64,000 bases of DNA from Solwaraspora sp. WMMD791 (GTDB lineage: Bacteria; Actinomycetota; Actinomycetes; Mycobacteriales; Micromonosporaceae): positions 1,736,001 to 1,800,000 of the forward strand of contig NZ_CP120737.1 in assembly GCF_029581195.1 (NCBI RefSeq), given 5' to 3'. A model generated the notes under the pieces. That model did no database searches. It was not told the origin of the DNA and saw only the letters and a list, made by a program, of their open reading frames with translations. Each line of letters opens with the position of its first letter. Position 1 is the first letter of the stretch. A program made the position numbers and the translations under genes. Shown in pieces: positions 1-64,000 of the stretch.

Positions 1-845
1 CCCGGCCGCCGCTGTTCCTGGTGCATCCGCTCGGCGGCAACGTGCTCTGCTACGTACCGCTGAGCCGGCACCTGCCGGCCGACCAGCCGGTGTACGCGCT
101 GCAGGCGGCCGGCGCGGACCCCGGGGCCGAGCCGCTGCGCAGCCTGCCGGAGCTGGCAGCCAGCTACCTGGCGGCGGTACGCCGGGCCCGTCCCACCGGC
201 CCGTACGTGTTCAGCGGCTGGTCGTTCGGTGGCTTCGTCGCCCTGGAGATGGCCGCCCAGTTGCGCCGGGCGCAGCCGGACGCGGAGATCCGGGTGATCC
301 TGCTGGACTCGATCACCCCCGGTACGCCGACACCGGAGGCGGTGGCCGACGACGCCCTGCTGGAGTGGTTCTTCTGGGAGCTGTGCTGGTTCGAGCGCGG
401 TGCCACCCCCACCGAGGCGCTGCCCAGCGGGCTGCCCGAGCGCGGCGACCGGCTCGACTTCATCCTGCGGCGGGCGGTGGCGGCCGGTGTGCTGCCCGAC
501 GGTAGTTCACGCGGCGTGGTGGAGCGACTGTTCGGGGTGTTCCAGGCGAACTGGCAGGCACTGCTCGACTACCGCCCGCCGCCGTACGTCGACCCGATCG
601 TGCTGCTACGGGCCAGCGGCGAGCTGCCGGCACCGCTGCGCCCGATGCACGAGGCCGCGCACAGCCGGCACGCCGACCCGGACAACGGGCTGACCGACTG
701 GGCCGGCGGTGGCCTCACCGTCGTGGAGGTCCCCGGCGACCATCTCGACCTGCTCGACGAACCCCACGTCCGGGTGCTCGCCGACCGGCTGAACGCCTGT
801 CTCGTGTCCGATCCGACGCCACCGCAACCTTCTGTCGAGGAGTGA
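1..845 (+). CDS. Thioesterase domain, 3' end of an NRPS/PKS gene (partial)
   Basis: The reading frame is open from the first base and ends at TGA 843-845, so this is the C-terminus of a longer protein. A GTG at 21 exists, but the coding pattern (PPLFLVHPLGG) starts before it and is the usual beginning of a type I thioesterase domain in NRPSs. The nucleophile elbow is visible as GWSFGG, followed by a conserved Asp region (LLDSIT) and a late catalytic His (GDHLDLL). Such domains release the finished chain from the carrier protein by hydrolysis or cyclisation. The stop lies 4 bases before the next start, so this gene leads the downstream tailoring operon. The rest of the assembly line must lie upstream. 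A stand-alone type II thioesterase cannot be fully excluded. Confidence 0.85.
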   Translation, partial: RPPLFLVHPLGGNVLCYVPLSRHLPADQPVYALQAAGADPGAEPLRSLPELAASYLAAVRRARPTGPYVFSGWSFGGFVALEMAAQLRRAQPDAEIRVILLDSITPGTPTPEAVADDALLEWFFWELCWFERGATPTEALPSGLPERGDRLDFILRRAVAAGVLPDGSSRGVVERLFGVFQANWQALLDYRPPPYVDPIVLLRASGELPAPLRPMHEAAHSRHADPDNGLTDWAGGGLTVVEVPGDHLDLLDEPHVRVLADRLNACLVSDPTPPQPSVEE

Positions 846-849
846 GCCA

Positions 850-2013
850 ATGAGCAGTCCACCGCCGACGGCCATCGTCGTCGGTGCCGGGATCGGCGGT
901 CTCACCGCCGCCGCGGCGCTTCGTCGCACCGGCTACCAGGTCAGGATCTTCGAACGGGCCACCGACCTGCTGCCCGCCGGCAGCGCCCTGGCGCTGACCT
1001 GCAACGCGTCGGTCGCGCTGCGCCAGATGGGCATCGAGCTGAACCTCAACGGCCGGGCCGTGCAGTGGGACCGGCTGCACTTCAAGACCGCGGCCGGTCA
1101 GGTGATCCGCACCATCCACTACCGGCACTTCATCCAGGAGTTCGGGGTGCCGATGCTGGCGGTGCACCGCGCCGACCTGCAACAGGCGCTGCTGGAGCAG
1201 GTCGGCGAGGAATCGGTGACCCTCGGCGCGACCGCGACCGGGTACGACGTCGACGGCGACCAGGTCCAGGTGGCCTTCAGCGACGGGCACACCGTACGCG
1301 GCGACGTCCTGATCGGTGCCGACGGGATCCGGTCGGCGGTCCGCCGGCAGCTGCTCGGCCCGGAAGAGCTACGCGACGGCGACTACATCTGCTGGCTCGC
1401 GACGCCGCACTTCACTCATCCCCGGGTGACCCCCGGCTACGCCGCGCACTACTGGGGGCGCGGACGGCGGTTCGGGCTCGCCGACATCGGCAACGGCCGG
1501 GTCTACTGGTGGGGCACCTTGAACATGCCCGGTGAAGCCGCCCGGACCTGGAAGGGCGACCGGGAGGAGATCGAGCGGACCTACGCCGGCTGGGCCGACG
1601 AGGTGGGCGCCGTCCTGCGGGCCACGCCGGACGACACCATCATCACCATTCCGGCCCAGGACCGCCCGTTCCGCGGCTCGTGGGGCACCGGCCCGGTGAC
1701 CCTGCTCGGCGACGCCGCCCACCCGATGATGACCAGTCTCGGCCAGGGCGCGGCGATGGCGGTCGAGGACGGCGTGGTGCTCGCCCAGTGCCTGGCCGGT
1801 GCCGACACGATCAGCGCCGGGCTGCGCGCATACGAGGACGCCCGCCGCCCCCGTACCCACCAGATGGTGCAGGCGTCGTACGCGCTGAGCCGCATCGAGC
1901 AGGCCGAACATCCGCTGGCCGTGCTCGGCCGCCGGCTGTACTTCCGCTGGGTGCCGCAACGCTCGATCGACGCGCGCAACCGGGCGGCGCTGACCTTCCA
2001 GGGGGCGTCGTGA
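850..2013 (+). CDS. FAD-dependent monooxygenase (class A flavoprotein)
   Basis: A 387-residue aromatic-hydroxylase-type flavoprotein. The N-terminal GAGIGGL dinucleotide-binding motif lies near residue 13, the GADGIRSAVR 'DG' motif near 160 and the GDAAHPMMTSLGQG 'GD' motif near 290. The ATG follows the thioesterase stop by 4 bases, with a GAGGAG ribosome site overlapping the end of that gene, so the two are translationally linked. Enzymes of this class hydroxylate, or carry out Baeyer-Villiger-type oxidations on, released or carrier-bound products. In some NRPS pathways for bicyclic pyrrolizidine-like compounds a related monooxygenase follows the synthetase, but the substrate here is unknown. 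Confidence 0.9.
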   Translation: MSSPPPTAIVVGAGIGGLTAAAALRRTGYQVRIFERATDLLPAGSALALTCNASVALRQMGIELNLNGRAVQWDRLHFKTAAGQVIRTIHYRHFIQEFGVPMLAVHRADLQQALLEQVGEESVTLGATATGYDVDGDQVQVAFSDGHTVRGDVLIGADGIRSAVRRQLLGPEELRDGDYICWLATPHFTHPRVTPGYAAHYWGRGRRFGLADIGNGRVYWWGTLNMPGEAARTWKGDREEIERTYAGWADEVGAVLRATPDDTIITIPAQDRPFRGSWGTGPVTLLGDAAHPMMTSLGQGAAMAVEDGVVLAQCLAGADTISAGLRAYEDARRPRTHQMVQASYALSRIEQAEHPLAVLGRRLYFRWVPQRSIDARNRAALTFQGAS

Positions 2014-3470
2014 GCAGCCGGCCGGCCACGACCGGTCCGCTGTCGGCAGAGGCGGTCGTCGACCGGGAGCTGAGCCCGGTCGAACGCTGGTACTGGATCG
2101 CCGACCAGCTCTCACCGCTCACCGTGATCGCCCGGGTCCGGGTGCACGCCACGATCGCGGGCCCGGTACTACGCGCGGCGCTGGACGTCGTGCAGCGACG
2201 CCATCCACTGCTGCAGGTCGCGATCCGCGCCGACGAGGACGGACGCCATCCACGGTACGTGGCCACCGACCGGCCCGTCCCGCTGTGCGAACCCACCGCC
2301 GCCGGCCCCGACGACGCGGACAGCTGGGTGCGGTGGTGCAACGAACACGAGCTGGTCGACCCGATCGACTGGCACACCGGCCCGCTGGCCAGGGCGACCG
2401 CCCTGACCATCGGCGGCGGCGCACCGCCGGCGGTCGATCTGATCATCGCCCTGCCGCACAGCGTCGCCGACGGCACCACCGTGCTCGCCCTCGTCCGGCA
2501 GTGGGCGCAGCAGTGCGCCCTGCTCGCCGCCGGACCCGACGACGGCGCCGCCCCGCCACCGCTGGGGCTGACCGCCGCCGCGTCGACGCGGCCGCCGGCC
2601 CGCGAGCGCGCCCTGCCGCCCCCCGACGACCTCCTACCGGAGCCGCACCGGGGGGCGGCCGGGGCCGCCGTGCTGCAGGCCAAGCAGGAACGCGACGGAC
2701 AGGACATCAGCCGGTACCGGCCGGCCCGGTTCGAACCCACCCGGTACGTGCCGTTCGAGCAGCGCCGTACCGGCCTGATTCACCGGGAACTCTCCGCCGA
2801 CCAGCTCACGGCGCTGGCCGACGCCTGCCGGCGGGAGGGCACGAGCGTCCACGGGGCGCTGGTGGCGGCGCTGGCCAGCGCGGTGGCGGCCGAGCGGTCC
2901 GACGTCGCGTACCTGATGATCGGCTCGCCGATCGACTTCCGTGCCGCGTTGGACCCGCCGGTCGGTCCGGACGAGGTCGGCACCTACGTGGCGACCGTAC
3001 CGTCGCTGGTGGACTGCCGGTCCACGGCGACGGTGTGGGACCGGGCCCGGTCGGTCAGCGCCGACGTCGCCCGACGCCGGGATCTCGGCGAGCATCTCGC
3101 CCTGGTGAACCTGGTCCGCGGCGGCTGCCCGCCGAGCGTGGCCGAAGGCCGTCCGTTCCTGGAGTTCATGGAACAGACCAGCCCGATCAACCTGTGCGTG
3201 TCCAACGTCGGCCGGTACGACTTCCCCGACCGGCTAGGCGACTGGGCGCTGTCCGGCGCGCAGTTCATCACCGGGTTGTCGGTCAACGGCTACTTCGTCG
3301 CCACCGTCACCACCAGCGGAGGCCGGCTGTTCTGGAACTTCACCTACATCCGGGAGGCGGTGGACGAGCAGCGGGCCGTCGCCCTGGTCGACAACTGTCT
3401 GCACACCCTGCTGACCGCGCTGCCGGCCGCCCGTACCGAATCGGAGGACTCGCATGTGGATCAATCGTGA
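2010..3470 (+). CDS. Condensation-domain-like / PapA-type acyltransferase
   Basis: The GTG at 2010 overlaps the upstream TGA (GTGA) and gives a 486-residue stand-alone protein; longer in-frame starts would run far into the previous gene. It resembles the chloramphenicol-acetyltransferase-like fold of NRPS condensation domains and PapA-type acyltransferases. The N-terminus has SPVERWYW and RRHPLL blocks. The active-site motif reads PHSVADG, so the catalytic second His (H150) and the Asp (D154) are present while the first His is Pro. It probably joins an acyl group to an alcohol or amine of the cluster product. Its TGA lies inside the next gene (17-base overlap). Confidence 0.75.
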   Translation: MSSRPATTGPLSAEAVVDRELSPVERWYWIADQLSPLTVIARVRVHATIAGPVLRAALDVVQRRHPLLQVAIRADEDGRHPRYVATDRPVPLCEPTAAGPDDADSWVRWCNEHELVDPIDWHTGPLARATALTIGGGAPPAVDLIIALPHSVADGTTVLALVRQWAQQCALLAAGPDDGAAPPPLGLTAAASTRPPARERALPPPDDLLPEPHRGAAGAAVLQAKQERDGQDISRYRPARFEPTRYVPFEQRRTGLIHRELSADQLTALADACRREGTSVHGALVAALASAVAAERSDVAYLMIGSPIDFRAALDPPVGPDEVGTYVATVPSLVDCRSTATVWDRARSVSADVARRRDLGEHLALVNLVRGGCPPSVAEGRPFLEFMEQTSPINLCVSNVGRYDFPDRLGDWALSGAQFITGLSVNGYFVATVTTSGGRLFWNFTYIREAVDEQRAVALVDNCLHTLLTALPAARTESEDSHVDQS

Positions 3471-4377
3471 GCCGGTACCACCGCACGGACGCTGGGTGCT
3501 CGTCACCGGCGCGTCGTCGGGGCTGGGCCGGCAGGCCACGGTCGAACTCACCCGACACGGCTTCAACGTCTTCGCCGCCGTGCGACGGGCCGCCGACGGC
3601 GCGGACCTGCGGCCGGCCGGCACCGGAGCCGTCCACCCCGTACTGCTGGACGTCACCGACGACGCGGCGCTGCACCGCGCGGCGGAGGAGATCGCCGCCG
3701 TGACCGGCGCGGCGGGCCTGTGGGGGCTGGTCAACAACGCGGGGATCTGCATCACCGCGCCGCTGGAGTGCGTCACCCGGGAGCAGTTGCGGATCCAACT
3801 GGAGACCAACGTCGTCGGGTCGGTGATGGTCACCCGGGCGATGCTGCCGGCGCTGCGGAGGTGCGGCGGCCGGATCGTGAACGTCACGTCGGGGCTCGGC
3901 ACGGTCGCGGTGCCGTACCTGGGCGCGTACGCGGCGTCGCAGTTCGCCAAGGAGGCGCTCAGCGACATCATGCGTCGGGAGCTGCGCGCCTTCGGCATCG
4001 CGGTGAGCGTCGTACAGCCTGGCGCGATCATGACCCCGATCTGGCGCAAGACCCGGGAGACCGCGTTGCGCACCCTGCAGGCGGCACCGGAGTCGGTGGC
4101 CGGGCTCTACCGGTCGTCGTTGCTGAGCTTCGTCGACGCCAACGAACAGGGCGCTCTCGCCAGCACCACCACGATGCAGGACTTCGCCGACGCGGTCCGC
4201 ACCGCGCTGACCGCACACCGGCCGAAGATCCGCTACGTCGTCGGCGCCGACGTCAAGAAGGCCCGGTTCATGACCCGGCTGTTGCCGGCTTCCGCCTTCG
4301 ACCGTCAGCTCGGCGCGATCGTCGGCCCCCCGCCGGCCGTCGGCCGGGAACCCGCCAGTACCTCCCCCGGCCGCTGA
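3454..4377 (+). CDS. Short-chain dehydrogenase/reductase with YxxxQ active site
   Basis: A 307-residue classical SDR. It has a TGASSGLG cofactor motif near residue 18, NNAG, and the catalytic Ser in VNVTSG (S146). The active-site helix reads AYAASQFAK. Y159 is present, but the position of the catalytic Lys is Gln (Q163), with a Lys three residues later (K166). The ATG has a clear CGGAGGA site and overlaps the previous gene by 17 bases. It could reduce a ketone or oxidise an alcohol in the pathway if activity survives the substitution. A non-catalytic or mechanistically altered role is possible. Confidence 0.85.
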   Translation: MWINREPVPPHGRWVLVTGASSGLGRQATVELTRHGFNVFAAVRRAADGADLRPAGTGAVHPVLLDVTDDAALHRAAEEIAAVTGAAGLWGLVNNAGICITAPLECVTREQLRIQLETNVVGSVMVTRAMLPALRRCGGRIVNVTSGLGTVAVPYLGAYAASQFAKEALSDIMRRELRAFGIAVSVVQPGAIMTPIWRKTRETALRTLQAAPESVAGLYRSSLLSFVDANEQGALASTTTMQDFADAVRTALTAHRPKIRYVVGADVKKARFMTRLLPASAFDRQLGAIVGPPPAVGREPASTSPGR

Positions 4378-4386
4378 GGAGACCTC

Positions 4387-5604
4387 GTGACCCACGCACC
4401 GCAACATTCCACCCTGATCCTCGGCGAGGAGATGATCTCGCCGCTGCATCCGCTCTACGACGGGCTGCGGGTCGACGGACCGGCCCGGCCGGCGTACCTC
4501 GCCACCGACCATCCGGTATGGATCGTCACCCGCTACGACGACGTCCGGACCGTCCTGGCGAGCCCGCACGTGGCCCGGGACGCGACCGCCGCCGCCGAGC
4601 TGTTCACCACGGTCACCGGCGTGCACCGTCCGGTGATCGGCGGCACGCTGATCGGGCACATGCTCAACGCCGACCCGCCGGACCACACCCGACTGCGGTC
4701 GCTGGTGACCCGGGCGTTCACCACCCGACGGGTGGAGCACCTGCGGCCCCGGGTGGAGCAGATCGCCGACCGGCTGCTCGACGCGATCGCCGACCAGGAT
4801 CAGGTCGACCTGATGTCCAGCTACTGCTTCCCGCTGCCGTTGGCGGTCATCGGCGACATGCTCGGCATCCCCGCCGACGGCCAGGAGCGTTTCCGGGGCT
4901 GGGCGCAGCAGCAGGCCACCCCGCTGTCGCCGGACGCCGCCGAGGCCGTCGCCGCCGAGATCACCGCCTACCTGGAGGAGCTCATCGCGGCCAAGCAGGC
5001 GCATCCGGCAGACGACCTGCTGACCGCGTTGATCCAGGCCCGCGACGACGGCGACCGGCTGAGCGGGTCCGAACTCGTCGCCATGACCTACCTGATGATC
5101 ATGGCCGGTTTCGAGACGACCATGAACCTGATCGGCAACGGCGTACTCACCCTGCTGCGCCACCCGGACCAGCTCGCCGCGATCCAGGCCGACCCCGGCC
5201 TGCTACCGAAGGCGATCGAGGCGTACCTGCGCTACGACGGCCCGGTGCTGATGTCGATGCTGCGGTTCACCACCGCCCCCGTCCAGGTCGGCGAGGTGAC
5301 CATCCCGGAAGGTTCCTTCCTGCTCGCCTCGCTGGCGCACGCGAACCGCGATCCGCAGCGCTTCCCACCTCAGCAGGCGTACGACGTCCGCGGCCCCTCC
5401 GACGGCCACCTCGGCTTCGGCCACGGCATCCACTACTGCATCGGGGCGCCGCTGGCCCGGGTGGAGGGCCAGATTGCGATCGGCCGGCTGCTGCAGCGCT
5501 TCCCGCAGCTGTCGCTGGCCGCCCCGGTGGAGAGCCTGCGCTGGTTGGACACCACGTTCCTGCGCGCACTGATCAGCCTGCCCGTATCGACGAAAGGCGC
5601 ATGA
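4387..5604 (+). CDS. Cytochrome P450 with altered ExxR motif
   Basis: A 405-residue bacterial P450 starting at GTG 4387 behind a GAGGAGACC site. The I-helix oxygen-activation motif is AGFETT (residues 240-245). The heme loop is FGHGIHYCIG, with the thiolate Cys at 351. The K-helix reads IEAYLRY, so the usually near-invariant Glu of ExxR is Ala279 while R282 remains. The gene is 9 bases after the SDR and overlaps the next start (ATGA), so it belongs to the tailoring operon. It probably hydroxylates or couples the peptide/polyketide product. No ferredoxin gene is nearby. Confidence 0.92.
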   Translation: MTHAPQHSTLILGEEMISPLHPLYDGLRVDGPARPAYLATDHPVWIVTRYDDVRTVLASPHVARDATAAAELFTTVTGVHRPVIGGTLIGHMLNADPPDHTRLRSLVTRAFTTRRVEHLRPRVEQIADRLLDAIADQDQVDLMSSYCFPLPLAVIGDMLGIPADGQERFRGWAQQQATPLSPDAAEAVAAEITAYLEELIAAKQAHPADDLLTALIQARDDGDRLSGSELVAMTYLMIMAGFETTMNLIGNGVLTLLRHPDQLAAIQADPGLLPKAIEAYLRYDGPVLMSMLRFTTAPVQVGEVTIPEGSFLLASLAHANRDPQRFPPQQAYDVRGPSDGHLGFGHGIHYCIGAPLARVEGQIAIGRLLQRFPQLSLAAPVESLRWLDTTFLRALISLPVSTKGA

Positions 5605-6053
5605 GCATGCCTACCGGAGCTACCGCCCGTACCGCCGCCGAGCGGTTGTTCGCCCACCACCTCGACCTGCTCGAGCGCAACGCCATCGCCGACTGGGTCG
5701 CCCTGTTCACCCCCGACGGCGTGCTGGAGTTCCCGTACGCCCCGGCGGGCTGGCCGGCCGTCTTCCGCGGCCACGAACAGATCCGCGCACAGATGGACAA
5801 GTACGCCGAGAACCTGTCACTGCGCTTCGACGAACTGCGGTTCCACCCGAGCGCCGCGCCGGACCTGGTGGTCGCCGAGTTCACCGGCACCGGCACCGCG
5901 TTGGCCACCGGGCTGCCGGTACATCAGACGTACATCTCGGTGGTGTGGACCTCAGGCGATCAGATCCGCCACTACCGGGACTTCTGGAACCCGGCGGTGG
6001 TCCTGGCCGCGCTGGGTGGGGAGTCCGCAGCGGCCGAGGTGGCCCGTGGTTGA
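5601..6053 (+). CDS. SnoaL-like (NTF2-fold) protein
   Basis: A 150-residue protein starting at ATG 5601, which overlaps the P450 stop (ATGA). Sequence features of the SnoaL/PhzA-B-like NTF2 superfamily include an N-terminal helix (ERLFAHHLDLL), the FTPDGVLEFPY strand, the RGHEQIRAQM segment and a C-terminal HYRDFWNP stretch. Members are small cone-shaped cyclases, isomerases or hydrolases in natural-product pathways, or product-binding scaffolds. The long in-frame region upstream of 5601 is only a shadow of the P450 and SDR genes. The reaction cannot be deduced from sequence. Confidence 0.8.
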   Translation: MSMPTGATARTAAERLFAHHLDLLERNAIADWVALFTPDGVLEFPYAPAGWPAVFRGHEQIRAQMDKYAENLSLRFDELRFHPSAAPDLVVAEFTGTGTALATGLPVHQTYISVVWTSGDQIRHYRDFWNPAVVLAALGGESAAAEVARG

Positions 6054-6098
6054 GCCGACCGCCGACGGCCACGTCCCGGCACGACGGGGTCGATCAGG

Positions 6099-8042
6099 AT
6101 GACCGCAGGAGTACGTGCCGTCGTCGCCCACCCCGGGTTCGCCGGGCCGCCGCCGGTCGACCGTGACGCGGCGACCCGGCGGTTGGCCCAGCTGCACCGG
6201 CAGCGGGCCGCCGCGCTGGCCGCCGACTGCCCCGGTGACGACATCCGGTCCCAGTGGCGGGCCCGCGCCTTCCCCGTGCTCGCCGCGCTGGCGCCGGTGA
6301 TGACCTCGACCGAAGGGGAGATCACCTACCCGGGCGACCCGATGTGTCTGTACGCGGCGTTGAGCGTCACCGTCGACGCGGCCCTGCAGTCGGCGGCCGC
6401 CGCCCCCGAGCACCGCGCCGCCTTCCCCGGACTCTGCCCCGACTGGGGTGTCGCCCCGTCGAAGGCCTACCGGCTCGCCGCGCAGCACGGGCCACGGGGC
6501 TGGCACACCGCGGACAGCAACTCCGACCGCAGTGTCTTCGACCCCCGCGTCTGGGACGCCCCCGCACGGGAGCAGCTGCGCGACGACGTACGCCGCCGTC
6601 GGCCCCGGGTCTTCCTCGTCAGCACCGTCTCCCCCGGCCACCGGTACGCGCTGCAAATGGCCGAACTGGTGAAAAGGGAGGTCCCCGACTGCCTGGTGGT
6701 GTTCGGCGGGCGGCACATCGACGAGACGATGCGCTACCGCCCGGACGGCACCCTCGCGCTGGAGTACAGCGCCACCCTGCGGGCCATCGACGAGGGCCGG
6801 GCCCGGCCGGTGGTCGACTTCCTCATCTCCGGTGACGGCTACTTCAGCTTGCACCTGCTGATGCAGGCCATCGCGCTGTCGATGGACATCCGCACCCGCG
6901 CCACCGACGTCGACGAGGTGGTGGCGACACTGGACCTGCTCGCCGCCGCCGGCGAGCAGGTCCCCGGTACGTCGCTGCTGTGCGCGCGTACCGCCGACGC
7001 GGTGCACGCCTTCCCGATCAAGGGTGCCGCATACGATCTGGCCGACCTGCCGATGCCGTACCAGGGTTTCGCGATCCGCGCCCGGTTCCCGGTCTTCCCC
7101 CGCCCCGACGGCACTCCGGCGCGCACCGCCCACATGACCGTCTCCAACGCCTGCCCGTACCACTGTGACTTCTGCTCGGAGGCGGCGCCGCTCGCCGGCG
7201 GGCTGCGGCGGTTCCGGACCGAACCGGTGGCAGCCGCCCTGGAACGGATATGTGCGTGCGTGAGCTACGGAGCGGAGGCGGTCTTCTTCGACGACTCGAT
7301 CTTCTGGAGTGGGAACTTTCCGCTGATCCGGGCCTTCTGCACGGAACTGGCCGCGCTGCGGGTGGCCAGCACCCCGGCGGAGCTGCCGCCCCGGTACCGC
7401 AAGTGGATCGAGGACGAAGGCGACTGGCAGCGGCTGCGGCAGTTGCGCTTCGGCGGGCAGGTCACCGTCGACCTGCTGACCACCCTGCACAAGGAGACCG
7501 ATGTGGTCGACACGCTGCGGCTGCTCAAGCAGGCCGGCTGCGGCTACCTCTACCTCGGTATCGAAAGCATGTCCGAGCAGGTGATGGTCAACATTCACAA
7601 GAATCTGCGCCGATCGGCGCAGTTCCCCTGGCCGCAGAAGGTACGGACCGCGTTGGAACGCATCCGCGACGCGGGTATCCCGGTCGGCTCGTCGGTGCTG
7701 TTCGGCCTGGAGGGCGAGGATCGCACATCGATCGAGGAGACGATCGACGGCGTGGGCGAACTGATCGACGCCGGCCTGTTGATGCTGGCCAGCCCGAACA
7801 TCCTCACCTACCATCCGGCGACCCCGATCACCCGGCAGCATCAGATGGCCGACTCGCTCGACTACCACTCGCCCACCGTGGACAATCGACCACCGTACAT
7901 CTATTTCGAGGAGGCATTTCCCGGGGTCGTCTCACGGCGGTTGACCGAGGACGACATCTGGTACATCCACGAGGCGACCCAGCGGCGCTGGGGCACCCGG
8001 CGCAACTCGGCGCCGGCGGAGCCGGCCGCCGATCCGCACTGA
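6099..8042 (+). CDS. Radical SAM protein with B12-binding-like N-terminal region
   Basis: A 647-residue protein. The [4Fe-4S] signature CPYHCDFC places cysteines at 352, 356 and 359 (Cx3Cx2C). Downstream there are radical-SAM barrel features (FFDDSIFW, GCGYLYLGIES, GIPVGSSVLFGLEGE). Residues about 165-260 look like a cobalamin-binding Rossmann region (a VFLVSTVSPGH strand, then VVFGGRH), but the canonical DxHxxG is not seen. This is the layout of B12-dependent radical-SAM methylases or rearranging enzymes. It starts 45 bases after the SnoaL gene, still in the operon direction. Substrate unknown; methylation of an unactivated carbon is a reasonable guess only. Confidence 0.85.
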   Translation: MTAGVRAVVAHPGFAGPPPVDRDAATRRLAQLHRQRAAALAADCPGDDIRSQWRARAFPVLAALAPVMTSTEGEITYPGDPMCLYAALSVTVDAALQSAAAAPEHRAAFPGLCPDWGVAPSKAYRLAAQHGPRGWHTADSNSDRSVFDPRVWDAPAREQLRDDVRRRRPRVFLVSTVSPGHRYALQMAELVKREVPDCLVVFGGRHIDETMRYRPDGTLALEYSATLRAIDEGRARPVVDFLISGDGYFSLHLLMQAIALSMDIRTRATDVDEVVATLDLLAAAGEQVPGTSLLCARTADAVHAFPIKGAAYDLADLPMPYQGFAIRARFPVFPRPDGTPARTAHMTVSNACPYHCDFCSEAAPLAGGLRRFRTEPVAAALERICACVSYGAEAVFFDDSIFWSGNFPLIRAFCTELAALRVASTPAELPPRYRKWIEDEGDWQRLRQLRFGGQVTVDLLTTLHKETDVVDTLRLLKQAGCGYLYLGIESMSEQVMVNIHKNLRRSAQFPWPQKVRTALERIRDAGIPVGSSVLFGLEGEDRTSIEETIDGVGELIDAGLLMLASPNILTYHPATPITRQHQMADSLDYHSPTVDNRPPYIYFEEAFPGVVSRRLTEDDIWYIHEATQRRWGTRRNSAPAEPAADPH

Positions 8043-8111
8043 GCGACACCGTCGCCACCAGCCGACACCGGTTCCCCACCAGCGACAGCGGCAGGAGCAG
8101 GAGCAGCACCG

Positions 8112-8930
8112 ATGGACACCATGTTGGACACGTTGCGTACGATCGTGCGGGACCGCAGCCGAGGGATTCCCGACGAGGACTTCACCCTGCGCGGCCTGTG
8201 GAGCGTCGACTACCGCGCCTACCCCACCCCGTACGAGCGGTTCATGACGTACAGCTTCGTGATGGCGCAGGCGAAGCGGCAAGGTTGCTGCTATGCCGAC
8301 TTTGGATCGGTCCGGCTCAGCGGCGAGGTCGACGCCCTGCTCGGCCAGGACAGCCGCGAGGTACGGGGTCTGTCGGTGGAGGAGGACATCGCGATCCTGG
8401 ACGCCGCGTTCGGCTCGCTGCCCACCCGGCCCACCCGCCGGCACCTCATCGACGGCCTGCCGCAGGACAAGGCGCTGGTCCGAGCGAGGATCGTCGTCGA
8501 CGAGGCGATGGCGCTGCTGAGCGCGACCGGCGGGCGGCGGGTCGCGAACGTGGGGGTGATGGGCAACCTGATCCACCACCTGCGCACCGAGGACGTCCAG
8601 ATCACCGCCAGTGACTTCGATCCGGACCTGATCGCCAACGGCATTCTCGGCGTACCGGTGGTGTCGGGGCAGGAGAGCGCCCGGCTGATCGCCGAGAGCG
8701 ACGTCGCGCTCGTCTGCGGGGAGACCCTCCCGAGCCACACGCTGACGGCGCTGCTGGGCACTGCCGCCGAGCACGGCACCCGCCTGGTGGTGTTCGCCGT
8801 CACCGGCTGCCACTTCGCCGAAGCGTACTGCACGGACTTCGGTATCGACGTGGTGGTCAGCGAGCCGCAGCCGCAGTACCTCTTCCAGGGACAGTCGACG
8901 ATCGACGTCTACCGCCGTCGGTCGGGCTGA
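8112..8930 (+). CDS. DUF364-like Rossmann protein, last gene of the cluster
   Basis: A 272-residue protein starting at ATG 8112 behind a repeated AGGAG site. The C-terminal half (about 135-260) has a Rossmann-like pattern (VANVGVMGN strand, ASDFDPD, ALVCGETLPSHTL, VVFAVTGCHF). This resembles the PF04016/DUF364 'heavy-metal chelation' family, where a TGSTLVNGTL-like loop and a GPS-like loop form the binding site. The N-terminal half is not recognised. No catalytic function is established for the family. Its position right after the radical-SAM gene suggests a partner or later step in the same pathway. Family assignment is by eye. Confidence 0.6.
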   Translation: MDTMLDTLRTIVRDRSRGIPDEDFTLRGLWSVDYRAYPTPYERFMTYSFVMAQAKRQGCCYADFGSVRLSGEVDALLGQDSREVRGLSVEEDIAILDAAFGSLPTRPTRRHLIDGLPQDKALVRARIVVDEAMALLSATGGRRVANVGVMGNLIHHLRTEDVQITASDFDPDLIANGILGVPVVSGQESARLIAESDVALVCGETLPSHTLTALLGTAAEHGTRLVVFAVTGCHFAEAYCTDFGIDVVVSEPQPQYLFQGQSTIDVYRRRSG

Positions 8931-8967
8931 TCCGTCACCCCGGGTTGATCATGATCGGCCAGGTCGG

Positions 8968-9396
8968 TCAGGTGAGACGCCGGGGCCAGCCCACCGGACG
9001 CACCACCCGGGCCCGCACGGCCCGGCGGGCGGCAGACACGTCGGTCCTGCCGGCCGGACGGCGGGACACCGCGCGGCGGGGTCGGCCAACGGCGTCGACC
9101 CCGCCATGCAGGACCGGCATGCGCCCTCGGGCGACGCCACGCAGCGGAGCCGGGACCACCGTGGGCTGGATCTTGGTCAGCTCCTCCAGCACCTGCTGCA
9201 GCAGCTCCTCCAGCGGTACGCCGAGCGCGCGGCAGATCGAGGCGAGGATCTCCGACGACGGCTCCTTGCGGCCGCGTTCCAACTCCGACAGGTACGGCGT
9301 GGACACGCCAGCGGCCCGCGCCACGTCCTGCAGGGTCCGCCCCTGCCGCAGCCGGATCCTGCGCAACACCGAGCCGATAACCTGTCGCAACAGCAT
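8968..9396 (-). CDS. ClgR-like XRE-family transcriptional regulator
   Basis: A 142-residue protein with one HTH domain (about 12-66). The run MLLRQVIGSVLRRIRLRQG, then VSTPYLSELERGRKEPSSE and LGVPLEELL, is very like ClgR, the actinobacterial activator of clp genes. ATG 9396 is chosen because it matches the family N-terminus and has a GGAG site just upstream; a longer frame to 9510 adds unlike residues. It lies downstream of the lone clpP on the same strand, separated by a strong terminator, so it probably has its own promoter. The C-terminus is long and Arg-rich and lacks the Ala-Ala end of ClgR/PopR that marks those proteins for ClpP degradation. It probably controls the neighbouring clpP. 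Confidence 0.8.
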   Translation of the reverse strand: MLLRQVIGSVLRRIRLRQGRTLQDVARAAGVSTPYLSELERGRKEPSSEILASICRALGVPLEELLQQVLEELTKIQPTVVPAPLRGVARGRMPVLHGGVDAVGRPRRAVSRRPAGRTDVSAARRAVRARVVRPVGWPRRLT

Positions 9397-9552
9397 CTCG
9401 CTCCGCCCGCAGTCGTGATCACCTCTGGCGGCGGAACACGCACCAGCCGCTGAAGTCCAATCTAGCTGACCGCGATGCGCTTGTGGAGCGCGACGGCACG
9501 GGACGGACACGGCGACGACGGACCGGTCGGCATCGGTCGACGATGTGACGAA

Positions 9553-9589
9553 CGTACCGGCGGCGCGGGCCGACCGCGCCGCCGGTACG
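9553..9589 (-). terminator. Strong hairpin terminator downstream of clpP
   Basis: A perfect 16-bp inverted repeat (9553-9568 with 9574-9589) encloses a 5-base loop, 42 bases beyond the clpP stop codon. The stem is mostly GC. There is no long U tract, which is common for actinobacterial terminators. It separates clpP from the ClgR-like gene. Nothing else coding is seen between 9397 and 9630; the promoter of the regulator should lie there. Confidence 0.8.
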
Positions 9590-9630
9590 ACGACGAATGT
9601 GATGCCGCGACGTCAGACGGCCTTATCGGA

Positions 9631-10245
9631 TCAGGAGATCGACCCTTCCAACGACATCTGAGTGGTCGTGGTGATGACGTGGTCGATCATTCCGTACTCA
9701 CGGGCCTCCTCGGCGGTGAACCACCGGTCGCGGTCGGAGTCGGCCTCGATCTCCTCGTACGTGCGACCGGTGTGGAAGGCGATCCGCTCGATCGTGGTCC
9801 GCTTGACGTAGAGCATGTTCTCCGCCTGGATCGCGATGTCCGCGGCGGTGCCGCCGATGCCACCGGAAAGCTGGTGCATCATGATCCGGGTGTGCGGCAG
9901 CGAATAGCGCTTGCCGGGCGCACCCGAGCAGAGCAGGAACTGCCCCATCGACCCGGCGAAGCCGAGCGCGAGCGTGGCCACGTCGTTCTTGACGTAGTGC
10001 ATCGTGTCGTAGATCGCCATCCCGGCGCTGATGGAGCCACCCGGGGAGTTGATGTAGAGGAAGATGTCGCGCTTGCTGTCCTCGGCGGCGAGCAGCAGCA
10101 TCTGAGCGCAGATCGCGTTCGCCGAGGCGTCGTCGACCTGGGTCCCGAGGAAGATCACCCGCTCCTGGAGCAACCGGTGGTAGACCTGGTCACCGAAGCT
10201 GGCCGCCGCCCCGTCACCGCGCATGGCAGGTGTCTTGAAGTCCAT
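9631..10245 (-). CDS. clpP: Lone ClpP protease subunit paralogue
   Basis: A 204-residue serine peptidase subunit of the Clp proteolytic chamber. The triad is intact: Ser99 (GFAGSMGQ), His124 (MMHQLSGG) and Asp173 (SDRDRWF), with the 25- and 49-residue spacings of E. coli ClpP. It is nearest by eye to the ClpP1 type (FGDQVYHRLL, INSPGGSISAGMAIYDTM). ATG 10245 is chosen because a GAGGAG site lies 9 bases upstream; the frame runs on to 10296. It stands alone, without a tandem clpP partner or clpX, unlike the usual actinobacterial clpP1P2-clpX locus. It lies between a divergent EF-Tu and a ClgR-like regulator, next to a biosynthetic cluster. It may be an extra copy that protects against a ClpP-targeting product. 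Confidence 0.92.
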   Translation of the reverse strand: MDFKTPAMRGDGAAASFGDQVYHRLLQERVIFLGTQVDDASANAICAQMLLLAAEDSKRDIFLYINSPGGSISAGMAIYDTMHYVKNDVATLALGFAGSMGQFLLCSGAPGKRYSLPHTRIMMHQLSGGIGGTAADIAIQAENMLYVKRTTIERIAFHTGRTYEEIEADSDRDRWFTAEEAREYGMIDHVITTTTQMSLEGSIS

Positions 10246-10314
10246 CCGTAAATCTCCTCGGTCGAGCGGATCGTCATCGGGTGTCCGTTCCAGCATCGCG
10301 CACGCCGAGGGAGT

Positions 10315-10366
10315 CCGCCCGTGGTTCTGCTGTCAGGAGATTAGCTGAGAGCAGAACCACGGGCGG
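10315..10366 (-). terminator. Long hairpin after the EF-Tu gene
   Basis: A perfect 17-bp inverted repeat (10315-10331 with 10350-10366) surrounds an 18-base loop, 14 bases past the tuf stop codon. It is the expected transcription stop for tuf and lies between tuf and clpP. The remaining 69 bases before the clpP start (10246-10314) could hold a clpP promoter, but no clear boxes are visible. Confidence 0.85.
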
Positions 10367-10380
10367 GGCGACAGCCGTGA

Positions 10381-11568
10381 TCAGTCGAGCAGGGTCGTCA
10401 CCGTTCCGGCGGCCACCGTACGGCCGCCCTCCCGCACGGCGAATCCGAGCCCGACGTCCATCGCGACCGGCCTGCCGAGCTCCACCGTCACCTCGACAGT
10501 GTCACCCGGCATCGCCATCGTCCGGTCGCCCAGGTGCACCGACCCGACCACGTCCGTCGTACGGAAGTAGAACTGCGGCCGGTAGTTGGCAAAGAACGGC
10601 GTGTGCCGCCCACCTTCGGCGGTGGTCAGCACGTACAGGCGGGCGGTGAACCGCTGGTGCGGCGTGACGCTGCCCGGCAGCGCCACCACCTGGCCCCGCT
10701 GCACCTGGTCACGCTTGACCCCGCGCAGCAGGACGGCGGCGTTGTCACCGGCCTCGGCGGCGTCCAGCGACTTGCCGAACGTCTCCAGCCCGGTCGCGAC
10801 CGTCGACAGGGTCGGACCAAGGCCGACCACCTCCACCTGGTCGCCGAGGCGCAACGTGCCGCGCTCGACCGCACCGGTCACCACGGTCCCCCGGCCGGAG
10901 ATGGTCAGCACGTTCTCGATCGGCATCAGGAACGGCTCGCCGAGCTCGCGCGGCGGCACCGGAACGTACCGGTCGACGGCGTCGAGCAGCTCCACGACGG
11001 AGGCCACCCAGCGCGGGTCACCCTCGAGCGCCCGCAGCGCCGACACCCGGACCACCGGAAGCTCGTCGCCGGGGAACCCGTACTCGGAAACCAGCTCCCG
11101 GACCTCGAGCTCGACCAGGTCGAGCAGCTCCGGGTCGTCGACCGCGTCGGCCTTGTTCATCGCCACCACCAGGTACGGCACGCCGACCCGCCGGGCGAGC
11201 AGCACGTGCTCACGGGTCTGCGGCATCGCCCCGTCGAGCGCCGAGACGACCAGGATCGCCCCGTCGACCTGCGCCGCCCCCGTGATCATGTTTTTGACGA
11301 AGTCGGCGTGGCCGGGCATGTCCACGTGGGCGTAGTGCCGGGTGGCCGTCTCGTACTCGACGTGGGAGATGTTGATGGTGATGCCCCGCGCCACCTCCTC
11401 CGGTGCCCGGTCGATGCCGTCGAACGAGACGAACCGGTTGACGGCCGGGTCCCGGTCGGCGAGGACCTTGGTGATCGCGGCGGTCAGGGTGGTCTTGCCG
11501 TGGTCGACGTGACCCATCGTGCCGATGTTGAGGTGCGGCTTCGCGCGCACGAACTGACTCTTGGCCAT
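10381..11568 (-). CDS. tuf: Divergent EF-Tu (Tuf3-like), candidate antibiotic-resistant copy
   Basis: A 395-residue elongation factor Tu, which delivers aminoacyl-tRNA to the ribosome. GTPase motifs are GHVDHGKTT (19-27), RGITI (61-65), DMPG (83-86, usually DCPG) and NKAD (138-141). ATG 11568 matches the family start ([12 protein letters not shown]) and has a GGAG site. The gene stands alone, outside the usual rpsL-rpsG-fusA-tuf operon, and resembles the divergent Tuf3 type of streptomycetes. Aligned by eye to E. coli numbering, position 124 is Arg (R127 here, usually Gln) and position 275 is Ala (A278, usually Gly). Position 262 is Gly and 260 is Thr. Changes at 124 and 275 are known to give kirromycin and GE2270A resistance respectively. 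Confidence 0.93.
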
Positions 11569-11968
11569 GATGACACTGCTCCAGAGTGGAGTCTGCTTGG
11601 CGGACGACGTCACGCGGGCGGGATGCCAGGCCCCGCGAACCGCGCCAGAACCGCACTCCACGACGTACGCCGGGAAAGGACGACGCCGGGAGGTCCGGGC
11701 CACCCTCCTCCGTGGTTCTGCCGCAGCGGGAGGAGGGTCAGCCTCGGGTATCAGCCAGCCATGCGCACACGACGACGGCGCCCGGCAGGTGGAAACCTGC
11801 GGGCCGCACAACGCCGACGGTGCCGAACATGGTGGTCACGCTAGTCCGCAACGCCGACCGGGGCGATCGAATTCCCGGCCGGTACGGGCACCCGGGGAAC
11901 GCCGGGTCAACCCAGGTGGTCAGGAGGCCCAGGTGGTCAGGTGGTCAGGTGGTCAGGTGGTCAGGTGG
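11569..11968. other. 400-base non-coding region upstream of tuf
   Basis: This holds the tuf leader and promoter and the 3' flank of the LLM gene. It contains a 10-bp-stem hairpin (11702-11738), a smaller 6-bp hairpin with a GGAA loop (11785-11800) and a run of 8-base tandem repeats at its far end. Reading frames crossing it on both strands have no family resemblance and are judged non-coding. No convincing -35/-10 pair was found. Confidence 0.6.
11702..11738 (-). promoter_or_regulatory. Hairpin in the tuf upstream region (attenuator or terminator)
   Basis: Arms 11702-11711 and 11729-11738 form a perfect 10-bp stem with a 17-base loop, ending 134 bases before the tuf start codon on the same strand. 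It could end transcripts coming from the LLM gene 231 bases further upstream. It could also act in the tuf leader as an attenuator. Sequence alone does not decide. Confidence 0.5.
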
Positions 11969-11978
11969 TCAGGTGGTC
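11931..11978. repeat. Six tandem copies of an 8-base unit
   Basis: The unit aggtggtc is repeated six times without error from 11931 to 11978, and one more copy lies upstream near 11913. The array covers the stop codon of the LLM gene (TGA at 11971-11969 on the - strand), so changes in copy number would alter that protein's last residues. The period of 8 is not a multiple of 3. It is a simple-sequence array with no spacers, not a CRISPR. Confidence 0.9.
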
Positions 11979-12931
11979 CGCAGTTTCGGCAGCACCTCGG
12001 TGCCGAACGCGTCGATGAACGCGACCTGCTCCTGGCCCACGTGGTGCAGAAAGATCTCGTCGAAGCCCAGCGCGATGTACTCGGCCAGCTGGTCGACGTG
12101 GCGGGACAGGTCCGCCGACACGTCGACGGTACGCCGTACCTGCTCGACGGTGACCTCGTCGGCGACGATGTCGAAGTGTTCGGGCGTGGCCAGGTCCCAG
12201 GCCACCGGCGGGGCGAAGATGTTGGTCCGCCACTGGTCGTGGGCGATCGCCTCGGCCTGTGCCTCGTCCGGCGCCCAGCTCAGATGGACCTGCAGCACGA
12301 GCCGGCCGCGGCCGCCGGCGTCACGGTACGCGGCGACCATCCGACGCAGGTGCGCGACCGGGGCGTTGACGGTGATCAGTCCGTCGGCCCAGTCGGCGCA
12401 CCACGCGGCGGTGGCCTCGGTCACCGCCGCTCCGAACAGGTCGACCGGGGTGTCCGGCCGGGTCCACACCCTGGCCCGGTCCACGGTGACCAGACCGTCG
12501 TGGCTGACCTCCTCGCCAGCCAGCAGGGCCCGGATCACGTCGACGCATTCGCGCAGCCGGGCCGACCGGACCGGCTTGCGCGGCCAGACGTCGCCGGTGA
12601 TGTGTTCGTTGGCGTTCTCCCCGGTGCCCAGCGCCGCCCAGAACCGCCCCGGGTACATGGCCGACAGGGTGCCGATCGCCTGGGCGACGATCGCCGGGTG
12701 GTAGCGCTGCCCGGGGGCGTTGACCACCCCGTACGGCAGGCCGGTGGCCTGCATCGCGGCGCCGAGCCAGGACCAGACGTAGCCGGAGTGGCCCTGCCGC
12801 CGGCTCCACGGGGCGAAGTGGTCCGAGGCCATCGCGGCGTCGAAACCGGCCTGCTCCGCGCGGATCACCGCGTCCAGCAGCCGGGCCGGGTGGATCTGTT
12901 CATGGGAGCAGTGCAGGCCCAAGCGCGTCAT
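11969..12931 (-). CDS. LLM-class flavin-dependent oxidoreductase
   Basis: A 320-residue luciferase-like monooxygenase-fold protein. Typical blocks are AEQAGFDAAMASDHFAPW near residue 27, a GTGENANEH loop near 101 and a C-terminal LGFDEIFLHHVG stretch. It resembles the F420-dependent glucose-6-phosphate dehydrogenase-like branch and its FMN-using relatives (TIGR03557/TIGR03885 type). Which cofactor it uses cannot be told from sequence. It ends inside the 8-base tandem repeat array. It is not obviously tied to either biosynthetic locus. Confidence 0.85.
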   Translation of the reverse strand: MTRLGLHCSHEQIHPARLLDAVIRAEQAGFDAAMASDHFAPWSRRQGHSGYVWSWLGAAMQATGLPYGVVNAPGQRYHPAIVAQAIGTLSAMYPGRFWAALGTGENANEHITGDVWPRKPVRSARLRECVDVIRALLAGEEVSHDGLVTVDRARVWTRPDTPVDLFGAAVTEATAAWCADWADGLITVNAPVAHLRRMVAAYRDAGGRGRLVLQVHLSWAPDEAQAEAIAHDQWRTNIFAPPVAWDLATPEHFDIVADEVTVEQVRRTVDVSADLSRHVDQLAEYIALGFDEIFLHHVGQEQVAFIDAFGTEVLPKLRTT

Positions 12932-12985
12932 GGCCGGTCATCTACCCGATGGCCGATTCCGCCAATCCCGTCGCGGATCGCCCCG

Positions 12986-13252
12986 TCACTCGAACAAGGA
13001 GTGCCGTACGCCCGGTTCCTCCTGCTTACGGGCCCGGCGCCGGCGCTGGATGACGACCAGGTCGACCACCGCGATCGCCGCGAGCACCCAGAGGATCACC
13101 GCGCCGGCCGTCAGGTCGGCTCGCCAGGCCAGGAACCCGGCCACCACGCAGAAGACCAGCCCGAAGCTGGCCATCGCCAGCCGCAGGTTCAACGCGCTGT
13201 TGGCGTGTCCGACAGTCCCTCTGGCCCCCTTGGGCTGGGATTTCGTAGCCAT
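12986..13252 (-). CDS. Small two-helix membrane protein
   Basis: An 88-residue protein starting at ATG 13252. Two hydrophobic segments (about 26-44 and 48-66) are followed by a strongly basic tail (RRRRARKQ). It resembles small actinobacterial inner-membrane proteins of the DUF6343 sort (NSALNLRLAMASFGLV). Function unknown. The frame extends to 13315, but the shorter start gives a normal N-terminus (MATKSQPKG). It lies 54 bases upstream of the LLM gene on the same strand. Confidence 0.65.
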   Translation of the reverse strand: MATKSQPKGARGTVGHANSALNLRLAMASFGLVFCVVAGFLAWRADLTAGAVILWVLAAIAVVDLVVIQRRRRARKQEEPGVRHSLFE

Positions 13253-13394
13253 CGGAACGGTGTACCCGCCGCAGGCGGGCCCGTAACCTCGCACCGGTAC
13301 CCGGTCCGGGCCCACGACTTTGAGCTACGGCACCGGGGCGCATTGAGCACCCCTACTCATCCGGACCGGCCGGGTCCGACAGGAAGCTGAGCAG

Positions 13395-14423
13395 ATGAAC
13401 GACACCTCGCCACCGGGGTGGCATCCCGCACGGGTCGGCATCACCGGGGTCGGTGCCAGCCTGCCCGAGCGGGAACTGACCACCGCCGACCTGCAGGAGC
13501 GGATCGCCGCCGCCAGTGACGTCGCGTTGCCGCCCGGGCTGTTCCGGATGATGACCGGCATCGACCACCGCCGGATCGCCGCCGACGACGAGTACGCCTC
13601 GACGTTCGCCGTCCGGGCGGCCCGGCAGGCCCTCGCCGCCGCCGGGCGGGACGTCGACGAGGTCGACCTGCTGCTGTTCGCCTCGGCCAGCCGGGACCTG
13701 GTCGAGCCGGCGACCGCGCACATCGTGCAGGCCGAGCTGGGTGGCCACGCCCACGCGATGGATGTGACCAACGCCTGCAACAGTTTCCTCAACGGCATCG
13801 ATCTGGCCCGGTCGATGATCCTGGCCGGGCGCGCCCACCGGGCACTGGTGGTGACCGGCGAGACCCCGACCCGGGTGATGCGGCCCCGGCTGGACAGCCT
13901 GGCGCAGGCGCGGACGGCGTTCGCCGGCTACACCTTCGGCGACGGCGGCGCGGCGGTGCTGGTCGAGCCGGTACGCCGGGGCGGGATCGTCGACGTCGAC
14001 ACCGAGACCCGGTCGGCGCACTGGTCGGTCGGTGGCATCTTCGGCGGCGGCTCCCGGCACCCGCGCGGCGACGAACACACCTACTTCCATGGCGACGGCC
14101 ACACACTGCGGGGCGTCTTCGAACAGATCGGCACCGACATCCTGGACCGGGTGCGCCGGCGCACCGGCTGGGACTGGGTCGACTACGACCGGGTGCTGGT
14201 GCACCAGGTGAGCGTGCCGTACCTGGAGCGGTTCATCGAGGTCACCGGCGTACCGAAGGAGAAACTGGAGGTCACCGTCGGCGAGCTGGGCAACCTGGCC
14301 AGCGCCACGCTCGGCGTCCAGCTGGCCCGCGTCGACGCCGAGCTGCGCCGCGGCGACCGGGTGTTGGCGATCGGCCTGGGCGGTGGGGTCAGCGTGATGA
14401 CGATGGTCTGGGAGAAGCCGTGA
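13395..14423 (+). CDS. Ketoacyl-ACP synthase III family enzyme (OleA-like)
   Basis: A 342-residue thiolase-superfamily enzyme with the Cys-His-Asn set of KAS III/OleA: C128 (VTNACNSF), H270 (LVHQVSVPY) and N300 (GELGNLASA). The Gly-rich C-terminal loop is GLGGGVSVMTM. It probably condenses acyl-CoA or acyl-ACP substrates. It opens a five-gene operon and overlaps the next gene by 4 bases (GTGA). The company of an OleC-like adenylating enzyme and an OleD-like reductase suggests head-to-head (non-decarboxylative) condensation as in OleA, rather than fatty-acid initiation. That role is inferred from context. Confidence 0.88.
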   Translation: MNDTSPPGWHPARVGITGVGASLPERELTTADLQERIAAASDVALPPGLFRMMTGIDHRRIAADDEYASTFAVRAARQALAAAGRDVDEVDLLLFASASRDLVEPATAHIVQAELGGHAHAMDVTNACNSFLNGIDLARSMILAGRAHRALVVTGETPTRVMRPRLDSLAQARTAFAGYTFGDGGAAVLVEPVRRGGIVDVDTETRSAHWSVGGIFGGGSRHPRGDEHTYFHGDGHTLRGVFEQIGTDILDRVRRRTGWDWVDYDRVLVHQVSVPYLERFIEVTGVPKEKLEVTVGELGNLASATLGVQLARVDAELRRGDRVLAIGLGGGVSVMTMVWEKP

Positions 14424-15208
14424 CGCGGGCGGTGGAACAGGGCGGCGGCACCCGCGCGAGCGCGCCCGGCGGGCCACTGTGGGTGGTGGTGCCGGCGTAC
14501 CAGGAACAGGCCCGCATCGGTGACACCCTGGCCGCCCTCGCCGACCAGACCGACCGGGACTTCACCCTGGTCGTGGTCGACAACGGCTCGACCGACGGCA
14601 CCGCCGACGTGGTCGAACGGTTCGCCGCCGACGCGCCGTTCCCGGTACGGCTGCTGCACGAGCCGTGCAAGGGCGTCGGTGCCGCCGTCGACACCGGGTT
14701 CCGGTACGCCATCGCGCACGGTGCGCTGCTGCTGGCCCGCACCGACGCGGACTGCCTGCCGCAACCCGGTTGGGTGGCGGCGGCGCGGGCCGGGCTGGCC
14801 GGCGGCGCCGGGCTGGTCTGCGGCGCGATCCGGGCCCGCCGTGACGAGCACGGCCCGCTGGGTCGGGCCGGGTTCCGGCTGCTGGTCTTCCTCGCCGCAT
14901 CGTTCGGCCGGCTCCGGCCGGCGCACCGACGCACCGGCGGCTACCTGGCGCCGTACCGGATGCACGCCGGCAACAACATGGCGGTCACCGCCGAGCTGTA
15001 CCAGGCGTGCGGGGGGATGCCGCGCCGGCCGTCCCCGACCGACCGGACCTTCCTCAACCGGGTACGGCGTACCACGTCGGCGATCAGCCACCGGCGCGAC
15101 ATGGTGGTGGAGAACTCGACCCGCCGGCTACGGGCGTACGGCATCCGGCGCACCGCCGCCTGGTACCTGGACCGGGGTGCCGGCACGTTGACCGAGGATC
15201 CCCGGTGA
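14420..15208 (+). CDS. Family 2 glycosyltransferase
   Basis: A 262-residue GT-A enzyme starting at GTG 14420, coupled to the KAS III gene by a 4-base overlap. Motifs are VVPAYQEQARI, VVVDNGSTDGT for nucleotide-sugar binding and a metal-binding DxD (RTDADC) near residue 111. There is no long membrane helix, though a hydrophobic stretch (LLVFLAASFG) lies near 160. It probably attaches a sugar to the operon product or to a lipid intermediate. The sugar and acceptor are not predictable. Confidence 0.85.
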   Translation: MTRAVEQGGGTRASAPGGPLWVVVPAYQEQARIGDTLAALADQTDRDFTLVVVDNGSTDGTADVVERFAADAPFPVRLLHEPCKGVGAAVDTGFRYAIAHGALLLARTDADCLPQPGWVAAARAGLAGGAGLVCGAIRARRDEHGPLGRAGFRLLVFLAASFGRLRPAHRRTGGYLAPYRMHAGNNMAVTAELYQACGGMPRRPSPTDRTFLNRVRRTTSAISHRRDMVVENSTRRLRAYGIRRTAAWYLDRGAGTLTEDPR

Positions 15209-15233
15209 GCCCGCGCCGGGCGGGAGGCCGCTG

Positions 15234-16715
15234 ATGCTGGACCGACTAGCGGCCACGTTGCGGGCCGATCGGCACCGGCCTGCGGTGCTGACCGCCGCGC
15301 CGCTGACCGGCCGGCCCCGGGTGCGGGCCACCACCGGGGAGCTGGCCGACCTGACCGACGGGTACGTCGCCGCGCTGCACCGGCACGGGCTGACCGCCGG
15401 CGACACCCTCGGGGTGGCGGTGCGGCCGGGTCCCCGGTCGTTGGCGGTGCTGCTGGCCGCCTACCACCTGGGGGTGCGGGTGGCGGTGCTGGACCCGACC
15501 GCCGGGCCGGAGGTGCTGACCGCGCGGTTGGCGCTGGCCCGCCCGACGCTGGTGCTGGCCGACGCGGCGGCGCAGGCGGTGGCCGGCTGGGCCCGGCCGC
15601 TGGCCCGGCGGGCCCACCTGGCGCTGCCGGAGCTGACCCGGATCGCACCGGTGCGTACCGTCGGTCGGCGGTTGCCCGGTGCCGCACCGGTGCTGCCGGC
15701 GGGGTCCGGGCCGGTGCCGGCGGCGTACGACGGTGACGGCGACGCCGTGATCATCTTCACCTCCGGCACGACCAGCCGGCCGAGGGCCGTGGTGCACACC
15801 CGGTCCGGTCTGTCCGCCGGGATGCGTGCGGTGACCGACCTGGTCGGGCCGACGCCACAGGTGCCGGTGCTCGGCGGGATGTTCTTCGTGCTGGTGCCGG
15901 CGCTGGCCGCCGGGGCACCGGTGGCGTTGCCGGCGAGGTCGGCGGCGCTGCTGGCGCGGCAGGTGGGCCGGCTCCGCCCGCAGGCCACGTACCTGACCCC
16001 GCCGCAGTTGCGGGCCCTGCTGGACCACTCCCCCCGGCTGACCGGGCAGGTGTTCAGCGGGTCGGCGCCGGTCAGCGCCGCGCTGCTGGGCCGGGTCCGC
16101 CGGGCCGGGGCGCACCGGGCGTACGGGGTGTACGCGCTGACCGAACTCTTCCCGGCCGCCGCCGTCGAGCAGGCCGAGAAGGCGGCGTACGCCGACGACG
16201 GCGATCTCGTCGGCACCCCGCTGCCGGGGGTGGCGGCCCGCGTCGACGACACCGGCCAGGTGTGGCTGACCGGGCCCGGGCAGGCGGACCGCTACCTGGG
16301 TGAGCCGCCGCTGACCGAGGTGGCCACCGGCGACGTCGGCCGACTCGAGGGGGGTCGGCTGGTGCTCGCCGGGCGGTGCAAGGACATGGTGCTGCGGGCG
16401 GCGGAGAACATCTACCCCGGGCTGTACGAGCCGGCGCTGCACGTGCCGGGGGTGGCCCTGGCGGTGCTGGTCGGGGTGCCCGGGGTGGACGGCGACGAAC
16501 AGCTCGTGGCGCTGGTGCAGCCGGATCCGGGGGCAGACCAGGCGCGGCTGCGCGCGGCGCTGCGCCCGGTGCTGGCCCGGATGGGGTCGGCCCGCCCGGA
16601 CCGGGTGGTGTTCGCCCGGGTGCCGCTGGCCGGCCGGTCCCGCAAACCGGACCGACAGGCGGCGGCGCGGCTACTGGCCGGGCAGCCGACGGCGACGGCG
16701 GTGGACGGTGACTGA
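15234..16715 (+). CDS. AMP-forming adenylating enzyme (OleC-like)
   Basis: A 493-residue ANL-superfamily enzyme. The P-loop-like motif is FTSGTTSRPRAVVH (near 176-189), the A5-like motif is YGVYALTELFP, the A7 Asp lies in VATGDVGRLEGG and the A8 region is LAGRCKDMVLRAAENIYP. A C-terminal Lys (SRKPDRQ) is in the place of the A10 Lys. The Gly-rich, Pro-Val middle is like OleC, which makes beta-lactones from beta-hydroxy acids by adenylation. An ordinary acyl-CoA ligase is the alternative. ATG 15234 has a GGGAGG site and follows the previous stop by 25 bases. It overlaps the P450 start by 8 bases. Confidence 0.85.
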   Translation: MLDRLAATLRADRHRPAVLTAAPLTGRPRVRATTGELADLTDGYVAALHRHGLTAGDTLGVAVRPGPRSLAVLLAAYHLGVRVAVLDPTAGPEVLTARLALARPTLVLADAAAQAVAGWARPLARRAHLALPELTRIAPVRTVGRRLPGAAPVLPAGSGPVPAAYDGDGDAVIIFTSGTTSRPRAVVHTRSGLSAGMRAVTDLVGPTPQVPVLGGMFFVLVPALAAGAPVALPARSAALLARQVGRLRPQATYLTPPQLRALLDHSPRLTGQVFSGSAPVSAALLGRVRRAGAHRAYGVYALTELFPAAAVEQAEKAAYADDGDLVGTPLPGVAARVDDTGQVWLTGPGQADRYLGEPPLTEVATGDVGRLEGGRLVLAGRCKDMVLRAAENIYPGLYEPALHVPGVALAVLVGVPGVDGDEQLVALVQPDPGADQARLRAALRPVLARMGSARPDRVVFARVPLAGRSRKPDRQAAARLLAGQPTATAVDGD

Positions 16716-17856
16716 GTCACGGCCGCGCGCCGGGCGGGGCCGCCGCCGGGACCGCCGGGTCTACCTGGCCAGCCACCCGGTGCTGTTCGCCCTGTTGACG
16801 GCGACCCGACGGGTGCCGGTACGGCGGATCGGCCGGACCGTGCTGGTACACGACGCGGCGCCGTTCGCCGACGCGCTGCGGCGGGTGCCGCTGGACCGGT
16901 CGGCGCAGCGGACCACCGCCGGGGCCGCCCGGCGGGCCACCGGCGGTGACGGGTTCCTGTTCGACCAGGAGGGTTACGGGCACCGGCGGACCCGTCGGGA
17001 CACGGCCACGATGTTCGGCACCGAAGGCGTCGCCCGGTTGCGGCCGGTCTGGCTCGACGTGCTGCGCCGGCGGCTGGCACCGCTGGCCGACGGGGCCGAG
17101 GTCGACATCGTCGACGTGGTCGCCGAACTGGCCGGGGCGGCCACCGCGGCGCTGCTCGGCGTCGACGTCGCCGCTGGCGCGGCCGACAGCCCGGGGCACG
17201 CGTTGACGGCGGCGGCCCGGGCAGCGGCGGCGACCGCGGCCCGGCACCACCTGCCGGGGCTGCGGTGGCCGGGGCAGGCGCGACGCGACGAACGGGCCAC
17301 CGCGCGGGCCGCCGCCGAGCTGGCCCGGCTGCTGGGCGTGGCACCCGAGGAGGCGGCCCGGGCCAGCGTGCTGGCGGTCGCCTCGATCAACACCACGATG
17401 GCGGCGATCCCCCGGGCGGTCGCCTGGTGCGCCGACGACCAGTGGTGGGCGGCGGCGGCCGACGCCGGCTCCCGCGACGCGCTCGTCGCCGAACTGCTGC
17501 GGGTCACCGCCGCCAGCCCGGTGCTGCCCCGGGTGGCGGCCGGCCCCGCTGAGCTCGCCGGTGTCGGGGTCCGGGCCGGCGACCGGCTGCTGCTGGTGGC
17601 CCGGCATGCGGCCCACGCCGGGCGGCCGGCTCCCGACCCGGGTACGCCGGTGCCGGCGACGGTCGGGCAGCTGGTGTTCGGCACCGGGCCGCACCGCTGT
17701 CCCGGTGCCCGGCTGGCGCACGCCCAGTTGGCCGACGTGCTCGCGGCGTTGGCGCCGTACCGGCCGATGGTGACCGGTGCCCGGGTGGACCGCCGGTCGG
17801 CGTTGCCGGGCTGGGCCCGGTTGACGCTGCGGGCGACGGTCCGGGCCGGGCGGTGA
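16708..17856 (+). CDS. Cytochrome P450 of the KAS III operon
   Basis: A 382-residue P450 starting at GTG 16708. The heme loop is FGTGPHRCPG with the thiolate Cys at 331. The K-helix ELLR is at 262-265. The I-helix reads VASINTTMA instead of the usual AGxxTT, but keeps two Thr. The N-terminal 40 residues are very basic. It overlaps both neighbours (8 bases upstream, GTGA downstream), so it is part of the operon. It probably oxidises the condensed acyl chain. No redox partner gene is seen nearby. Confidence 0.88.
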   Translation: MTESRPRAGRGRRRDRRVYLASHPVLFALLTATRRVPVRRIGRTVLVHDAAPFADALRRVPLDRSAQRTTAGAARRATGGDGFLFDQEGYGHRRTRRDTATMFGTEGVARLRPVWLDVLRRRLAPLADGAEVDIVDVVAELAGAATAALLGVDVAAGAADSPGHALTAAARAAAATAARHHLPGLRWPGQARRDERATARAAAELARLLGVAPEEAARASVLAVASINTTMAAIPRAVAWCADDQWWAAAADAGSRDALVAELLRVTAASPVLPRVAAGPAELAGVGVRAGDRLLLVARHAAHAGRPAPDPGTPVPATVGQLVFGTGPHRCPGARLAHAQLADVLAALAPYRPMVTGARVDRRSALPGWARLTLRATVRAGR

Positions 17857-18803
17857 GCGCCCGGCTGGCCGGGGTACGGGTCGCGGTGACCGGTGCCAGC
17901 GGGTTCTGCGGGTCGGTGGTGGCGCGGGCGGCGGCGGCCGCCGGGGCGCAGGTCGTCGCGGTGGGTCGTCGGCCGGGCCCGGTGGGGCGGCACGTGCCCT
18001 GGGACGCCGGTCGTCAGGTGCCGGACCTGGGCGGGGTCGACGTCGTGCTGCACCTGGCGGCGGCGGTGGGGGATCCGGCACCCGGGGCGCAGGCGGCGTA
18101 CCACGCGGTGAACGTGGCCGGCACCGACCGGCTGCTGCGGGCGGTGGCGGGTCGGCCGCTGGTCTGGGTCAGCAGCGCCAGCGTCTACCGGCCCGGTGGC
18201 GGCGCGGCGCCGATCCGGGAGGACCATCCGACCGACGGGCAGCGCACCGCGTACGGGCGGACGAAGGCGGCCGGTGAACGGCTGGCGTTGGCCGCCGGCG
18301 CGGTGGTGCTGCGGCCCCGGGCGGTGTACGGGGCCGGGGATCCGCATCTGCTGCCCCGGCTGCTGGGCGCGGTCCGGGCGGGACGGCTGCCGCTGCCCGG
18401 ACCGGACGTGCGGATGAGCATGACCGCGGTGGAGAACCTGGCCGACGCGGTGCTGGCGGCGGTGCACTGGCCGGCCGGGGCGTACAACGTCGCCGACGCG
18501 ACGCCGTACTCGCGCGACGCGGTGGTGACCGGGGTGTTGGCGGCGCTGGGCCGGCCGGCGCGGCTGGTGCGGGTGCCGGTCCGGGTGGCGCTGGGCGCGG
18601 CGACGCTGGCCACCGTGGCCGGTCGGCTCGGCGTGCCGGGCACCGGCCGGGTGACCCGGTACGCCGTGGAGCAACTGGCGTACGAGACGGTGCTGGACCT
18701 GGGGCGGGCGTACGAGCAGGGCTGGTCGCCGCGCCGCGCGTTGCCGGACTTCCTCGCTGAGCTGCCCACGAACCCGGCTGCCGGGCTGCCCAGGCATCAA
18801 TGA
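17853..18803 (+). CDS. NAD(P)-dependent epimerase/reductase (OleD-like extended SDR)
   Basis: A 316-residue extended SDR. It has TGASGFCG at the N-terminus, VSSASVY, and the active-site AYGRTK (YxxxK intact) near residue 132. The layout follows 3-beta-HSD/OleD-type reductases, including the variable C-terminus that binds the substrate. OleD reduces the beta-keto acid made by OleA, so in this operon it would act between the KAS III and the adenylating enzyme. A nucleotide-sugar epimerase supplying the GT2 is the alternative. It is the last gene of the operon and is coupled to the P450 by a GTGA overlap. Confidence 0.85.
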   Translation: MSARLAGVRVAVTGASGFCGSVVARAAAAAGAQVVAVGRRPGPVGRHVPWDAGRQVPDLGGVDVVLHLAAAVGDPAPGAQAAYHAVNVAGTDRLLRAVAGRPLVWVSSASVYRPGGGAAPIREDHPTDGQRTAYGRTKAAGERLALAAGAVVLRPRAVYGAGDPHLLPRLLGAVRAGRLPLPGPDVRMSMTAVENLADAVLAAVHWPAGAYNVADATPYSRDAVVTGVLAALGRPARLVRVPVRVALGAATLATVAGRLGVPGTGRVTRYAVEQLAYETVLDLGRAYEQGWSPRRALPDFLAELPTNPAAGLPRHQ

Positions 18804-18844
18804 CAGTACATACGGCAAGCGCATATAGTGACACGGTCGTCACT
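18800..18844 (+). promoter_or_regulatory. Sigma-70-type promoter with overlapping inverted repeat, for the SGNH gene
   Basis: A -35 box ATGACA (18800-18805), an 18-base spacer and a -10 box TATAGT (18824-18829) lie 40 bases before the start codon at 18869. The -35 overlaps the stop codon of the upstream reductase. An inverted repeat AGTGAC/GTCACT (18827-18832 and 18839-18844) overlaps the -10 and start site and could be an operator. This is one of the few AT-rich stretches in the area. Confidence 0.7.
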
Positions 18845-18868
18845 GGCAGCTGACCCTCGGGAGGTACC

Positions 18869-19723
18869 GTGCACCGACGGTGGGTGGCCGGGGCCGCCGC
18901 GATCTGCGCACTGGTCGCTCTCGCCTGCGAGGCCGGGGACGGCGACGGTTCGCCGGACGACCCGCCACCGCCGCCCCGGGCCGACCTGCCGACGTCGATC
19001 GCGGCGCTCGGCGACTCCATCACCGCCGGGTACGGCTCCTGCATCGTGCTGACCGCCTGTCACCGCAACTCGTGGTCCACCGGGGACGGTTTCCGGGTGG
19101 AGAGCCTGTACCGGCGGGTGCTCGACGCCGACGACCGGATCCGGGGACAGGACCACAACTTCGCGGTGCCCGGGGCCCGGGCGGCGGCGCTGGCCGATCA
19201 GGCGGCGTCGGCGGTGGAGGTGTCGGCGGCGTACGTCACGGTTCTCATCGGCGCCAACGACGCCTGCCGACCGTCGGTGACCGACATGACGCCGGTCGAC
19301 GCGTTCCGGGCCGACGTCGACCGGGGGTTGCGGGTGCTGCGCGACGGGCTGCCCGAGGCGGAGGTCCTGGTACTGAGCATTCCGGACCTGCACCGGCTGT
19401 GGGAGCTCGGGCACGACCAGGAGCGGGTGGTCCGGGCCTGGAACCGGGGGGTGTGCCCGTCGATGCTGGCCGACCCGACCGCCACCGACGAGTCGGCGAC
19501 GCAGCGGCGGACCGCTGTCCGCGAGCGGGTGGTGGCGTACAACGCCGAGCTGGCCCGGGCCTGCCAGGCGTACGGCGACCGCTGCCGGTTCGACGGCGGC
19601 GCCGCGTACGACGCGCAGTTCCGGCTGGCCGATCTGAACCAGCTCGACTACTTCCACCCGGACGCGGACGGCCAGAACCTGCTGGCCGAGGTGGCGTATG
19701 CGGCGAGCGGCCTGGCCGAATGA
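18869..19723 (+). CDS. Secreted or lipid-anchored SGNH/GDSL hydrolase
   Basis: A 284-residue esterase. The N-terminal signal segment ends in VALAC (Cys20), a possible lipobox, followed by a Pro-rich spacer. SGNH blocks are ALGDSITAGYG (block I, nucleophile Ser), VLIGANDAC (block III, Asn) and DYFHPD near the C-terminus (Asp/His). The GTG start at 18869 has a GGGAGGT site. Its own promoter separates it from the preceding operon. It probably hydrolyses extracellular esters or lipids. There are several Cys, as usual for secreted actinobacterial members. Confidence 0.88.
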   Translation: MHRRWVAGAAAICALVALACEAGDGDGSPDDPPPPPRADLPTSIAALGDSITAGYGSCIVLTACHRNSWSTGDGFRVESLYRRVLDADDRIRGQDHNFAVPGARAAALADQAASAVEVSAAYVTVLIGANDACRPSVTDMTPVDAFRADVDRGLRVLRDGLPEAEVLVLSIPDLHRLWELGHDQERVVRAWNRGVCPSMLADPTATDESATQRRTAVRERVVAYNAELARACQAYGDRCRFDGGAAYDAQFRLADLNQLDYFHPDADGQNLLAEVAYAASGLAE

Positions 19724-19769
19724 CCAGGCCGCCCGCCTTGAGGGGGAGGAAACAGGATCGGATGCGCCG

Positions 19770-20693
19770 TCAGCGTGTCGCGAGGACGGCGGTGACCACG
19801 GCGTCGGCCGCGGTCTCGTGCTTGGCGTAGTGCTCCGGGTAGGCCGACACCTGCACGGCCTGGGCCGCCTCGGTCAGGCGCAGCTGCTCCCAACCGGGGA
19901 CCCGCTGCAGGGCCAGGTAGAACTGGGTCGCCGCGTACGTCGGGTTCATCAGGTCGGCGACCGCGCCCCAGCCGGTGCTGGTCCGCTGCTGGAACAGCCC
20001 GACCGAGTCGTGGTCCCAGCCAGTGCCCTGGTGCGGGTAGTTCTTGGACTCCGGCAGCACCTCGCTGGCCCGGTTGAGCAGGGTGGATTCCTGCATCGCG
20101 GTGGCCACGGCGATCACCATCGCCCGACGCGGCATCTGCAGGGCCAGACCGGCGTCGACGATCATGGTGGCGTTGTCCATCTGCACCTGGGAGAGGCCGG
20201 CGACCGGGGCGACAGTGGTCGGGGTGGGTTCGGCGGTGGGCGACTCGGCCGGCGCGGGGGACTCCGTGGCCAGGTCCGGGTCGGCCGCCGCCGGCGCGTC
20301 GGTGGCGTCAGCCGCCGGCTGGGCGGCGGGGGCGGCCGCCGCGGCGGCGCCTGCGGCGGGGTCGGTGCCCGGGTCCGGGCGCTTGGCACGGGTGGCGTCG
20401 TCGAGCGCCTCGGCCCGGCGCTGCAGGTCCGCCTCTGACACCGCCGCCGGCGGCGCGGCGTCGGTGGTGGTGCCGGCGGTCGACTCGACGGCGGCGACGA
20501 CGCCGAGCGCGCAGACGACGACAGCGGCGACGACGAGCCGGCCCGACGGACGCTGTTCACGCAGTCGCTCCCACCCGGCGACGGCGGCGGCCCGCAGCGC
20601 GCCGGTCGTCCCGACGCCCGAGGCGGCGTCATCCGAACGGCTATCGCGACTCAGGGTGGCGTCCTCGTTCCTTGTGGTGTGGTCATCAGGCAT
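19770..20693 (-). CDS. Membrane-anchored SLT-like cell-wall protein
   Basis: A 307-residue protein. The cytoplasmic N-terminus is followed by one membrane helix (about 52-70), then a long Ala/Pro/Thr-rich linker (about 75-170) and a C-terminal domain of about 130 residues. That domain has TAMQESTLLN, DHDSVGLFQQR and MNPTYAATQFY, like lysozyme/soluble lytic transglycosylase domains in actinobacterial wall hydrolases. The Glu in MQEST is a candidate catalytic acid. It probably acts on peptidoglycan outside the membrane. Substrate and activity are untested by sequence. Confidence 0.75.
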   Translation of the reverse strand: MPDDHTTRNEDATLSRDSRSDDAASGVGTTGALRAAAVAGWERLREQRPSGRLVVAAVVVCALGVVAAVESTAGTTTDAAPPAAVSEADLQRRAEALDDATRAKRPDPGTDPAAGAAAAAAPAAQPAADATDAPAAADPDLATESPAPAESPTAEPTPTTVAPVAGLSQVQMDNATMIVDAGLALQMPRRAMVIAVATAMQESTLLNRASEVLPESKNYPHQGTGWDHDSVGLFQQRTSTGWGAVADLMNPTYAATQFYLALQRVPGWEQLRLTEAAQAVQVSAYPEHYAKHETAADAVVTAVLATR

Positions 20694-21179
20694 TCGACGA
20701 GGCTAGGCAGGCCACACCTCGATTACCTACGGTGATTTTGTGATCGAGGCCACAATCTCCCACTGAGTAATCGGTCAGGACCGGAGAGTCGTCGACACGA
20801 CCGGTCGATGCGGATAAATCATAAATTCCGGGAATTCGACCAAGGGGCTCACCAGACCGGCCGAGACCTCGCAGTTACCGGGCCCCTGGCACCTCCCCCG
20901 CCTCCATCAACCCTTCGTAGCCGACACTCGACCGATCCGCCGACGGCCACATCCCCTACCCGGCCAGCCCGTCAACACAGCGAAGTCGCCACTCGGAGTG
21001 ATCCACTTACTCTCAGTGGCCACCTCCGATGATCGGCCGTCCTTCCGGAAAGCCCACATCGGTGCCCGGGAAAGCGGAATGCACCGGCGTAGGACTAGCG
21101 TTGCTGACTACAGGGATGTCGTCTCCGCCGTACCGTTTCGACAGCCCGCCGTACCGTTTCCGACAGGAGGTTGCGCCCG
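20694..21179. other. 486-base divergent intergenic region
   Basis: This lies between the SLT-like gene (- strand) and PAC2 (+ strand) and is more AT-rich than its surroundings. A 10-bp hairpin (20717-20726 with 20740-20749, one G-T pair) sits in the leader of the SLT-like gene. Two near-identical direct repeats (21126-21144 and 21148-21167, built on ccgtaccgttt) lie just before the PAC2 ribosome site. The actinobacterial c-di-AMP riboswitch, often found before such wall hydrolases, was looked for and not recognised. No gene is seen. Confidence 0.6.
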
Positions 21180-22103
21180 GTGCTCGACCCACACGAGCTC
21201 TACGACGTCGTCGACGAGTTGCCCGAGCTCGGCCAGCCGGTGCTGATCCAGGCGATGACCGGCTTCGTCGACGCCGGAAACGCGACCCGCCTCGCCCGGG
21301 AGCACCTGCTCACCAGCCTCGAGCACGAGGTCGTGGCGACGTTCGACATCGATCAGCTGCTCGACTACCGGTCGCGGCGGCCGGTGATGCTCTTCGTCGA
21401 GGACCACTGGGAGCACTACGACGAGCCCCGGCTCGAGGTGCACCTGATGCGCGACGACGCCGGCACCCCGTTCCTGCTGCTCGGCGGGCCCGAGCCGGAC
21501 CTGCAGTGGGAGCGGTTCACCGCAGCGGTGATCGCCGTGACCCGGCGACTCAACGTCGGCACGACGATCGGCCTGAACGCCATCCCGATGGCCGTGCCGC
21601 ACACCCGGCCCACCGGGATCACCGCGCACGCCAGCCGGCGTGAGCTGATCAGCGGCTACGAACCGTGGCTGCAGCGGGTCCAGGTCCCCGGCAGCGCCGG
21701 ACATCTGCTGGAGTACCGCCTCGGCCAGCAGGGGCACGACGCCGTCGGCTTCGCCGTGCACGTGCCGCACTACGTCGCGCAGGCCGAGTACCCGGCCGCC
21801 GCCGAGATGCTGCTCAACTCGGTGTCCCGCACCACCGGCCTGCTGCTGCCGACCGAGCAGTTGCACGAGGCGGCCGAGTCGGTCCGCGAGGACATCGACC
21901 GGCAGGTCGCTCAGACCGAGGAGGCCGTCTCCCTGGTCAGTGCCCTGGAGGAGCAGTACGACACGTTCACCCGGGGACGCGGCAGCACCAACCTGCTCGC
22001 CGAGCCGAACGGCCCGTTGCCCACCGCCGACGAGCTCGGCGCCGAGTTGGAGCGCTTCCTGGCCGAGCAGACCCGCCCCGGCGACCTGCCCGGACCCGGC
22101 TGA
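21180..22103 (+). CDS. PAC2 (proteasome assembly chaperone-like) family protein
   Basis: A 307-residue member of the PAC2 family, common in actinobacteria. It has the family start (LPELGQPVLIQAMTGFVDAG) and an adjacent strand-rich fold (LLLGGPEPDLQWERF). The C-terminal acidic tail is helical. GTG 21180 is chosen because the AGGAGG at 21165-21170 is then 9 bases away; TTG 21171 would abut it. Bacterial members are linked by homology to proteasome assembly chaperones, but their role is not settled. Followed by xthA after 7 bases, so probably co-transcribed. Confidence 0.88.
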   Translation: MLDPHELYDVVDELPELGQPVLIQAMTGFVDAGNATRLAREHLLTSLEHEVVATFDIDQLLDYRSRRPVMLFVEDHWEHYDEPRLEVHLMRDDAGTPFLLLGGPEPDLQWERFTAAVIAVTRRLNVGTTIGLNAIPMAVPHTRPTGITAHASRRELISGYEPWLQRVQVPGSAGHLLEYRLGQQGHDAVGFAVHVPHYVAQAEYPAAAEMLLNSVSRTTGLLLPTEQLHEAAESVREDIDRQVAQTEEAVSLVSALEEQYDTFTRGRGSTNLLAEPNGPLPTADELGAELERFLAEQTRPGDLPGPG

Positions 22104-22110
22104 GCCGCCG

Positions 22111-22878
22111 GTGCGCATCGCCACCTGGAACGTCAACTCGGTCAAGGCCCGGCTGCCCCGGTTGCTCGGCTGGCTGGCCGACACCGCACCGGACGTCGTC
22201 TGCCTGCAGGAGACGAAGTGCCCGGCGGCGGCGTTCCCGACCGACGCCGTCGCGGAGCTCGGCTACGCCGTCGCCGCGCACGGCGACGGCCGCTGGAACG
22301 GGGTCGCCGTGCTCTCCCGGGTCGGCCTCGACCAGGTGCGCACCGGATTCGTCGGCGAACCTGGCTTCCCGGCCCCCGAGGCGAGGGCCGTCTCGGCCGA
22401 CTGCGCCGGGGTCCGGGTGTGGTCGGTGTACGTCCCCAACGGGCGCAGCCTCGACTCGCCGCACTACCAGTACAAGCTGGCCTGGCTGGCCGGGCTGCGT
22501 GACGCCCTCGCCGCCGAACCCGGACCGCAGTTGGTCGTCTGCGGCGACTTCAACGTCGCGCCGACCGACGCCGACGTCTGGGATCCGGCCGTCTTCGCCG
22601 GCTCCACCCACGTCACCCCGGCCGAACGGGCGGCGCTGGCCGACCTGCTCGCCCTCGGGCTGGTCGACGTCGTGCCGCAGCCGATGAAGGGCCCGCACCC
22701 GTTCACCTACTGGGACTACCGGGCCGGGATGTTCCCGAAGAACATGGGCATGCGGATCGACCTGGTCTACGCCAGTTCCGCCGTCAACCGGCGGGTCCGG
22801 GCGGCGTACGTCGACCGTGCCGCCCGCAAGGGCCCGGCGCCGTCCGATCACGCCCCGATCGTCGTCGACCTGGACTGA
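22111..22878 (+). CDS. xthA: Exodeoxyribonuclease III (AP endonuclease)
   Basis: A 255-residue Mg-dependent exonuclease/AP endonuclease for base-excision repair. Signatures are ATWNVNSVKAR, LQETKC, SVYVPNGR, CGDFNVAPTDADVW, RIDLVYAS and the closing SDHAPIVVDL, which hold the metal-binding Glu and the catalytic Asp, Asn and His. GTG 22111 gives the exact family N-terminus (MRIATWN). It is 7 bases after the PAC2 stop. Confidence 0.95.
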   Translation: MRIATWNVNSVKARLPRLLGWLADTAPDVVCLQETKCPAAAFPTDAVAELGYAVAAHGDGRWNGVAVLSRVGLDQVRTGFVGEPGFPAPEARAVSADCAGVRVWSVYVPNGRSLDSPHYQYKLAWLAGLRDALAAEPGPQLVVCGDFNVAPTDADVWDPAVFAGSTHVTPAERAALADLLALGLVDVVPQPMKGPHPFTYWDYRAGMFPKNMGMRIDLVYASSAVNRRVRAAYVDRAARKGPAPSDHAPIVVDLD

Positions 22879-22888
22879 CCCCGCCTCC

Positions 22889-22941
22889 CGGTCGGCGACC
22901 GCCGACTGACTCAGCGTGCCGGTCGGCGACCGCCGTGGCAC
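22889..22941. terminator. Repeat/hairpin region between convergent xthA and gnd
   Basis: The 16-base sequence cggtcggcgaccgccg occurs twice (22889-22904 and 22920-22935). Each copy contains a small palindrome (ggtcg/cgacc), and the second is framed by gtgcc/ggcac. It lies between two converging genes and is likely a two-way terminator. Confidence 0.5.
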
Positions 22942-22998
22942 CGGCTTGCACCGGAGCCACGACGGTCGACCGTCAGGCGGACCACCAGGATCGACCTG

Positions 22999-24432
22999 TC
23001 AGCGGGATTCGACCTCGCTGCGGTCACCGGCCCAGAGCACGTGGAAGCTGCCCTCGGCGTCGACCCGGCGGTAGGTGTGCGCACCGAAGAAGTCCCGCTG
23101 CCCCTGGATCAGGGCGGCCGGCAGTCGCGGGGCACGCAGCCCGTCGTAGTAGGCCAGCGCGGACGCGAACCCGGGCGCCGGCACACCGATCTGCGCGGCG
23201 GTGGCGACCACCCGACGCCAGCCCTGCTGGGCACCGGCGAGCGCCTCGGCGAAGTAGCCGTCGGTCAGCAGCGTCGGCAGCTGCGGTGCCGTGTCGTACG
23301 CTGCCCGGATCCGGTCCAGGAAGGCGGCCCGGATGATGCATCCGCCACGCCAGATCCGGGCCACCGCACCCAGATCGATGTTCCAGTCGTACTCGGCGCT
23401 GCCTGCCTGGATCTGGTGGAAACCCTGCGCGTACGCGACGATCTTCGACGCGTACAGCGCCTGCTCGACGTCGGCGATCAGCTCGTCGGCCGACCCGGCC
23501 CAGCTCTCCACCGGTCCGGGCAGGTCGGCGGCGGCGGCGCGGATGTCGGCGTGGCCGGACAACGCCCGGGCGAACACGGCCTCCGAGATGCCGCTCACCG
23601 GCACCCCGAGGTCCAGCGCCCCTTGGACGGTCCACCGCCCGGTGCCCTTCTGCCCGGCCCGGTCGAGCACGACGTCGACGAACGGCTTGCCGGTGGCCGC
23701 GTCGGTGTGGCCGAGCACCTCGGCGGTGATCTCGATCAGGTACGAGGAGAGCCGGCCGGCGTTCCAGCTGCGGAACACGTCGGCGATCTGCGCCGGGGTG
23801 AGCCCGCCGGCGCGGCGCAGCAGGTCGTACGCCTCACCGATGAGCTGCATGTCGGCGTACTCGATGCCGTTGTGCACCATCTTGACGAAGTGGCCGGCGC
23901 CGTCCGGGCCGATCCGCACGCAGCACGGCGTGCCGTCGACCTTGGCGGAGATGTCCTCCAGCAGCGGGCCGAGCGCGGCGTACGACTCCTCCGAGCCGCC
24001 GGGCATGATGCTCGGACCGTGCAGTGCGCCCTCCTCACCGCCGGAGACCCCGGTGCCGACGAAGTGCAGGCCGCGTTCCCGCAGCTCGGCCTCGCGCCGG
24101 CGGGTGTCCAGGAAGTGCGCGTTGCCGCCGTCGATGATCATGTCGTCCGGCTCCAGCAGGGGCGCGAACTCGTTGATCACGGCGTCCGTGGCGGCACCCG
24201 CGTTCACCATGATCACCACGCGACGTGGGCGTTCCAGCGAGGCCACGAACTCTGCCGGGCTCTCCGCCGGCAGGAACGCGCCCTCGTGGCCGAACTCGGC
24301 CATCATCTCCTTGGTCCGGCCGACCGACCGGTTGTGGACCGCCACCACATGGCCGTGCCGCGCAAGGTTCCGGGCCAGGTTGCGACCCATCACCCCCAGA
24401 CCGGTGACCCCGATCTGCGCCGTCTGGCTCAT
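22999..24432 (-). CDS. gnd: 6-phosphogluconate dehydrogenase, decarboxylating
   Basis: A 477-residue enzyme of the oxidative pentose phosphate pathway, of the long NADP-type length. It has GVTGLGVMGRNLARN at the start, DGGNAHFLDT, VGTGVSGGEEGALHGPSIMPGG, the catalytic HFVKMVHNGIEYADMQ and the C-terminal QRDFFGAHTYRR. ATG 24432 follows an AGGAGGAG site. Its promoter should lie in the 288 bases up to 24720, where no gene is visible. Confidence 0.96.
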   Translation of the reverse strand: MSQTAQIGVTGLGVMGRNLARNLARHGHVVAVHNRSVGRTKEMMAEFGHEGAFLPAESPAEFVASLERPRRVVIMVNAGAATDAVINEFAPLLEPDDMIIDGGNAHFLDTRRREAELRERGLHFVGTGVSGGEEGALHGPSIMPGGSEESYAALGPLLEDISAKVDGTPCCVRIGPDGAGHFVKMVHNGIEYADMQLIGEAYDLLRRAGGLTPAQIADVFRSWNAGRLSSYLIEITAEVLGHTDAATGKPFVDVVLDRAGQKGTGRWTVQGALDLGVPVSGISEAVFARALSGHADIRAAAADLPGPVESWAGSADELIADVEQALYASKIVAYAQGFHQIQAGSAEYDWNIDLGAVARIWRGGCIIRAAFLDRIRAAYDTAPQLPTLLTDGYFAEALAGAQQGWRRVVATAAQIGVPAPGFASALAYYDGLRAPRLPAALIQGQRDFFGAHTYRRVDAEGSFHVLWAGDRSEVESR

Positions 24433-24720
24433 GACTCCTCCTCGGTGCTGCTGGTTGTGCTGGTCATCTTTCCGCTTTCCGGATGGCGGGACACTCCGGG
24501 GCGGCCGGCGGTGGTGGAGGCTCGTCCGCACGGGCCGCCCCGGAGTGGGACCGGGGTGGGGCTACAGCCGGCCGGCACCCGCCCCGGCAGTCACCAGCGC
24601 CCTCGACATCGGACGCGGAGTCGACCCCGGACACGGACGGGTCGTCGGCGCACGACGGATCGGACGGGTCATGCCCTGGGGTACGGCGGTGGCCACCCAA
24701 CGGTTCACCGGGTCGCCGGG

Positions 24721-25335
24721 TCAGCTGTCGCGGACCTCGACCAGGGAGGCGAAGACCACGATGTTGTCGGCGTAGCCGATGCCGTCGCCGCGCCACTCGC
24801 CCCCGCAGGTGATCAGCCGCAGGCCGGGCCGGGTGTAATCGCCGTACACCTGCTCGATCGGCAACGCGTCCTTGGCGTAGTGCGCCACCGAGTTCACCTC
24901 GAAGATGGCGACGGTGCGGTCCCGGCGGGTCACCTCGACCGTCGCGCCCGGCGCGATGTCGGCCAGCCCGTGGAAGACCGACGGGCCGTCGCGGGTGTCG
25001 GCGTGCCCGACGATGATCGCCGGACCGAACTGGCCGGGGGTCGGCCCCCGGTCGTACCAGCCGGCCTGGTTGTGCCGCCGCAGCGACGGTACGGCGATCG
25101 ACCCGTCGTCGGCGACCCCGACCGCGTGCACCGGGGCCCGCACGTCGAGCGACGGGATGGCGATCCGGATCGGCCGGCTCGGCTCCAGCACCGGGAACTC
25201 CCGGGGCGGCGGGTTGTTCCCACCTGCCAGGACCTCTCGCCAGCTCCCGTCACCGAAGGCGATCATGAACACGCCGAACAGCCCGAGCAGCAGCGCCACC
25301 GGCCCGGTCCAGTTGCGCCGGCCACCCTTCGCCAC
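24721..25335 (-). CDS. Class F-type sortase
   Basis: A 204-residue membrane-anchored transpeptidase with one N-terminal helix (about 11-28). The catalytic His111 (VGHADT) and Cys177 (LITCGGEW) are present, and Arg182 is a candidate third residue. Class F sortases of actinobacteria are short and often lie next to their substrate. Here the neighbour on the same strand (27 bases upstream) is a secreted protein with a C-terminal helix and basic tail, a probable substrate. It would join cell-wall proteins to peptidoglycan on the outer face of the membrane. Confidence 0.85.
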   Translation of the reverse strand: MAKGGRRNWTGPVALLLGLFGVFMIAFGDGSWREVLAGGNNPPPREFPVLEPSRPIRIAIPSLDVRAPVHAVGVADDGSIAVPSLRRHNQAGWYDRGPTPGQFGPAIIVGHADTRDGPSVFHGLADIAPGATVEVTRRDRTVAIFEVNSVAHYAKDALPIEQVYGDYTRPGLRLITCGGEWRGDGIGYADNIVVFASLVEVRDS

Positions 25336-25362
25336 GCCCGCTGCCCTCCCCGGCCGTCGCGG

Positions 25363-25884
25363 TCAGGCCGCGCGGCGACGGCGCAGGGTGAGCACGCCGA
25401 GCACGCCGGCGGCGGCCAACGCGACCACCCCGACGCCGGTACGCAGTCCACCGTCGCCGTCGTCTCCGGCGGTGCCGCCGAACCCGGTCGCCGGCCCGCG
25501 GCTGGGTCGGGTCGGGTCGAGCACGTACAGCGTGGTCGCCGCCGACCGGTCGTCCGGGCAGTTCAGCCGCACCCGGTAGCTGCCCGCCTCGGTCCCCGCC
25601 GGCACCGTCACCGCCGCCGTGAGCACCTCGAACTGCGGATGCACCTCGACCGTGCCGAACGCATCGGACTCCACAGTGGCCGACGCGGTGTTGTCGGTGC
25701 AGCTCGCCCGGATGCCCACCAGGTAACCGGACTCGACCGTGCTCGGATTCAACTCGACGAACACGTTCGCGGCGTGGGCCGGTGGTGCACCGGCCAGACC
25801 ACCGCCGACCGCGAGGGCGACCCCGGTCGCCAGGCCCAGGGCGGCGCCGAGCACGGCGGCAGCGGACGAACGACGTACGGACAT
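25363..25884 (-). CDS. Secreted, C-terminally anchored protein, probable sortase substrate
   Basis: A 173-residue protein. A signal peptide runs to about residue 38 (PPAHA|ANV). A beta-rich domain of about 85 residues has two Cys (ASCTDN, RLNCPDD) that could form a disulfide. A Gly/Asp-rich linker then precedes a hydrophobic helix and the tail RRRRAA. A PATGFGG stretch before the helix resembles an LPxTG-like sorting signal, though it lacks the Leu. It is placed directly before the sortase gene. The function of the exposed domain is unknown. Confidence 0.75.
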   Translation of the reverse strand: MSVRRSSAAAVLGAALGLATGVALAVGGGLAGAPPAHAANVFVELNPSTVESGYLVGIRASCTDNTASATVESDAFGTVEVHPQFEVLTAAVTVPAGTEAGSYRVRLNCPDDRSAATTLYVLDPTRPSRGPATGFGGTAGDDGDGGLRTGVGVVALAAAGVLGVLTLRRRRAA

Positions 25885-25985
25885 CGGGTCACCATCCTCC
25901 TCGCGGCCCTGCCGCCGATCCTCCCACCCCGCTGCCCTGGATGACACCCCGGACACGCACTGTGTCGGATATAGGCTGTTGCCAC

Positions 25986-26651
25986 GTGAGCATCCGCACC
26001 TACCATCCGCGCCGGGGACGGCTCAGCGGCCGGCACCACGACGCCCTCGACCGGCTGTTCGCCGCGTACGCGATGACCGTGGTCGAACTGCCGGCGCCGC
26101 TGGACCTGCCGGCGGTGTTCGGCCGGGCCGCGCCGGTGGTGCTGGAGATCGGCTTCGGGATGGGCGACGCCACCGCCGAGATGGCGGCCGCCGACCCCGA
26201 CCGCGATTACCTCGCCGTCGAGGTGCACACCCCTGGCATCGCCCACCTGCTGGCGCTGATCGAGCAGCGGGAGCTGACCAACGTACGGGTGGCCGTCGGT
26301 GACGCCCTCGACCTGGCCCGCCGCTGCCTGCCGGAGCAGAGCCTGGACGCGGTGCACGCCTACTTCCCGGACCCCTGGCCCAAGGCACGCCACCACAAAC
26401 GCCGGCTGATCCAACCGGCCCACGTGGCGCTGCTGCGCTCCCGGCTGCGTCGGGGCGGGCGGCTGCACTGCGCCACCGACTGGGCCCCGTACGCCGAGGT
26501 GATGCTGGAGACACTGACCGCCGACCCGGAGCTGGTCAACCCGCACGACGGGTTCGCGCCCCGACCGGCGTACCGGCCGCAGACGAAGTTCGAACGACGC
26601 GGCGCGCGCGCCGGCCGCCCGGCGTACGACCTCATCTTTGAACGCCGCTGA
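25986..26651 (+). CDS. trmB: tRNA (guanine-N7)-methyltransferase
   Basis: A 221-residue SAM-dependent enzyme that makes m7G46 in tRNA. It has LEIGFGMGDATAEMA (SAM loop), the AVEVHTPGIAHLL segment, the family signature YFPDPWPKARHHKRRL and the terminal TKFERRG. GTG 25986 gives the usual short N-terminus (RTYHPRRGRLS). It is divergent from the sortase substrate gene. Confidence 0.95.
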   Translation: MSIRTYHPRRGRLSGRHHDALDRLFAAYAMTVVELPAPLDLPAVFGRAAPVVLEIGFGMGDATAEMAAADPDRDYLAVEVHTPGIAHLLALIEQRELTNVRVAVGDALDLARRCLPEQSLDAVHAYFPDPWPKARHHKRRLIQPAHVALLRSRLRRGGRLHCATDWAPYAEVMLETLTADPELVNPHDGFAPRPAYRPQTKFERRGARAGRPAYDLIFERR

Positions 26652-26743
26652 CGCGACGAGGCCCGCCTTGCGAACGCACCCTGACGCGTGAGTGGGCCCC
26701 CGCTTTGATGGGCGCGGGCCGCGACGGGCACGATTGAACGACT

Positions 26744-29260
26744 ATGACGCAGACCACCCCGACCCTGACCGACCTGCTGCCGCGCGACGCCGACCCGGAC
26801 GCCGTCTACGAAAGGTTCGCCGAGTGGGCCGCCGGCCGGGGCCTGGAGCTGTACCCGCATCAGGAAGAGGCGCTCATCGAGATCGTCTCCGGGGCGAACG
26901 TCATCCTGAACACACCGACCGGGTCGGGCAAGAGCCTGGTCGCCACCGGCGCGCACTTCGCCGCCCTGGCCGACGACCGGGTCACCTTCTACACCGCGCC
27001 GATCAAGGCCCTGGTGTCGGAGAAGTTCTTCGCGCTCTGTGAGGTCTTCGGCCCGGCCAACGTCGGCATGCTCACCGGTGACGCGAGCGTCAACGCCGAC
27101 GCGCCGATCATCTGCTGCACCGCAGAGATCCTGGCCAACCTGGCGTTGCGCGACGGCGCCGACGCCGACGTCGGCCAGGTGGTGATGGACGAGTTCCACT
27201 TCTACGCCGAACCGGACCGGGGCTGGGCCTGGCAGGTGCCGCTGATCGAGCTGCCGCAGGCCCAGTTCGTGCTGATGTCGGCCACGTTGGGCGACGTCAG
27301 CCGGTTCGTCGACGACCTGACCCGGCGTACCGGGCGGGCCACCGCCGTGGTCGCCTCCGCGCAGCGGCCGGTGCCGCTGATCTACTCGTACGCGATGACC
27401 CCGCTGCACGAGACCCTGGAGGAGCTGCTCAGCACCCACCAGGCGCCGGTGTACGTGGTCCACTTCACCCAGGCGGCGGCCCTGGAACGTGCCCAGGCGC
27501 TGATGAGCATCAACGTCTGCACCCGGGCGGAGAAGGACGCGATCGCCGCGGCGATCGGCAACTTCCGGTTCACCTCCGGGTTCGGGCGCACCCTGTCCCG
27601 GCTGGTCCGCCACGGCATCGGGGTGCACCACGCCGGAATGCTGCCCAAGTACCGCCGGCTCGTCGAAACCCTCGCCCAGGCGGGACTGCTGAAGGTCATC
27701 TGCGGTACGGACACTCTCGGCGTCGGGATCAACGTGCCGATCCGTACGGTGCTGTTCACCGGTCTGTCCAAGTACGACGGGGTACGCACCCGGCTGCTCA
27801 AGGCGCGGGAGTTCCACCAGATCGCCGGGCGGGCCGGCCGGGCCGGGTTCGACACCCTGGGCACCGTCGTGGTGCAGGCCCCGGAGCACGTCATCGACAA
27901 CGAGAAGGCCCTCGCCAAGGCCGGTGACGACCCGAAGAAGCGCCGCAAGGTGGTGCGCAAGAAGCCACCGGAGGGGTCGATCGGCTGGGGTCGGCCCACC
28001 TTCGACCGGCTGATCGAGGCCGAGCCGGAGCCGCTGACCTCCAGCTTCCAGGTCAGCCACGCGATGCTGCTCAACGTGATCAGCCGTCCGGGTGACGCGT
28101 TCGCGGCCATGCGGCACCTGCTGACCGACAACCACGAGGACCGGGCGGCGCAGCGCCGGCACATCCGCCGGGCGATCGCGATCTACCGGGCGCTGCGCGC
28201 CGGCGGTGTGGTCGAGCAGCTGCCGGAGCCCGACGCCGAGGGCCGGCGGGTCCGGCTCACCGTGGACCTGCAGCTGGACTTCGCGCTCAACCAGCCGCTG
28301 TCGCCGTTCGCGCTGGCCTCGTTGGAGCTGCTCGACGTCGAGTCCCCGACGTACGCCCTGGACGTGTTGTCGATCATCGAGGCGACCCTGGACGACCCCC
28401 GGCAGATCCTCTCCGCGCAGCAGCACAAGGCGCGCGGCGAGGCGGTGGCGCAGATGAAGGCCGACGGCATCGAGTACGAGGCCCGGCTCGAACTGCTCGA
28501 CCAGGTGACCCACCCGAAGCCGCTGGCCGAGCTGCTGGAGGTGGCGTACGAGACGTACCGGCGGGGTCATCCCTGGGTGGCCGACCACGAGGTGGCGCCC
28601 AAGGCGGTCGTCCGCGACATGTACGAACGCGCGATGACGTTCACCGAGTACGTCAGCTTCTACGGGTTGTCCCGTTCGGAAGGTCTGGTGCTGCGGTACC
28701 TGGCCGACGCGTACCGGGCGCTGCGTCAGACGGTGCCCGACGACGCCAAGACCGAGGAGCTGATCGATCTCATCGAGTGGCTCGGCGAGCTGGTCCGCCA
28801 AGTCGACTCCAGCCTGATCGACGAATGGGAGCGGCTGCGTAATCCCACGGATCCGGATGCCCCGGTGGTGGTCGACGACCGGCCACCGGCCGTCACCGGC
28901 AACCTGCGGGCGTTCCGGGTGCTGGTGCGCAACGCGATGTTCCGGCGGGTGGAGCTGGCGGCGTTGCGCCGCTACGACGAGCTGGGTGAGCTGGACGCCG
29001 GGTCCGGGTGGGACGCCGACGCCTGGGCCGACGCGCTGGACGGCTACTTCGCCGAGCACGACGAGATCGGCACCGGTCCGGACGCCCGTGGCCCGGCGCT
29101 GCTGATGATCACGCAGGAGCGGGAGCGCTGGCTGGTCCGGCAGATCTTCGCCGACCCGGCCGCCGACCACGACTGGGGCATCAGCGCCGAGGTCGACCTC
29201 GCCGCCTCGGACGAGGCCGGGGCGGCGGTGGTACGGGTCACCGACGTGGGTCAGCTCTGA
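26744..29260 (+). CDS. DEAD/DEAH-box helicase with DUF3516 C-terminus
   Basis: An 838-residue Ski2-like RNA/DNA helicase. It has Walker A TPTGSGKS near residue 60, DEFHFY as the Walker B, SATLG, and helicase C motifs VICGTDTLGVGINVP and QIAGRAGRAG. The C-terminal half (from about residue 430) is the DUF3516 region found in actinobacterial members. Its cell role is not established; RNA processing is likely. It starts at ATG 26744 after 92 non-coding bases and overlaps the convergent next gene by 10 bases at its end. Confidence 0.92.
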   Translation: MTQTTPTLTDLLPRDADPDAVYERFAEWAAGRGLELYPHQEEALIEIVSGANVILNTPTGSGKSLVATGAHFAALADDRVTFYTAPIKALVSEKFFALCEVFGPANVGMLTGDASVNADAPIICCTAEILANLALRDGADADVGQVVMDEFHFYAEPDRGWAWQVPLIELPQAQFVLMSATLGDVSRFVDDLTRRTGRATAVVASAQRPVPLIYSYAMTPLHETLEELLSTHQAPVYVVHFTQAAALERAQALMSINVCTRAEKDAIAAAIGNFRFTSGFGRTLSRLVRHGIGVHHAGMLPKYRRLVETLAQAGLLKVICGTDTLGVGINVPIRTVLFTGLSKYDGVRTRLLKAREFHQIAGRAGRAGFDTLGTVVVQAPEHVIDNEKALAKAGDDPKKRRKVVRKKPPEGSIGWGRPTFDRLIEAEPEPLTSSFQVSHAMLLNVISRPGDAFAAMRHLLTDNHEDRAAQRRHIRRAIAIYRALRAGGVVEQLPEPDAEGRRVRLTVDLQLDFALNQPLSPFALASLELLDVESPTYALDVLSIIEATLDDPRQILSAQQHKARGEAVAQMKADGIEYEARLELLDQVTHPKPLAELLEVAYETYRRGHPWVADHEVAPKAVVRDMYERAMTFTEYVSFYGLSRSEGLVLRYLADAYRALRQTVPDDAKTEELIDLIEWLGELVRQVDSSLIDEWERLRNPTDPDAPVVVDDRPPAVTGNLRAFRVLVRNAMFRRVELAALRRYDELGELDAGSGWDADAWADALDGYFAEHDEIGTGPDARGPALLMITQERERWLVRQIFADPAADHDWGISAEVDLAASDEAGAAVVRVTDVGQL

Positions 29261-29613
29261 CGGTCGGCCTCCGGTGCCGGCCCGGCTGAGGCGTCCGGCC
29301 ACAGTCCGGCGTACTCCAGGACCGACCGGACGCGGCGGGCGCGCACCGGATCCCAGCGGTCCAGCACGGCCATCGCCTTCGTGAATGGTTCGCACATGGC
29401 CGCCGCGCCGCACACCCGGCATTCGCCGAGCCGGCTGGGCAGGTGCGTGGTGACGATGTCGCGGGCCCGGTGCAGCACGGCGAGGCCGGGATTGCGCTTG
29501 AGCGACGCCGCCCGGTTCGGGGTCGGTTCGGCGTGCCGGTTGCCGCGCGGTACGCCGATCGCGGTGTAACGGGCCAGACGTGGCGTGCCACCGATTCCGT
29601 CGTTCCTCAGCAT
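29251..29613 (-). CDS. Hypothetical protein with a Cys cluster
   Basis: A 120-residue protein. ATG 29613 is chosen because a GGGAGGG site lies just upstream; the frame continues to 29664. The middle has CRVCGAAAMCEPF, which could bind a metal. The C-terminus is short and acidic (PAPEADRQS). No family is recognised. It converges on and overlaps the helicase stop. It is divergent from the XRE/DUF5753 gene, a common setting for small host-specific proteins in actinomycetes. Confidence 0.55.
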   Translation of the reverse strand: MLRNDGIGGTPRLARYTAIGVPRGNRHAEPTPNRAASLKRNPGLAVLHRARDIVTTHLPSRLGECRVCGAAAMCEPFTKAMAVLDRWDPVRARRVRSVLEYAGLWPDASAGPAPEADRQS

Positions 29614-29778
29614 CTGCACCCTCCCAGGTCGGTCGCGGACAGGGCGTCCGCCGCTGTCTTCCACCCTGGACTGTGGGACGGCATCAATGGAAGATAGGCA
29701 ATGACCTGGTGTAGCGAGCCGGTGACGCTCGCAAGATCACACATGCGACAGCGGCAAATTGAGGGATGTGAAGGTATT

Positions 29779-30564
29779 GTGAGCGGGAGTGAATATCTGG
29801 TAGGAGAACTGCGCCGCGTCCGTGAGATGCTCGGGCTCACCCAGGAAGCATGGGGCGAGCGGATCCACTTTTCGACATCGCACGTCGGCTCGATCGAACG
29901 CGGCGAACGGCCGGCACTGCCCGACTATCTGAGTGCGGTGGACCGGGCATTCGGCACCGCATTCGTGAAATTCTATCGCGAATTCGTCGTCGGCGAACGC
30001 GCGCCGGTCTGGTACCGGCCATTCATCGAGCAGGAGGGCAAGGCGACCCTCATCCGGGCCTTCCAACCCCTGGCGGTGCCCGGTCTGCTGCAGACCGAGG
30101 CGTACGCCCGAGCGGTGCTGATGGCGTACGGCGTGCGCGGCGAGGCGATGGACGTCGCGTTGGCCACCCGGCTCGGCCGCCAGGAGATCCTCTACCGACA
30201 GCCCGACTCCTGCCAGCTCGTCGCGGTCATCGACGAGAGCGTCCTGCACCGGCGGGTCGGCGACCCGTGCGTGATGCACGAACAGCTGACAGCGGTCGTC
30301 GCCGCCTGCGAGCAGCCCAACATCCGGGTCCAGGTGGTCCCGGCCGACGCTGGGGCGTACCCGGGGCTGGACGGGCCGTTCGTCATCGCCACCGTCGACG
30401 GCAGATCCGTCGGCTACCTGGAGGGATATCTGCAGGGGCGAGTCGTGGAAAATCCGGACGACGCGACCAGTCTGGAACGCACCTGGGAGAGCATCCGCGA
30501 CTACGCTCTATCTGGCCCGCAGAGCCTAGAACTGATCATGAGGACGGCTGAGAGATGGACATAA
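29779..30564 (+). CDS. XRE-family regulator with DUF5753 domain
   Basis: A regulator of 261 residues from GTG 29779 (AAGG site just upstream); ATG 29743 is an alternative in the same frame. The N-terminal HTH reads LRRVREMLGLTQEAWGERI then STSHVGSIERGER. The DUF5753 domain follows (about 85 to the end), with the usual IRAFQPLAVPGLLQTEAYAR and IDESVLHRRVG blocks. Such proteins regulate a small DUF397 partner, which here overlaps its end by 10 bases. They affect development and antibiotic production in Streptomyces (WhiJ/AbaA-type systems). Confidence 0.9.
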   Translation: MSGSEYLVGELRRVREMLGLTQEAWGERIHFSTSHVGSIERGERPALPDYLSAVDRAFGTAFVKFYREFVVGERAPVWYRPFIEQEGKATLIRAFQPLAVPGLLQTEAYARAVLMAYGVRGEAMDVALATRLGRQEILYRQPDSCQLVAVIDESVLHRRVGDPCVMHEQLTAVVAACEQPNIRVQVVPADAGAYPGLDGPFVIATVDGRSVGYLEGYLQGRVVENPDDATSLERTWESIRDYALSGPQSLELIMRTAERWT

Positions 30565-30761
30565 GCACCGCGCCCCGGTGGCACAAGAGCACGCACAGCG
30601 ACAGCACAAGCTGCGTGGAGGTCGCCGAGAACCTGCCTGGGCGGGTGCTGGTCCGGGACACGAAGGACCGCGACGGCGGCACGCTGACCTTCGCGCCGGC
30701 CGCCTGGTCGGCCTTCCTTTCCGCGACGAGGTCCGACACCACCGGACGGTCCGCCAGGTAG
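30555..30761 (+). CDS. DUF397 small protein
   Basis: A 68-residue protein with all DUF397 marks: the WHKSTHSDSTSCVEVAE start, VLVRDTKD in the middle and the closing FAPAAWSAFLS. It overlaps the XRE/DUF5753 gene, its usual partner. The two may act like a toxin/antitoxin or switch pair, but the function of DUF397 is not proven. Confidence 0.9.
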   Translation: MDISTAPRWHKSTHSDSTSCVEVAENLPGRVLVRDTKDRDGGTLTFAPAAWSAFLSATRSDTTGRSAR

Positions 30762-30777
30762 CAACGCGACAGGTTCG

Positions 30778-31299
30778 TCACCGCACCGGGCGCCCGGCGA
30801 TCGGGGCAGCGGTCTCACCGTCGACCGGCAGGCCGGCCGCGTCCAGTGCGGTGACGAACAGTTCGCTCTCCCCCGCGCCGGTCACCCAACCGCCGACGAT
30901 GAAGACGCCGTCGGTGACCGTGGCGCGGACCGCCGCATCGCCCGGGGACCGGACCGAGACCGCCTGAGCCTCGGCGCGCGGGACGGTTCCGACGTACGCC
31001 TCGAACACCTCGGTGACGGTGTACCGGTCACCTCCGACGCTGGCGCCGATGATCTCCTCGTGCTGCCCGTCGATCAGACGCTCCACGTACCACGCGCCCG
31101 GCTTAGTCCACAGCCGCAACGCGCGGTCGTCGCCCAGCTCGACGGTGTCCGCGAGAACATGACCTGCGGGCGGCTCCCACGACCCGGCCGCCGCCGACTC
31201 GTCGCGCGGCGTCAGACTCACGACCGCCGACAGGGCCAACGCGACACCGACCAGGCCGACGACGGTACGGACGTTGCCCCGGATCGCCGCGCTGTCCAT
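30778..31299 (-). CDS. Hypothetical membrane-anchored protein
   Basis: A 173-residue protein with one N-terminal helix (about 10-30), then a beta-rich extracellular region without Cys (strands LRLWTKPGAWYVERL, GVFIVGGWVTG). No family is recognised. It converges on the DUF397 gene with a 16-base gap, leaving little room for a separate terminator. Confidence 0.6.
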   Translation of the reverse strand: MDSAAIRGNVRTVVGLVGVALALSAVVSLTPRDESAAAGSWEPPAGHVLADTVELGDDRALRLWTKPGAWYVERLIDGQHEEIIGASVGGDRYTVTEVFEAYVGTVPRAEAQAVSVRSPGDAAVRATVTDGVFIVGGWVTGAGESELFVTALDAAGLPVDGETAAPIAGRPVR

Positions 31300-31351
31300 C
31301 TGTCGATGATGCCACCCTGCGGTGTCCGGTCAGGACGGATCCTCGGATCGG

Positions 31352-32197
31352 TCAGGACCGGTCCTCGGCACGGGCCGTCTCGGCGAGGAACGCACGCATG
31401 TGCGCGACCACCTCGTCGGGAAACTGGGTGTGCGGGTAGTGCCCGGCTCCGTCGATGGTCACCACCGTACCGAGGCCGGCGGGCAGCGCCGCGACGATCG
31501 CCTCGCCTTCGGCACGCGGGTCGGCCCAGTCGGGGTCGAGTGTCCCTTCGATGATCAGTACGCGGCTGCGGACGTTGCCGAGTTGTGCACCAGCATCAGC
31601 CGGGCTGGACTGCCCCATCTTCTGCAGCACCTTCATCCGGCCGGGCTCACGTAGACGGGCCTCGGTCCGGGCCAGCTGCTCGGACCAGTCTGCCGGCCGT
31701 TGCCCGGGAAAGGCGACGTCGAGGTAGCGCAGCCACTGTCTGACGCTGCCGAACATGCCCGCGCCCAGCAGCCGGGTCATGCCCTGCCGGTAGCGCTTGA
31801 CGCGCAGATCGCCGAGGCTGATCGACTGTTTCCGGGTGAACGGCGCCAGCTCGACCACGGCGGTGATCAGCTCGGGCGCGGTGGCCGCGGCGATGGTGGC
31901 CGCCCCGCCGGAGATCGAGTGCCCGACCAGCACGGCCGGACCGCCCAGGTGCCGGATCAGCGCGACCAGGTCGCCGGCGATGTCGGTGCGGGAGTACGCC
32001 GGCCAGCGGATGCTGGACTCGCCGGTACCCCGCAGGTCGGTGGCGGCGACCCGGTAGCCGGCCACGATCAGCTGCGGGACCACGAACCGGTACGCGGAGC
32101 GGCTCTCGCCCATGCCGGGCGCGAGGACCACGAGTGGGCCGTCGCCGGCGACCTCGTAGGCGATGCGCCCGCCGTCGAGGGACAGGTACGCGGTCAT
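31352..32197 (-). CDS. Alpha/beta hydrolase
   Basis: A 281-residue alpha/beta-fold hydrolase. The oxyanion region is VVLAPGMGES. The nucleophile elbow is VGHSISGG (Ser of GHSxSGG), an Asp is in GTLDPDW, and the catalytic His is in GAGHYPHTQ near the C-terminus. ATG 32197 lies 5 bases after GGAGG; a GTG one codon upstream is too close. Substrate unknown; esterase or epoxide-hydrolase-like activity is possible. An AT-rich, repeat-bearing promoter region precedes it, which suggests regulated expression. Confidence 0.88.
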   Translation of the reverse strand: MTAYLSLDGGRIAYEVAGDGPLVVLAPGMGESRSAYRFVVPQLIVAGYRVAATDLRGTGESSIRWPAYSRTDIAGDLVALIRHLGGPAVLVGHSISGGAATIAAATAPELITAVVELAPFTRKQSISLGDLRVKRYRQGMTRLLGAGMFGSVRQWLRYLDVAFPGQRPADWSEQLARTEARLREPGRMKVLQKMGQSSPADAGAQLGNVRSRVLIIEGTLDPDWADPRAEGEAIVAALPAGLGTVVTIDGAGHYPHTQFPDEVVAHMRAFLAETARAEDRS

Positions 32198-32213
32198 CAC
32201 GACCTCCAGACCG

Positions 32214-32258
32214 GTAGCTAAATCAGATAGCTAAAAAGCTAACAGCATTAGCCTAACT
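32214..32258 (-). promoter_or_regulatory. AT-rich promoter/operator region of the hydrolase gene
   Basis: Repeated tagctaa elements occur at 32215-32221 and 32228-32234, with shorter copies near 32237 and 32250. The stretch is far more AT-rich than its surroundings and begins 17 bases before the hydrolase start codon. The repeat spacing of 13 bases and the self-palindromic AGCT/TAGCTA cores fit binding by a TetR- or MarR-type repressor. No regulator gene is adjacent. Confidence 0.45.
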
Positions 32259-32260
32259 TG

Positions 32261-33247
32261 TCAACCGAAGGGCAGGGCAGCGAGGGCCTTGGTGACGTTC
32301 CACTCGGCCAGGTCCAGCATCCACTGGCGGTTCGGGAAGTCCGTGTCCGCGATCCGCAGCGGTCCCTCGATCAACGACAGGACCTGGGCATACCGGTAGA
32401 ACTCCAACCGGTGGAGGTCGAGATCGACGGGACGCAACGCCGGGTACGCCGCGCCGAAGCGCATCTGCAGCCAGGCGTGCTCCCACTCCACGTCGAAGTA
32501 CGTCAACCCCTCGATATCGACCATGGCGGGTTCGCCAGCGGGTGTGACGAGCACGTGGTCCGGTCCGAGCTCGCCGTGTACCAGGCCGTACTCCTCGCGC
32601 GCGATGACCGCCTGACGCAGGCGACGGACATGGTCGGCGATCCGTTCGTGTGCGTCGGCGAGCCGGGCGTCACGGACGGCTGCCGCGTCCAGATGTCCCA
32701 GCGCCCGGTCCGCGACGATGTCCTCGGTGCTACGGGCCTGCGGCGCCTCGCCCTGGGCGATGGCGGAGAGCTTGCCGTGGTGCGGGCCGAGTGTGGTGTG
32801 CATACGACGCAAGGCGTCACCAAGTGTGGACAGTGGTGTCGCGGCTGCGGCCGGATCCTGTTCCATGAGAGCTTCGAGGGTCACCGCGCCGAGGTCCTCG
32901 ACCAGCGCAAGGTCGGCGTGGAGATAGCGGCTGTCGCGGTCGAGCGCCAGAAGCCGTGCTGTTCGCACGCCCACGGCGGTGAGGGCCGCGTGGTTGACGG
33001 CGAACAGTTCGGCGCCCGACGCGTCGGTGAACGGATCGTCCGGGACGACTGGCGTCGGAGGCCAGTAGTTCTCGCCGGCCGCCCACAGATAGAGGATCAC
33101 TGTCGTCTGGTCGTCGAGTCGGAGCCGGTAGACGCCCTTCTTGCTGCCGCCAGCCAGTCGGTCCAGGCCGACAAGTCTGCGGTCGGAGCCCAACTGTTCC
33201 GTCACCAGGTCGCGCAGGTCGTCAGGTCGCAGGAACACCCGTGTCAT
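32261..33247 (-). CDS. APH-fold phosphotransferase-like protein with altered catalytic loop
   Basis: A 328-residue protein of the aminoglycoside phosphotransferase superfamily. The N-lobe has GGSKKGVYRLRL for nucleotide binding. The catalytic loop reads LVHGELGPDHVLV where HGDxxxxN is usual, so the catalytic Asp is Glu and the metal-binding Asn is His. The following VDIEG keeps the second metal-binding Asp. ATG 33247 has a GAGGAGAGG site. It may phosphorylate a small molecule, but its activity is uncertain. Drug resistance should not be assumed. Confidence 0.75.
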   Translation of the reverse strand: MTRVFLRPDDLRDLVTEQLGSDRRLVGLDRLAGGSKKGVYRLRLDDQTTVILYLWAAGENYWPPTPVVPDDPFTDASGAELFAVNHAALTAVGVRTARLLALDRDSRYLHADLALVEDLGAVTLEALMEQDPAAAATPLSTLGDALRRMHTTLGPHHGKLSAIAQGEAPQARSTEDIVADRALGHLDAAAVRDARLADAHERIADHVRRLRQAVIAREEYGLVHGELGPDHVLVTPAGEPAMVDIEGLTYFDVEWEHAWLQMRFGAAYPALRPVDLDLHRLEFYRYAQVLSLIEGPLRIADTDFPNRQWMLDLAEWNVTKALAALPFG

Positions 33248-33393
33248 GATCGCCTCTCCTCAGGTCGGCCGGCGATGCTCCCGCACGCGGCGGCACCATG
33301 CAAGCGGCGCAGCGTGATCAAAGACTGGGCGCAGCGTCACTTCTCGATTAGAATGGGTGTACTAATCCGGCTCCTGACCTGGGAAGGAACGCC

Positions 33394-34077
33394 GTGATCG
33401 CACCCCCTCCTGCCGCCACTTCGAGCCCTACCGCCGCACCGACCAACCCCGCCCCGGTTCCGTACGCGACCCTGCTCGGTTTCAGCCGGTACGTCGGGCA
33501 GTCCGGGCCGGCCAAGGCGACCTTCGTCGGCGGGCTGCGCCGGCAGCGGGCCAGCCGCTCCGGGTTCAACCCGCACGGACAACTGGTCAAGGCGCTCAAG
33601 GCCGACATCCGGTTCCGCACCGGCGGCAGCCACCTGGCCGCCGTGGTCGGGCAGGTCGCCCAGCGCTGGCAGCCGCTGTACGCGACCCTCGTCCCGGGTG
33701 CCCAGCGCTACCTGGAGACGCTGGGAGACCTGAGCCAGGTGGAGCTGGCGCAGACCCACGACGCGCTGGGCATGGTCGGCAACCTCCCCGTCAAGATCAA
33801 CCCACACTTCGGCCTGCGGTACGCCGACGGGCACGCCGAAGCGGTCCGGATCCACTTCGACGATCAACCACCGAGCCCCGACGCGTACACCGCGACCCTG
33901 CACCTGATGGCCCGGCACATGGACCAGGTGCTGCCGCGTGCCGAGCCGGTCCTGGTCGACCTGCGGCGCGGCACCACGTTCCGGCGTCCGGATGTCACCT
34001 CCCGCCCCGACCAGGTGGAGCGCTGGCTGGCCGGTGAGGCCGCCGCCTTCACCGCGATCTGGTCCACCACCGCCTGA
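33394..34077 (+). CDS. Hypothetical protein
   Basis: A 227-residue protein starting at GTG 33394 behind a GGGAAGGAA site. The Pro/Ala-rich N-terminus (about 25 residues) is followed by a soluble mixed alpha/beta region (FVGGLRRQRASRSGF, QRYLETLGDLSQVE, PVKINPHFGLRYADGH). No known family is recognised. A weak -10-like TAGAAT lies at 33349-33354. A strong hairpin ends its transcript about 50 bases after the stop. Confidence 0.65.
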   Translation: MIAPPPAATSSPTAAPTNPAPVPYATLLGFSRYVGQSGPAKATFVGGLRRQRASRSGFNPHGQLVKALKADIRFRTGGSHLAAVVGQVAQRWQPLYATLVPGAQRYLETLGDLSQVELAQTHDALGMVGNLPVKINPHFGLRYADGHAEAVRIHFDDQPPSPDAYTATLHLMARHMDQVLPRAEPVLVDLRRGTTFRRPDVTSRPDQVERWLAGEAAAFTAIWSTTA

Positions 34078-34123
34078 GCCGGCCGTCCGGACAGCCATCG
34101 CCCCTTGATGCGATCAGGGTGCG

Positions 34124-34158
34124 CCGAGGATACGCCGCCACGTGCGGCGTATCCTCGG
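34124..34158 (+). terminator. Perfect hairpin abutting the pseudouridine synthase start
   Basis: Arms 34124-34138 and 34144-34158 form a perfect 15-bp stem with a 5-base loop (cacgt). It lies 46 bases after the stop of the hypothetical gene and only 6 bases before GTG 34165. It is most simply the terminator of the upstream gene. Because it sits where the next gene's ribosome site should be, it could also restrain translation of that gene or mark a leaderless downstream start. Confidence 0.75.
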
Positions 34159-34164
34159 GCACCG

Positions 34165-35019
34165 GTGAACCTGTGGACCGAACTTCGCGCCGGTGCCGTC
34201 CTGTTCGAGGACGACACCGCCCTGGTGCTGAACAAGCCTCCCGGCGTCTCGGTGATGGGCGAACGGCACGGCACCGACCTGGCCCGCCTCGCCGAGGATG
34301 CCGGTGAGCCGGTCTTCCCGGTGCACCGCATCGACAAGAACACCTCCGGGGCGATTTTGTTCGCCAAACAGCTGCGTCATCACGGCGACCTGACCCGGCA
34401 GTTCAACCGCCGTACCGTGGAAAAGGTCTATCTGGCCGTGGTCGCTGCCGCCGCCGACGCCGGCTCCGCCACCGATGCCGCTCGCGCGGCGCTGCCCGAG
34501 GTCGGCGTCGTCGACCTGCCGCTGAGCGTCGGCCGCAAGAACCGGGTCCGGGTCGCCGGCAACCGCGCCGACATCGGCTTCGACGCCGCCACCGCGCGCT
34601 GGTCGCTCGCCGCCGGGGCCGAGTTCGACCACGTCAAGACCTATCCGTCGCAGAGCCGGCTGACCGACGTCACCGCCGGGTCCGACGGGGCCACCACCGG
34701 ATCCGGTACGCCGGCAGCCGACGCCACGCACCGGCTGCTCGCCGTCGCGCCGCTCACCGGCCGACGCCACCAGATCCGGGTGCACCTGGCCTGGATCGGG
34801 CACCCGATCGTCGGTGACCCGCTGTTCGACCGTACGGCCGCCGCCAATGGGTCACGCACGTATCTGCACGCCTGGCGGCTCGGCTTCGACACCGCCGACG
34901 GCAACCGGATCGACGTGACGGCCACCCCTGACGCCGACTTCTGGCAGCCGCTGGCCGCCGGCGCACCCACCGTCGCGGAGTTGGACGCGGCGTACCGGCG
35001 GCTCCGCGCGGCGGGCTGA
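34165..35019 (+). CDS. RluA-family RNA pseudouridine synthase
   Basis: A 284-residue enzyme with the RluA signature HRIDKNTSG (catalytic Asp) near residue 53, the AVAPLTGRRHQIRVHLAWIGHPIVGDPLF segment and a TYLHAWRL stretch. It converts uridines of rRNA or tRNA to pseudouridine. GTG 34165 is chosen because the family N-terminus begins here; the frame continues upstream through the terminator hairpin, which is unlikely to be coding. There is no S4 domain. The RNA target is unknown. Confidence 0.9.
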   Translation: MNLWTELRAGAVLFEDDTALVLNKPPGVSVMGERHGTDLARLAEDAGEPVFPVHRIDKNTSGAILFAKQLRHHGDLTRQFNRRTVEKVYLAVVAAAADAGSATDAARAALPEVGVVDLPLSVGRKNRVRVAGNRADIGFDAATARWSLAAGAEFDHVKTYPSQSRLTDVTAGSDGATTGSGTPAADATHRLLAVAPLTGRRHQIRVHLAWIGHPIVGDPLFDRTAAANGSRTYLHAWRLGFDTADGNRIDVTATPDADFWQPLAAGAPTVAELDAAYRRLRAAG

Positions 35020-35062
35020 CCGACGCCGCGCACGCCATGCCACGCCGCCCGACCCACGCGGG

Positions 35063-35121
35063 TCGGGGGAACCTACATTGTTGTCAAAGTGGCGCCGAGA
35101 CAACAATGTAGGTTCCCTCGA
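35063..35121 (+). terminator. Exceptional 23-bp palindrome after the pseudouridine synthase gene
   Basis: Arms 35063-35085 and 35099-35121 pair over 23 positions with a single G-T pair, with a 13-base loop. The inner 19 bp (35067-35085 with 35099-35117) are perfect. Its core (ctacattgttgtc) is AT-rich, unlike an average terminator in this GC-rich DNA. It starts 43 bases after the stop at 35019. Termination is the simplest role; a protein-binding palindrome or dispersed repeat element are alternatives. Confidence 0.75.
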
Positions 35122-35182
35122 CGCAACGGCCATGCGGCCTCGCCTCCGTCAGGACAAGTCCGTTCAGCCGGTGGTGCTGCTG

Positions 35183-35477
35183 CTACCGGTGGAGGTGCGC
35201 CGCGGTGGCTCGCTCGTGCTCATCGATCACCTTCAGGATGAGGTCACGGGGCTGGTCACAGGGTGGTGCCCGCCCGCAGATCATCTTCCAGGCGAGCACC
35301 AGATGGTGGAGCTTGTCCGCGGGGTGATCGCGCCGCATCGGTGGTGGTGAACAGCTCCAGCAGGTCGCGGCCCGCACTGTCGGCGCCGAGGTGCTGGTCG
35401 AGGCGTGCGGGGTCGAGCAGCACGAACCCGTGAGCCTCGGGAAAGCAGCCGGTGAGGCGGACGGCCGGAAAAGCCAT
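35183..35477 (-). pseudogene. Probable frameshifted small gene
   Basis: Two protein-like segments lie in different - strand frames. The first starts at ATG 35477 (MAFPAVRLTGCFPEAHGFVL, continuing to LLELFTTTDA). The second begins near 35340 in the next frame (RDHPADKLHHLVLAWKMICG, continuing to KVIDEHERATAA) and ends at the stop 35183-35185. Joined by a single-base shift near 35340 they would give a coherent protein of about 97 residues. Neither part continues sensibly alone: the first frame goes on to 35256 with a sudden change in composition. No family is recognised. It may be a decayed gene, a sequencing error or programmed frameshifting. No clear ribosome site precedes the ATG. Confidence 0.45.
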
Positions 35478-35649
35478 GGCGTCGACGCTACCGGCACATA
35501 CGTCGGGTCCGCGCTTCGCGGTCCGGCTGGCACGGGTCGCTACACTGAACGGCAGCGCGTCGGGGACCGCGCCGAGACTCGCCGGAAGGCTCGAAGCCAC
35601 CCCCACGTCCCTGGCTGGAGCGACGGACACCGCAGCTCTGAATCCGCCC

Positions 35650-36510
35650 GTGCGAGTCCGGGTCGCAGAGCGAGGTTCCCATGAAGACGCTCCCCGACAA
35701 CCCGCACCTGCCGACACCGACGTCGCTCTGCAGCTGGCCGCTGCCGCAGCCGGTGTGCTGCTGCCGACCCCGGTACGCAGCCGCGACGGCAACATCGTCG
35801 AGTCGATCGGTGGTCACCGGTGGCGGGCGTACCGGGATCTGCCGGCCGGGCCGCCGCTCGCGGCCCCGGTGAGCGCGGTGGTCGCCGGTGCGGCCGGTGA
35901 CGTACTCGCCACGCTGCACGGCCTGGCGTTGCCGGTCGACCGGGTCAGCCCGTGGCACGCCAGACAGCTCGGCCCGGCCAGTTGGGCCGGGCTGGCGGCC
36001 ACCGCGACCGCCCGGCAGGCGCCCTGGGCCGGGCAGTTGGCGGCGGCGGTGCCGGCCCTGGAGGACCTGGCGGCGACCGGCCGCGACGTGCCGGTGCCGG
36101 ATCCGGTGCTGACCCACAACACGTTCGGGCCGGCGCAGACCCGGCTCGCCCCCGACGGTCGCCTCGTCGTCGTCGGCTGGGAGCACGCCGGTGGCCAGCC
36201 GCCGGCCTGGGAGCTGGCGAACGCACTGCTGGACTGGGCGGTCGCCCCGTACGGTCGGGTCGACGCCGTCGGTGCGCGGACGCTGATCGACGGCTACCGT
36301 CGGCGGGCCGGGGGCGTGCCGACGCTGCGCCTGGCCGATTTCCGAGGCGCGGCGACCGGTCTGGTCAACTACGTGTCCGAGCAGGTCGAGGCGGCGTTGG
36401 CGGCGGGGACGACCGAAGATCGGCGGTACGCCGACCGCAGCGTCCGCCACCTGTTGGCGCACCTGCCGACCCGTGCCACCCTGGAGCGCCTGCTCGACGC
36501 GGTGACCTGA
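35650..36510 (+). CDS. APH-fold protein lacking catalytic residues (probable pseudokinase)
   Basis: About 286 residues from GTG 35650; the frame is open well upstream, so the start is uncertain and no good ribosome site is seen. The C-lobe of an aminoglycoside-phosphotransferase-like fold is recognisable, but the loop reads LTHNTFGPAQTRLA where HxDxxxxN is expected, and VVVGWEHAG where DWE is expected. The catalytic Asp, the Asn and the metal-binding Asp are thus all replaced. The N-lobe is short. It is probably non-catalytic. It lies just before hrpA with an 87-base gap, in the same direction. Confidence 0.65.
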   Translation: MRVRVAERGSHEDAPRQPAPADTDVALQLAAAAAGVLLPTPVRSRDGNIVESIGGHRWRAYRDLPAGPPLAAPVSAVVAGAAGDVLATLHGLALPVDRVSPWHARQLGPASWAGLAATATARQAPWAGQLAAAVPALEDLAATGRDVPVPDPVLTHNTFGPAQTRLAPDGRLVVVGWEHAGGQPPAWELANALLDWAVAPYGRVDAVGARTLIDGYRRRAGGVPTLRLADFRGAATGLVNYVSEQVEAALAAGTTEDRRYADRSVRHLLAHLPTRATLERLLDAVT

Positions 36511-36597
36511 ACCCGGGGACAGGTGGCCTGCATCAGAGACAGGCGACCGGAAACCCGGGCGACCGGGCCGGGAGCGGCGGGTATCGTGGTCATCGCC

Positions 36598-39500
36598 ATG
36601 AACCCGCCCTCCCCTGCGCCGACCCCCGCTGACCTGCTCACACTCCTCCCCGAGTTGACTTTTCGCGACGAGCGGCGGCTGCACCGGCGCCTCGACGGGG
36701 TGCGCAAGGTCCGGGATCCGCAGGCCCGGCAGGCGGCGCTGAACGAGATCGCCGCCGCAGTCGCGTCGGCGCAGCAGGCGGTGCAGCGGCGGCGGGACGC
36801 GGTGCCGCAGGTCAGCTACCCCGCCGGGCTGCCGGTCAGTGAACGCGCCAACGACATCGCGGCGGCGATCCGCGACCACCAGGTGGTGATCGTGGCCGGC
36901 GAGACCGGCTCGGGCAAGACCACCCAGATCCCGAAGATCTGCCTGGAGCTGGGTCGTGGGGTGCGCGGGCTGATCGGGCACACCCAGCCGCGCCGGCTGG
37001 CCGCCCGTACCGTCGCCGACCGGATCGCCGACGAGCTCGGCACCACGCTGGGCGACGTGGTCGGCTACAAGGTCCGGTTCAACGATCAGGTCGGCGGCCA
37101 GACCCTGGTGAAGTTGATGACCGACGGGATCCTGCTGGCCGAGCTGCAGCACGACAAGATGCTGCGCCAGTACGACACGTTGATCATCGACGAGGCGCAC
37201 GAGCGCAGCCTGAACATCGACTTCATCCTCGGCTACCTCAAGCAGCTGCTGCCCCGCCGCCCCGACCTGAAAGTGGTCATCACGTCGGCGACGATCGACC
37301 CGCAGCGCTTCGCCGACCACTTCAGCGAACCGGGCCGTCCGCCGGTGCCGATGGTCGAGGTGTCCGGGCGGACCTATCCGGTGGAGGTGCGCTACCGGCC
37401 ACTGCTGCGGGAGACCGTCGACCCGGACGACCCGGACGCCACCCCGGGCACCGTGACGCTCGACCAGGTCGACGGGATCAGCGCGGCGGTGGAGGAGCTC
37501 GCCGACGAGGGCCCCGGCGACATCCTGGTCTTCCTCAGCGGGGAACGGGAGATCCGCGACGCCGCTGACGCGCTGGGCAAGTTGGTCGCCAACCGGCCCC
37601 GGCTGCGCGACACCGAGATCCTGCCGCTGTACGCCCGGTTGTCGTCCGCCGAGCAGCACCGGATCTTCCAGCCGCATCCGGGCCGGCGGGTGGTGCTGGC
37701 GACCAACGTCGCCGAGACGTCGCTGACGGTGCCGGGCATCAAGTACGTCATCGACCCGGGTACGGCGCGGATCTCCCGCTACAGCAACCGGTTGAAGGTG
37801 CAGCGGCTGCCGATCGAGCCGGTGTCGCAGGCGTCGGCCAACCAGCGCAAGGGCCGCTGCGGGCGTACCTCCGACGGGATCTGCATCCGGCTGTACGACG
37901 AGGCCGACTTCGAGTCCAGACCGGAGTTCACCGATCCGGAGATCCTGCGGACCAACCTGGCCTCGGTGATCCTGCAGATGACCGCGATCGGGTTGGGCGA
38001 CATCGCCGCGTTCCCGTTCGTGGAGCCGCCGGACCGCCGGCAGATCACCGACGGCGTCGCGCTGCTGCACGAGCTGGGCGCGATCGAGCCGCCCGCACCG
38101 GGCCTGCCGCCCCGGTTGACCCAGGTCGGTCGGCGGCTGGCGCAGCTGCCGGTGGATCCCCGGCTCGGCCGGATGGTCCTCGCCGCCGAGGGTAACGGCT
38201 GCGTCGACGAGGTCGCGGTGATCGCGGCGGCATTGTCCATCCAGGATCCCCGGGAGCGGCCGGCGGAGCAGAAGCCTCAGGCCGATCAGGCGCACGCCCG
38301 GTTCGCCGATCCGGAGTCGGACTTCGTCGCGTTGCTCAACCTGTGGCGCTACCTGCGGGAGCAGCAGCAGGAACGCTCCGGCAGCGCGTTCCGGCGGATG
38401 TGCCGGGCCGAGTTCCTCAACTACCTGCGCGTGCGCGAGTGGCAGGACATCCACAGCCAGATCCGGCAGGTACTGCGGTCGATGAACGTGCCGGTCGACC
38501 GGGGTGGTGAGCCGGCCGCGCCGGCCGCCGTACACCAGTCGTTGCTGGCCGGTCTGCTGTCGCACGTCGGGGTGAAGGACCCGGCCAAGCCGGAGTACCT
38601 GGGTGCCCGGGGAGCCAAGTTCGCGATCTTCCCCGGCTCGGCGCTGGCCCGCAGACCGCCCCGTTGGGTGATGGCGGCCGAGCTGGTCGAGACGTCCCGG
38701 CTGTGGGGCCGTACGGTCGCCAAGATCGAACCGGAGTGGGTCGAGGCGCTCGCCGGTCACCTGGTGAAACGCTCGTACAGCGAGCCGCACTGGGAGAAGA
38801 AGCAGGCGGCGGTGATGGCCTACGAGAAGGTCACCCTGTACGGCGTACCGCTGGTCGCCGGCCGCAAGGTGACCTTCGGCCGGGTCGACCCGGTGCTGAG
38901 TCGGGAGCTGTTCATCCGGCACGCCCTGGTCGAGGGTGACTGGCACACCCCGCACCGGTTCTTCCACGACAACCGGGCGTTGCTCGACGAGGTCGGTGAG
39001 CTGGAGGAGCGGGTCCGTCGCCGGGACATCGTGGTCGACGACGAGACCCTGTACGAGTTCTACGACCAGCGGCTGCCCGCCGACGTGGTCTCCGGCCGGC
39101 ACTTCGACAGCTGGTGGAAGAAGGCCCGCCGGGACCGGCCCGACCTGCTCACCTTCGACCGGGACATGCTGGTCAACCAGGGCAAGGGCCGGGTCGACCC
39201 GGCCGACTACCCCGACGAGTGGCACTCCGACGGCATCGCGCTGCCGCTGACGTACCGGTTCGAGCCGGGCTCGGCCGTCGACGGGGTCAGCGTCGACGTG
39301 CCGTTGGCGATGCTCAACCAGGTCTCCGACGACAGCTTCGACTGGCACGTGCCCGGGCTACGCGAGGAGCTGGTGGTGGCGTTGATCCGGTCGCTGCCGA
39401 AGCAGTTGCGCCGCAACTTCGTGCCGGTGCCCGATTTCGCCCGCGCGGCGCTGGCCGCCATCACCCCTGGCGCCGAACCGTTGCTGGACGCGTTGGCCCG

Positions 39501-40572
39501 GCAGCTGCGCCGGATGACCGGGGTGGTGGTGCCGCACGACGCCTGGGATCTGACCAGGCTGCCGGCGCATCTGCGGGTGACGTTCCGGGTGGTGGACACC
39601 GACGGCAAGCCGGTCGCCGAGGGCAAGGACCTCGCCGCGCTGCGCCGGCAGCTGACCACCGAGGTCCGCAAGGTGGTGGCCGCCGCCGCGCCGGACGTGG
39701 AGCGCCGGGGGTTGCGGGACTGGAGCATCGGCACCCTGGCCCGCAGCGTCGAGCAGGACCGGGCCGGCTACCGGGTCACCGCGTACCCGGGGCTGGTCGA
39801 CGAGGGCGAATCGGTGGCGGTGCGGGTCTTCGACCGGGCCGCCGTCCGGGACCGGTCGATGTGGGCGGGCACCCGCCGGCTGCTGCTGCTCACCCTGCCG
39901 TCGCCGGCGAAGTTCGTCTCCGGCCGGCTGTCCAACCAGGACAAGTTGGCGTTGAGTCGTAACCCGTACCGCAACGTGGTGGAGCTGTTGGACGACTGCG
40001 CCGGGGCGGCGGTCGACAAGCTGATGGCCGACGCGGGCGGACCGGCCTGGGACGCCGACGGCTTCGCGGCGCTGCGCGAGCAGGTCCGCGCCGGGCTGGT
40101 CGACACCACCGTCGAGGTGGTCGACCGGGTACGCCGGGTGCTGGCGGCGGCGCACGCGGTGCAGCAGCGGCTCGGGCGTACCACCGATCTGGCCCTGGTC
40201 GCGGCGCTGACCGACATCCGCGACCAGCTCGCCGCGCTGGTCTTCCCGGGGTTCGTGACGGTCACCGGGTACGCGCGGCTGGCGGACCTGCCCCGCTATC
40301 TGACCGCGATCGACCGCCGGTTGGAGAAGCTGCCGCAGAATCCGCGCCGGGACCGCGACCAGCAGGCCAGGATCGACACGGTACGCCGGGAGTACCAACA
40401 GCTGCTCGACGGGCTACCACCGGCCCGGCACCACAGCGAGCCCGCCCGGCAGATCCGCTGGATGATCGAGGAGCTGCGGGTGAACGTGTTCGCCCAGGCG
40501 CTGGGCACCCCGTACCCGGTGTCGGAGCAGCGGATCTACCGGATGATGGACGAGGCGGAAACGGCGGACTGA
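36598..40572 (+). CDS. hrpA: ATP-dependent RNA helicase HrpA
   Basis: A 1324-residue DEAH-box helicase of normal HrpA length. It has Walker A GETGSGKTTQ (about 101), TQPRRLAARTVADRIA, IIDEAHERSLN (about 197), TSATID, and helicase C motifs ATNVAETSLTVPGI and QRKGRCGRTSDG. The HA2/OB-fold parts and the long DUF3418 C-terminus follow. ATG 36598 is taken as the start; a longer frame to 36523 is less likely. HrpA unwinds RNA and in E. coli rescues collided ribosomes. Confidence 0.95.
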   Translation: MNPPSPAPTPADLLTLLPELTFRDERRLHRRLDGVRKVRDPQARQAALNEIAAAVASAQQAVQRRRDAVPQVSYPAGLPVSERANDIAAAIRDHQVVIVAGETGSGKTTQIPKICLELGRGVRGLIGHTQPRRLAARTVADRIADELGTTLGDVVGYKVRFNDQVGGQTLVKLMTDGILLAELQHDKMLRQYDTLIIDEAHERSLNIDFILGYLKQLLPRRPDLKVVITSATIDPQRFADHFSEPGRPPVPMVEVSGRTYPVEVRYRPLLRETVDPDDPDATPGTVTLDQVDGISAAVEELADEGPGDILVFLSGEREIRDAADALGKLVANRPRLRDTEILPLYARLSSAEQHRIFQPHPGRRVVLATNVAETSLTVPGIKYVIDPGTARISRYSNRLKVQRLPIEPVSQASANQRKGRCGRTSDGICIRLYDEADFESRPEFTDPEILRTNLASVILQMTAIGLGDIAAFPFVEPPDRRQITDGVALLHELGAIEPPAPGLPPRLTQVGRRLAQLPVDPRLGRMVLAAEGNGCVDEVAVIAAALSIQDPRERPAEQKPQADQAHARFADPESDFVALLNLWRYLREQQQERSGSAFRRMCRAEFLNYLRVREWQDIHSQIRQVLRSMNVPVDRGGEPAAPAAVHQSLLAGLLSHVGVKDPAKPEYLGARGAKFAIFPGSALARRPPRWVMAAELVETSRLWGRTVAKIEPEWVEALAGHLVKRSYSEPHWEKKQAAVMAYEKVTLYGVPLVAGRKVTFGRVDPVLSRELFIRHALVEGDWHTPHRFFHDNRALLDEVGELEERVRRRDIVVDDETLYEFYDQRLPADVVSGRHFDSWWKKARRDRPDLLTFDRDMLVNQGKGRVDPADYPDEWHSDGIALPLTYRFEPGSAVDGVSVDVPLAMLNQVSDDSFDWHVPGLREELVVALIRSLPKQLRRNFVPVPDFARAALAAITPGAEPLLDALARQLRRMTGVVVPHDAWDLTRLPAHLRVTFRVVDTDGKPVAEGKDLAALRRQLTTEVRKVVAAAAPDVERRGLRDWSIGTLARSVEQDRAGYRVTAYPGLVDEGESVAVRVFDRAAVRDRSMWAGTRRLLLLTLPSPAKFVSGRLSNQDKLALSRNPYRNVVELLDDCAGAAVDKLMADAGGPAWDADGFAALREQVRAGLVDTTVEVVDRVRRVLAAAHAVQQRLGRTTDLALVAALTDIRDQLAALVFPGFVTVTGYARLADLPRYLTAIDRRLEKLPQNPRRDRDQQARIDTVRREYQQLLDGLPPARHHSEPARQIRWMIEELRVNVFAQALGTPYPVSEQRIYRMMDEAETAD

Positions 40573-40607
40573 GCCGTCTGGTGGCCGGCCCGCCGTCGCC
40601 GAACGCG

Positions 40608-41939
40608 TCAGTCGCGTTGCAGGGTGAACACGGAGGTGCCGGCGACGACGTCGATGTCGTACCGGTCGGTCGCGTCGACGAAGCCGCGGCCGGTGAAGAC
40701 GGATCCGGGGGCGACACCGCCGCGCTGACGGTCGTCGAGGGTCACGTCGCCCGCGCCGGCACCGAAGCGGACCCGGGCGGGTGGCCCGTCCGGGGCGGTG
40801 ACCACGAACTGGTTGGCGCCGCCGGTCATCCGCACCGACATGGTCCCGTCGGGTGCCGGCAGCGACAGGTCGATCCGGGCGGCCCCGCCGACGATGTCGA
40901 CGCCACCGAGTTCGGCGTCGGTCAGGTCGATCGCGTGCTGGGCGACGCCGCCGGTGAGGCGTAGCTGCCAGCGGACCGCCGAGTGCAGTTCGATGTCGAC
41001 GACGCCGGGTCCGGTCTGCCCGCTGGGCACCAGGTGCAGCTGGATCCGGCTGTCGTCGTCGGCGATGATCCGGGGCTGTACGTCGGCGTCGATCGGGGTG
41101 CTGACCCGGTACAGTTCGTCGCCGAGGTCGGCCGCCCGGATGTTGACCGTGGTGGTGCCGCTGACCAGGTCGAACTCGGCCTCCCGCAGGTCCCCGCGCG
41201 GCCCGGTGACGAGTCGTTCGGTGGCTGGGGCCGCCTCGACCGGGTCGCCGCCGTCGACGGCTCCCGGTGCGGGTGCGCCGCCGGCGACGTCCGGGGCGGC
41301 GGGTGCGGGTTGCGCATCGGCGGTGGGGCTACCGCCGCCGCCGCGTGTCTGCATCAGGTTGGCACCCGCCACGGCGGCCACCAGGAACAGGGCGAGCAGG
41401 CCGGTCAGCAGCAGGGCGAACCGCCGGGGGCGGCGACGGGCGGTCGGCGGCCCGTCCGGCGGACCGGGCGGGGGCGCCCAGTCCGGTGCCGCCCAGCCTG
41501 GCGATGCCCCGTACACCGGGTCGTCGCGACGGTCGGACTCGCCGCCGTCGGGCCAGTCGCCGGACCCGTCGGACCCACGGTCGTCGGAGCCACCGTCGTC
41601 GGGCCCACCGTCATCGGACCCCCGATCGAAGAACGGTACGGCCGGGGTGACCGGTTCGGGTCGGTCCAACTCCCGGGCCAGCCACGGCGGCGGCGGGAGT
41701 AGCCGCGGCGGCCCGGTCACCGTGTCGTCACCGGACAGTGGCGGAAGGTGGTGCTCGGCGGGCTCGACGGGCTCGCTGGGTGCCGGACCCGGCCAGACTG
41801 CGTCGGGGCGGTACCGCGCGGAGTTGTCCGGTTCGGCCAGCGAGACCGCTGGTCCGGGAGGCGGCCCGGACGGTTCCGGGCGGTCGACCGGACCGAGTTC
41901 GATCGCTACGGGCTGCGTCCCCTGTGCCGGTCGCTGCAT
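40608..41939 (-). CDS. Hypothetical membrane protein with Pro/Asp-rich cytoplasmic part
   Basis: A 443-residue protein starting at ATG 41939, 7 bases after a GAGGAGG site. Residues 1-165 are Pro/Ser/Asp-rich with low-complexity DDGGPDD-type runs. One membrane helix follows basic residues (RRRPRRFALLLTGLLALFL, about 168-190). The outer part of about 230 residues is beta-rich, with repeated short strands (VSGTTTVNIRAADLG, GGVDIVGGAARIDLS) as in a small beta-helix. No named family is recognised. Topology suggests a surface sensor or adhesive protein. Confidence 0.65.
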   Translation of the reverse strand: MQRPAQGTQPVAIELGPVDRPEPSGPPPGPAVSLAEPDNSARYRPDAVWPGPAPSEPVEPAEHHLPPLSGDDTVTGPPRLLPPPPWLARELDRPEPVTPAVPFFDRGSDDGGPDDGGSDDRGSDGSGDWPDGGESDRRDDPVYGASPGWAAPDWAPPPGPPDGPPTARRRPRRFALLLTGLLALFLVAAVAGANLMQTRGGGGSPTADAQPAPAAPDVAGGAPAPGAVDGGDPVEAAPATERLVTGPRGDLREAEFDLVSGTTTVNIRAADLGDELYRVSTPIDADVQPRIIADDDSRIQLHLVPSGQTGPGVVDIELHSAVRWQLRLTGGVAQHAIDLTDAELGGVDIVGGAARIDLSLPAPDGTMSVRMTGGANQFVVTAPDGPPARVRFGAGAGDVTLDDRQRGGVAPGSVFTGRGFVDATDRYDIDVVAGTSVFTLQRD

Positions 41940-42240
41940 GACGGGCCCTCCTCGGCTCGCGGGCACCATGCACCGAGGTGCCCACCCGGAGGTACGCAGC
42001 CGACCGCCGGACGGATCGATCGTGTCGGAAGAAATCGCGACGAGCAGGCCAGGGCCTACCCGTTCCGTGTCCACTGCCGGACACTCCGTGTCGGTGCTCC
42101 ACATCGGATCGTTTCAGGCTGGTCGACGAACCCGTTGTGCCACAGTGGCTGTCGAGCTGACTTCACACTCAGTTGTCACCCATACTGAAGGGCAGGGTCC
42201 GTCCACCCCCACGCACACGACGCGGCCCGGAGGGATCATC
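41940..42240. other. 301-base divergent intergenic region
   Basis: This separates the - strand membrane protein and the + strand acetyltransferase-like gene and should contain both promoters. The stretch 42160-42200 is comparatively AT-rich, but no pair of boxes with normal spacing could be assigned with confidence. Reading frames crossing it show no family resemblance. No gene is seen. Confidence 0.5.
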
Positions 42241-42792
42241 ATGCACATCGAGGTCGGTACGGACATCCCCGCCGAGCTGACCGAGGCGACCTGGCAGCTG
42301 TACACCGAGGCCTTCGACGAACTGCGGGTGACCGCCGTGCAGCGGCACGTCATGGACCGCAGCGAGTTCGACCAGGTGATCGGCGACAAACGGGTGCTGA
42401 AGTACCTCGGACGTGACCCGGACCGACCCGGCGAGCTGGCCGCGCTCGCGACTTTCACCAACGAGCTCCAGGCGATGCCGCTGATCTCACCCGACTACTT
42501 CGCGCACCACTGGCCGCAGCTGTACGCCGAGAAACGCATCTGGTACATCGGGTTCTTCGCCATCCACCCGTCCAGCCGTGGCTGCGGAATCTTCGAGTTG
42601 GTGATTGCCGACATGTGGCGCCGGGTACGCGCGTGCGACGGCATCGCGGCGCTGGACATCTGCCGCCGCAACGACGAGATCGGGCTCGGCAGGGCGATCC
42701 ACCAGACGCTGACGTCGCTGACCGCCGGCGCCCGGGCCCGGCGGCTCGACGAGCAGACGTTCTGGCTCTACGAGCCGCCGCCGCAACCCTGA
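42241..42792 (+). CDS. GNAT-like acetyltransferase family protein
   Basis: A 183-residue protein starting at ATG 42241 after GGAGGG. The fold looks like an N-acetyltransferase: strand ELAALATFTN, then the IWYIGFFAIHPSSRGCGIFELVI segment in the place of motif A. The acetyl-CoA loop (usually RGxGxG/A) reads SRGCGIF, and helix and strand follow (AALDICRRNDEIGLGRAI). Substrate unknown. Its last 25 bases overlap the convergent GGDEF-EAL gene. Confidence 0.65.
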   Translation: MHIEVGTDIPAELTEATWQLYTEAFDELRVTAVQRHVMDRSEFDQVIGDKRVLKYLGRDPDRPGELAALATFTNELQAMPLISPDYFAHHWPQLYAEKRIWYIGFFAIHPSSRGCGIFELVIADMWRRVRACDGIAALDICRRNDEIGLGRAIHQTLTSLTAGARARRLDEQTFWLYEPPPQP

Positions 42793-45224
42793 GTCGGCTC
42801 CGCCGCCGCCATCGAGACCGGCTCCGTGGTCGTCATCGAGACCGGCTCCGTGGTCGTCATAGGGACCGGGTCCGCCGTGGCGGCCTCTGCCGACCAACGG
42901 TGGACGAACTCCTGCGGCTCGACCGGATCCCCCCAGAGTCGGCCCTGGCCGTACAGCACGCCGAGCACCGCGAGCACGCTCTGCTGCAAGGGCGTCTCGA
43001 CGCCCTCGGCGACCACGGTGAGGTGCAGCGCGCTGCTCATCGCGACGACTGCCCGGACGATCTCCTCGTCCTTGGCGCTCGCTCCGAGCCCGGCCACGAA
43101 GGCACGGTCCACCTTCACCCCGGTCACCGGATGACTCCGCAGGTAGCCGAGCGCGGAGAAGCCGGTACCGAAATCGTCGACCACGATGCGGATACCGCGC
43201 TGGCGCAGGTCGGACAGGACCTGCCCGGTGGCGCTGGTGGGGTCGATCATCACCGACTCGGTGATCTCCAGCACCACCACCGACGCCGGTACGTCGTACC
43301 GGGCCAGGCAGTCGTCCAGAGCCCGGGACAGCCCGGGGTCCCGCAACTGCCGGGGCGACACGTTTATCGACATCCAGAAATCGGCATCGACAGTGCCGTC
43401 GGTACGCCACTGTGCCACCTGACACAGCGCACGGTCGAGCACCCAGCGCCCGATCGGCCCGATCAGCCCGGTGTCCTCGGCGATCGGGATGAACACCGCC
43501 GGCGACACCGGCCCGCGCTCGGGATGCTCCCAGCGCAGCAACGCCTCCGCCCCGATCAGGGCACCGCTCTCCAGATCGACGATCGGCTGGTACGCCAACC
43601 GCAGGTCGTCCTGAGCGAGCGCCGTCCGTAGCGCCTGCTCGATGTCGACCCGTTCCCGTACCCGTTCGTGCATCGACGCGTCGAACATCACCCACCGGCC
43701 CCGGCCGTCTGCCTTCGCCTGGTACATGGCGGTGTCGGCGTCGCGCAGCAGCGCGTCGGCGGACAGCGGCGGATCGGCGCGGACGCCGGCCGGACCCAGT
43801 TCTGTCCCGGCGATACCGACCGAGGCGGTGATCACCGCCTCGACCTGACGGATCTGCAGTGGCGTGTTCACGCAGTCGATGATCCGGTCGGCCACCGCGA
43901 GCGCGTCGGATCGGTCACCCAGGTGAACCACGACGAACTCGTCGCCGCCGACCCGGGCGACCATCGCCGCCGGGGGCAGCGCCGCGCGCAGCCGACCCGC
44001 GACCTCGGCGATCAGCTGGTCGCCGGCGTGATGCCCCCAGGAGTCGTTGACCAGCTTGAAGCCGTCGAGGTCGAGGAAGAACACCCAGATCCAGGTCCGG
44101 TTCGCCGGGCGGGTGGTCAGCAGCCGACGGACCTCGGCGGCGAGCATCAACCGGTTGGGCAGGCCGGTGAGCGGGTCGTGGGTGGCGCGATGCTCGTAGC
44201 GACGCTGCGCGGCGGCATAGCCCTGCACGGCGGAGACCGCCCGCATCATCAACAGCACCACCATCGCCGCGCCGCCGACCCCGAGCACCAGCCGGTCGGT
44301 GGCCGACCGGCCGGAGACGAAGACCGTCAGCAGAAACGGTGCGGCCAGCGCCGGACCGATCAGCAGCAGCCGTTGCCACGACCAGGCCTGCACCGGCAGC
44401 GGGGCGGCCCGGCCGAGCTCGACGACCGACGGATGCAGCGCTGCCGCGCCGATGAGCAGGAAGCCGACCAGGAACGGCAGGTCCAGCAGACGGGAACCGG
44501 TCAGTTGGCCGGAGACCCCGATGATGGCGTACAGCACGTCGCCGAGCAGCAGGGAGCTCATCGAGGCGACCAGCAACAGGTAGCTGGCCCGCCGGGCGGC
44601 GGTGGTGAAGGCCAGGCTGACCAGCAGCAGGACGAGGATCACGTCGAAGATCGGGTACAGCGCGGCGAGGGCCGACACCAACGCCGGTCGGTCGGCGATG
44701 CTGCCGGCCGGTACCGCCAGCAGCAGCACCGAGCACAGAGCGGCGCCGATGAAGACGATCAGCCCGTCGATGACCGCGTGGGACGGCAGCCGGCCCCGGG
44801 TGCGCAGCAGCCCCGCCAACCCGAGCAGCATGAACAGGTAGCCGGGCACCGTGGCGGCGTCCGCCGCCAGCGCGGACGTCCCGTCCTGGCCGACCGCCCA
44901 CGGCCGCACCAGCGCACCGGTGAGGAAGCAGACGCACGCGGCGGCGAGCAACGCCCAGGCCAGCCCCGGTCGGGCACCGTGCCAGCGGGGGCCCACCACC
45001 ACAGCAGCAGCCCCGCCCACCCCGGCGACGACGAATGCTGAGCCATGGATCAGTGGGGAGTCGACGACGCCGTACAGCACGGCCGTCACGGCACCGACGA
45101 CGAGCAGGGCCAACGCGGGCAACGACGAACAGGCGCGGGTCGTCCCCGGCGCGGCGGGTCGCACCACGATGGCCCCTGCGCACATGTCATCCACCGGCTG
45201 ATTCGTCAAACAGGCGCACACCAT
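42768..45224 (-). CDS. Membrane GGDEF-EAL protein (c-di-GMP turnover)
   Basis: An 818-residue protein. The N-terminal part (about 30-330) has eight or more hydrophobic helices. A GGDEF domain follows with the intact motif VGGDEFVV (about 426), then an EAL domain with GAEALLRW (about 560), INVSPRQL, LEITES, DDFGTGFSALGYL and EGVET, so both diguanylate cyclase and phosphodiesterase residues are kept. The usual inhibitory RxxD before GGDEF is missing (PPAA there). The C-terminal tail contains TTTEPVSM repeats coded by 24-base tandem DNA repeats (42811-42834, 42835-42858, and a partial copy after). The start could also be the ATG 13 codons in. Confidence 0.93.
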   Translation of the reverse strand: MVCACLTNQPVDDMCAGAIVVRPAAPGTTRACSSLPALALLVVGAVTAVLYGVVDSPLIHGSAFVVAGVGGAAAVVVGPRWHGARPGLAWALLAAACVCFLTGALVRPWAVGQDGTSALAADAATVPGYLFMLLGLAGLLRTRGRLPSHAVIDGLIVFIGAALCSVLLLAVPAGSIADRPALVSALAALYPIFDVILVLLLVSLAFTTAARRASYLLLVASMSSLLLGDVLYAIIGVSGQLTGSRLLDLPFLVGFLLIGAAALHPSVVELGRAAPLPVQAWSWQRLLLIGPALAAPFLLTVFVSGRSATDRLVLGVGGAAMVVLLMMRAVSAVQGYAAAQRRYEHRATHDPLTGLPNRLMLAAEVRRLLTTRPANRTWIWVFFLDLDGFKLVNDSWGHHAGDQLIAEVAGRLRAALPPAAMVARVGGDEFVVVHLGDRSDALAVADRIIDCVNTPLQIRQVEAVITASVGIAGTELGPAGVRADPPLSADALLRDADTAMYQAKADGRGRWVMFDASMHERVRERVDIEQALRTALAQDDLRLAYQPIVDLESGALIGAEALLRWEHPERGPVSPAVFIPIAEDTGLIGPIGRWVLDRALCQVAQWRTDGTVDADFWMSINVSPRQLRDPGLSRALDDCLARYDVPASVVVLEITESVMIDPTSATGQVLSDLRQRGIRIVVDDFGTGFSALGYLRSHPVTGVKVDRAFVAGLGASAKDEEIVRAVVAMSSALHLTVVAEGVETPLQQSVLAVLGVLYGQGRLWGDPVEPQEFVHRWSAEAATADPVPMTTTEPVSMTTTEPVSMAAAEPTQGCGGGS
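42811..42874. repeat. 24-base tandem repeat at the 3' end of the GGDEF-EAL gene
   Basis: Two exact 24-base copies (42811-42834 and 42835-42858) are followed by a partial, diverged third. The period is a multiple of three, so copy-number changes would add or remove eight residues (TTTEPVSM type) in the protein's tail without shifting the frame. Confidence 0.85.
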
Positions 45225-45256
45225 ACCAAGCCCGCTGCGGACCTGCCCTGGTCAGG

Positions 45257-45302
45257 ACGGCGCGGCCGTTTGGCCGCCGACGGCGCAGCCGTTTGGCCGC
45301 CG
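45257..45302. repeat. Tandem 23-base duplication before the acyltransferase gene
   Basis: Units 45257-45279 and 45280-45302 are identical except at one position. Each contains the near-palindromic core ggccgtttggcc. They lie in the short region between the divergent GGDEF-EAL and acyltransferase genes, 25 bases before the latter's start, so they could be a paired operator. Confidence 0.8.
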
Positions 45303-45326
45303 GCCGGGTGGGAGACATCTCCTGCC

Positions 45327-46439
45327 GTGCCTGCCACTTTGCCCGCCCCGGGCCGGCTGCCGTCGCTGACCGGGCTGCGGGCCGCCGCCGCCCTGCTGGT
45401 CTTCGGCGTCCACGCGTACTCGTTCATCCCGCTCGCGGATCCGCAGGACGTGTGGTGGGCGGGCGTGCTGTTCGACGCCGGCGACCTCGGGGTGTCCTTC
45501 TTCTTCGTCCTGTCCGGCTTCGTGCTCACCTGGTCGGCCCGTTGCGGTCACCGGCCCGGACGCTTCCTACGCAACCGGATCGTCCGGGTCTATCCGGCGC
45601 ATCTGGTGGCGCTGGGTCTGGCGCTGGTCGGGCTGGCGGTGACCGCCCGGACACCGGACTCCTGGCCGCAGTTGCTGGCGGCCTCCGCCCTGCTGGTGCA
45701 CGCCTGGCATCCCTCGGACGTCTACTACCTGGGGATCAACCCGGTCACCTGGTCGCTCTCCTGCGAAATCGCCTTCTACCTGGCGTTTCCCCTGCTGTAC
45801 GCCGGTCTGCGGCGACTCGGTACCGGCGCGCTGCGGGTGGCTGCCGTCGTGTTGCCGCTCGCGGTGTGGTCGATGCCGCTGGTGGCCGAGACTCTCGTCG
45901 CCGCCGAGCACCGACGGTGGTTCGTCTACGTCTTCCCGCCGGTACGGATGCTGGAGTTCCTGCTCGGCATCGTGCTGGCGTTACTGGTGCTGCGCGGTGC
46001 CTGGCGAGGGCCGGCGCTGCCGCTGGCGACGGCGCTGTGGGTGGTCAACTACCTCGCCGTCGGGTGGCTGCCGGCCGCGGCGCGCGACACCGCCGCGACG
46101 ATCGTCACGATCGGCCTGCTGGTGCCGGCGGCGGCCCTGGCCGACCTGGGCGGTCGGCGATCCTGGTGGCGGGACCGGCTCGCGGTGCACCTGGGCGAGG
46201 TGTCGTACGCCTTTTTCCTGGTCCACATGGTGGTGATCGTCAGCGTGATGCACCTCCTCGGCCGCGACCGGGTCTTCCCCGCCGGGCATGCGGTGGTCCT
46301 GGCGGTGGCGTTCCTGGTCGGGTCATACCTGCTGGCGGTGCCGCTGCACCGCTGGGTGGAGCGGCCGGCGATGCGGCTGGCCAGATCGCGGCGCGGTGGC
46401 GGACGGGGGGTTCACGTGCGGGCCGGGCACCCTGGCTAG
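45327..46439 (+). CDS. Acyltransferase family 3 membrane protein
   Basis: A 370-residue integral membrane acyltransferase with about ten helices. The N-terminus matches the family (LPSLTGLRAAAALLVFGVHAY; the His is the putative catalytic one). It has GDLGVSFFFVLSGFVLTW and the R-x-x-R-like FLRNRIVRVYPAH, and a late EVSYAFFLVHM. GTG 45327 gives this N-terminus directly; the ribosome site (GGGAG) is a little far. Such enzymes O-acylate exopolysaccharides, antibiotics or wall polymers. The acceptor is unknown. Confidence 0.9.
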   Translation: MPATLPAPGRLPSLTGLRAAAALLVFGVHAYSFIPLADPQDVWWAGVLFDAGDLGVSFFFVLSGFVLTWSARCGHRPGRFLRNRIVRVYPAHLVALGLALVGLAVTARTPDSWPQLLAASALLVHAWHPSDVYYLGINPVTWSLSCEIAFYLAFPLLYAGLRRLGTGALRVAAVVLPLAVWSMPLVAETLVAAEHRRWFVYVFPPVRMLEFLLGIVLALLVLRGAWRGPALPLATALWVVNYLAVGWLPAAARDTAATIVTIGLLVPAAALADLGGRRSWWRDRLAVHLGEVSYAFFLVHMVVIVSVMHLLGRDRVFPAGHAVVLAVAFLVGSYLLAVPLHRWVERPAMRLARSRRGGGRGVHVRAGHPG

Positions 46440-46495
46440 GCTCGGCGCGGGCCACAGTGGCACGTGCCCGTGGGGCCAGAGGGACAGGAGGCGAC

Positions 46496-46894
46496 ATGCA
46501 GCAGCTGAACAGCGGGTTGTACGGCCTGCTCGGGGTACGTCTCGACGAGGCGTCGGCAGACGCCGTCCGGCTGCGGATGCCGGTGACCGCCGCACTGCAC
46601 CAGCCGTACGGGATCGTGCATGGCGGGGTGTACTGCACGTTGGTGGAGAGCGCGGCGAGCATCGGCGGCACGCTCTGGATCGGCGATCAGGGCCGGGTGG
46701 TGGGCGTCGCCAACCAGACCGATTTCCTCGCGGCGGTCAGCGACGGCGAGCTGACCGCCGTCGGCACCCCGGTCCATCGCGGTCACAGCCAGCAACTGTG
46801 GAAGGTCGACATCACCGACGCTGACGGTCGGCTGGTCGCGCTGGGACAGGTGCGGCTGCAGAACCTGCGACCGGGCAACGGCCGCGCCGGGTAG
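46496..46894 (+). CDS. PaaI-type hotdog thioesterase
   Basis: A 132-residue single hotdog domain. The active-site segment GIVHGGVYCTLVESAAS (HGG loop and Glu on the long helix) is followed by VGVANQTDFLAAV. The C-terminal strands include GTPVHRGHSQQLWKVDI. ATG 46496 follows a strong AGGAGG site. It hydrolyses acyl-CoA thioesters, possibly aromatic or isoprenoid-precursor ones (PaaI/MenI group). The substrate cannot be set by sequence. Confidence 0.92.
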   Translation: MQQLNSGLYGLLGVRLDEASADAVRLRMPVTAALHQPYGIVHGGVYCTLVESAASIGGTLWIGDQGRVVGVANQTDFLAAVSDGELTAVGTPVHRGHSQQLWKVDITDADGRLVALGQVRLQNLRPGNGRAG

Positions 46895-46990
46895 ACCGGC
46901 CAGCCCGGTCGGATCAACCACATTTGGTACGCCCTGCCGGCGAACCGGACTCCTCGCCCAGCCGTACACACAGGCAGGAGGCGATGAGGG

Positions 46991-47323
46991 ATGGACACCA
47001 TGGTCAACCCCGCACGACCTGGCACGACCGGAGCAGATCTCTACATCCTGCGCGGACTGCTCCGCTGCGCGGACCGCCCGATGATCCCGGCCGGGGCTGA
47101 CGACGGCATCCGGTACTACGCGTGCCCCAACACTCAGTGTGACCGGAGATTGATCAACGCCGAGGAGATCGAGCAACTGATCTGGCAGCGGTACGTCCAC
47201 CTGAACGCCGACGCCGCCGACATCGTCAGCCGCGACCAGCGCCGGTCGGCACTGCTCGCCGTCCTGGCCCGGATCACGGTCGGTTCCAGCCTGGTCGATC
47301 TCGACTACGACTGGCGGGACTGA
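46991..47323 (+). CDS. Orphan recombinase zinc-ribbon-like small protein
   Basis: A 110-residue protein starting at ATG 46991 (GGAGG about 9 bases upstream; ATG 47000 is an alternative). The pattern YILRGLLRCADRPM, then GIRYYACPNTQC, then NAEEIEQLIWQRY copies the zinc beta-ribbon and following helix of large serine recombinases. The first Cys pair is reduced to one Cys, and no catalytic domain is present. It could be a domesticated fragment with a regulatory role, or a relic. There is no recombinase nearby. Confidence 0.6.
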   Translation: MDTMVNPARPGTTGADLYILRGLLRCADRPMIPAGADDGIRYYACPNTQCDRRLINAEEIEQLIWQRYVHLNADAADIVSRDQRRSALLAVLARITVGSSLVDLDYDWRD

Positions 47324-47349
47324 CCGGCGCACCTGTCACGGGTCACCGG

Positions 47350-48903
47350 TCACAGCACGAACGCGTCGGTCCAGAGCTGACCGGACCGGCCGGTGAGCGC
47401 GTCCAGCAGCGCGACGGCCTGCCCGTCGGTGAGCGACGCGACGTAGTCGACGATCGCCCGACCCCGGGCGGGCGGACCGGGGTCCGCGACCAGACCGGCC
47501 AGTTCGGCGGTGGCCAGCTCCACCAGGTCGTGCAGGCGACGGGGTAGCCGCGCCTGCTCGTCCGGGTCGGTCAACCAGGCCAGCAGCTTGTCGATCAGGG
47601 TCGCCAGCAGGTCGGCCTGGCCCCGCTGGTGCAGGGCCAGATCCGGTCGGGCCAGCACGAACCGGTGGTGCACGAACTTGAGCACCTGCACCTCGTGCCA
47701 CTGTGCGGTGGCCAGCAGCACGTGCCCGGACCGCACCGGCGGGTCCGGGGTGACCCCGATCGCGTCGACCAGTCGGCGGGTCCAACGGGCGGAGAACGTG
47801 GTGATGTTCTCCTCGGCCTCGATCGACCCGTCGAACGGCACCATCAGCAGGCCCTCGGCCAGCTCCCGCCGGACGTGTTCGACGGCGGCCGCGAAGACCT
47901 CGTCGGAGGCGATCCAGCTGTCCTTGCGGTGCAGCTGGCGGCGCAGCCCTTCGATCGCCCGGCCGGGCCGGTGCGCGGTCGCCCCGATCTCGGCGTCGGT
48001 GAGCCCGGCCAGCTCCGTCATCGCCCGCTGCCAGGCGGTCAGCTCCCCGGCCACCGTGCCCTGCTGCAGGACACCGACCCGGTGGAAGTCCTCCAGGTCG
48101 TGGATGGCGTACGCGATGTCGTCAGCGACGTCCATGATGGATGCCTCGACGGTCTGCTGCCACGGGTCGATGAGCCCGGCGAACGGTTCGCGGGCCTGCC
48201 GCAGGTCGGCGGCCTCGGTGGTGTAGGCGCCGAACTTGACCGAACCCGTCGCCGGGTCGTCCGGCGCGACGGCCGCGCCCCGCGGTGCCGGGCGCAACGT
48301 GCTCGGATGTGGGTCCGGGTAGGTGCGCCGGGTCCACGGGTACTTCAGCATCGCCGCCCGTACCGCCGCGGTCAGGTCCAGCCCCACCGCCGCCGTGCCC
48401 CGGATCTCCGTACTGGTCACGATCCGGTAGGACTGCGCGTTTCCCTCGAAGCCGTCCGGCAGGCCGAGCCGCAGCCGGGCCACCCGGTCCAGTACCCGCT
48501 CGCCGAGATGCCCGAACGGCGGGTGGCCGAGGTCGTGGGCGAGCGCGGCGGCCTCCACCACGTCCGGGTCGCAGCCGCCGAGTTTGTCCAGCAGGCCCCG
48601 GTGCCGGTCGTCGGCGGTCAACCGTTCGGCGATGGCCCGGCCGACCTGAGCGACCTTCAGGCTGTGGGTGAGCCGGTTGTGCACCAGCAGACCGGACCCA
48701 CCCGGACTGATCACCTGGGTGACCCCGCCGAGCCGGGCGAACAGCGGCGAGGAGACGAGTCGGTCCCGGTCTGCCCGGAACGGGCTGCCCGCCAGGTCGC
48801 TGGCGGCCGCCGCGCGCCGGCCGAACAGCCGGCGGGCGCGCGGGTCGGCGTCGTCATCGGCGGACGGCCGCGCCGGCCGGTCCGGTTCCGGTGCCCGGTT
48901 CAT
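47350..48903 (-). CDS. dgt: Deoxyguanosinetriphosphate triphosphohydrolase-like protein
   Basis: A 517-residue HD-domain dNTPase. It has the FRADRDRLVSSPLFARL start, HNRLTHSLKVAQVGRAIA, the HD motif ALAHDLGHPPFGHLGE, GFEGNAQSYRI and ADDIAYAIHDLEDFHR. These set the metal and nucleotide site for removing triphosphate from dNTPs. The length is at the high end of the family, from a longer C-terminus. ATG 48903. It converges on the zinc-ribbon gene with a 26-base gap. Confidence 0.93.
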   Translation of the reverse strand: MNRAPEPDRPARPSADDDADPRARRLFGRRAAAASDLAGSPFRADRDRLVSSPLFARLGGVTQVISPGGSGLLVHNRLTHSLKVAQVGRAIAERLTADDRHRGLLDKLGGCDPDVVEAAALAHDLGHPPFGHLGERVLDRVARLRLGLPDGFEGNAQSYRIVTSTEIRGTAAVGLDLTAAVRAAMLKYPWTRRTYPDPHPSTLRPAPRGAAVAPDDPATGSVKFGAYTTEAADLRQAREPFAGLIDPWQQTVEASIMDVADDIAYAIHDLEDFHRVGVLQQGTVAGELTAWQRAMTELAGLTDAEIGATAHRPGRAIEGLRRQLHRKDSWIASDEVFAAAVEHVRRELAEGLLMVPFDGSIEAEENITTFSARWTRRLVDAIGVTPDPPVRSGHVLLATAQWHEVQVLKFVHHRFVLARPDLALHQRGQADLLATLIDKLLAWLTDPDEQARLPRRLHDLVELATAELAGLVADPGPPARGRAIVDYVASLTDGQAVALLDALTGRSGQLWTDAFVL

Positions 48904-49111
48904 CAGCAGACGCTAACCCGGTCCACGCGTCGTCGGAGGTCCGGGGTGCCGTTCGGCGCTGCCGGGCGACCTCTGGCGGTGTCCGGCAAAGCACTGGGTT
49001 GAGCTGATTGGTCCGGCGTCGTAAGGTTCCGCTGCAGCAAGGTCATTTCGTCGGGCCGCTGCCTGGGGCCTGCTCGACTCGCGCACCAGAACCGCCGCAA
49101 GGGACGACTCG

Positions 49112-49801
49112 ATGCCCCGTGCCCGGACTCCTTCGGAGTTGACGCTGACCGAGGAGTTCTTCCTGGTCGCGCTCGACGACAGCACCGGACGGCCGATGAT
49201 CGGCCCGGATCCGCTCGGCGCGGGCCTGGCCGGTGCCGCGATCGCCACCCTGGTGCTGGCCGGCCGGGCGCAGGTGCGCGACGACGGCCTGCTGGTGCCG
49301 GCCGACGGTCTACCGATCGGTGATCCGGTCGCCGATCCGCTGCTGGCCGAATTGCGGCGGGAGCCTCGTCAACCGGTGCCGGACTGGATCACCCTGATGC
49401 GTCCCGGGCTGCCCGGGGTGGTCGCCGAGGATCTGGAGGCGCTCGGTGTGCTGCGTACCGAGGTCGTCCGCCAACCGCTGACCCGGCGGTCGGTCGCGCG
49501 GTTCCCGGCGATGGACCCGGTCCGCGCGGTCGGCCCCCGGGTCCGGCTCGGGCACGCGCTCGGCCGGGTCGGGCCGGTCGGTCGGCGTGCCGCGACGCTG
49601 GCCCAGATCGTCCGCGCCACCGGCGCCGACGCCTGGTTCGTGACGATGTACGGCCCGACGGTACGCAGCCAGTTGACCACCACCGCCGCTGGGCTCGACC
49701 CGCAACTGACGGCGGTGGTCGCGGCGATCAACGGGCAGCCGACCCGGTCCCGGATGGCGGTCCGGTTGTGGCCGGCGCGGGACACCTCCGTCGCCTGGTG
49801 A
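49112..49801 (+). CDS. GPP34 (GOLPH3-like) family protein
   Basis: A 229-residue protein with the GPP34 pattern common in actinobacteria: LTLTEEFFLVALDDSTGRP, an AGAAIATLVLAGR helix and paired LEALGVLR and FPAMDP segments. In eukaryotes the family binds phosphatidylinositol-4-phosphate at the Golgi. The bacterial role is unknown, possibly membrane association. It precedes tex by 244 bases, in which no further gene is convincing. Confidence 0.85.
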   Translation: MPRARTPSELTLTEEFFLVALDDSTGRPMIGPDPLGAGLAGAAIATLVLAGRAQVRDDGLLVPADGLPIGDPVADPLLAELRREPRQPVPDWITLMRPGLPGVVAEDLEALGVLRTEVVRQPLTRRSVARFPAMDPVRAVGPRVRLGHALGRVGPVGRRAATLAQIVRATGADAWFVTMYGPTVRSQLTTTAAGLDPQLTAVVAAINGQPTRSRMAVRLWPARDTSVAW

Positions 49802-50045
49802 CCGGTCGACGCCGGCCGGCGGCCGGCCGTGACGGCCGTGGGCGACCGGGCCATGACGAGGGCGGTGCCCGGGCCCGGCGGCGGGTCGCGTGGTGGCGCG
49901 ACACCGGTCCCCGGTTGCCGGCAGAATGCTTGCCGGACCGCGCACCGTGGTCCCCGCCGACGCGACGCCGGCCGGCGGGTGGCAGGCAGCGGGCCGGTGG
50001 CACACCACCGCCGGCACGCCGGGGAGTTGGAGCGGGGCACGCGAC

Positions 50046-52463
50046 GTGACCACAGCGATTGATCAACGGATCGCGGAGGAACTGGGAGTACGGTCGGGGC
50101 AGGTGGCAGCCGCCGTCGAACTGCTCGACGGCGGGGCGACGGTGCCGTTCATCGCCCGGTACCGCAAGGAAGCCACCGGGATGCTCGACGACGCGCAGCT
50201 ACGCACCCTGGAGGAGCGGCTGCGCTACCTGCGGGAGCTGGAGGAGCGTCGGGGCGCGATCCTGGAGGCGATCCGCAGCCAGGGCAAGCTCGACGACGCG
50301 CTGACCGCACAGGTCATGGCGGCTGACTCGAAGGCCCGGCTGGAGGACATCTACCTGCCGTACAAGCCGAAGCGGCGGACCAAGGCGCAGATCGCCCGGG
50401 AGGCGGGGCTGGAGCCGCTGGCCGAGACGCTGCTCGGCGACCCGACCCAGGATCCACGGACGGTCGCCGCCGGCTTCGTCGACGCCGACAAGGGCGTCGC
50501 CGACGCCGCTGCGGCGCTCGACGGCGCGCGGGCGATCCTGGTGGAGCGCTTCGCCGAGGACGCCGACCTGATCGGCGAGTTGCGGGAGCGGATGTGGTCG
50601 CGGGGCCGGCTCACCTCCCGGGTACGCGAGGGCCGGCAGACCGAGGGCGCCAAGTTCGCCGACTACTTCGACTTCGCCGAGCCGTTCACGAAGCTGCCGT
50701 CGCACCGGGTGCTGGCGATGTTTCGGGGCGAGAAGGAGCAGGTCCTCGACCTGACGATGGAGCCGGAGGAGGTGCCGGCCGACGCCGTCGCCGGGCCGAG
50801 CAGCTACGAGCCGATCATCGCCGGTCGGTTCGGCATCAGCGACCAGGGGCGCCCGGCGGACAGGTGGCTGGCCGACACGGTGCGCTGGGCCTGGCGGACC
50901 CGGATCCTCATCCACCTCGGCGCGGACCTGCGGATGCGGTTGTGGCAGGCGGCCGAGGACGAGGCGGTCCGGGTGTTCGCCGCCAACCTTCGTGACCTGC
51001 TGCTGGCCGCGCCGGCCGGCAGCAGGACCACGATGGGGCTGGACCCGGGCATCCGTACCGGGGTGAAGGTGGCGGTGGTGGACGCCACCGGCAAGGTGGT
51101 GGCCACCGAGACGGTCTACCCGCACGAGCCCCGTCGGCAGTGGGACGCCTCGATCGACACGCTCGCGAAGCTGGCCGCCGCCCACCGGGTCGAGCTGGTC
51201 GCGATCGGCAACGGCACCGCGTCACGGGAGACCGACAAGCTGGTCGCCGACCTGATGGCCCGCCACGGCGAGTTGAAGCTGACCAAGGTGATGGTCTCCG
51301 AGGCCGGTGCCTCGGTCTACTCGGCATCGGCGTACGCCTCGCAGGAACTGCCGGACCTGGACGTGTCGCTGCGCGGCGCGGTCTCCATCGCCCGGCGTCT
51401 GCAGGACCCGCTCGCCGAACTGGTCAAGATCGATCCTCGGTCGATCGGAGTCGGGCAGTACCAGCACGACATCTCCGAGACGAAGCTGTCCCGGTCGCTC
51501 GACGCCGTCGTGGAGGACTGCGTCAACGGTGTCGGGGTGGACGTCAACACCGCGTCGGCGCCGCTGCTGACCAGGGTCTCCGGCATCGGTGCCGGGTTGG
51601 CCGAGAACATCGTGCTGCACCGCGACAGCCATGGGCCGTTCCGGTCCCGGGAGGCGTTGAGGTCGGTGGCCCGGCTCGGCCCGAAGGCGTTCGAGCAGTG
51701 TGCCGGCTTCCTGCGGATCCGCGACGGCGACGACCCGCTCGACTCGTCCAGTGTCCACCCGGAGGCGTACCCGGTGGTCCGCCGGATCCTCGCCGACACC
51801 GGCAGTGACCTGCGCACGTTGATCGGCGACACGAAGACGCTGCGCCGGATCAAGCCGGAACGCTTCGTCGACGCCGTGTTCGGACTGCCGACGGTCACCG
51901 ACATCCTGGCCGAGTTGGAGAAGCCGGGCCGCGACCCCCGGCCGGCGTTCCGCACGGCGACCTTCGCCGACGGCGTGGAGACCCTCGCCGACCTGCGGCC
52001 CGGCATGGTCCTGGAGGGTGTGGTGACCAACGTCGCCGCGTTCGGCGCGTTCGTCGACGTCGGGGTGCACCAGGACGGCCTGGTGCACGTGTCGGCGATG
52101 TCGAAGACGTTCGTGAAGGATCCGCGCGACGTGGCCAAGCCGGGTGACATCGTGCGGGTCAAGGTGCTCGAGGTGGACGTGCCGCGCAAGCGGATCTCGT
52201 TGACCCTGCGGCTGGACGACGAGCCCGGTGCGGCCCGGACCCCGGGTCAGCGTGACGCCGGCGGCGGGCCCGGTCGCGGCGGCCAGCCGCGGTCGGCGGG
52301 GCGCGACGGTCAGCCGGGCAAGGGCGGTGGCCAGGGTGGTGGCCAGCGCGGCGGCCGATCCGGTGGCGGTGGTCGGTCGGGTTCCGGGGGCGGGCGGCCG
52401 GCCGGCGGCGGGTACGCCGACGGCGCCCTCGCCGATGCCCTGCGCCGGGCGGGACTGGCCTGA
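50046..52463 (+). CDS. tex: Tex family RNA-binding transcription accessory protein
   Basis: An 805-residue protein. The Tex N-terminal domain carries VPFIARYRKEATG and YLPYKPKRRTKA. A YqgF/RuvC-like part follows (GLDPGIRTGVKVAVVD, about 335), then helix-hairpin-helix (VSGIGAGLAENIV) and an S1 domain (GVVTNVAAFGAFVDVGVHQDG, about 660-735). A Gly/Arg-rich tail of about 60 residues (GGQRGGRSGGGGR) may add RNA affinity. GTG 50046 is chosen for the family start; the open frame reaches back to 49890. A strong terminator follows. Confidence 0.94.
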   Translation: MTTAIDQRIAEELGVRSGQVAAAVELLDGGATVPFIARYRKEATGMLDDAQLRTLEERLRYLRELEERRGAILEAIRSQGKLDDALTAQVMAADSKARLEDIYLPYKPKRRTKAQIAREAGLEPLAETLLGDPTQDPRTVAAGFVDADKGVADAAAALDGARAILVERFAEDADLIGELRERMWSRGRLTSRVREGRQTEGAKFADYFDFAEPFTKLPSHRVLAMFRGEKEQVLDLTMEPEEVPADAVAGPSSYEPIIAGRFGISDQGRPADRWLADTVRWAWRTRILIHLGADLRMRLWQAAEDEAVRVFAANLRDLLLAAPAGSRTTMGLDPGIRTGVKVAVVDATGKVVATETVYPHEPRRQWDASIDTLAKLAAAHRVELVAIGNGTASRETDKLVADLMARHGELKLTKVMVSEAGASVYSASAYASQELPDLDVSLRGAVSIARRLQDPLAELVKIDPRSIGVGQYQHDISETKLSRSLDAVVEDCVNGVGVDVNTASAPLLTRVSGIGAGLAENIVLHRDSHGPFRSREALRSVARLGPKAFEQCAGFLRIRDGDDPLDSSSVHPEAYPVVRRILADTGSDLRTLIGDTKTLRRIKPERFVDAVFGLPTVTDILAELEKPGRDPRPAFRTATFADGVETLADLRPGMVLEGVVTNVAAFGAFVDVGVHQDGLVHVSAMSKTFVKDPRDVAKPGDIVRVKVLEVDVPRKRISLTLRLDDEPGAARTPGQRDAGGGPGRGGQPRSAGRDGQPGKGGGQGGGQRGGRSGGGGRSGSGGGRPAGGGYADGALADALRRAGLA

Positions 52464-52470
52464 CGACGTG

Positions 52471-52511
52471 CGGCGGGTGGGGTGGGCCGGTCGGCTCCAC
52501 CCCACCCGCCG
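52471..52511. terminator. Bidirectional hairpin between tex and the secreted-protein gene
   Basis: A perfect 15-bp stem (52471-52485 with 52497-52511) encloses an 11-base loop. It lies 7 bases after the tex stop and 25 bases beyond the end of the convergent gene. It is placed to stop transcripts from both sides. Confidence 0.85.
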
Positions 52512-52536
52512 TCGGTCAGGCGGTGGCCGGTCAGGT

Positions 52537-53664
52537 TCAGACGTTGGACGAGTAGGTGAGGAAGAAGTCGTTCGGTGCCTGCGCACCCGTGGCGTTGAAG
52601 CAGATGACGTTACGGACGAAGACCGTGTTGCCGGAGAGGATCCACGGTGCCTGCAGGTTGCAGTAGTCCGGTGTGGTGCCGAAGGCGGTGACCTGGACGG
52701 TGGTCATCCGGTAGCCGACCAGCGGCAGGGTCGCCAGGTACTGCCCGACGCCGGAGACCATGATGGTGTTGACCCCGCCGGCGGAGTTGAAGTCGGTGCC
52801 ACCGCCGAGCGCCGGGGACCACAGGTAGGCGAAGTACCTCGGCGGGACGGCACCGAAGATCGGCCGCTGCCGGTGGTAGGTCAGGTTGAAGAAGCTGTCG
52901 GCCATCGCTCCGGCCGGGTCGAAGCAGAACACGTACGCCAGGATCGTGCCGCCGGTGGAGGTCCACCGGGCGATCTTGCAGCGCCGGGGGCTGTTCGGGT
53001 GCTCGGCGGTGGCCTGCAGGTTGCCGTCCAGCAGGGCGTTGCCGAGGCCGTTGAGCTTCACCTCGTAGAAACCGGGGCCGAGGTGGGTGACCACGTTGCC
53101 GGCTCCGGCCGAGTTGTACGACGACATCAGCGCGCCGACCGGGTTGGCCTTGACGTAGCCGAACGCGGGTCCGGGTGGCAGGACGCCGGAGGCGGAGGTG
53201 TAGTCGACGACGAACCGGGCGTTGTCCGGCGCGCCACCGGGCCGGTAGCACTGGACCTCGACGATCTGGCTGCTGCCGGAGGGGTAGGTCTGAAAGACCT
53301 GGCACCAGCGGGGCGCGTTGTCGACGGCGGTGACGTGGGCGACGCCGTTGCGCGAGGCGGTGTTCGGGAAGTTCACCCGGTACCGTCCCACACCGATCTG
53401 GTCGACGGTGGCCCACAGCGCCGGGGCACCGGCCTTCCATCCGCCCCACTGGCGGGTGGTGTCGAGGATGGTGCCGGGTGCCGGGGTGGGGGTCTGCAGG
53501 TAGGCGAACCCCCACCGGTCGGGTACGGCGGCCTGCGCCGGTGCGGCCCCGGCGAGCGCCGCGCCAGCGGCCAGCACGGCCGTGGCGAGCACGGCGACGC
53601 CTCGGGCGAGGAGGCTCCGGCGCGGGTGCGCGCGGCCGGTGCCGAATCTAGTGAGGACAGACAC
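52537..53664 (-). CDS. Secreted protein with three internal repeats
   Basis: A 375-residue protein. The start is GTG 53664 (GGAGG 7 bases upstream). A Tat- or Sec-type signal peptide (RRSLLARG, then a hydrophobic stretch) is cleaved after about residue 45 (AQAAV). The mature part has three related units of roughly 105 residues, beginning WGFAYLQTPTP, FGYVKANPVGA and YFAYLWSPALGGG. Each holds a paired-Cys region (WCQVFQTY...VQCYRP; CKIARW...VFCFDP; YCNLQAP...VICFNA). No family is recognised. It may be a surface or matrix protein. It is divergent from the two-component system. Confidence 0.75.
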   Translation of the reverse strand: MSVLTRFGTGRAHPRRSLLARGVAVLATAVLAAGAALAGAAPAQAAVPDRWGFAYLQTPTPAPGTILDTTRQWGGWKAGAPALWATVDQIGVGRYRVNFPNTASRNGVAHVTAVDNAPRWCQVFQTYPSGSSQIVEVQCYRPGGAPDNARFVVDYTSASGVLPPGPAFGYVKANPVGALMSSYNSAGAGNVVTHLGPGFYEVKLNGLGNALLDGNLQATAEHPNSPRRCKIARWTSTGGTILAYVFCFDPAGAMADSFFNLTYHRQRPIFGAVPPRYFAYLWSPALGGGTDFNSAGGVNTIMVSGVGQYLATLPLVGYRMTTVQVTAFGTTPDYCNLQAPWILSGNTVFVRNVICFNATGAQAPNDFFLTYSSNV

Positions 53665-53802
53665 TGATCTACCTCCGTCTATGGAGTTAGGAATTCCACC
53701 AGCCTAATAAGTGCACAACGTGTTCGTGAAGTCATTGACCGTGATCTGATTTGATGCGGCATCCGGTCCGTTCGACAATCCGGGAATCACCCGCCACCAA
53801 CG

Positions 53803-53850
53803 ACTTTTGCCTGATCCGTACCGGGAACTTTTACCTGATCCGTACCGGAA
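53803..53850 (+). promoter_or_regulatory. Tandem 24-base direct repeat before the response-regulator gene
   Basis: Units 53803-53826 and 53827-53850 share the core cctgatccgtaccgg and differ at two positions. They lie upstream of the regulator start and between divergent genes. Paired direct repeats are the usual target of OmpR/PhoB-type regulators, although the 24-base period is longer than the typical 10-11. A similar sequence (acctgatccgaac) overlaps the end of the kinase gene at 56012-56024, before the lipoprotein gene. Confidence 0.55.
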
Positions 53851-53889
53851 GCTGATGCCGCCGTGCCCCGACCCGACGATGATTACCGG

Positions 53890-54585
53890 ATGACCACCGC
53901 ACCGCCACCGGACCGTGGACTGGTGCTCGTCGTCGAGGACGAACGGCCGATCGCCGACCTGATCCGGCTCTACCTCACCCGCGACGGCTACGGCGTCCAC
54001 GTCTGCGCCGACGGCGACGAGGGTCTGGCCGCCGCCCGCCGGCTGCGACCGGTGCTGGCCGTGCTCGACATCGGGCTGCCCGGGATCAGCGGCACCGACA
54101 TCTGCCGGCGACTGCGCGCCGACGACGACTGGACCCCGGTCATCTTCCTCACCGCCCGCGACGACGAGGTCGACCGCGTCGTCGGACTTGAGCTGGGCGC
54201 CGACGACTACGTCACCAAGCCGTTCAGCCCCCGCGAACTGCTCGCCCGGATCCGCGCGATCCGCCGCCGCAGCCTCGGCCCACCCGACGTCGGGGTGGTA
54301 CACACCCTCGGCACCGTCACCGTCGACACCGCCCGACGCACGACCACCGCCGCCGGTCGGCCCACCGTACTCACCTCGACCGAGTTCGACCTGCTGGCGC
54401 ACCTGATGCGCCGACCGGGCCGGGTCTTCACCCGCGAGGAGCTGCTCGCCTCCGTCTGGGGGTACGCCGCCCACGCCGGCACCCGCACCGTCGACGTGCA
54501 CGTGGCCCAGATCCGCGCCAAACTCGGCGACGCCGCCGGCGTGATCCGCACCGTCCGGGGCGTCGGCTACACCGCCGATGGCTGA
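53890..54585 (+). CDS. OmpR/PhoB-type response regulator
   Basis: A 231-residue regulator. The receiver domain has acidic VEDE, the phospho-acceptor Asp60 (LDIGLPG), a conserved Thr in FLTARDD and a Lys in VTKPFSP. The C-terminal winged helix (about 130-228) ends TVRGVGYTADG. ATG 53890 is preferred; GTG 53863, nine codons upstream, is possible. It overlaps the sensor kinase gene by 8 bases. It is probably phosphorylated by that kinase and may bind the tandem repeat just upstream. Confidence 0.93.
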   Translation: MTTAPPPDRGLVLVVEDERPIADLIRLYLTRDGYGVHVCADGDEGLAAARRLRPVLAVLDIGLPGISGTDICRRLRADDDWTPVIFLTARDDEVDRVVGLELGADDYVTKPFSPRELLARIRAIRRRSLGPPDVGVVHTLGTVTVDTARRTTTAAGRPTVLTSTEFDLLAHLMRRPGRVFTREELLASVWGYAAHAGTRTVDVHVAQIRAKLGDAAGVIRTVRGVGYTADG

Positions 54586-56017
54586 ACCCGGCACCGCCAC
54601 CGTCCCACCGGTACGGCACCGGATCACCGGCACCCTCACCGCCCGTACCGTCGGAGTCGCCTGCGCCGTCGCCCTGCTGTCCGTGCTGGTCACCGCCGCC
54701 GTCGCGATCCCGCTCGGGGTCCAGGGCACCGAACGCGGCGCGCGGGCCTCACTGGCCGCCAAGGCCGACCTCGTCGCGGCGGCCGTGGCCGACGCCCCGG
54801 ACGATGCCCGGCGGGCCGCGCTGCTCGACCGGCTGGCCGGCGAACTGGCCGGGCAGGGCATCGAGCTGGTCGGCATCGCGCCCGGTACGGTGCCACGGCA
54901 ACTACCCACCTCGGTGCTCCGGCGGTTGGCCGCCGGTGAACCGGTGGCCGCCCGCCGACCGGCCCGCATCGACGGCCGACCCACCCTGCTGGAAGGCCGA
55001 CCCACCGGCGGGCAGACGGCGGTGGTGCTGCTGCAACCGCTGCGTCCCGGGGCCGGCCGGCTGGTCTGGAGCAACCTGTGGCTGGCGCTGGTCGCCGGGC
55101 TCGGTGCCGGCCTGGTCGCCGGGGTGTTGCTGGCCGCCCGGCTGTCCCGGCCGATCCGGGCCGCCGCCCATGCGGCGCAACGGCTGCGCACCGGCGACCG
55201 CACCGTCCGGGTGCCGGTCGAGCCCCCGGTCGAGGCGGCACAGCTGGCCCACGCGCTCAACGACCTGGCCGCCGCGCTGGCCGCCAGCGAGGCCCGTCAA
55301 CGCGACTTCCTGCTGTCCATCTCGCACGAGCTGCGGACTCCACTGACCACTCTGCGCGGCTACGCCGAGGCCCTCGCCGACGGCGTCGTCGACGCCGACG
55401 CCACCGGACCCACCGGGCGGATCATGCTCGACGAGGCACACCGGCTGGACCGCCTCGTCGGTGATCTGCTGGCACTGGCCCGACTGGAGGCCGCCGACTT
55501 CACCATCGAGGTGGCCGACGTCGACCTCGGTACGTTGCTCGCCGACGCGGTGGCCGCCTGGTCGTCCCGGTTCGCCGGCACCGGGGTGACCGTGACGCTG
55601 GCTGCTCCCCCTGCCCCGCTGCTGGTGCGCACCGACCCCGGGCGGCTACGGCAGGTCGTCGACATCCTGCTGGACAACGCGCTGCGGGTGGTGCCGGCGG
55701 GCGGCACGGTACGGATCGACGTACCGTCGGATCCGCAGGTCACGGACCCGGACACCGTCGCGGTGCAGGTGCACGACGACGGTCCCGGCTTCAGCGACGA
55801 CGACCTCGCGGTGATCTTCGAACGCGGCGCGCTGCACCGCCGCTACCGGGGTGAGCGGTCGGTCGGCACCGGGATCGGACTGGCACTGGCCGCCGGGTTG
55901 ACCCAGCGCATCGGCGGCCGGATCACCGCCGGCCACTCCCCTGGCGGCGGTGCCGTGTTCACCCTGCGGCTGCCGCGTCGACCGACCGGACCGGTGGCGT
56001 CGGGGGGCCTTACCTGA
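54578..56017 (+). CDS. Sensor histidine kinase
   Basis: A 479-residue membrane kinase. The first helix (about 25-48) and the second (about 165-190) enclose an extracellular domain of some 115 residues. HAMP follows, then the phospho-acceptor His250 (SISHELRTPLTTLRGY), the N-box DNALRVV, the G1 box HDDGPGFSDDD and the G2 box GTGIGLALA. ATG 54578 overlaps the response-regulator stop. The signal is unknown; genes on both sides code for exported proteins, so an envelope role is likely. Confidence 0.93.
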   Translation: MAEPGTATVPPVRHRITGTLTARTVGVACAVALLSVLVTAAVAIPLGVQGTERGARASLAAKADLVAAAVADAPDDARRAALLDRLAGELAGQGIELVGIAPGTVPRQLPTSVLRRLAAGEPVAARRPARIDGRPTLLEGRPTGGQTAVVLLQPLRPGAGRLVWSNLWLALVAGLGAGLVAGVLLAARLSRPIRAAAHAAQRLRTGDRTVRVPVEPPVEAAQLAHALNDLAAALAASEARQRDFLLSISHELRTPLTTLRGYAEALADGVVDADATGPTGRIMLDEAHRLDRLVGDLLALARLEAADFTIEVADVDLGTLLADAVAAWSSRFAGTGVTVTLAAPPAPLLVRTDPGRLRQVVDILLDNALRVVPAGGTVRIDVPSDPQVTDPDTVAVQVHDDGPGFSDDDLAVIFERGALHRRYRGERSVGTGIGLALAAGLTQRIGGRITAGHSPGGGAVFTLRLPRRPTGPVASGGLT

Positions 56018-56069
56018 TCCGAACGTCCGGCTCACCGGGTCTTCGTGGCCCCGACCGACGCTGGGACGC

Positions 56070-56600
56070 ATGAGACGTTCACTGCGTACCAGTGTCCTGA
56101 CCGCGACGACCGCCGGGGCCGCCGCGGTGGTGCTCGCCGGCTGCGCGGCCGGCGGGCCGACCGGCACCGCCAGCGGCGCCGAGCAGGTCAGCGTCGCGTC
56201 GCTGACCAGCGTCATCGACGACTACGACAGCTTCGCCGACTGGCGCGACGACCACCCGGGCCGGCGGGGTGGGCCGTGGGGCGGCCGGCACCCGTTCGCC
56301 GGTGGCGGCCCGCACGGCGCGGCGCTGCACGGCGAACTGACCGTGCAGACCGATGACGGGCCACGTACGGTCGTGGGCCAACGCGGCACCGTCGACGCGG
56401 TCGACGGCAGCACGCTGACCGTCGAGTCCACCGACGGGTTCACCCTCGACTGGACCTGCGCCGACGAGTGCCGGGTGGTCGACGACGGCGTCGAGGTCGA
56501 GCTGTCCCAGCTCGACGTCGACGCCGAGGTCCGCGTCGTCGGCGTCCGCGACGGTGACGACGTGCTCGCTCGGATCGTGCGCCGCCCGGGCACGGACTGA
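56070..56600 (+). CDS. DUF5666-like lipoprotein
   Basis: A 176-residue exported protein. The signal sequence ends with the lipobox VLAGC (Cys25). After a Gly/His/Arg-rich linker (about 60-85) comes a DUF5666-like OB-type stretch: QRGTVDAVDGSTLTVESTDG, then a Cys pair (WTCADEC) and closing strands VDAEVRVVGVRDGDDV. It is 52 bases after the kinase and likely in the same transcript. It may help the sensor detect an extracytoplasmic signal. ATG 56070; the frame upstream is kinase shadow. Confidence 0.75.
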   Translation: MRRSLRTSVLTATTAGAAAVVLAGCAAGGPTGTASGAEQVSVASLTSVIDDYDSFADWRDDHPGRRGGPWGGRHPFAGGGPHGAALHGELTVQTDDGPRTVVGQRGTVDAVDGSTLTVESTDGFTLDWTCADECRVVDDGVEVELSQLDVDAEVRVVGVRDGDDVLARIVRRPGTD

Positions 56601-56712
56601 CCGTCACAGGTGCCGCCGCGAGCGGGGTCGCCGCGAGCGGGGTAGGCGGCGGTGCGGGTCGTCGGCTGAACGGCCCGCGCCGCCGCTGGTCACGGTGCGC
56701 GACGATCGTCGG

Positions 56713-58293
56713 CTAGCTGGCGTACGTCTCGAACTCGGCGACCCGTGGGGTGCCGTTCGCACCGGTGATCTCGAAGTTGATCTTCTTCAGCGAGGTCGGC
56801 GAGAAGCGGATCACGCCGGCCCCGCTCCCGGTGGCCAGGACTGCACCGTTGTCGTTGTTGACGACCCGCCAGGGACCGATGTTGCCGACGGCACCCGACG
56901 CCTCCCGGATGACGATCGCGGCGACCGTGGTCGCGGATCCCCACTTGACCGAGATCCGACCGGTCGAGCCGTTCGGCGACCAGTAGCTGCCCAGGTCACC
57001 GTCGACCGCGTTGCCGTAGCTGGTGCCGCTGGCCTTGCTGGACCCGTCGGCACCGGCCCCGATGCTGAGGTTGGTCCCACCGGGCTGGCCCGGTGCCGGC
57101 GTCGTCGGATTCGGACCCGGGGTTGTCGGGTTCGGACCGGGCGTCGTCGGGTTCGGTGCCGGCGTCGTCGGCGCCGGATTCTGCGGGGTGCAGCTGCCGT
57201 TGGACACCCGGTTGCCCTTGTTGGCGCCGGCGAGTTGCCGGACCAGGTTCGGCACGCAGTTCGCCCCGTCCATCGGGTACGGGTACGGGATGCTGACGCT
57301 GGTGTTGGACTGCGGGTTCGGGCCGGCCGGGTTGGTGTCGCCGCTGCGGGACGACCAGGTCACGTTGTCGAAGATGTTGCCGCTGACCTGCCAGTAGCCG
57401 GCCTCACTGGTGTAGAAGGTGCCGAGGACGTCCTTGGAGTCCTCGAAGTAGTTGTTGTCCACCTTCGCACGCGCCCCGGCCCGGGAGTTGATCCCGGACT
57501 CGTTGAGGTTGACGTAGTAGTTGTTGTACATGTGCCCGATCCCACCGCGCAGCAACGGCGTACGGGAGTCGATGTTCTCGTACAGGTTGTGGTGGTAGGT
57601 GACGAAGCCGTTCGAGCGGTCGCTCTCACTGGAGCCGACCAGGCCGCCACGGCCGGAGTTGCGCAGGATGCTGTAGGACAGGGTCACGTACTGTGTGTCG
57701 TTCTTCATGTCGAACAGGCCGTCGAAACCCTCCGACTCCCCGCCCGAGGCCTCCAGAGTGACGTGGTCGACCCAGACGTTGCGGACGGACGCCTCCATGC
57801 CGATGGCGTCCCCGCCGTTGGACGTCGGCGAGCCGGACTTCTTGACGTTACGGACCGTCACGTTCTGGATGATGATGTTGCGGGCCTCGCGGATGTGAAT
57901 GCCCACCTGGTCGAAGACCGCTCCGCTGCCGACCCCCACGATCGAGACGTTGCTGATCTGCTTGAGTTCGATCACCCCGTCGGCGGTGTTGCAGCTGTCG
58001 CCCGACACCTTGCTGGTGTTGCCGTGGTTGATGGTGCCCTGCACCTCGATGATGATCGGAGTGCTGCTGCTGGCCCGATTGCAGAGCGCCGCGTGCAGGG
58101 CGGTGCCGGTGCTGACCCGTACGGTCTGGCCACCCGCGCCACCGGTCGTGCCGCCGTTGCCGGTCGCGAAACCGGTGGCGCTGCCGGTGACCGAGGCCGA
58201 TGCCTGGGGGGTCAGCAGGGCCACGCCGATCGTGGCCGCCACGGCTGTCGTGGCCGCTGCCGCGAGGAGTCGCAGTGCGACTGGTCGTCTCAT
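56713..58293 (-). CDS. Secreted pectate lyase (PL1) with C-terminal discoidin-like domain
   Basis: A 526-residue exported enzyme with a signal peptide to about residue 33. The parallel beta-helix pectate lyase domain (about 50-370) has NVSIVGVGSGAVF, VWVDHVTLEA, DMKNDTQYVTLSYSIL, FVTYHHNLYEN and GIGHMYNNYY. A linker with repeated PNPTTPG units (about 372-400) leads to a C-terminal jelly-roll, carbohydrate-binding domain of F5/8 type C character (GNAVDGDLGSYWSPNG). It degrades pectic polysaccharides by beta-elimination. The start has a GGAGAAGG site. It converges on the lipoprotein gene. The gap 56601-56712 holds two copies of a 14-base repeat with period 15. Confidence 0.92.
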   Translation of the reverse strand: MRRPVALRLLAAAATTAVAATIGVALLTPQASASVTGSATGFATGNGGTTGGAGGQTVRVSTGTALHAALCNRASSSTPIIIEVQGTINHGNTSKVSGDSCNTADGVIELKQISNVSIVGVGSGAVFDQVGIHIREARNIIIQNVTVRNVKKSGSPTSNGGDAIGMEASVRNVWVDHVTLEASGGESEGFDGLFDMKNDTQYVTLSYSILRNSGRGGLVGSSESDRSNGFVTYHHNLYENIDSRTPLLRGGIGHMYNNYYVNLNESGINSRAGARAKVDNNYFEDSKDVLGTFYTSEAGYWQVSGNIFDNVTWSSRSGDTNPAGPNPQSNTSVSIPYPYPMDGANCVPNLVRQLAGANKGNRVSNGSCTPQNPAPTTPAPNPTTPGPNPTTPGPNPTTPAPGQPGGTNLSIGAGADGSSKASGTSYGNAVDGDLGSYWSPNGSTGRISVKWGSATTVAAIVIREASGAVGNIGPWRVVNNDNGAVLATGSGAGVIRFSPTSLKKINFEITGANGTPRVAEFETYAS

Positions 58294-58574
58294 GGTGCTT
58301 CACCTTCTCCTGGTGTCTCGCGGCGGGGCGACGTTGCCCGTCCCGCGCACCCGCCTTCAGCGATGTCCTTCGATCTGCCTCCCACCCGGCCCTGGTGCGA
58401 AACATCAACGAAACGCAATGGTAGGAAAGGGTTTTCCTCAGGGCAATAGCTGGCCGTGTGCAGGTTTGTTGCACCGGATCGAACGGGACGGACCAGGGCC
58501 CGTTCTTCGTCTCGTTCGCGCTTTGACCCACACACGTCACCATCGGACCGTCCGGCCAGGATTAGCCTGCGACG
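58294..58574. promoter_or_regulatory. Divergent promoter region of the pectate lyase and LuxR genes
   Basis: No gene is seen. An AT-rich stretch near 58399-58436 contains cgaaac twice (in gcgaaacatcaacgaaacgc, spacing 12) and an imperfect palindrome ggaaagggttttcc (58423-58436). These are candidates for operators of sugar-responsive (for example LacI-type) repressors of the lyase gene. A TTGACC at 58523-58528 could be a -35 for the LuxR gene, but its -10 is poor. Confidence 0.4.
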
Positions 58575-61526
58575 ATGCGGGTGAGTGGGCACCCGGTGGC
58601 GGTCCGTCCGCCCCGGTTCGTGGGCCGGGCCGGCGAGACGGCCGCGCTGGTCGAGGCACTGGACCGGCCCTCGGCGATGGTGCTGGTACGGGGCGAGGCC
58701 GGGATCGGCAAGAGCCGCCTGGTCCGCGAGGCGTTGGCGGCACGGCCGGAGCGCGGCGCCACCACCCTGCTGGCGGTCTGTCCGCCGATGCGGGAGTCGC
58801 TGACCCTGGGCCCGATCGTCGACGGCCTGCGCGATGCCCGGCACCGGTTGACCGGGGCACGGCTGAGCCCGCTGGCCGGCGCGCTGCGCCCACTCGTACC
58901 GGAGTGGTCGGCCGAACTGCCGCCGGCCCCGGAGCCGACCGACGACGCCCGCGCCGCGCGGCACCGGCTGTTCCGGGCCCTCGACGAGGTGATCGGCGCG
59001 CTCGGGGTGGACCTGCTCGTCGTGGAGGACGCACACTGGGCTGACGAGGCGACCCTGGAGTTCCTGCTCTTCCTCGCCGCCCGCCCACAGCCGGGCGGGC
59101 CGGGGCTGGTGGTGACCTACCGGCCCGAGGAGGTCGACGACCAGTCGCTGCTGCTGCGCCTGTCGGCGCGGTCGTCGACCACCGGCGCACCGGTCCGGAT
59201 CACCTTGGCACCGTTGGACGTGGCCGACACGGCGGCTCTGGTGTCGTCGATGCTCGACGGCAACCCGATGTCGGCCGAGTTCGCCAGCTTCCTGCACCAG
59301 CGCACCAGCGGGGTGCCACTGGTCGTCGAGGAGTCGGTGCGGCTGCTCTGCGACCGGGCGGACGTGGTCTACCGCGACGGGCGATGGGTCCGGTTGAGCC
59401 TGGACGAACTGCAGGTGCCGGAGTCGGTCCGCGACGCGACCCGGGAACGGGTCGGCCGGTTGACCCAACCGGCCCAGCGGGTGCTACGCGCCGCGGCCGT
59501 CCTGGCCGAACCCTGCGACGAGGCCACCCTCGCGGCCACCGCCGGGCTGCTGCGCCGGGCCTGCCGGACCGCCTCGGCCGAGGCCGCGGCGGCCGGCCTG
59601 CTGCAGTGTGACGGTACCGGAGGCAGCGGAGGCGACGGCCCGGACGATCGATGGTGGTTCCGCCACGCGCTCGCCGCCACCGCCGTCTACGATGCCATCC
59701 CCCGGGCCGAACGCCGCGTCCTGCACCTGCGCGCCGCCCGGGCGGTCGAAGCGCTCGACCCGCCGCCGGTCGCCCGGTTGGCCCGCCACTTCCGGGAAGC
59801 CGGCGAGACCGCCGACTGGGCCCGCTACGCCGAGCGGACCGCCGAACGGATGATCGCCGCCGGGGATCACACCTCGGCCGTGGTCACCCTCGACGAGGTG
59901 CTGTCCACGGCCCGACTTCCCGCACCCGAGCAGGCCCGGATCGCCCGTACGGCGGCGGTGGCGGCGCTCGGTCGCCGGGAACCGGTCGACGACGTGTACC
60001 ACCGGGTGGTCGGCACGCTGCGTACCGTACTCGACTCGGCCGGGCTGACCGCCCGGCAGCAGGCCGACATCCGCAACCCGTTGGGTCGGCTACTGATCAT
60101 CGGCGGTGAGGCGCAGGCCGCGCTGACCGAACTCGGCCGCGCCGTCGACCACCTCGACGATCCGCTGGAGGCGGCCCGGGCGATGACCTACCTGGGTTGG
60201 GCGTACGCCGGCCCGTGGCCGGCCGCCACCCACCTGCGCTGGCTACGCCGCGCCGCCGCGCTGATGCCCGACATCACCGCCGCCGCCGACCGGCTGTCGC
60301 TGACCGGCAACCGGGCGGCCGCACTGCTGATGCTCGGTGAACCCGAGGCGTGGGAACTGGTGGCAGGGTTACCCACCGATGGCGCGACCTCGGCCGAACG
60401 CCGGGACATCGCCCGGATCCACGCCAACGTCGGCACCGGCGCGCTGCTGTGGGGCCGGTACGCCGACGCGGCACGCCACCTGCGGGTCGCGATGGACCTC
60501 GCCGACGTCGAGCAGCTGACCCGACTGCGCTACAACATCCTGATCGAGCAGGCCAACCTGGACTGGTTCGCCGGGCGCTGGGACGGTCTGGCCCGCCGCG
60601 CCGGCGACCTCGCCGAGGCCGACCGGGACCGCCCCGGTGTCTACCTGGCCGGGGTCCGACTGGCCGGCCGGCTGGCCGCCGCCCAGGGCCGGCGGCCCGC
60701 CGCCGAGCAGCATTTCCAGCTGGTGTTGGACGAGGCGACCGGGCGCGGCGCGGTGGACGACACGATGGAGCCGGCAGCGGCGCTGGCCCGGCTGTGGCTC
60801 GACGACGGTCAGGTCGACCGGGCGCTGCGGGTCACCGAGGCGCCGATGGCGACCGTCGCCGCGAAGCGGGTCTGGGTGTGGGGCACCGACATCGCACCCG
60901 CGCGGGTCGCGGCGCTGCTCGCCGCCGGTCGGCCGGGCACGGCCGCCGAACTGGTCCGCCGGTTCACCCGGGGGCTGGCCGGTCGCGACGCGCCCGGCCC
61001 ACAGGCCGCAGTGGCGACGTGCCGGGCGGCGCTGGCCGCCGCCGCCGGCGACCACGACCGGGCCGCGGCCGGCTTCGACCGGGCCGCGTGCGCCTGGACG
61101 GCCCTGCCCCGCCCGTACGATGCCCTGCTGGCCCGCGAACGGCAGGCGGCGGCGCTGCTGGCGGCCGGTCGCACCGGGCCGGGACGGGAGCTGCTGGCCG
61201 AGGTCCACGCCGCACTGTCCGACCTGGGCGCGAGCGGCGACGCCGACCGGGTGGCGACGCTGCTGCGCGCGCACGGCGGTCAGGTGCCGCGCCGCTGGCG
61301 GGGCGGCCGCAAGGGGTACGGCGACCAACTGTCCCCCCGCGAGCTGGACGTGGTCCGGTTGGTGGCGGCGGGGCACACCAACCGGGAGATCGGCCGGATC
61401 CTGACCAAGTCGTCCGCCACAGTGGATCAACAGTTGCGCTCGGCGATGCGCAAGCTGTCGGTGTCCACCCGGACGGCGCTGGCGGTCGCCGCGATGGAGG
61501 CGGGAGTCCTCTCGGCGGACAGCTGA
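58575..61526 (+). CDS. Large ATP-binding LuxR-family regulator (LAL type)
   Basis: A 983-residue regulator. The N-terminal AAA/STAND ATPase has Walker A GEAGIGKSRL (about 40) and Walker B-like LLVVEDAHWADE (about 150). A long helical-repeat middle follows (about 430-850, Ala/Leu/Arg-rich TPR-like). The C-terminal LuxR HTH reads LSPRELDVVRLVAAGHTNREIGRIL, then QLRSAMRKLSVSTRTAL. LAL regulators often activate carbohydrate or antibiotic genes. Here the divergent pectate lyase and the downstream protease are candidate targets. ATG 58575. Confidence 0.92.
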   Translation: MRVSGHPVAVRPPRFVGRAGETAALVEALDRPSAMVLVRGEAGIGKSRLVREALAARPERGATTLLAVCPPMRESLTLGPIVDGLRDARHRLTGARLSPLAGALRPLVPEWSAELPPAPEPTDDARAARHRLFRALDEVIGALGVDLLVVEDAHWADEATLEFLLFLAARPQPGGPGLVVTYRPEEVDDQSLLLRLSARSSTTGAPVRITLAPLDVADTAALVSSMLDGNPMSAEFASFLHQRTSGVPLVVEESVRLLCDRADVVYRDGRWVRLSLDELQVPESVRDATRERVGRLTQPAQRVLRAAAVLAEPCDEATLAATAGLLRRACRTASAEAAAAGLLQCDGTGGSGGDGPDDRWWFRHALAATAVYDAIPRAERRVLHLRAARAVEALDPPPVARLARHFREAGETADWARYAERTAERMIAAGDHTSAVVTLDEVLSTARLPAPEQARIARTAAVAALGRREPVDDVYHRVVGTLRTVLDSAGLTARQQADIRNPLGRLLIIGGEAQAALTELGRAVDHLDDPLEAARAMTYLGWAYAGPWPAATHLRWLRRAAALMPDITAAADRLSLTGNRAAALLMLGEPEAWELVAGLPTDGATSAERRDIARIHANVGTGALLWGRYADAARHLRVAMDLADVEQLTRLRYNILIEQANLDWFAGRWDGLARRAGDLAEADRDRPGVYLAGVRLAGRLAAAQGRRPAAEQHFQLVLDEATGRGAVDDTMEPAAALARLWLDDGQVDRALRVTEAPMATVAAKRVWVWGTDIAPARVAALLAAGRPGTAAELVRRFTRGLAGRDAPGPQAAVATCRAALAAAAGDHDRAAAGFDRAACAWTALPRPYDALLARERQAAALLAAGRTGPGRELLAEVHAALSDLGASGDADRVATLLRAHGGQVPRRWRGGRKGYGDQLSPRELDVVRLVAAGHTNREIGRILTKSSATVDQQLRSAMRKLSVSTRTALAVAAMEAGVLSADS

Positions 61527-61638
61527 AACCGCGCCGCAACAGCAGCGTCACCGCACCACGTCGATCCACAGTGGCAATCAGGTTCTTTGACGTATCTGCT
61601 GGATAGCTAGCGTCCCGTCGGGTCAGCAGCATGACGGT

Positions 61639-61869
61639 ATGCACATGTCGCCGGGCCGGCCCATCGGCGCGCCGGATCCCGATCATCCCGCCGCCGACGG
61701 ACCTGGCGAGGCTGTGGCCGTACCGGCCGATCCCGGCGGCGACGACGCCGCGCCGACCGACAGCCCGACACCCGGCGCCGCCCACGCGGTCGGCCAGACA
61801 CCCGACACCGCGCCGACCGCCGGCGCGGCGTTCGACGGCGACCACCGGGACCCGTACCAACCCCTGTAA
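61639..61869 (+). CDS. Possible small Pro/Asp/Ala-rich protein
   Basis: A 76-residue frame in the 391-base gap between the LuxR gene and the protease. Its composition (Pro, Ala, Asp, Gly) could reflect GC-rich non-coding DNA, and there is no ribosome site. A TTGACG at 61589-61594 with TAGCGT 15 bases on might be a promoter for it or for the protease. It may be a leader or simply noise. Apart from this, nothing is seen between 61527 and 61917. Confidence 0.2.
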   Translation: MHMSPGRPIGAPDPDHPAADGPGEAVAVPADPGGDDAAPTDSPTPGAAHAVGQTPDTAPTAGAAFDGDHRDPYQPL

Positions 61870-61917
61870 GGGACGACCACGCCCACCTCGCGGGGCCGAT
61901 CCCACGGAAGGACATCG

Positions 61918-64000
61918 ATGAGATCCATCGCACGAGCCCTGTCGCTGGTGCTGTTGGCCGGGGTGGCGCTGGTCGCGCCGTCGCCGGCCACGGCGGCACC
62001 CCGACCCGGCCCGGAACCAGGCGACACTCCGGCACGCGGTGCCGCCGACAAGATCGCACCGGAGCTGGAGCGGTCGCTGCAGTCCGCTGGCAGCACCGAC
62101 CTGTGGATCCGGTTCAGCGAGCAGGCCGACCTGTCGCAGGCCCGCCAGATCGACGACTGGACGGCCCGGGGCGAAGCGGTCGTCCACGCGCTGCGGACCG
62201 CCGCCGCCACCAGCCAGACCAACGTACGGCACCTGCTCGACACCGAAGGGGTGACCTACCAGGCGTTCTGGGCGTCCAACGCGATCTACGTCCACGACGG
62301 TTCGTCGTCGCTGGCCCAGGAGCTGGCGGCCCGGCCCGACGTCGAGGGCCTGTACGAGCCGGTCGAGTACCAGCTGATCGACCCGGCGCCGGGCACACCC
62401 ACCGCCGACGAGCCGACCCGGAGCAGCACAGCGGACGACGCCGTCGAATGGGGTGTCGCCAACATCAACGCCGACGACGTGTGGGACCAGTACGGCACCA
62501 AGGGTGCCGGCATCACCGTCGCCAACCTCGACACCGGCGTGCAGTTCGACCACCCGGCGCTGGTCGCCAGCTACCGGGGCAACCTCGGTGACGGCACGTT
62601 CGACCACGACTACAACTGGTTCGACGCCGACAGCGTGTGCGACGCGGCACCGTGTGACCGGGGCACGCACGGCACCCACACGATGGGCACGATGGTCGGC
62701 GACGGCGGCCCGGGCAACCGGATCGGGGTCGCCCCCGAAGCCACCTGGATCGCGGCGAACGGCTGCTGCCCGAGCGACGCCGCGCTGGTCGCCTCCGGCG
62801 AGTGGTTGCTGGCCCCGACCGACCTCGCCGGGCAGAACCCGGACGCGGGCAAGCGGCCACACGTGATCAACAACTCGTGGGGCAGCCGGGCACCGTCGAT
62901 GGATCCGTTCATGGAGGACGTGATGACGGCGTGGGACGCCGCCGGCATCCTCGGCATCTGGTCCAACGGCAACAGTGGCTCGCTGGGCTGCCAGTCCAGC
63001 GGCTCTCCCGGTAGCCGAACGATCAACTACTCGGTCGGCGCGTACGACGCCGACAACCGGATCGCCGCCTTCTCGGGCCGGGGACCCGGCCAGGACGGCG
63101 AGTTCAAGCCGAACATCGCCGCCCCCGGGGTCGCGGTCCGTTCCTCCGGGCCGGGCAGCAGCTACTACACCGACGACGGCACCTCGATGGCGTCGCCGCA
63201 CGTCGCCGGCGCGGTCGCGCTGCTGTGGTCGGCCGCGCCGTCGCTGATCGGCGACACCGACGCCACCCGGGAGTTGCTGGACCGTACCGCGATCGACACC
63301 GCCGACCCGCAGTGCGGCGGCACCGGCGCCGACAACAACGTCTTCGGCGAAGGCCGCCTCGACGCGCTGGCGCTGCTGGAAGCGGCACCGGTCGGTGACA
63401 CCGGCACCCTGACCGGCACCGTCACCGACGCCGCCACCGGCGCGCCGGTCGAGGGCGCCACCGTCACCATCGACACCGAGCCGGCCCGCGAACGGACCAC
63501 GGCGGCGGACGGCTCCTACTCGGCCCGGCTGACCGTCGGCACCTACCCGGTGACGGTCACCGCGTTCGGCTACGCTCCGCAGACCGCCGAGGCGACGATC
63601 ACCGCCGGCGGCGCGACCACCGTCGACGTGGCGCTGACCGCGCTGCCGAGCGTGACGCTCAGCGGTCTGGTCCGCGACGGCTCCGGCCACGGCTGGCCGC
63701 TGTACGCCAAGGTCAGTGTCGACGGCACCGACGTCGACACGTTCACCAACCCGTTCACCGGCCGCTACCAGTTGGCCCTGCCCGCGCACGCGGCGTACAC
63801 GCTGGTGGTCGAACCGCAGTACGACGGCTACGGCACCGTCGAACAGGCGGTCGAGCTGCGCGGCGGCAACCGGACCGTGGACGTCGCCGCGACGGTGGAC
63901 CGGTGCGGGACCGCCCCGGGCTACGCGTTCTCCGCCGGCATCGGCATCCTCGGCGACGACGCCGGTCAGCTCGGCGGCTACCTCGACGAGCAGGGTGTGC
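61918..64000 (+). CDS. Secreted subtilisin-like (S8) protease, 3' end cut by window
   Basis: The frame is open from ATG 61918 (GGAAG site) to the window end, at least 694 residues. A signal peptide runs to about 26 (ATAAP). An inhibitor-like propeptide region follows (about 45-155), then the S8 domain with Asp205 (NLDTGVQ), His251 (THGTHTMG), the oxyanion Asn in VINNSWGS and Ser423 (DDGTSMASPH). After about residue 485, carboxypeptidase-regulatory/CNA-B-like beta domains begin (GTLTGTVTDAATGAPVEGATVTI and a second unit VTLSGLVRDGSGHGWPL). Extracellular proteolysis is the role. Several Cys suggest disulfides. It may be controlled by the preceding LuxR regulator. Confidence 0.92.
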   Translation, partial: MRSIARALSLVLLAGVALVAPSPATAAPRPGPEPGDTPARGAADKIAPELERSLQSAGSTDLWIRFSEQADLSQARQIDDWTARGEAVVHALRTAAATSQTNVRHLLDTEGVTYQAFWASNAIYVHDGSSSLAQELAARPDVEGLYEPVEYQLIDPAPGTPTADEPTRSSTADDAVEWGVANINADDVWDQYGTKGAGITVANLDTGVQFDHPALVASYRGNLGDGTFDHDYNWFDADSVCDAAPCDRGTHGTHTMGTMVGDGGPGNRIGVAPEATWIAANGCCPSDAALVASGEWLLAPTDLAGQNPDAGKRPHVINNSWGSRAPSMDPFMEDVMTAWDAAGILGIWSNGNSGSLGCQSSGSPGSRTINYSVGAYDADNRIAAFSGRGPGQDGEFKPNIAAPGVAVRSSGPGSSYYTDDGTSMASPHVAGAVALLWSAAPSLIGDTDATRELLDRTAIDTADPQCGGTGADNNVFGEGRLDALALLEAAPVGDTGTLTGTVTDAATGAPVEGATVTIDTEPARERTTAADGSYSARLTVGTYPVTVTAFGYAPQTAEATITAGGATTVDVALTALPSVTLSGLVRDGSGHGWPLYAKVSVDGTDVDTFTNPFTGRYQLALPAHAAYTLVVEPQYDGYGTVEQAVELRGGNRTVDVAATVDRCGTAPGYAFSAGIGILGDDAGQLGGYLDEQGV

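What the first reader, a model, noticed from the sequence alone, without database searches (positions are those of the whole stretch)
8968..11568. ClgR-like regulator, lone ClpP and divergent EF-Tu beside a biosynthetic cluster: possible double self-resistance module
Two proven antibiotic targets, ClpP and EF-Tu, occur as orphan copies back-to-back on the - strand, converging on the end of an NRPS/PKS cluster. Neither is in its normal operon. It is established that ADEP and clipibicyclene-type clusters carry an extra clpP, and that kirromycin/GE2270-type producers carry resistant EF-Tu. A cluster flanked by both would be unusual: one product hitting two targets, two products, or a regulatory link through ClgR. 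The link to the cluster is inferred from position only.
Basis: partly seen in the sequence, partly recalled or inferred. Interest (0 to 1): 0.82.

Follow-up and report, generated by a model that had tools for sequence, protein, structure and literature searches.

The report
Spare antibiotic-tolerant EF-Tu with RNA switch
The gene next to the antibiotic-type cluster is a spare translation factor that many soil actinomycetes carry whether or not they have that cluster, and its message begins with a small conserved reading frame and RNA fold that looks like a built-in sensor of stalled protein synthesis.

Summary
In detail: a ClgR-like regulator, an accessory ClpP and a divergent EF-Tu lie in a row on the minus strand, and housekeeping tuf and clpP1P2 are elsewhere. 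EF-Tu3 is in 122 of 300 family genomes; none of 31 EF-Tu3 loci outside the genus has this ClpP nearby. The EF-Tu is EF-Tu3 (tuf3), with Ala at E. coli positions 230 and 275 and Arg at 124, recalled as inhibitor-resistance sites. Its leader is the unexpected part: a WblC/WhiB7-type promoter, an apparently leaderless uORF (MF...) whose UGA opens a hairpin, and a hairpin loop pairing with a downstream strand, with compensatory changes. A model of this RNA, run over 394 genomes of the class, gave 39 hits, all just upstream of an EF-Tu gene; the loop pairing, not used in the model, holds in 37 of the 38 new ones. Rfam 15 has no such family and six searches of the open literature showed no description. 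Most likely it is a uORF attenuator switching on a spare EF-Tu when translation slows; the switching is inferred.

The parts
11870..11875 (-). WblC/WhiB7-type box (GGAATT, one mismatch to GAAAWY), 45 nt upstream of the uORF ATG
   Evidence: 62 of 64 uORF-bearing leaders have GAAAWY with at most 1 mismatch 40-49 nt upstream of the uORF ATG, 57 of them at 44-45 nt; 5 of 64 in one shuffled control. Consensus from PMC7157823 section 10.
11838..11843 (-). -10 element TAGCGT, 7 nt before the uORF ATG, so transcription is predicted to start at or next to the ATG (leaderless)
   Evidence: TANNNT 5-10 nt before the ATG in 52 of 64 leaders; most start sites lie 7-8 bp after -10 in WblC promoters (PMC7157823)
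11738..11830 (-). u[33 protein letters not shown], stop UGA
   Evidence: Coordinates. MF uORF ending at a UGACC before tuf3 in 64 leaders by script plus L021, L152 and L027, i.e. 67 of 78; 66 of 68 ATGTT words in frame, uORFs of 16 distinct lengths; 30 of 38 blind hits, all in frame, 11 lengths
11702..11738 (-). P1 hairpin: arms 11738-11729 and 11711-11702, 17-nt loop; the 5' arm starts at the A of the UGA stop
   Evidence: 10 pairs, 95.8% of cells paired, 4 pairs with two-sided changes; rows had been chosen for having a P1
11646..11720 (-). P2 loop-to-downstream pairing: CAGAACC 11720-11714 with GGTTCTG 11652-11646 (pseudoknot or loop-loop contact)
   Evidence: 7 pairs, 94.1% paired, 3 with two-sided changes; independent check on 38 blind hits: 37 have a Watson-Crick run of 6 or more, 8.5 expected from shuffles, with four different complementary sequence kinds
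10381..11568 (-). EF-Tu3 (tuf3), 395 aa
10315..10366 (-). Palindrome upstream of clpP; core TTCTGC..ACAG-N8-CTG(T/A)CAGCAGAA-like in all 7 genomes of the genus, outer flanks differ but stay complementary
   Evidence: read by eye
9631..10296 (-). accessory ClpP (ClpP3), Ser/His/Asp triad motifs present; 68% identical to one and 48% to the other housekeeping ClpP
   Evidence: triad motifs recalled
8968..9396 (-). ClgR/PopR-like XRE regulator; outside the closest relative only its first 77-95 aa match (42 aa in G004)
3..8930 (+). end of the NRPS cluster (TE, FAD monooxygenase, PapA-like, SDR, P450, SnoaL-like, B12-radical SAM, DUF364); not part of the trio
   Evidence: adjacent to the trio in 2 of 7 genomes; the SnoaL-like label is recalled, not from a call
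13395..18803 (+). KS-III / GT2 / AMP-ligase / P450 / NAD-epimerase operon, syntenic with the trio in all 7 genomes of the genus

Best explanation
The EF-Tu is EF-Tu3, a spare elongation factor predicted to be insensitive to EF-Tu drugs. It is transcribed from a WblC/WhiB7-type promoter and controlled after initiation by a conserved leader. A short, probably leaderless uORF is translated up to a UGA that opens hairpin P1, whose loop pairs with a strand about 7-60 nt downstream. Ribosomes that translate the uORF freely reach the UGA and unfold P1. When elongation is slow (EF-Tu inhibited, ribosome drugs, amino-acid starvation) the RNA folds differently and tuf3 is expressed. Shown here: distribution, promoter motif, uORF frame conservation, covarying P1 and P2, and position upstream of EF-Tu genes in every hit of the class search. 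Published for Streptomyces: WblC activation and stress expression of tuf3. Inferred: the switching, its direction, and whether it acts on transcription or translation. The accessory ClpP with its ClgR/PopR-like neighbour is most simply a back-up Clp core of the PopR-ClpP3 kind. In this genus it sits beside EF-Tu3 by inherited gene order, and the trio does not belong to the NRPS cluster.
For: Trio in 7 of 7 genus genomes, cluster beside it in 2 of 7; EF-Tu3 in 122 of 300 family genomes and 19 of 44 genera; 0 of 31 EF-Tu3 loci outside the genus have this ClpP in the stretch held, 8.9-9.9 kb each side in 29 of 31. Of 78 leaders, 66 carry a clear P1 by pattern and 4 more are found by the model at 30 bits or more. 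uORF in frame: 66 of 68 ATGTT words, 16 uORF lengths from 69 to 234 nt; blind set 30 of 30 in frame, 11 lengths. P1+P2 on 34 leaders: 95.1% of cells paired, 7 of 17 pairs with two-sided changes, 0 of 500 shuffles for percentage, two-sided pairs, two-sided cells and covariation score (5 of 500 for further pair types), slid controls lower. Class search with the model: 39 of 394 genomes, one hit each; the 38 others all lie 19-79 nt upstream and on the strand of an EF-Tu gene closer to EF-Tu3 than to housekeeping EF-Tu. P2, which the model did not pair, holds in 37 of 38 of them against 8.5 expected, with four kinds of complementary sequence. Own genome 1 hit, housekeeping tuf loci none. WblC box in 62 of 64 leaders; tuf3 is WblC-activated in S. 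coelicolor (PMC7157823 passages and section 10). EF-Tu3 residues A230 in 68 of 74, A275 in 73 of 74, R124 in 41 of 74 including the window. tuf3 stress-expressed and its product GE2270A-resistant (PMC12309360 passage).
Against: Eight of 78 leaders lack a recognisable P1 (L027, L129, L130, L151, L153, L156, L170, L173); six of these keep the uORF. Rows of the 34-leader alignment were picked for having a P1 and cut at their best P2, so its pairing percentages are inflated; the two-sided changes and the blind set are the cleaner evidence. Two-sided changes lie largely between clades, so they may be few independent events. One blind hit (L210) has no P2. P2 of single sequences often does not beat shuffles. 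P1 has no U-run after it, so it is not a plain intrinsic terminator. Ribosome-masked folding gave no change in tuf3 Shine-Dalgarno accessibility (0.40 / 0.43 / 0.42, n = 64), which speaks against simple masking; that energy model cannot represent P2. The Micromonospora-type uORF peptide is under weak constraint (ratio 0.74, n = 19), the Streptomyces N-terminus under more (0.40, n = 37). The class search used stricter filters that lose weak matches, and I did not count EF-Tu3 genes there that lack a hit. Weak matches also occur on the opposite strand of three leaders (L167, L171, L204). The resistance-site roles are recalled; one search returned nothing.
Confidence: 0.75

Rival explanations
1. 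One reading: ClpP and EF-Tu are self-resistance copies for the product(s) of the NRPS cluster.
For: Position next to the cluster in this genome and in G006; EF-Tu3 carries residues recalled as inhibitor-resistance sites; an accessory ClpP is self-resistance near the ADEP cluster of S. hawaiiensis (PMC12607617 abstract and section 4).
Against: In 5 of 7 genus genomes the trio has no such cluster beside it (whether the cluster lies elsewhere in them was not tested); EF-Tu3 in 122 of 300 family genomes; a two-module NRPS is short for an ADEP-type peptide (recalled).
Confidence: 0.04
2. ClpP3 protects against a beta-lactone or related product of the neighbouring KS-III/AMP-ligase/NAD-epimerase operon, which resembles OleA/OleC/OleD.
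For: The operon sits beside the trio in 7 of 7 genus genomes; KS-III best solved-structure hits are entries I recall as Xanthomonas OleA; best NCBIfam hit of the epimerase is OleD, and OleC is among those of the ligase. Beta-lactones inhibiting ClpP is recalled.
Against: All these NCBIfam scores are far below cut-off (OleD 92.8 of 580, OleC 46.9 of 900; MenE and FadD7 score higher for the ligase). KS-III relatives were fetched from 80 named contigs of other taxa, 67 with all five operon genes, none with any trio gene in the stretch held, 16 of the stretches being under 20 kb.
Confidence: 0.07
3. The leader RNA binds EF-Tu or another protein directly (autoregulation), and the uORF is incidental.
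For: Every hit of the class search lies before an EF-Tu gene and the RNA is folded with loop pairing. The two hits without a uORF (L197, L207) keep the hairpin, though before truncated or diverged EF-Tu-like genes.
Against: uORF start and frame are kept over widely varying lengths; six leaders keep the uORF although P1 as modelled is lost.
Confidence: 0.12
4. UGA plus pseudoknot is a readthrough site making an N-terminally extended EF-Tu3.
For: A UGAC stop followed at once by a stable hairpin in the leaders aligned.
Against: Distance from the UGA to the tuf3 ATG varies freely in frame (172, 173, 164, 167, 169, 166, 168 nt in the genus), so no fused frame is conserved.
Confidence: 0.02

Closest known systems
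EF-Tu3 / tuf3 of Streptomyces (S. coelicolor SCO1321, S. ramocissimus)
   Same: Divergent second EF-Tu beside a housekeeping copy; WblC-type promoter; uORF and hairpin also found before EF-Tu3 in Streptomyces relatives
   Different: In this genus followed by clpP3 and a ClgR-like gene; long-type leader with an extra hairpin between P1 and the P2 strand. S. coelicolor's own leader was not fetched by name
uORF attenuators of whiB7/wblC and of antibiotic-resistance ABCF genes (lmrC)
   Same: Short uORF before a resistance gene, alternative RNA structure, response to translation stress (expected here; PMC11550727 passage; PMC8546547 passages)
   Different: No U-run after P1; the conserved stop codon is the hairpin base; loop-to-downstream pairing; regulated gene is a spare copy of a drug target
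PopR-clpP3clpP4 of Streptomyces lividans
   Same: ClgR paralogue and back-up ClpP (PMC9765437 passages)
   Different: Single ClpP, no clpP4 beside it; the recalled PopR site was not found near it
clpP-ADEP of Streptomyces hawaiiensis
   Same: Extra ClpP, nearest to one housekeeping ClpP, near an NRPS cluster (PMC12607617)
   Different: Here the ClpP is conserved through the genus without the cluster

Membership tests
EF-Tu3 (tuf3) | Divergent EF-Tu paralogue beside a housekeeping tuf | tested here: met
   Two tuf genes, 66% identical
EF-Tu3 (tuf3) | GTPase residues intact | tested here: met
   H19, K24, T61, H84, N135, K136, D138 as in E. coli in the window protein
EF-Tu3 (tuf3) | Resistance to kirromycin, pulvomycin and GE2270A type drugs | not testable with these tools
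   Only residues at recalled sites: R124, A230, A275
WblC/WhiB7-activated promoter | GAAAWY near -35, TANNNT at -10 | tested here: met
   62 of 64 and 52 of 64 leaders; window has 1 mismatch in the box; -35 element and its spacing not counted
WblC/WhiB7-activated promoter | Bound and activated by WblC in this organism | not testable with these tools
   Known for S. coelicolor tuf3 (PMC7157823)
uORF attenuator | Conserved uORF overlapping an RNA structure | tested here: met
uORF attenuator | Intrinsic terminator / antiterminator pair | tested here: not met
   By reading: P1 is followed by GGCCCGG, not a U-run; other forms of attenuation stay open
uORF attenuator | Expression rises when uORF translation slows | not testable with these tools
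   Needs a reporter
Self-resistance gene of the NRPS cluster | Occurs with the cluster and not without it | tested here: not met
   Trio in 7 of 7 genus genomes, cluster adjoining in 2 of 7
ClgR | NCBIfam NF041677 cut-off (170 bits) | tested here: not met
   93.7 bits; a better match elsewhere, 111.8 bits, also below cut-off. No control genome passed the cut-off either in that search
Known Rfam family | Match to any of 4227 families | tested here: not met
   No Rfam 15 match at E up to 5 overlapping the uORF-to-P2 stretch, window 8900-13000 searched

The most novel reading that the evidence does not exclude
An undescribed RNA class in actinomycetes senses slowed elongation, including loss of EF-Tu function, through a leaderless uORF and a loop-pairing switch. 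It turns on a drug-insensitive spare EF-Tu and so gives inducible, cluster-independent tolerance to EF-Tu inhibitors on top of WblC control. In one genus this emergency EF-Tu is kept beside an emergency ClpP.
Probability: 0.45. Interest if true: 0.72.

Novelty: new variant of a known kind. Interest (0 to 1): 0.58.

Why it matters
Why Streptomyces and its relatives carry a second, normally silent EF-Tu has been open since tuf3 was reported as apparently under positive stringent control (title of van Wezel 1995, seen in a reference list). A conserved sensor at the head of its message would explain silence in growth and expression under starvation or translation drugs. It makes the question testable with one reporter, and it warns that a tuf gene beside a biosynthetic cluster is poor evidence for that cluster's target.

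Tried and rejected
Rejected: self-resistance to the NRPS product. Rejected: co-regulation of EF-Tu3 and ClpP by the shared GCAGAACCACG word; it is unexpected by chance in the window (3 hits, 0.07 expected) but in the ClpP palindrome it occurs only in G000 and G006, while the EF-Tu3 leader copy is in all seven, one base different in G004. Looked for the recalled PopR site TCTGCC-N3-GGCAGA: 4 hits with 2 mismatches in the window, 3.97 expected, none near the trio. Beta-lactone idea kept only as a rival. Ribosome-masked folding did not support Shine-Dalgarno masking. Rfam hits to microRNA families at 10310-10372 are taken as chance matches to the palindrome, far below gathering scores. Literature search for the resistance positions found nothing.

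Rows dropped before counts: of 66 pattern-positive leaders, 34 with a short linker went into A1 and 25 of the other 32 into A2 (L025, L030, L142, L167, L169, L171, L172 left out as more divergent). The promoter count used the 64 leaders with a scripted MF uORF, not all 78. In one search the extra opposite-strand match in L204 was left out.
Full report
The genes are as described. XRE 8968-9396, ClpP 9631-10296 and EF-Tu 10381-11568 lie in a row on the minus strand. The genome is 6.93 Mb in one contig and unnamed. It is in one family with M. pattaloongensis and Paractinoplanes tereljensis, judged from identical hit coordinates of named and unnamed handles (G325 and G014; G326 and G243). It holds two tandem clpP genes at 2706504-2707702, a housekeeping tuf at 3854258-3855445 and a better ClgR match at 6688277. 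So none of the trio is an only copy.

The link to the NRPS cluster fails. In all 7 held genomes of the genus (G000-G006) EF-Tu3, ClpP and the XRE gene stand together beside the same KS-III operon; in G004 the ClpP is in two pieces and only 42 aa of the XRE protein match. Genes of the NRPS cluster adjoin the trio only in G000 and G006. I did not test whether the cluster lies elsewhere in the other five. EF-Tu3 is found in 122 of 300 family genomes, 19 of 44 genera, at a threshold that excludes housekeeping EF-Tu. Of 31 EF-Tu3 loci outside the genus that I cut out (11, 20), none has this ClpP or the XRE gene in the stretch held, which is 8.9-9.9 kb each side in 29 and shorter on one side in L021 and L132. 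KS-III relatives were fetched from 80 named contigs (the best 80 of 149), mostly Streptomyces and Actinoplanes-type; 67 show all five operon genes, L056 and L060 a different set, the rest are short contigs or stretches, and none shows a trio gene. Micromonospora pattaloongensis (L035) has the luciferase-like gene, the small protein gene and the operon in the window's order without the trio, and its genome gave only one EF-Tu match at E <= 1e-100.

The EF-Tu is EF-Tu3. It is 66% identical to the housekeeping copy. In an alignment with E. coli TufB, GTPase residues are intact, while position 230 is Ala in 68 of 74, position 275 Ala in 73 of 74, and position 124 Arg in 41 of 74 including the window. 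That changes at 124, 230 and 275 give resistance to kirromycin, pulvomycin and GE2270A is recalled; a search for it found nothing. A 2025 paper states that S. coelicolor tuf3 is expressed only under stress and encodes a GE2270A-resistant protein (PMC12309360, passages read).

The leader is the finding. I collected 78 EF-Tu3 upstream regions: the window, 17 loci, 20 and 40, of which 13 are from Streptomyces and near relatives. A uORF beginning MF ends at a UGACC before tuf3 in 64 leaders by the script plus L021, L152 and L027, 67 of 78; in most of them that UGA opens hairpin P1. Of 68 ATGTT words 50-260 nt before the UGA, 66 are in frame; the uORFs have 16 lengths from 69 to 234 nt; the two out-of-frame words are extra ones in L119. 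P1 is clear by pattern in 66, and the covariance model finds L021, L029, L140 and L152 as well (30-54 bits), 70 of 78. Of the 8 without P1, six keep the uORF.

P1 and P2 are supported by covariation. On 34 compact leaders 95.1% of 572 cells pair and 7 of 17 pairs show two-sided changes. No shuffle of 500 reaches the observed percentage, two-sided pairs, two-sided cells or covariation score (5 reach the number of further pair types), and sliding by 1-3 columns drops pairing to 41-66%. These rows were picked for a P1 and cut at their best P2, so the percentages are inflated. For single sequences P2 alone often does not beat shuffled controls. In the long-type leaders (25 of 32 aligned) an extra hairpin with some two-sided changes lies between P1 and the P2 strand, and the P2 strand lies in a small predicted hairpin, so the contact may be loop to loop.

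A search by the RNA alone agrees. The model, with P1 pairs only, gives one hit in the whole genome, the EF-Tu3 leader, and none at the housekeeping tuf loci. Over 394 genomes of the class it hits 39, once each, in 6 of 138 genera and 5 families, 30 of them in one family, f33, probably the Streptomyces family. The 38 others all lie 19-79 nt upstream of an EF-Tu gene on the same strand, each nearer EF-Tu3 than the housekeeping protein. Thirty-six are near full length (383-400 aa aligned, 66-83% identical); L197 and L207 are truncated or diverged (205 and 219 aa aligned, 42-45%). The MF uORF is present in 30 of 38, all in frame with 11 lengths; 6 have another in-frame ATG, and L197 and L207 have none. 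P2 was not paired in the model, yet 37 of 38 have a Watson-Crick run of 6 or more between the P1 loop and the strand after it, 34 of them 7 or more, against 8.5 expected from shuffles. The strands are of different kinds that each stay complementary: GGACCCC/GGGGTCC, GAGCCCC/GGGGCTC, CGGGACCG/CGGTCCCG, GGTGACCCG/CGGGTCACC; with CAGAACC/GGTTCTG of the Micromonosporaceae that makes five. L210 has none. Streptomyces leaders were in the training set; no contig length is shared between the two sets.

The promoter ties in with known biology. 62 of 64 uORF leaders have GAAAWY within one mismatch 40-49 nt before the uORF ATG (5 of 64 in one shuffled control), and 52 of 64 have TANNNT 5-10 nt before it. 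WblC binds GAAAWY near -35, most starts lie 7-8 bp after -10, and tuf3 is among the WblC-activated genes co-bound by HrdB in S. coelicolor (PMC7157823, passages and section 10; HrdB also PMC6344877 passage). This predicts a leaderless uORF, which I have not seen mapped; the S. coelicolor start-site paper's main text does not mention tuf (PMC4681348, find).

Mechanism. Slowed ribosomes on the uORF would leave P1 and P2 to fold, while ribosomes reaching the UGA would open P1. wblC itself uses a uORF that responds to antibiotics and starvation (PMC11550727 passage), so tuf3 would be sensed twice. Direction and level are inferred. Masked folding showed no change in Shine-Dalgarno accessibility, and P1 has no U-run, so neither the simplest translational nor the intrinsic-terminator form is supported. 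Peptide constraint is moderate in Streptomyces (0.40, n = 37) and weak in the Micromonospora type (0.74, n = 19), which suits a rate sensor better than a sequence-specific arrest peptide.

ClpP and XRE. ClpP is 68% identical to one housekeeping ClpP and 48% to the other. In S. lividans a ClgR paralogue, PopR, activates a back-up clpP3clpP4 when ClpP1P2 fails (PMC9765437 passages), and ClpP3P4 is ADEP-insensitive (PMC12607617 section 4). The XRE-ClpP pair fits that pattern; a conserved palindrome upstream of clpP is a candidate operator. Whether EF-Tu3 shares this control is unknown.

Print status. Not in Rfam 15. Six searches of the open library on tuf3, EF-Tu3, leaders and uORFs listed no paper whose title or shown abstract describes a tuf3 uORF or leader structure, and neither did the passages or sections I read in nine papers. 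Subscription papers are mostly missing; the two founding tuf3 papers were not held, so a description there cannot be excluded.

Noticed in passing
window 13395-18803: KS-III / GT2 / AMP-ligase / P450 / NAD-epimerase operon with remote OleA, OleC and OleD resemblance, in 67 of 80 named contigs fetched from Streptomyces, Actinoplanes, Micromonospora and relatives; product unknown.
   Followed up: partly
window 10315-10366: Palindrome before clpP in all 7 genus genomes; core kept, outer flanks differ yet remain complementary.
   Followed up: partly
L197 and L207: Two genomes have the leader hairpin before a truncated or diverged EF-Tu-like gene and no in-frame ATG uORF.
   Followed up: no
L129, L130, L151, L153, L156: EF-Tu3 leaders, all five from one genus (g54), that keep the uORF but have a different or no P1.
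   Followed up: no
G004 (L019 9538-10325): The accessory clpP appears in two adjoining pieces and the XRE gene matches over 42 aa only, so they may not be functional there.
   Followed up: no
window 11913-11985: Short tandem repeat (CAGGTGGT units) at the end of the luciferase-like gene, upstream of the tuf3 promoter.
   Followed up: no
window 1-8930 with L011: Two-module NRPS with PapA-like, B12-radical SAM and DUF364 proteins, seen beside the trio only in G000 and G006.
   Followed up: partly
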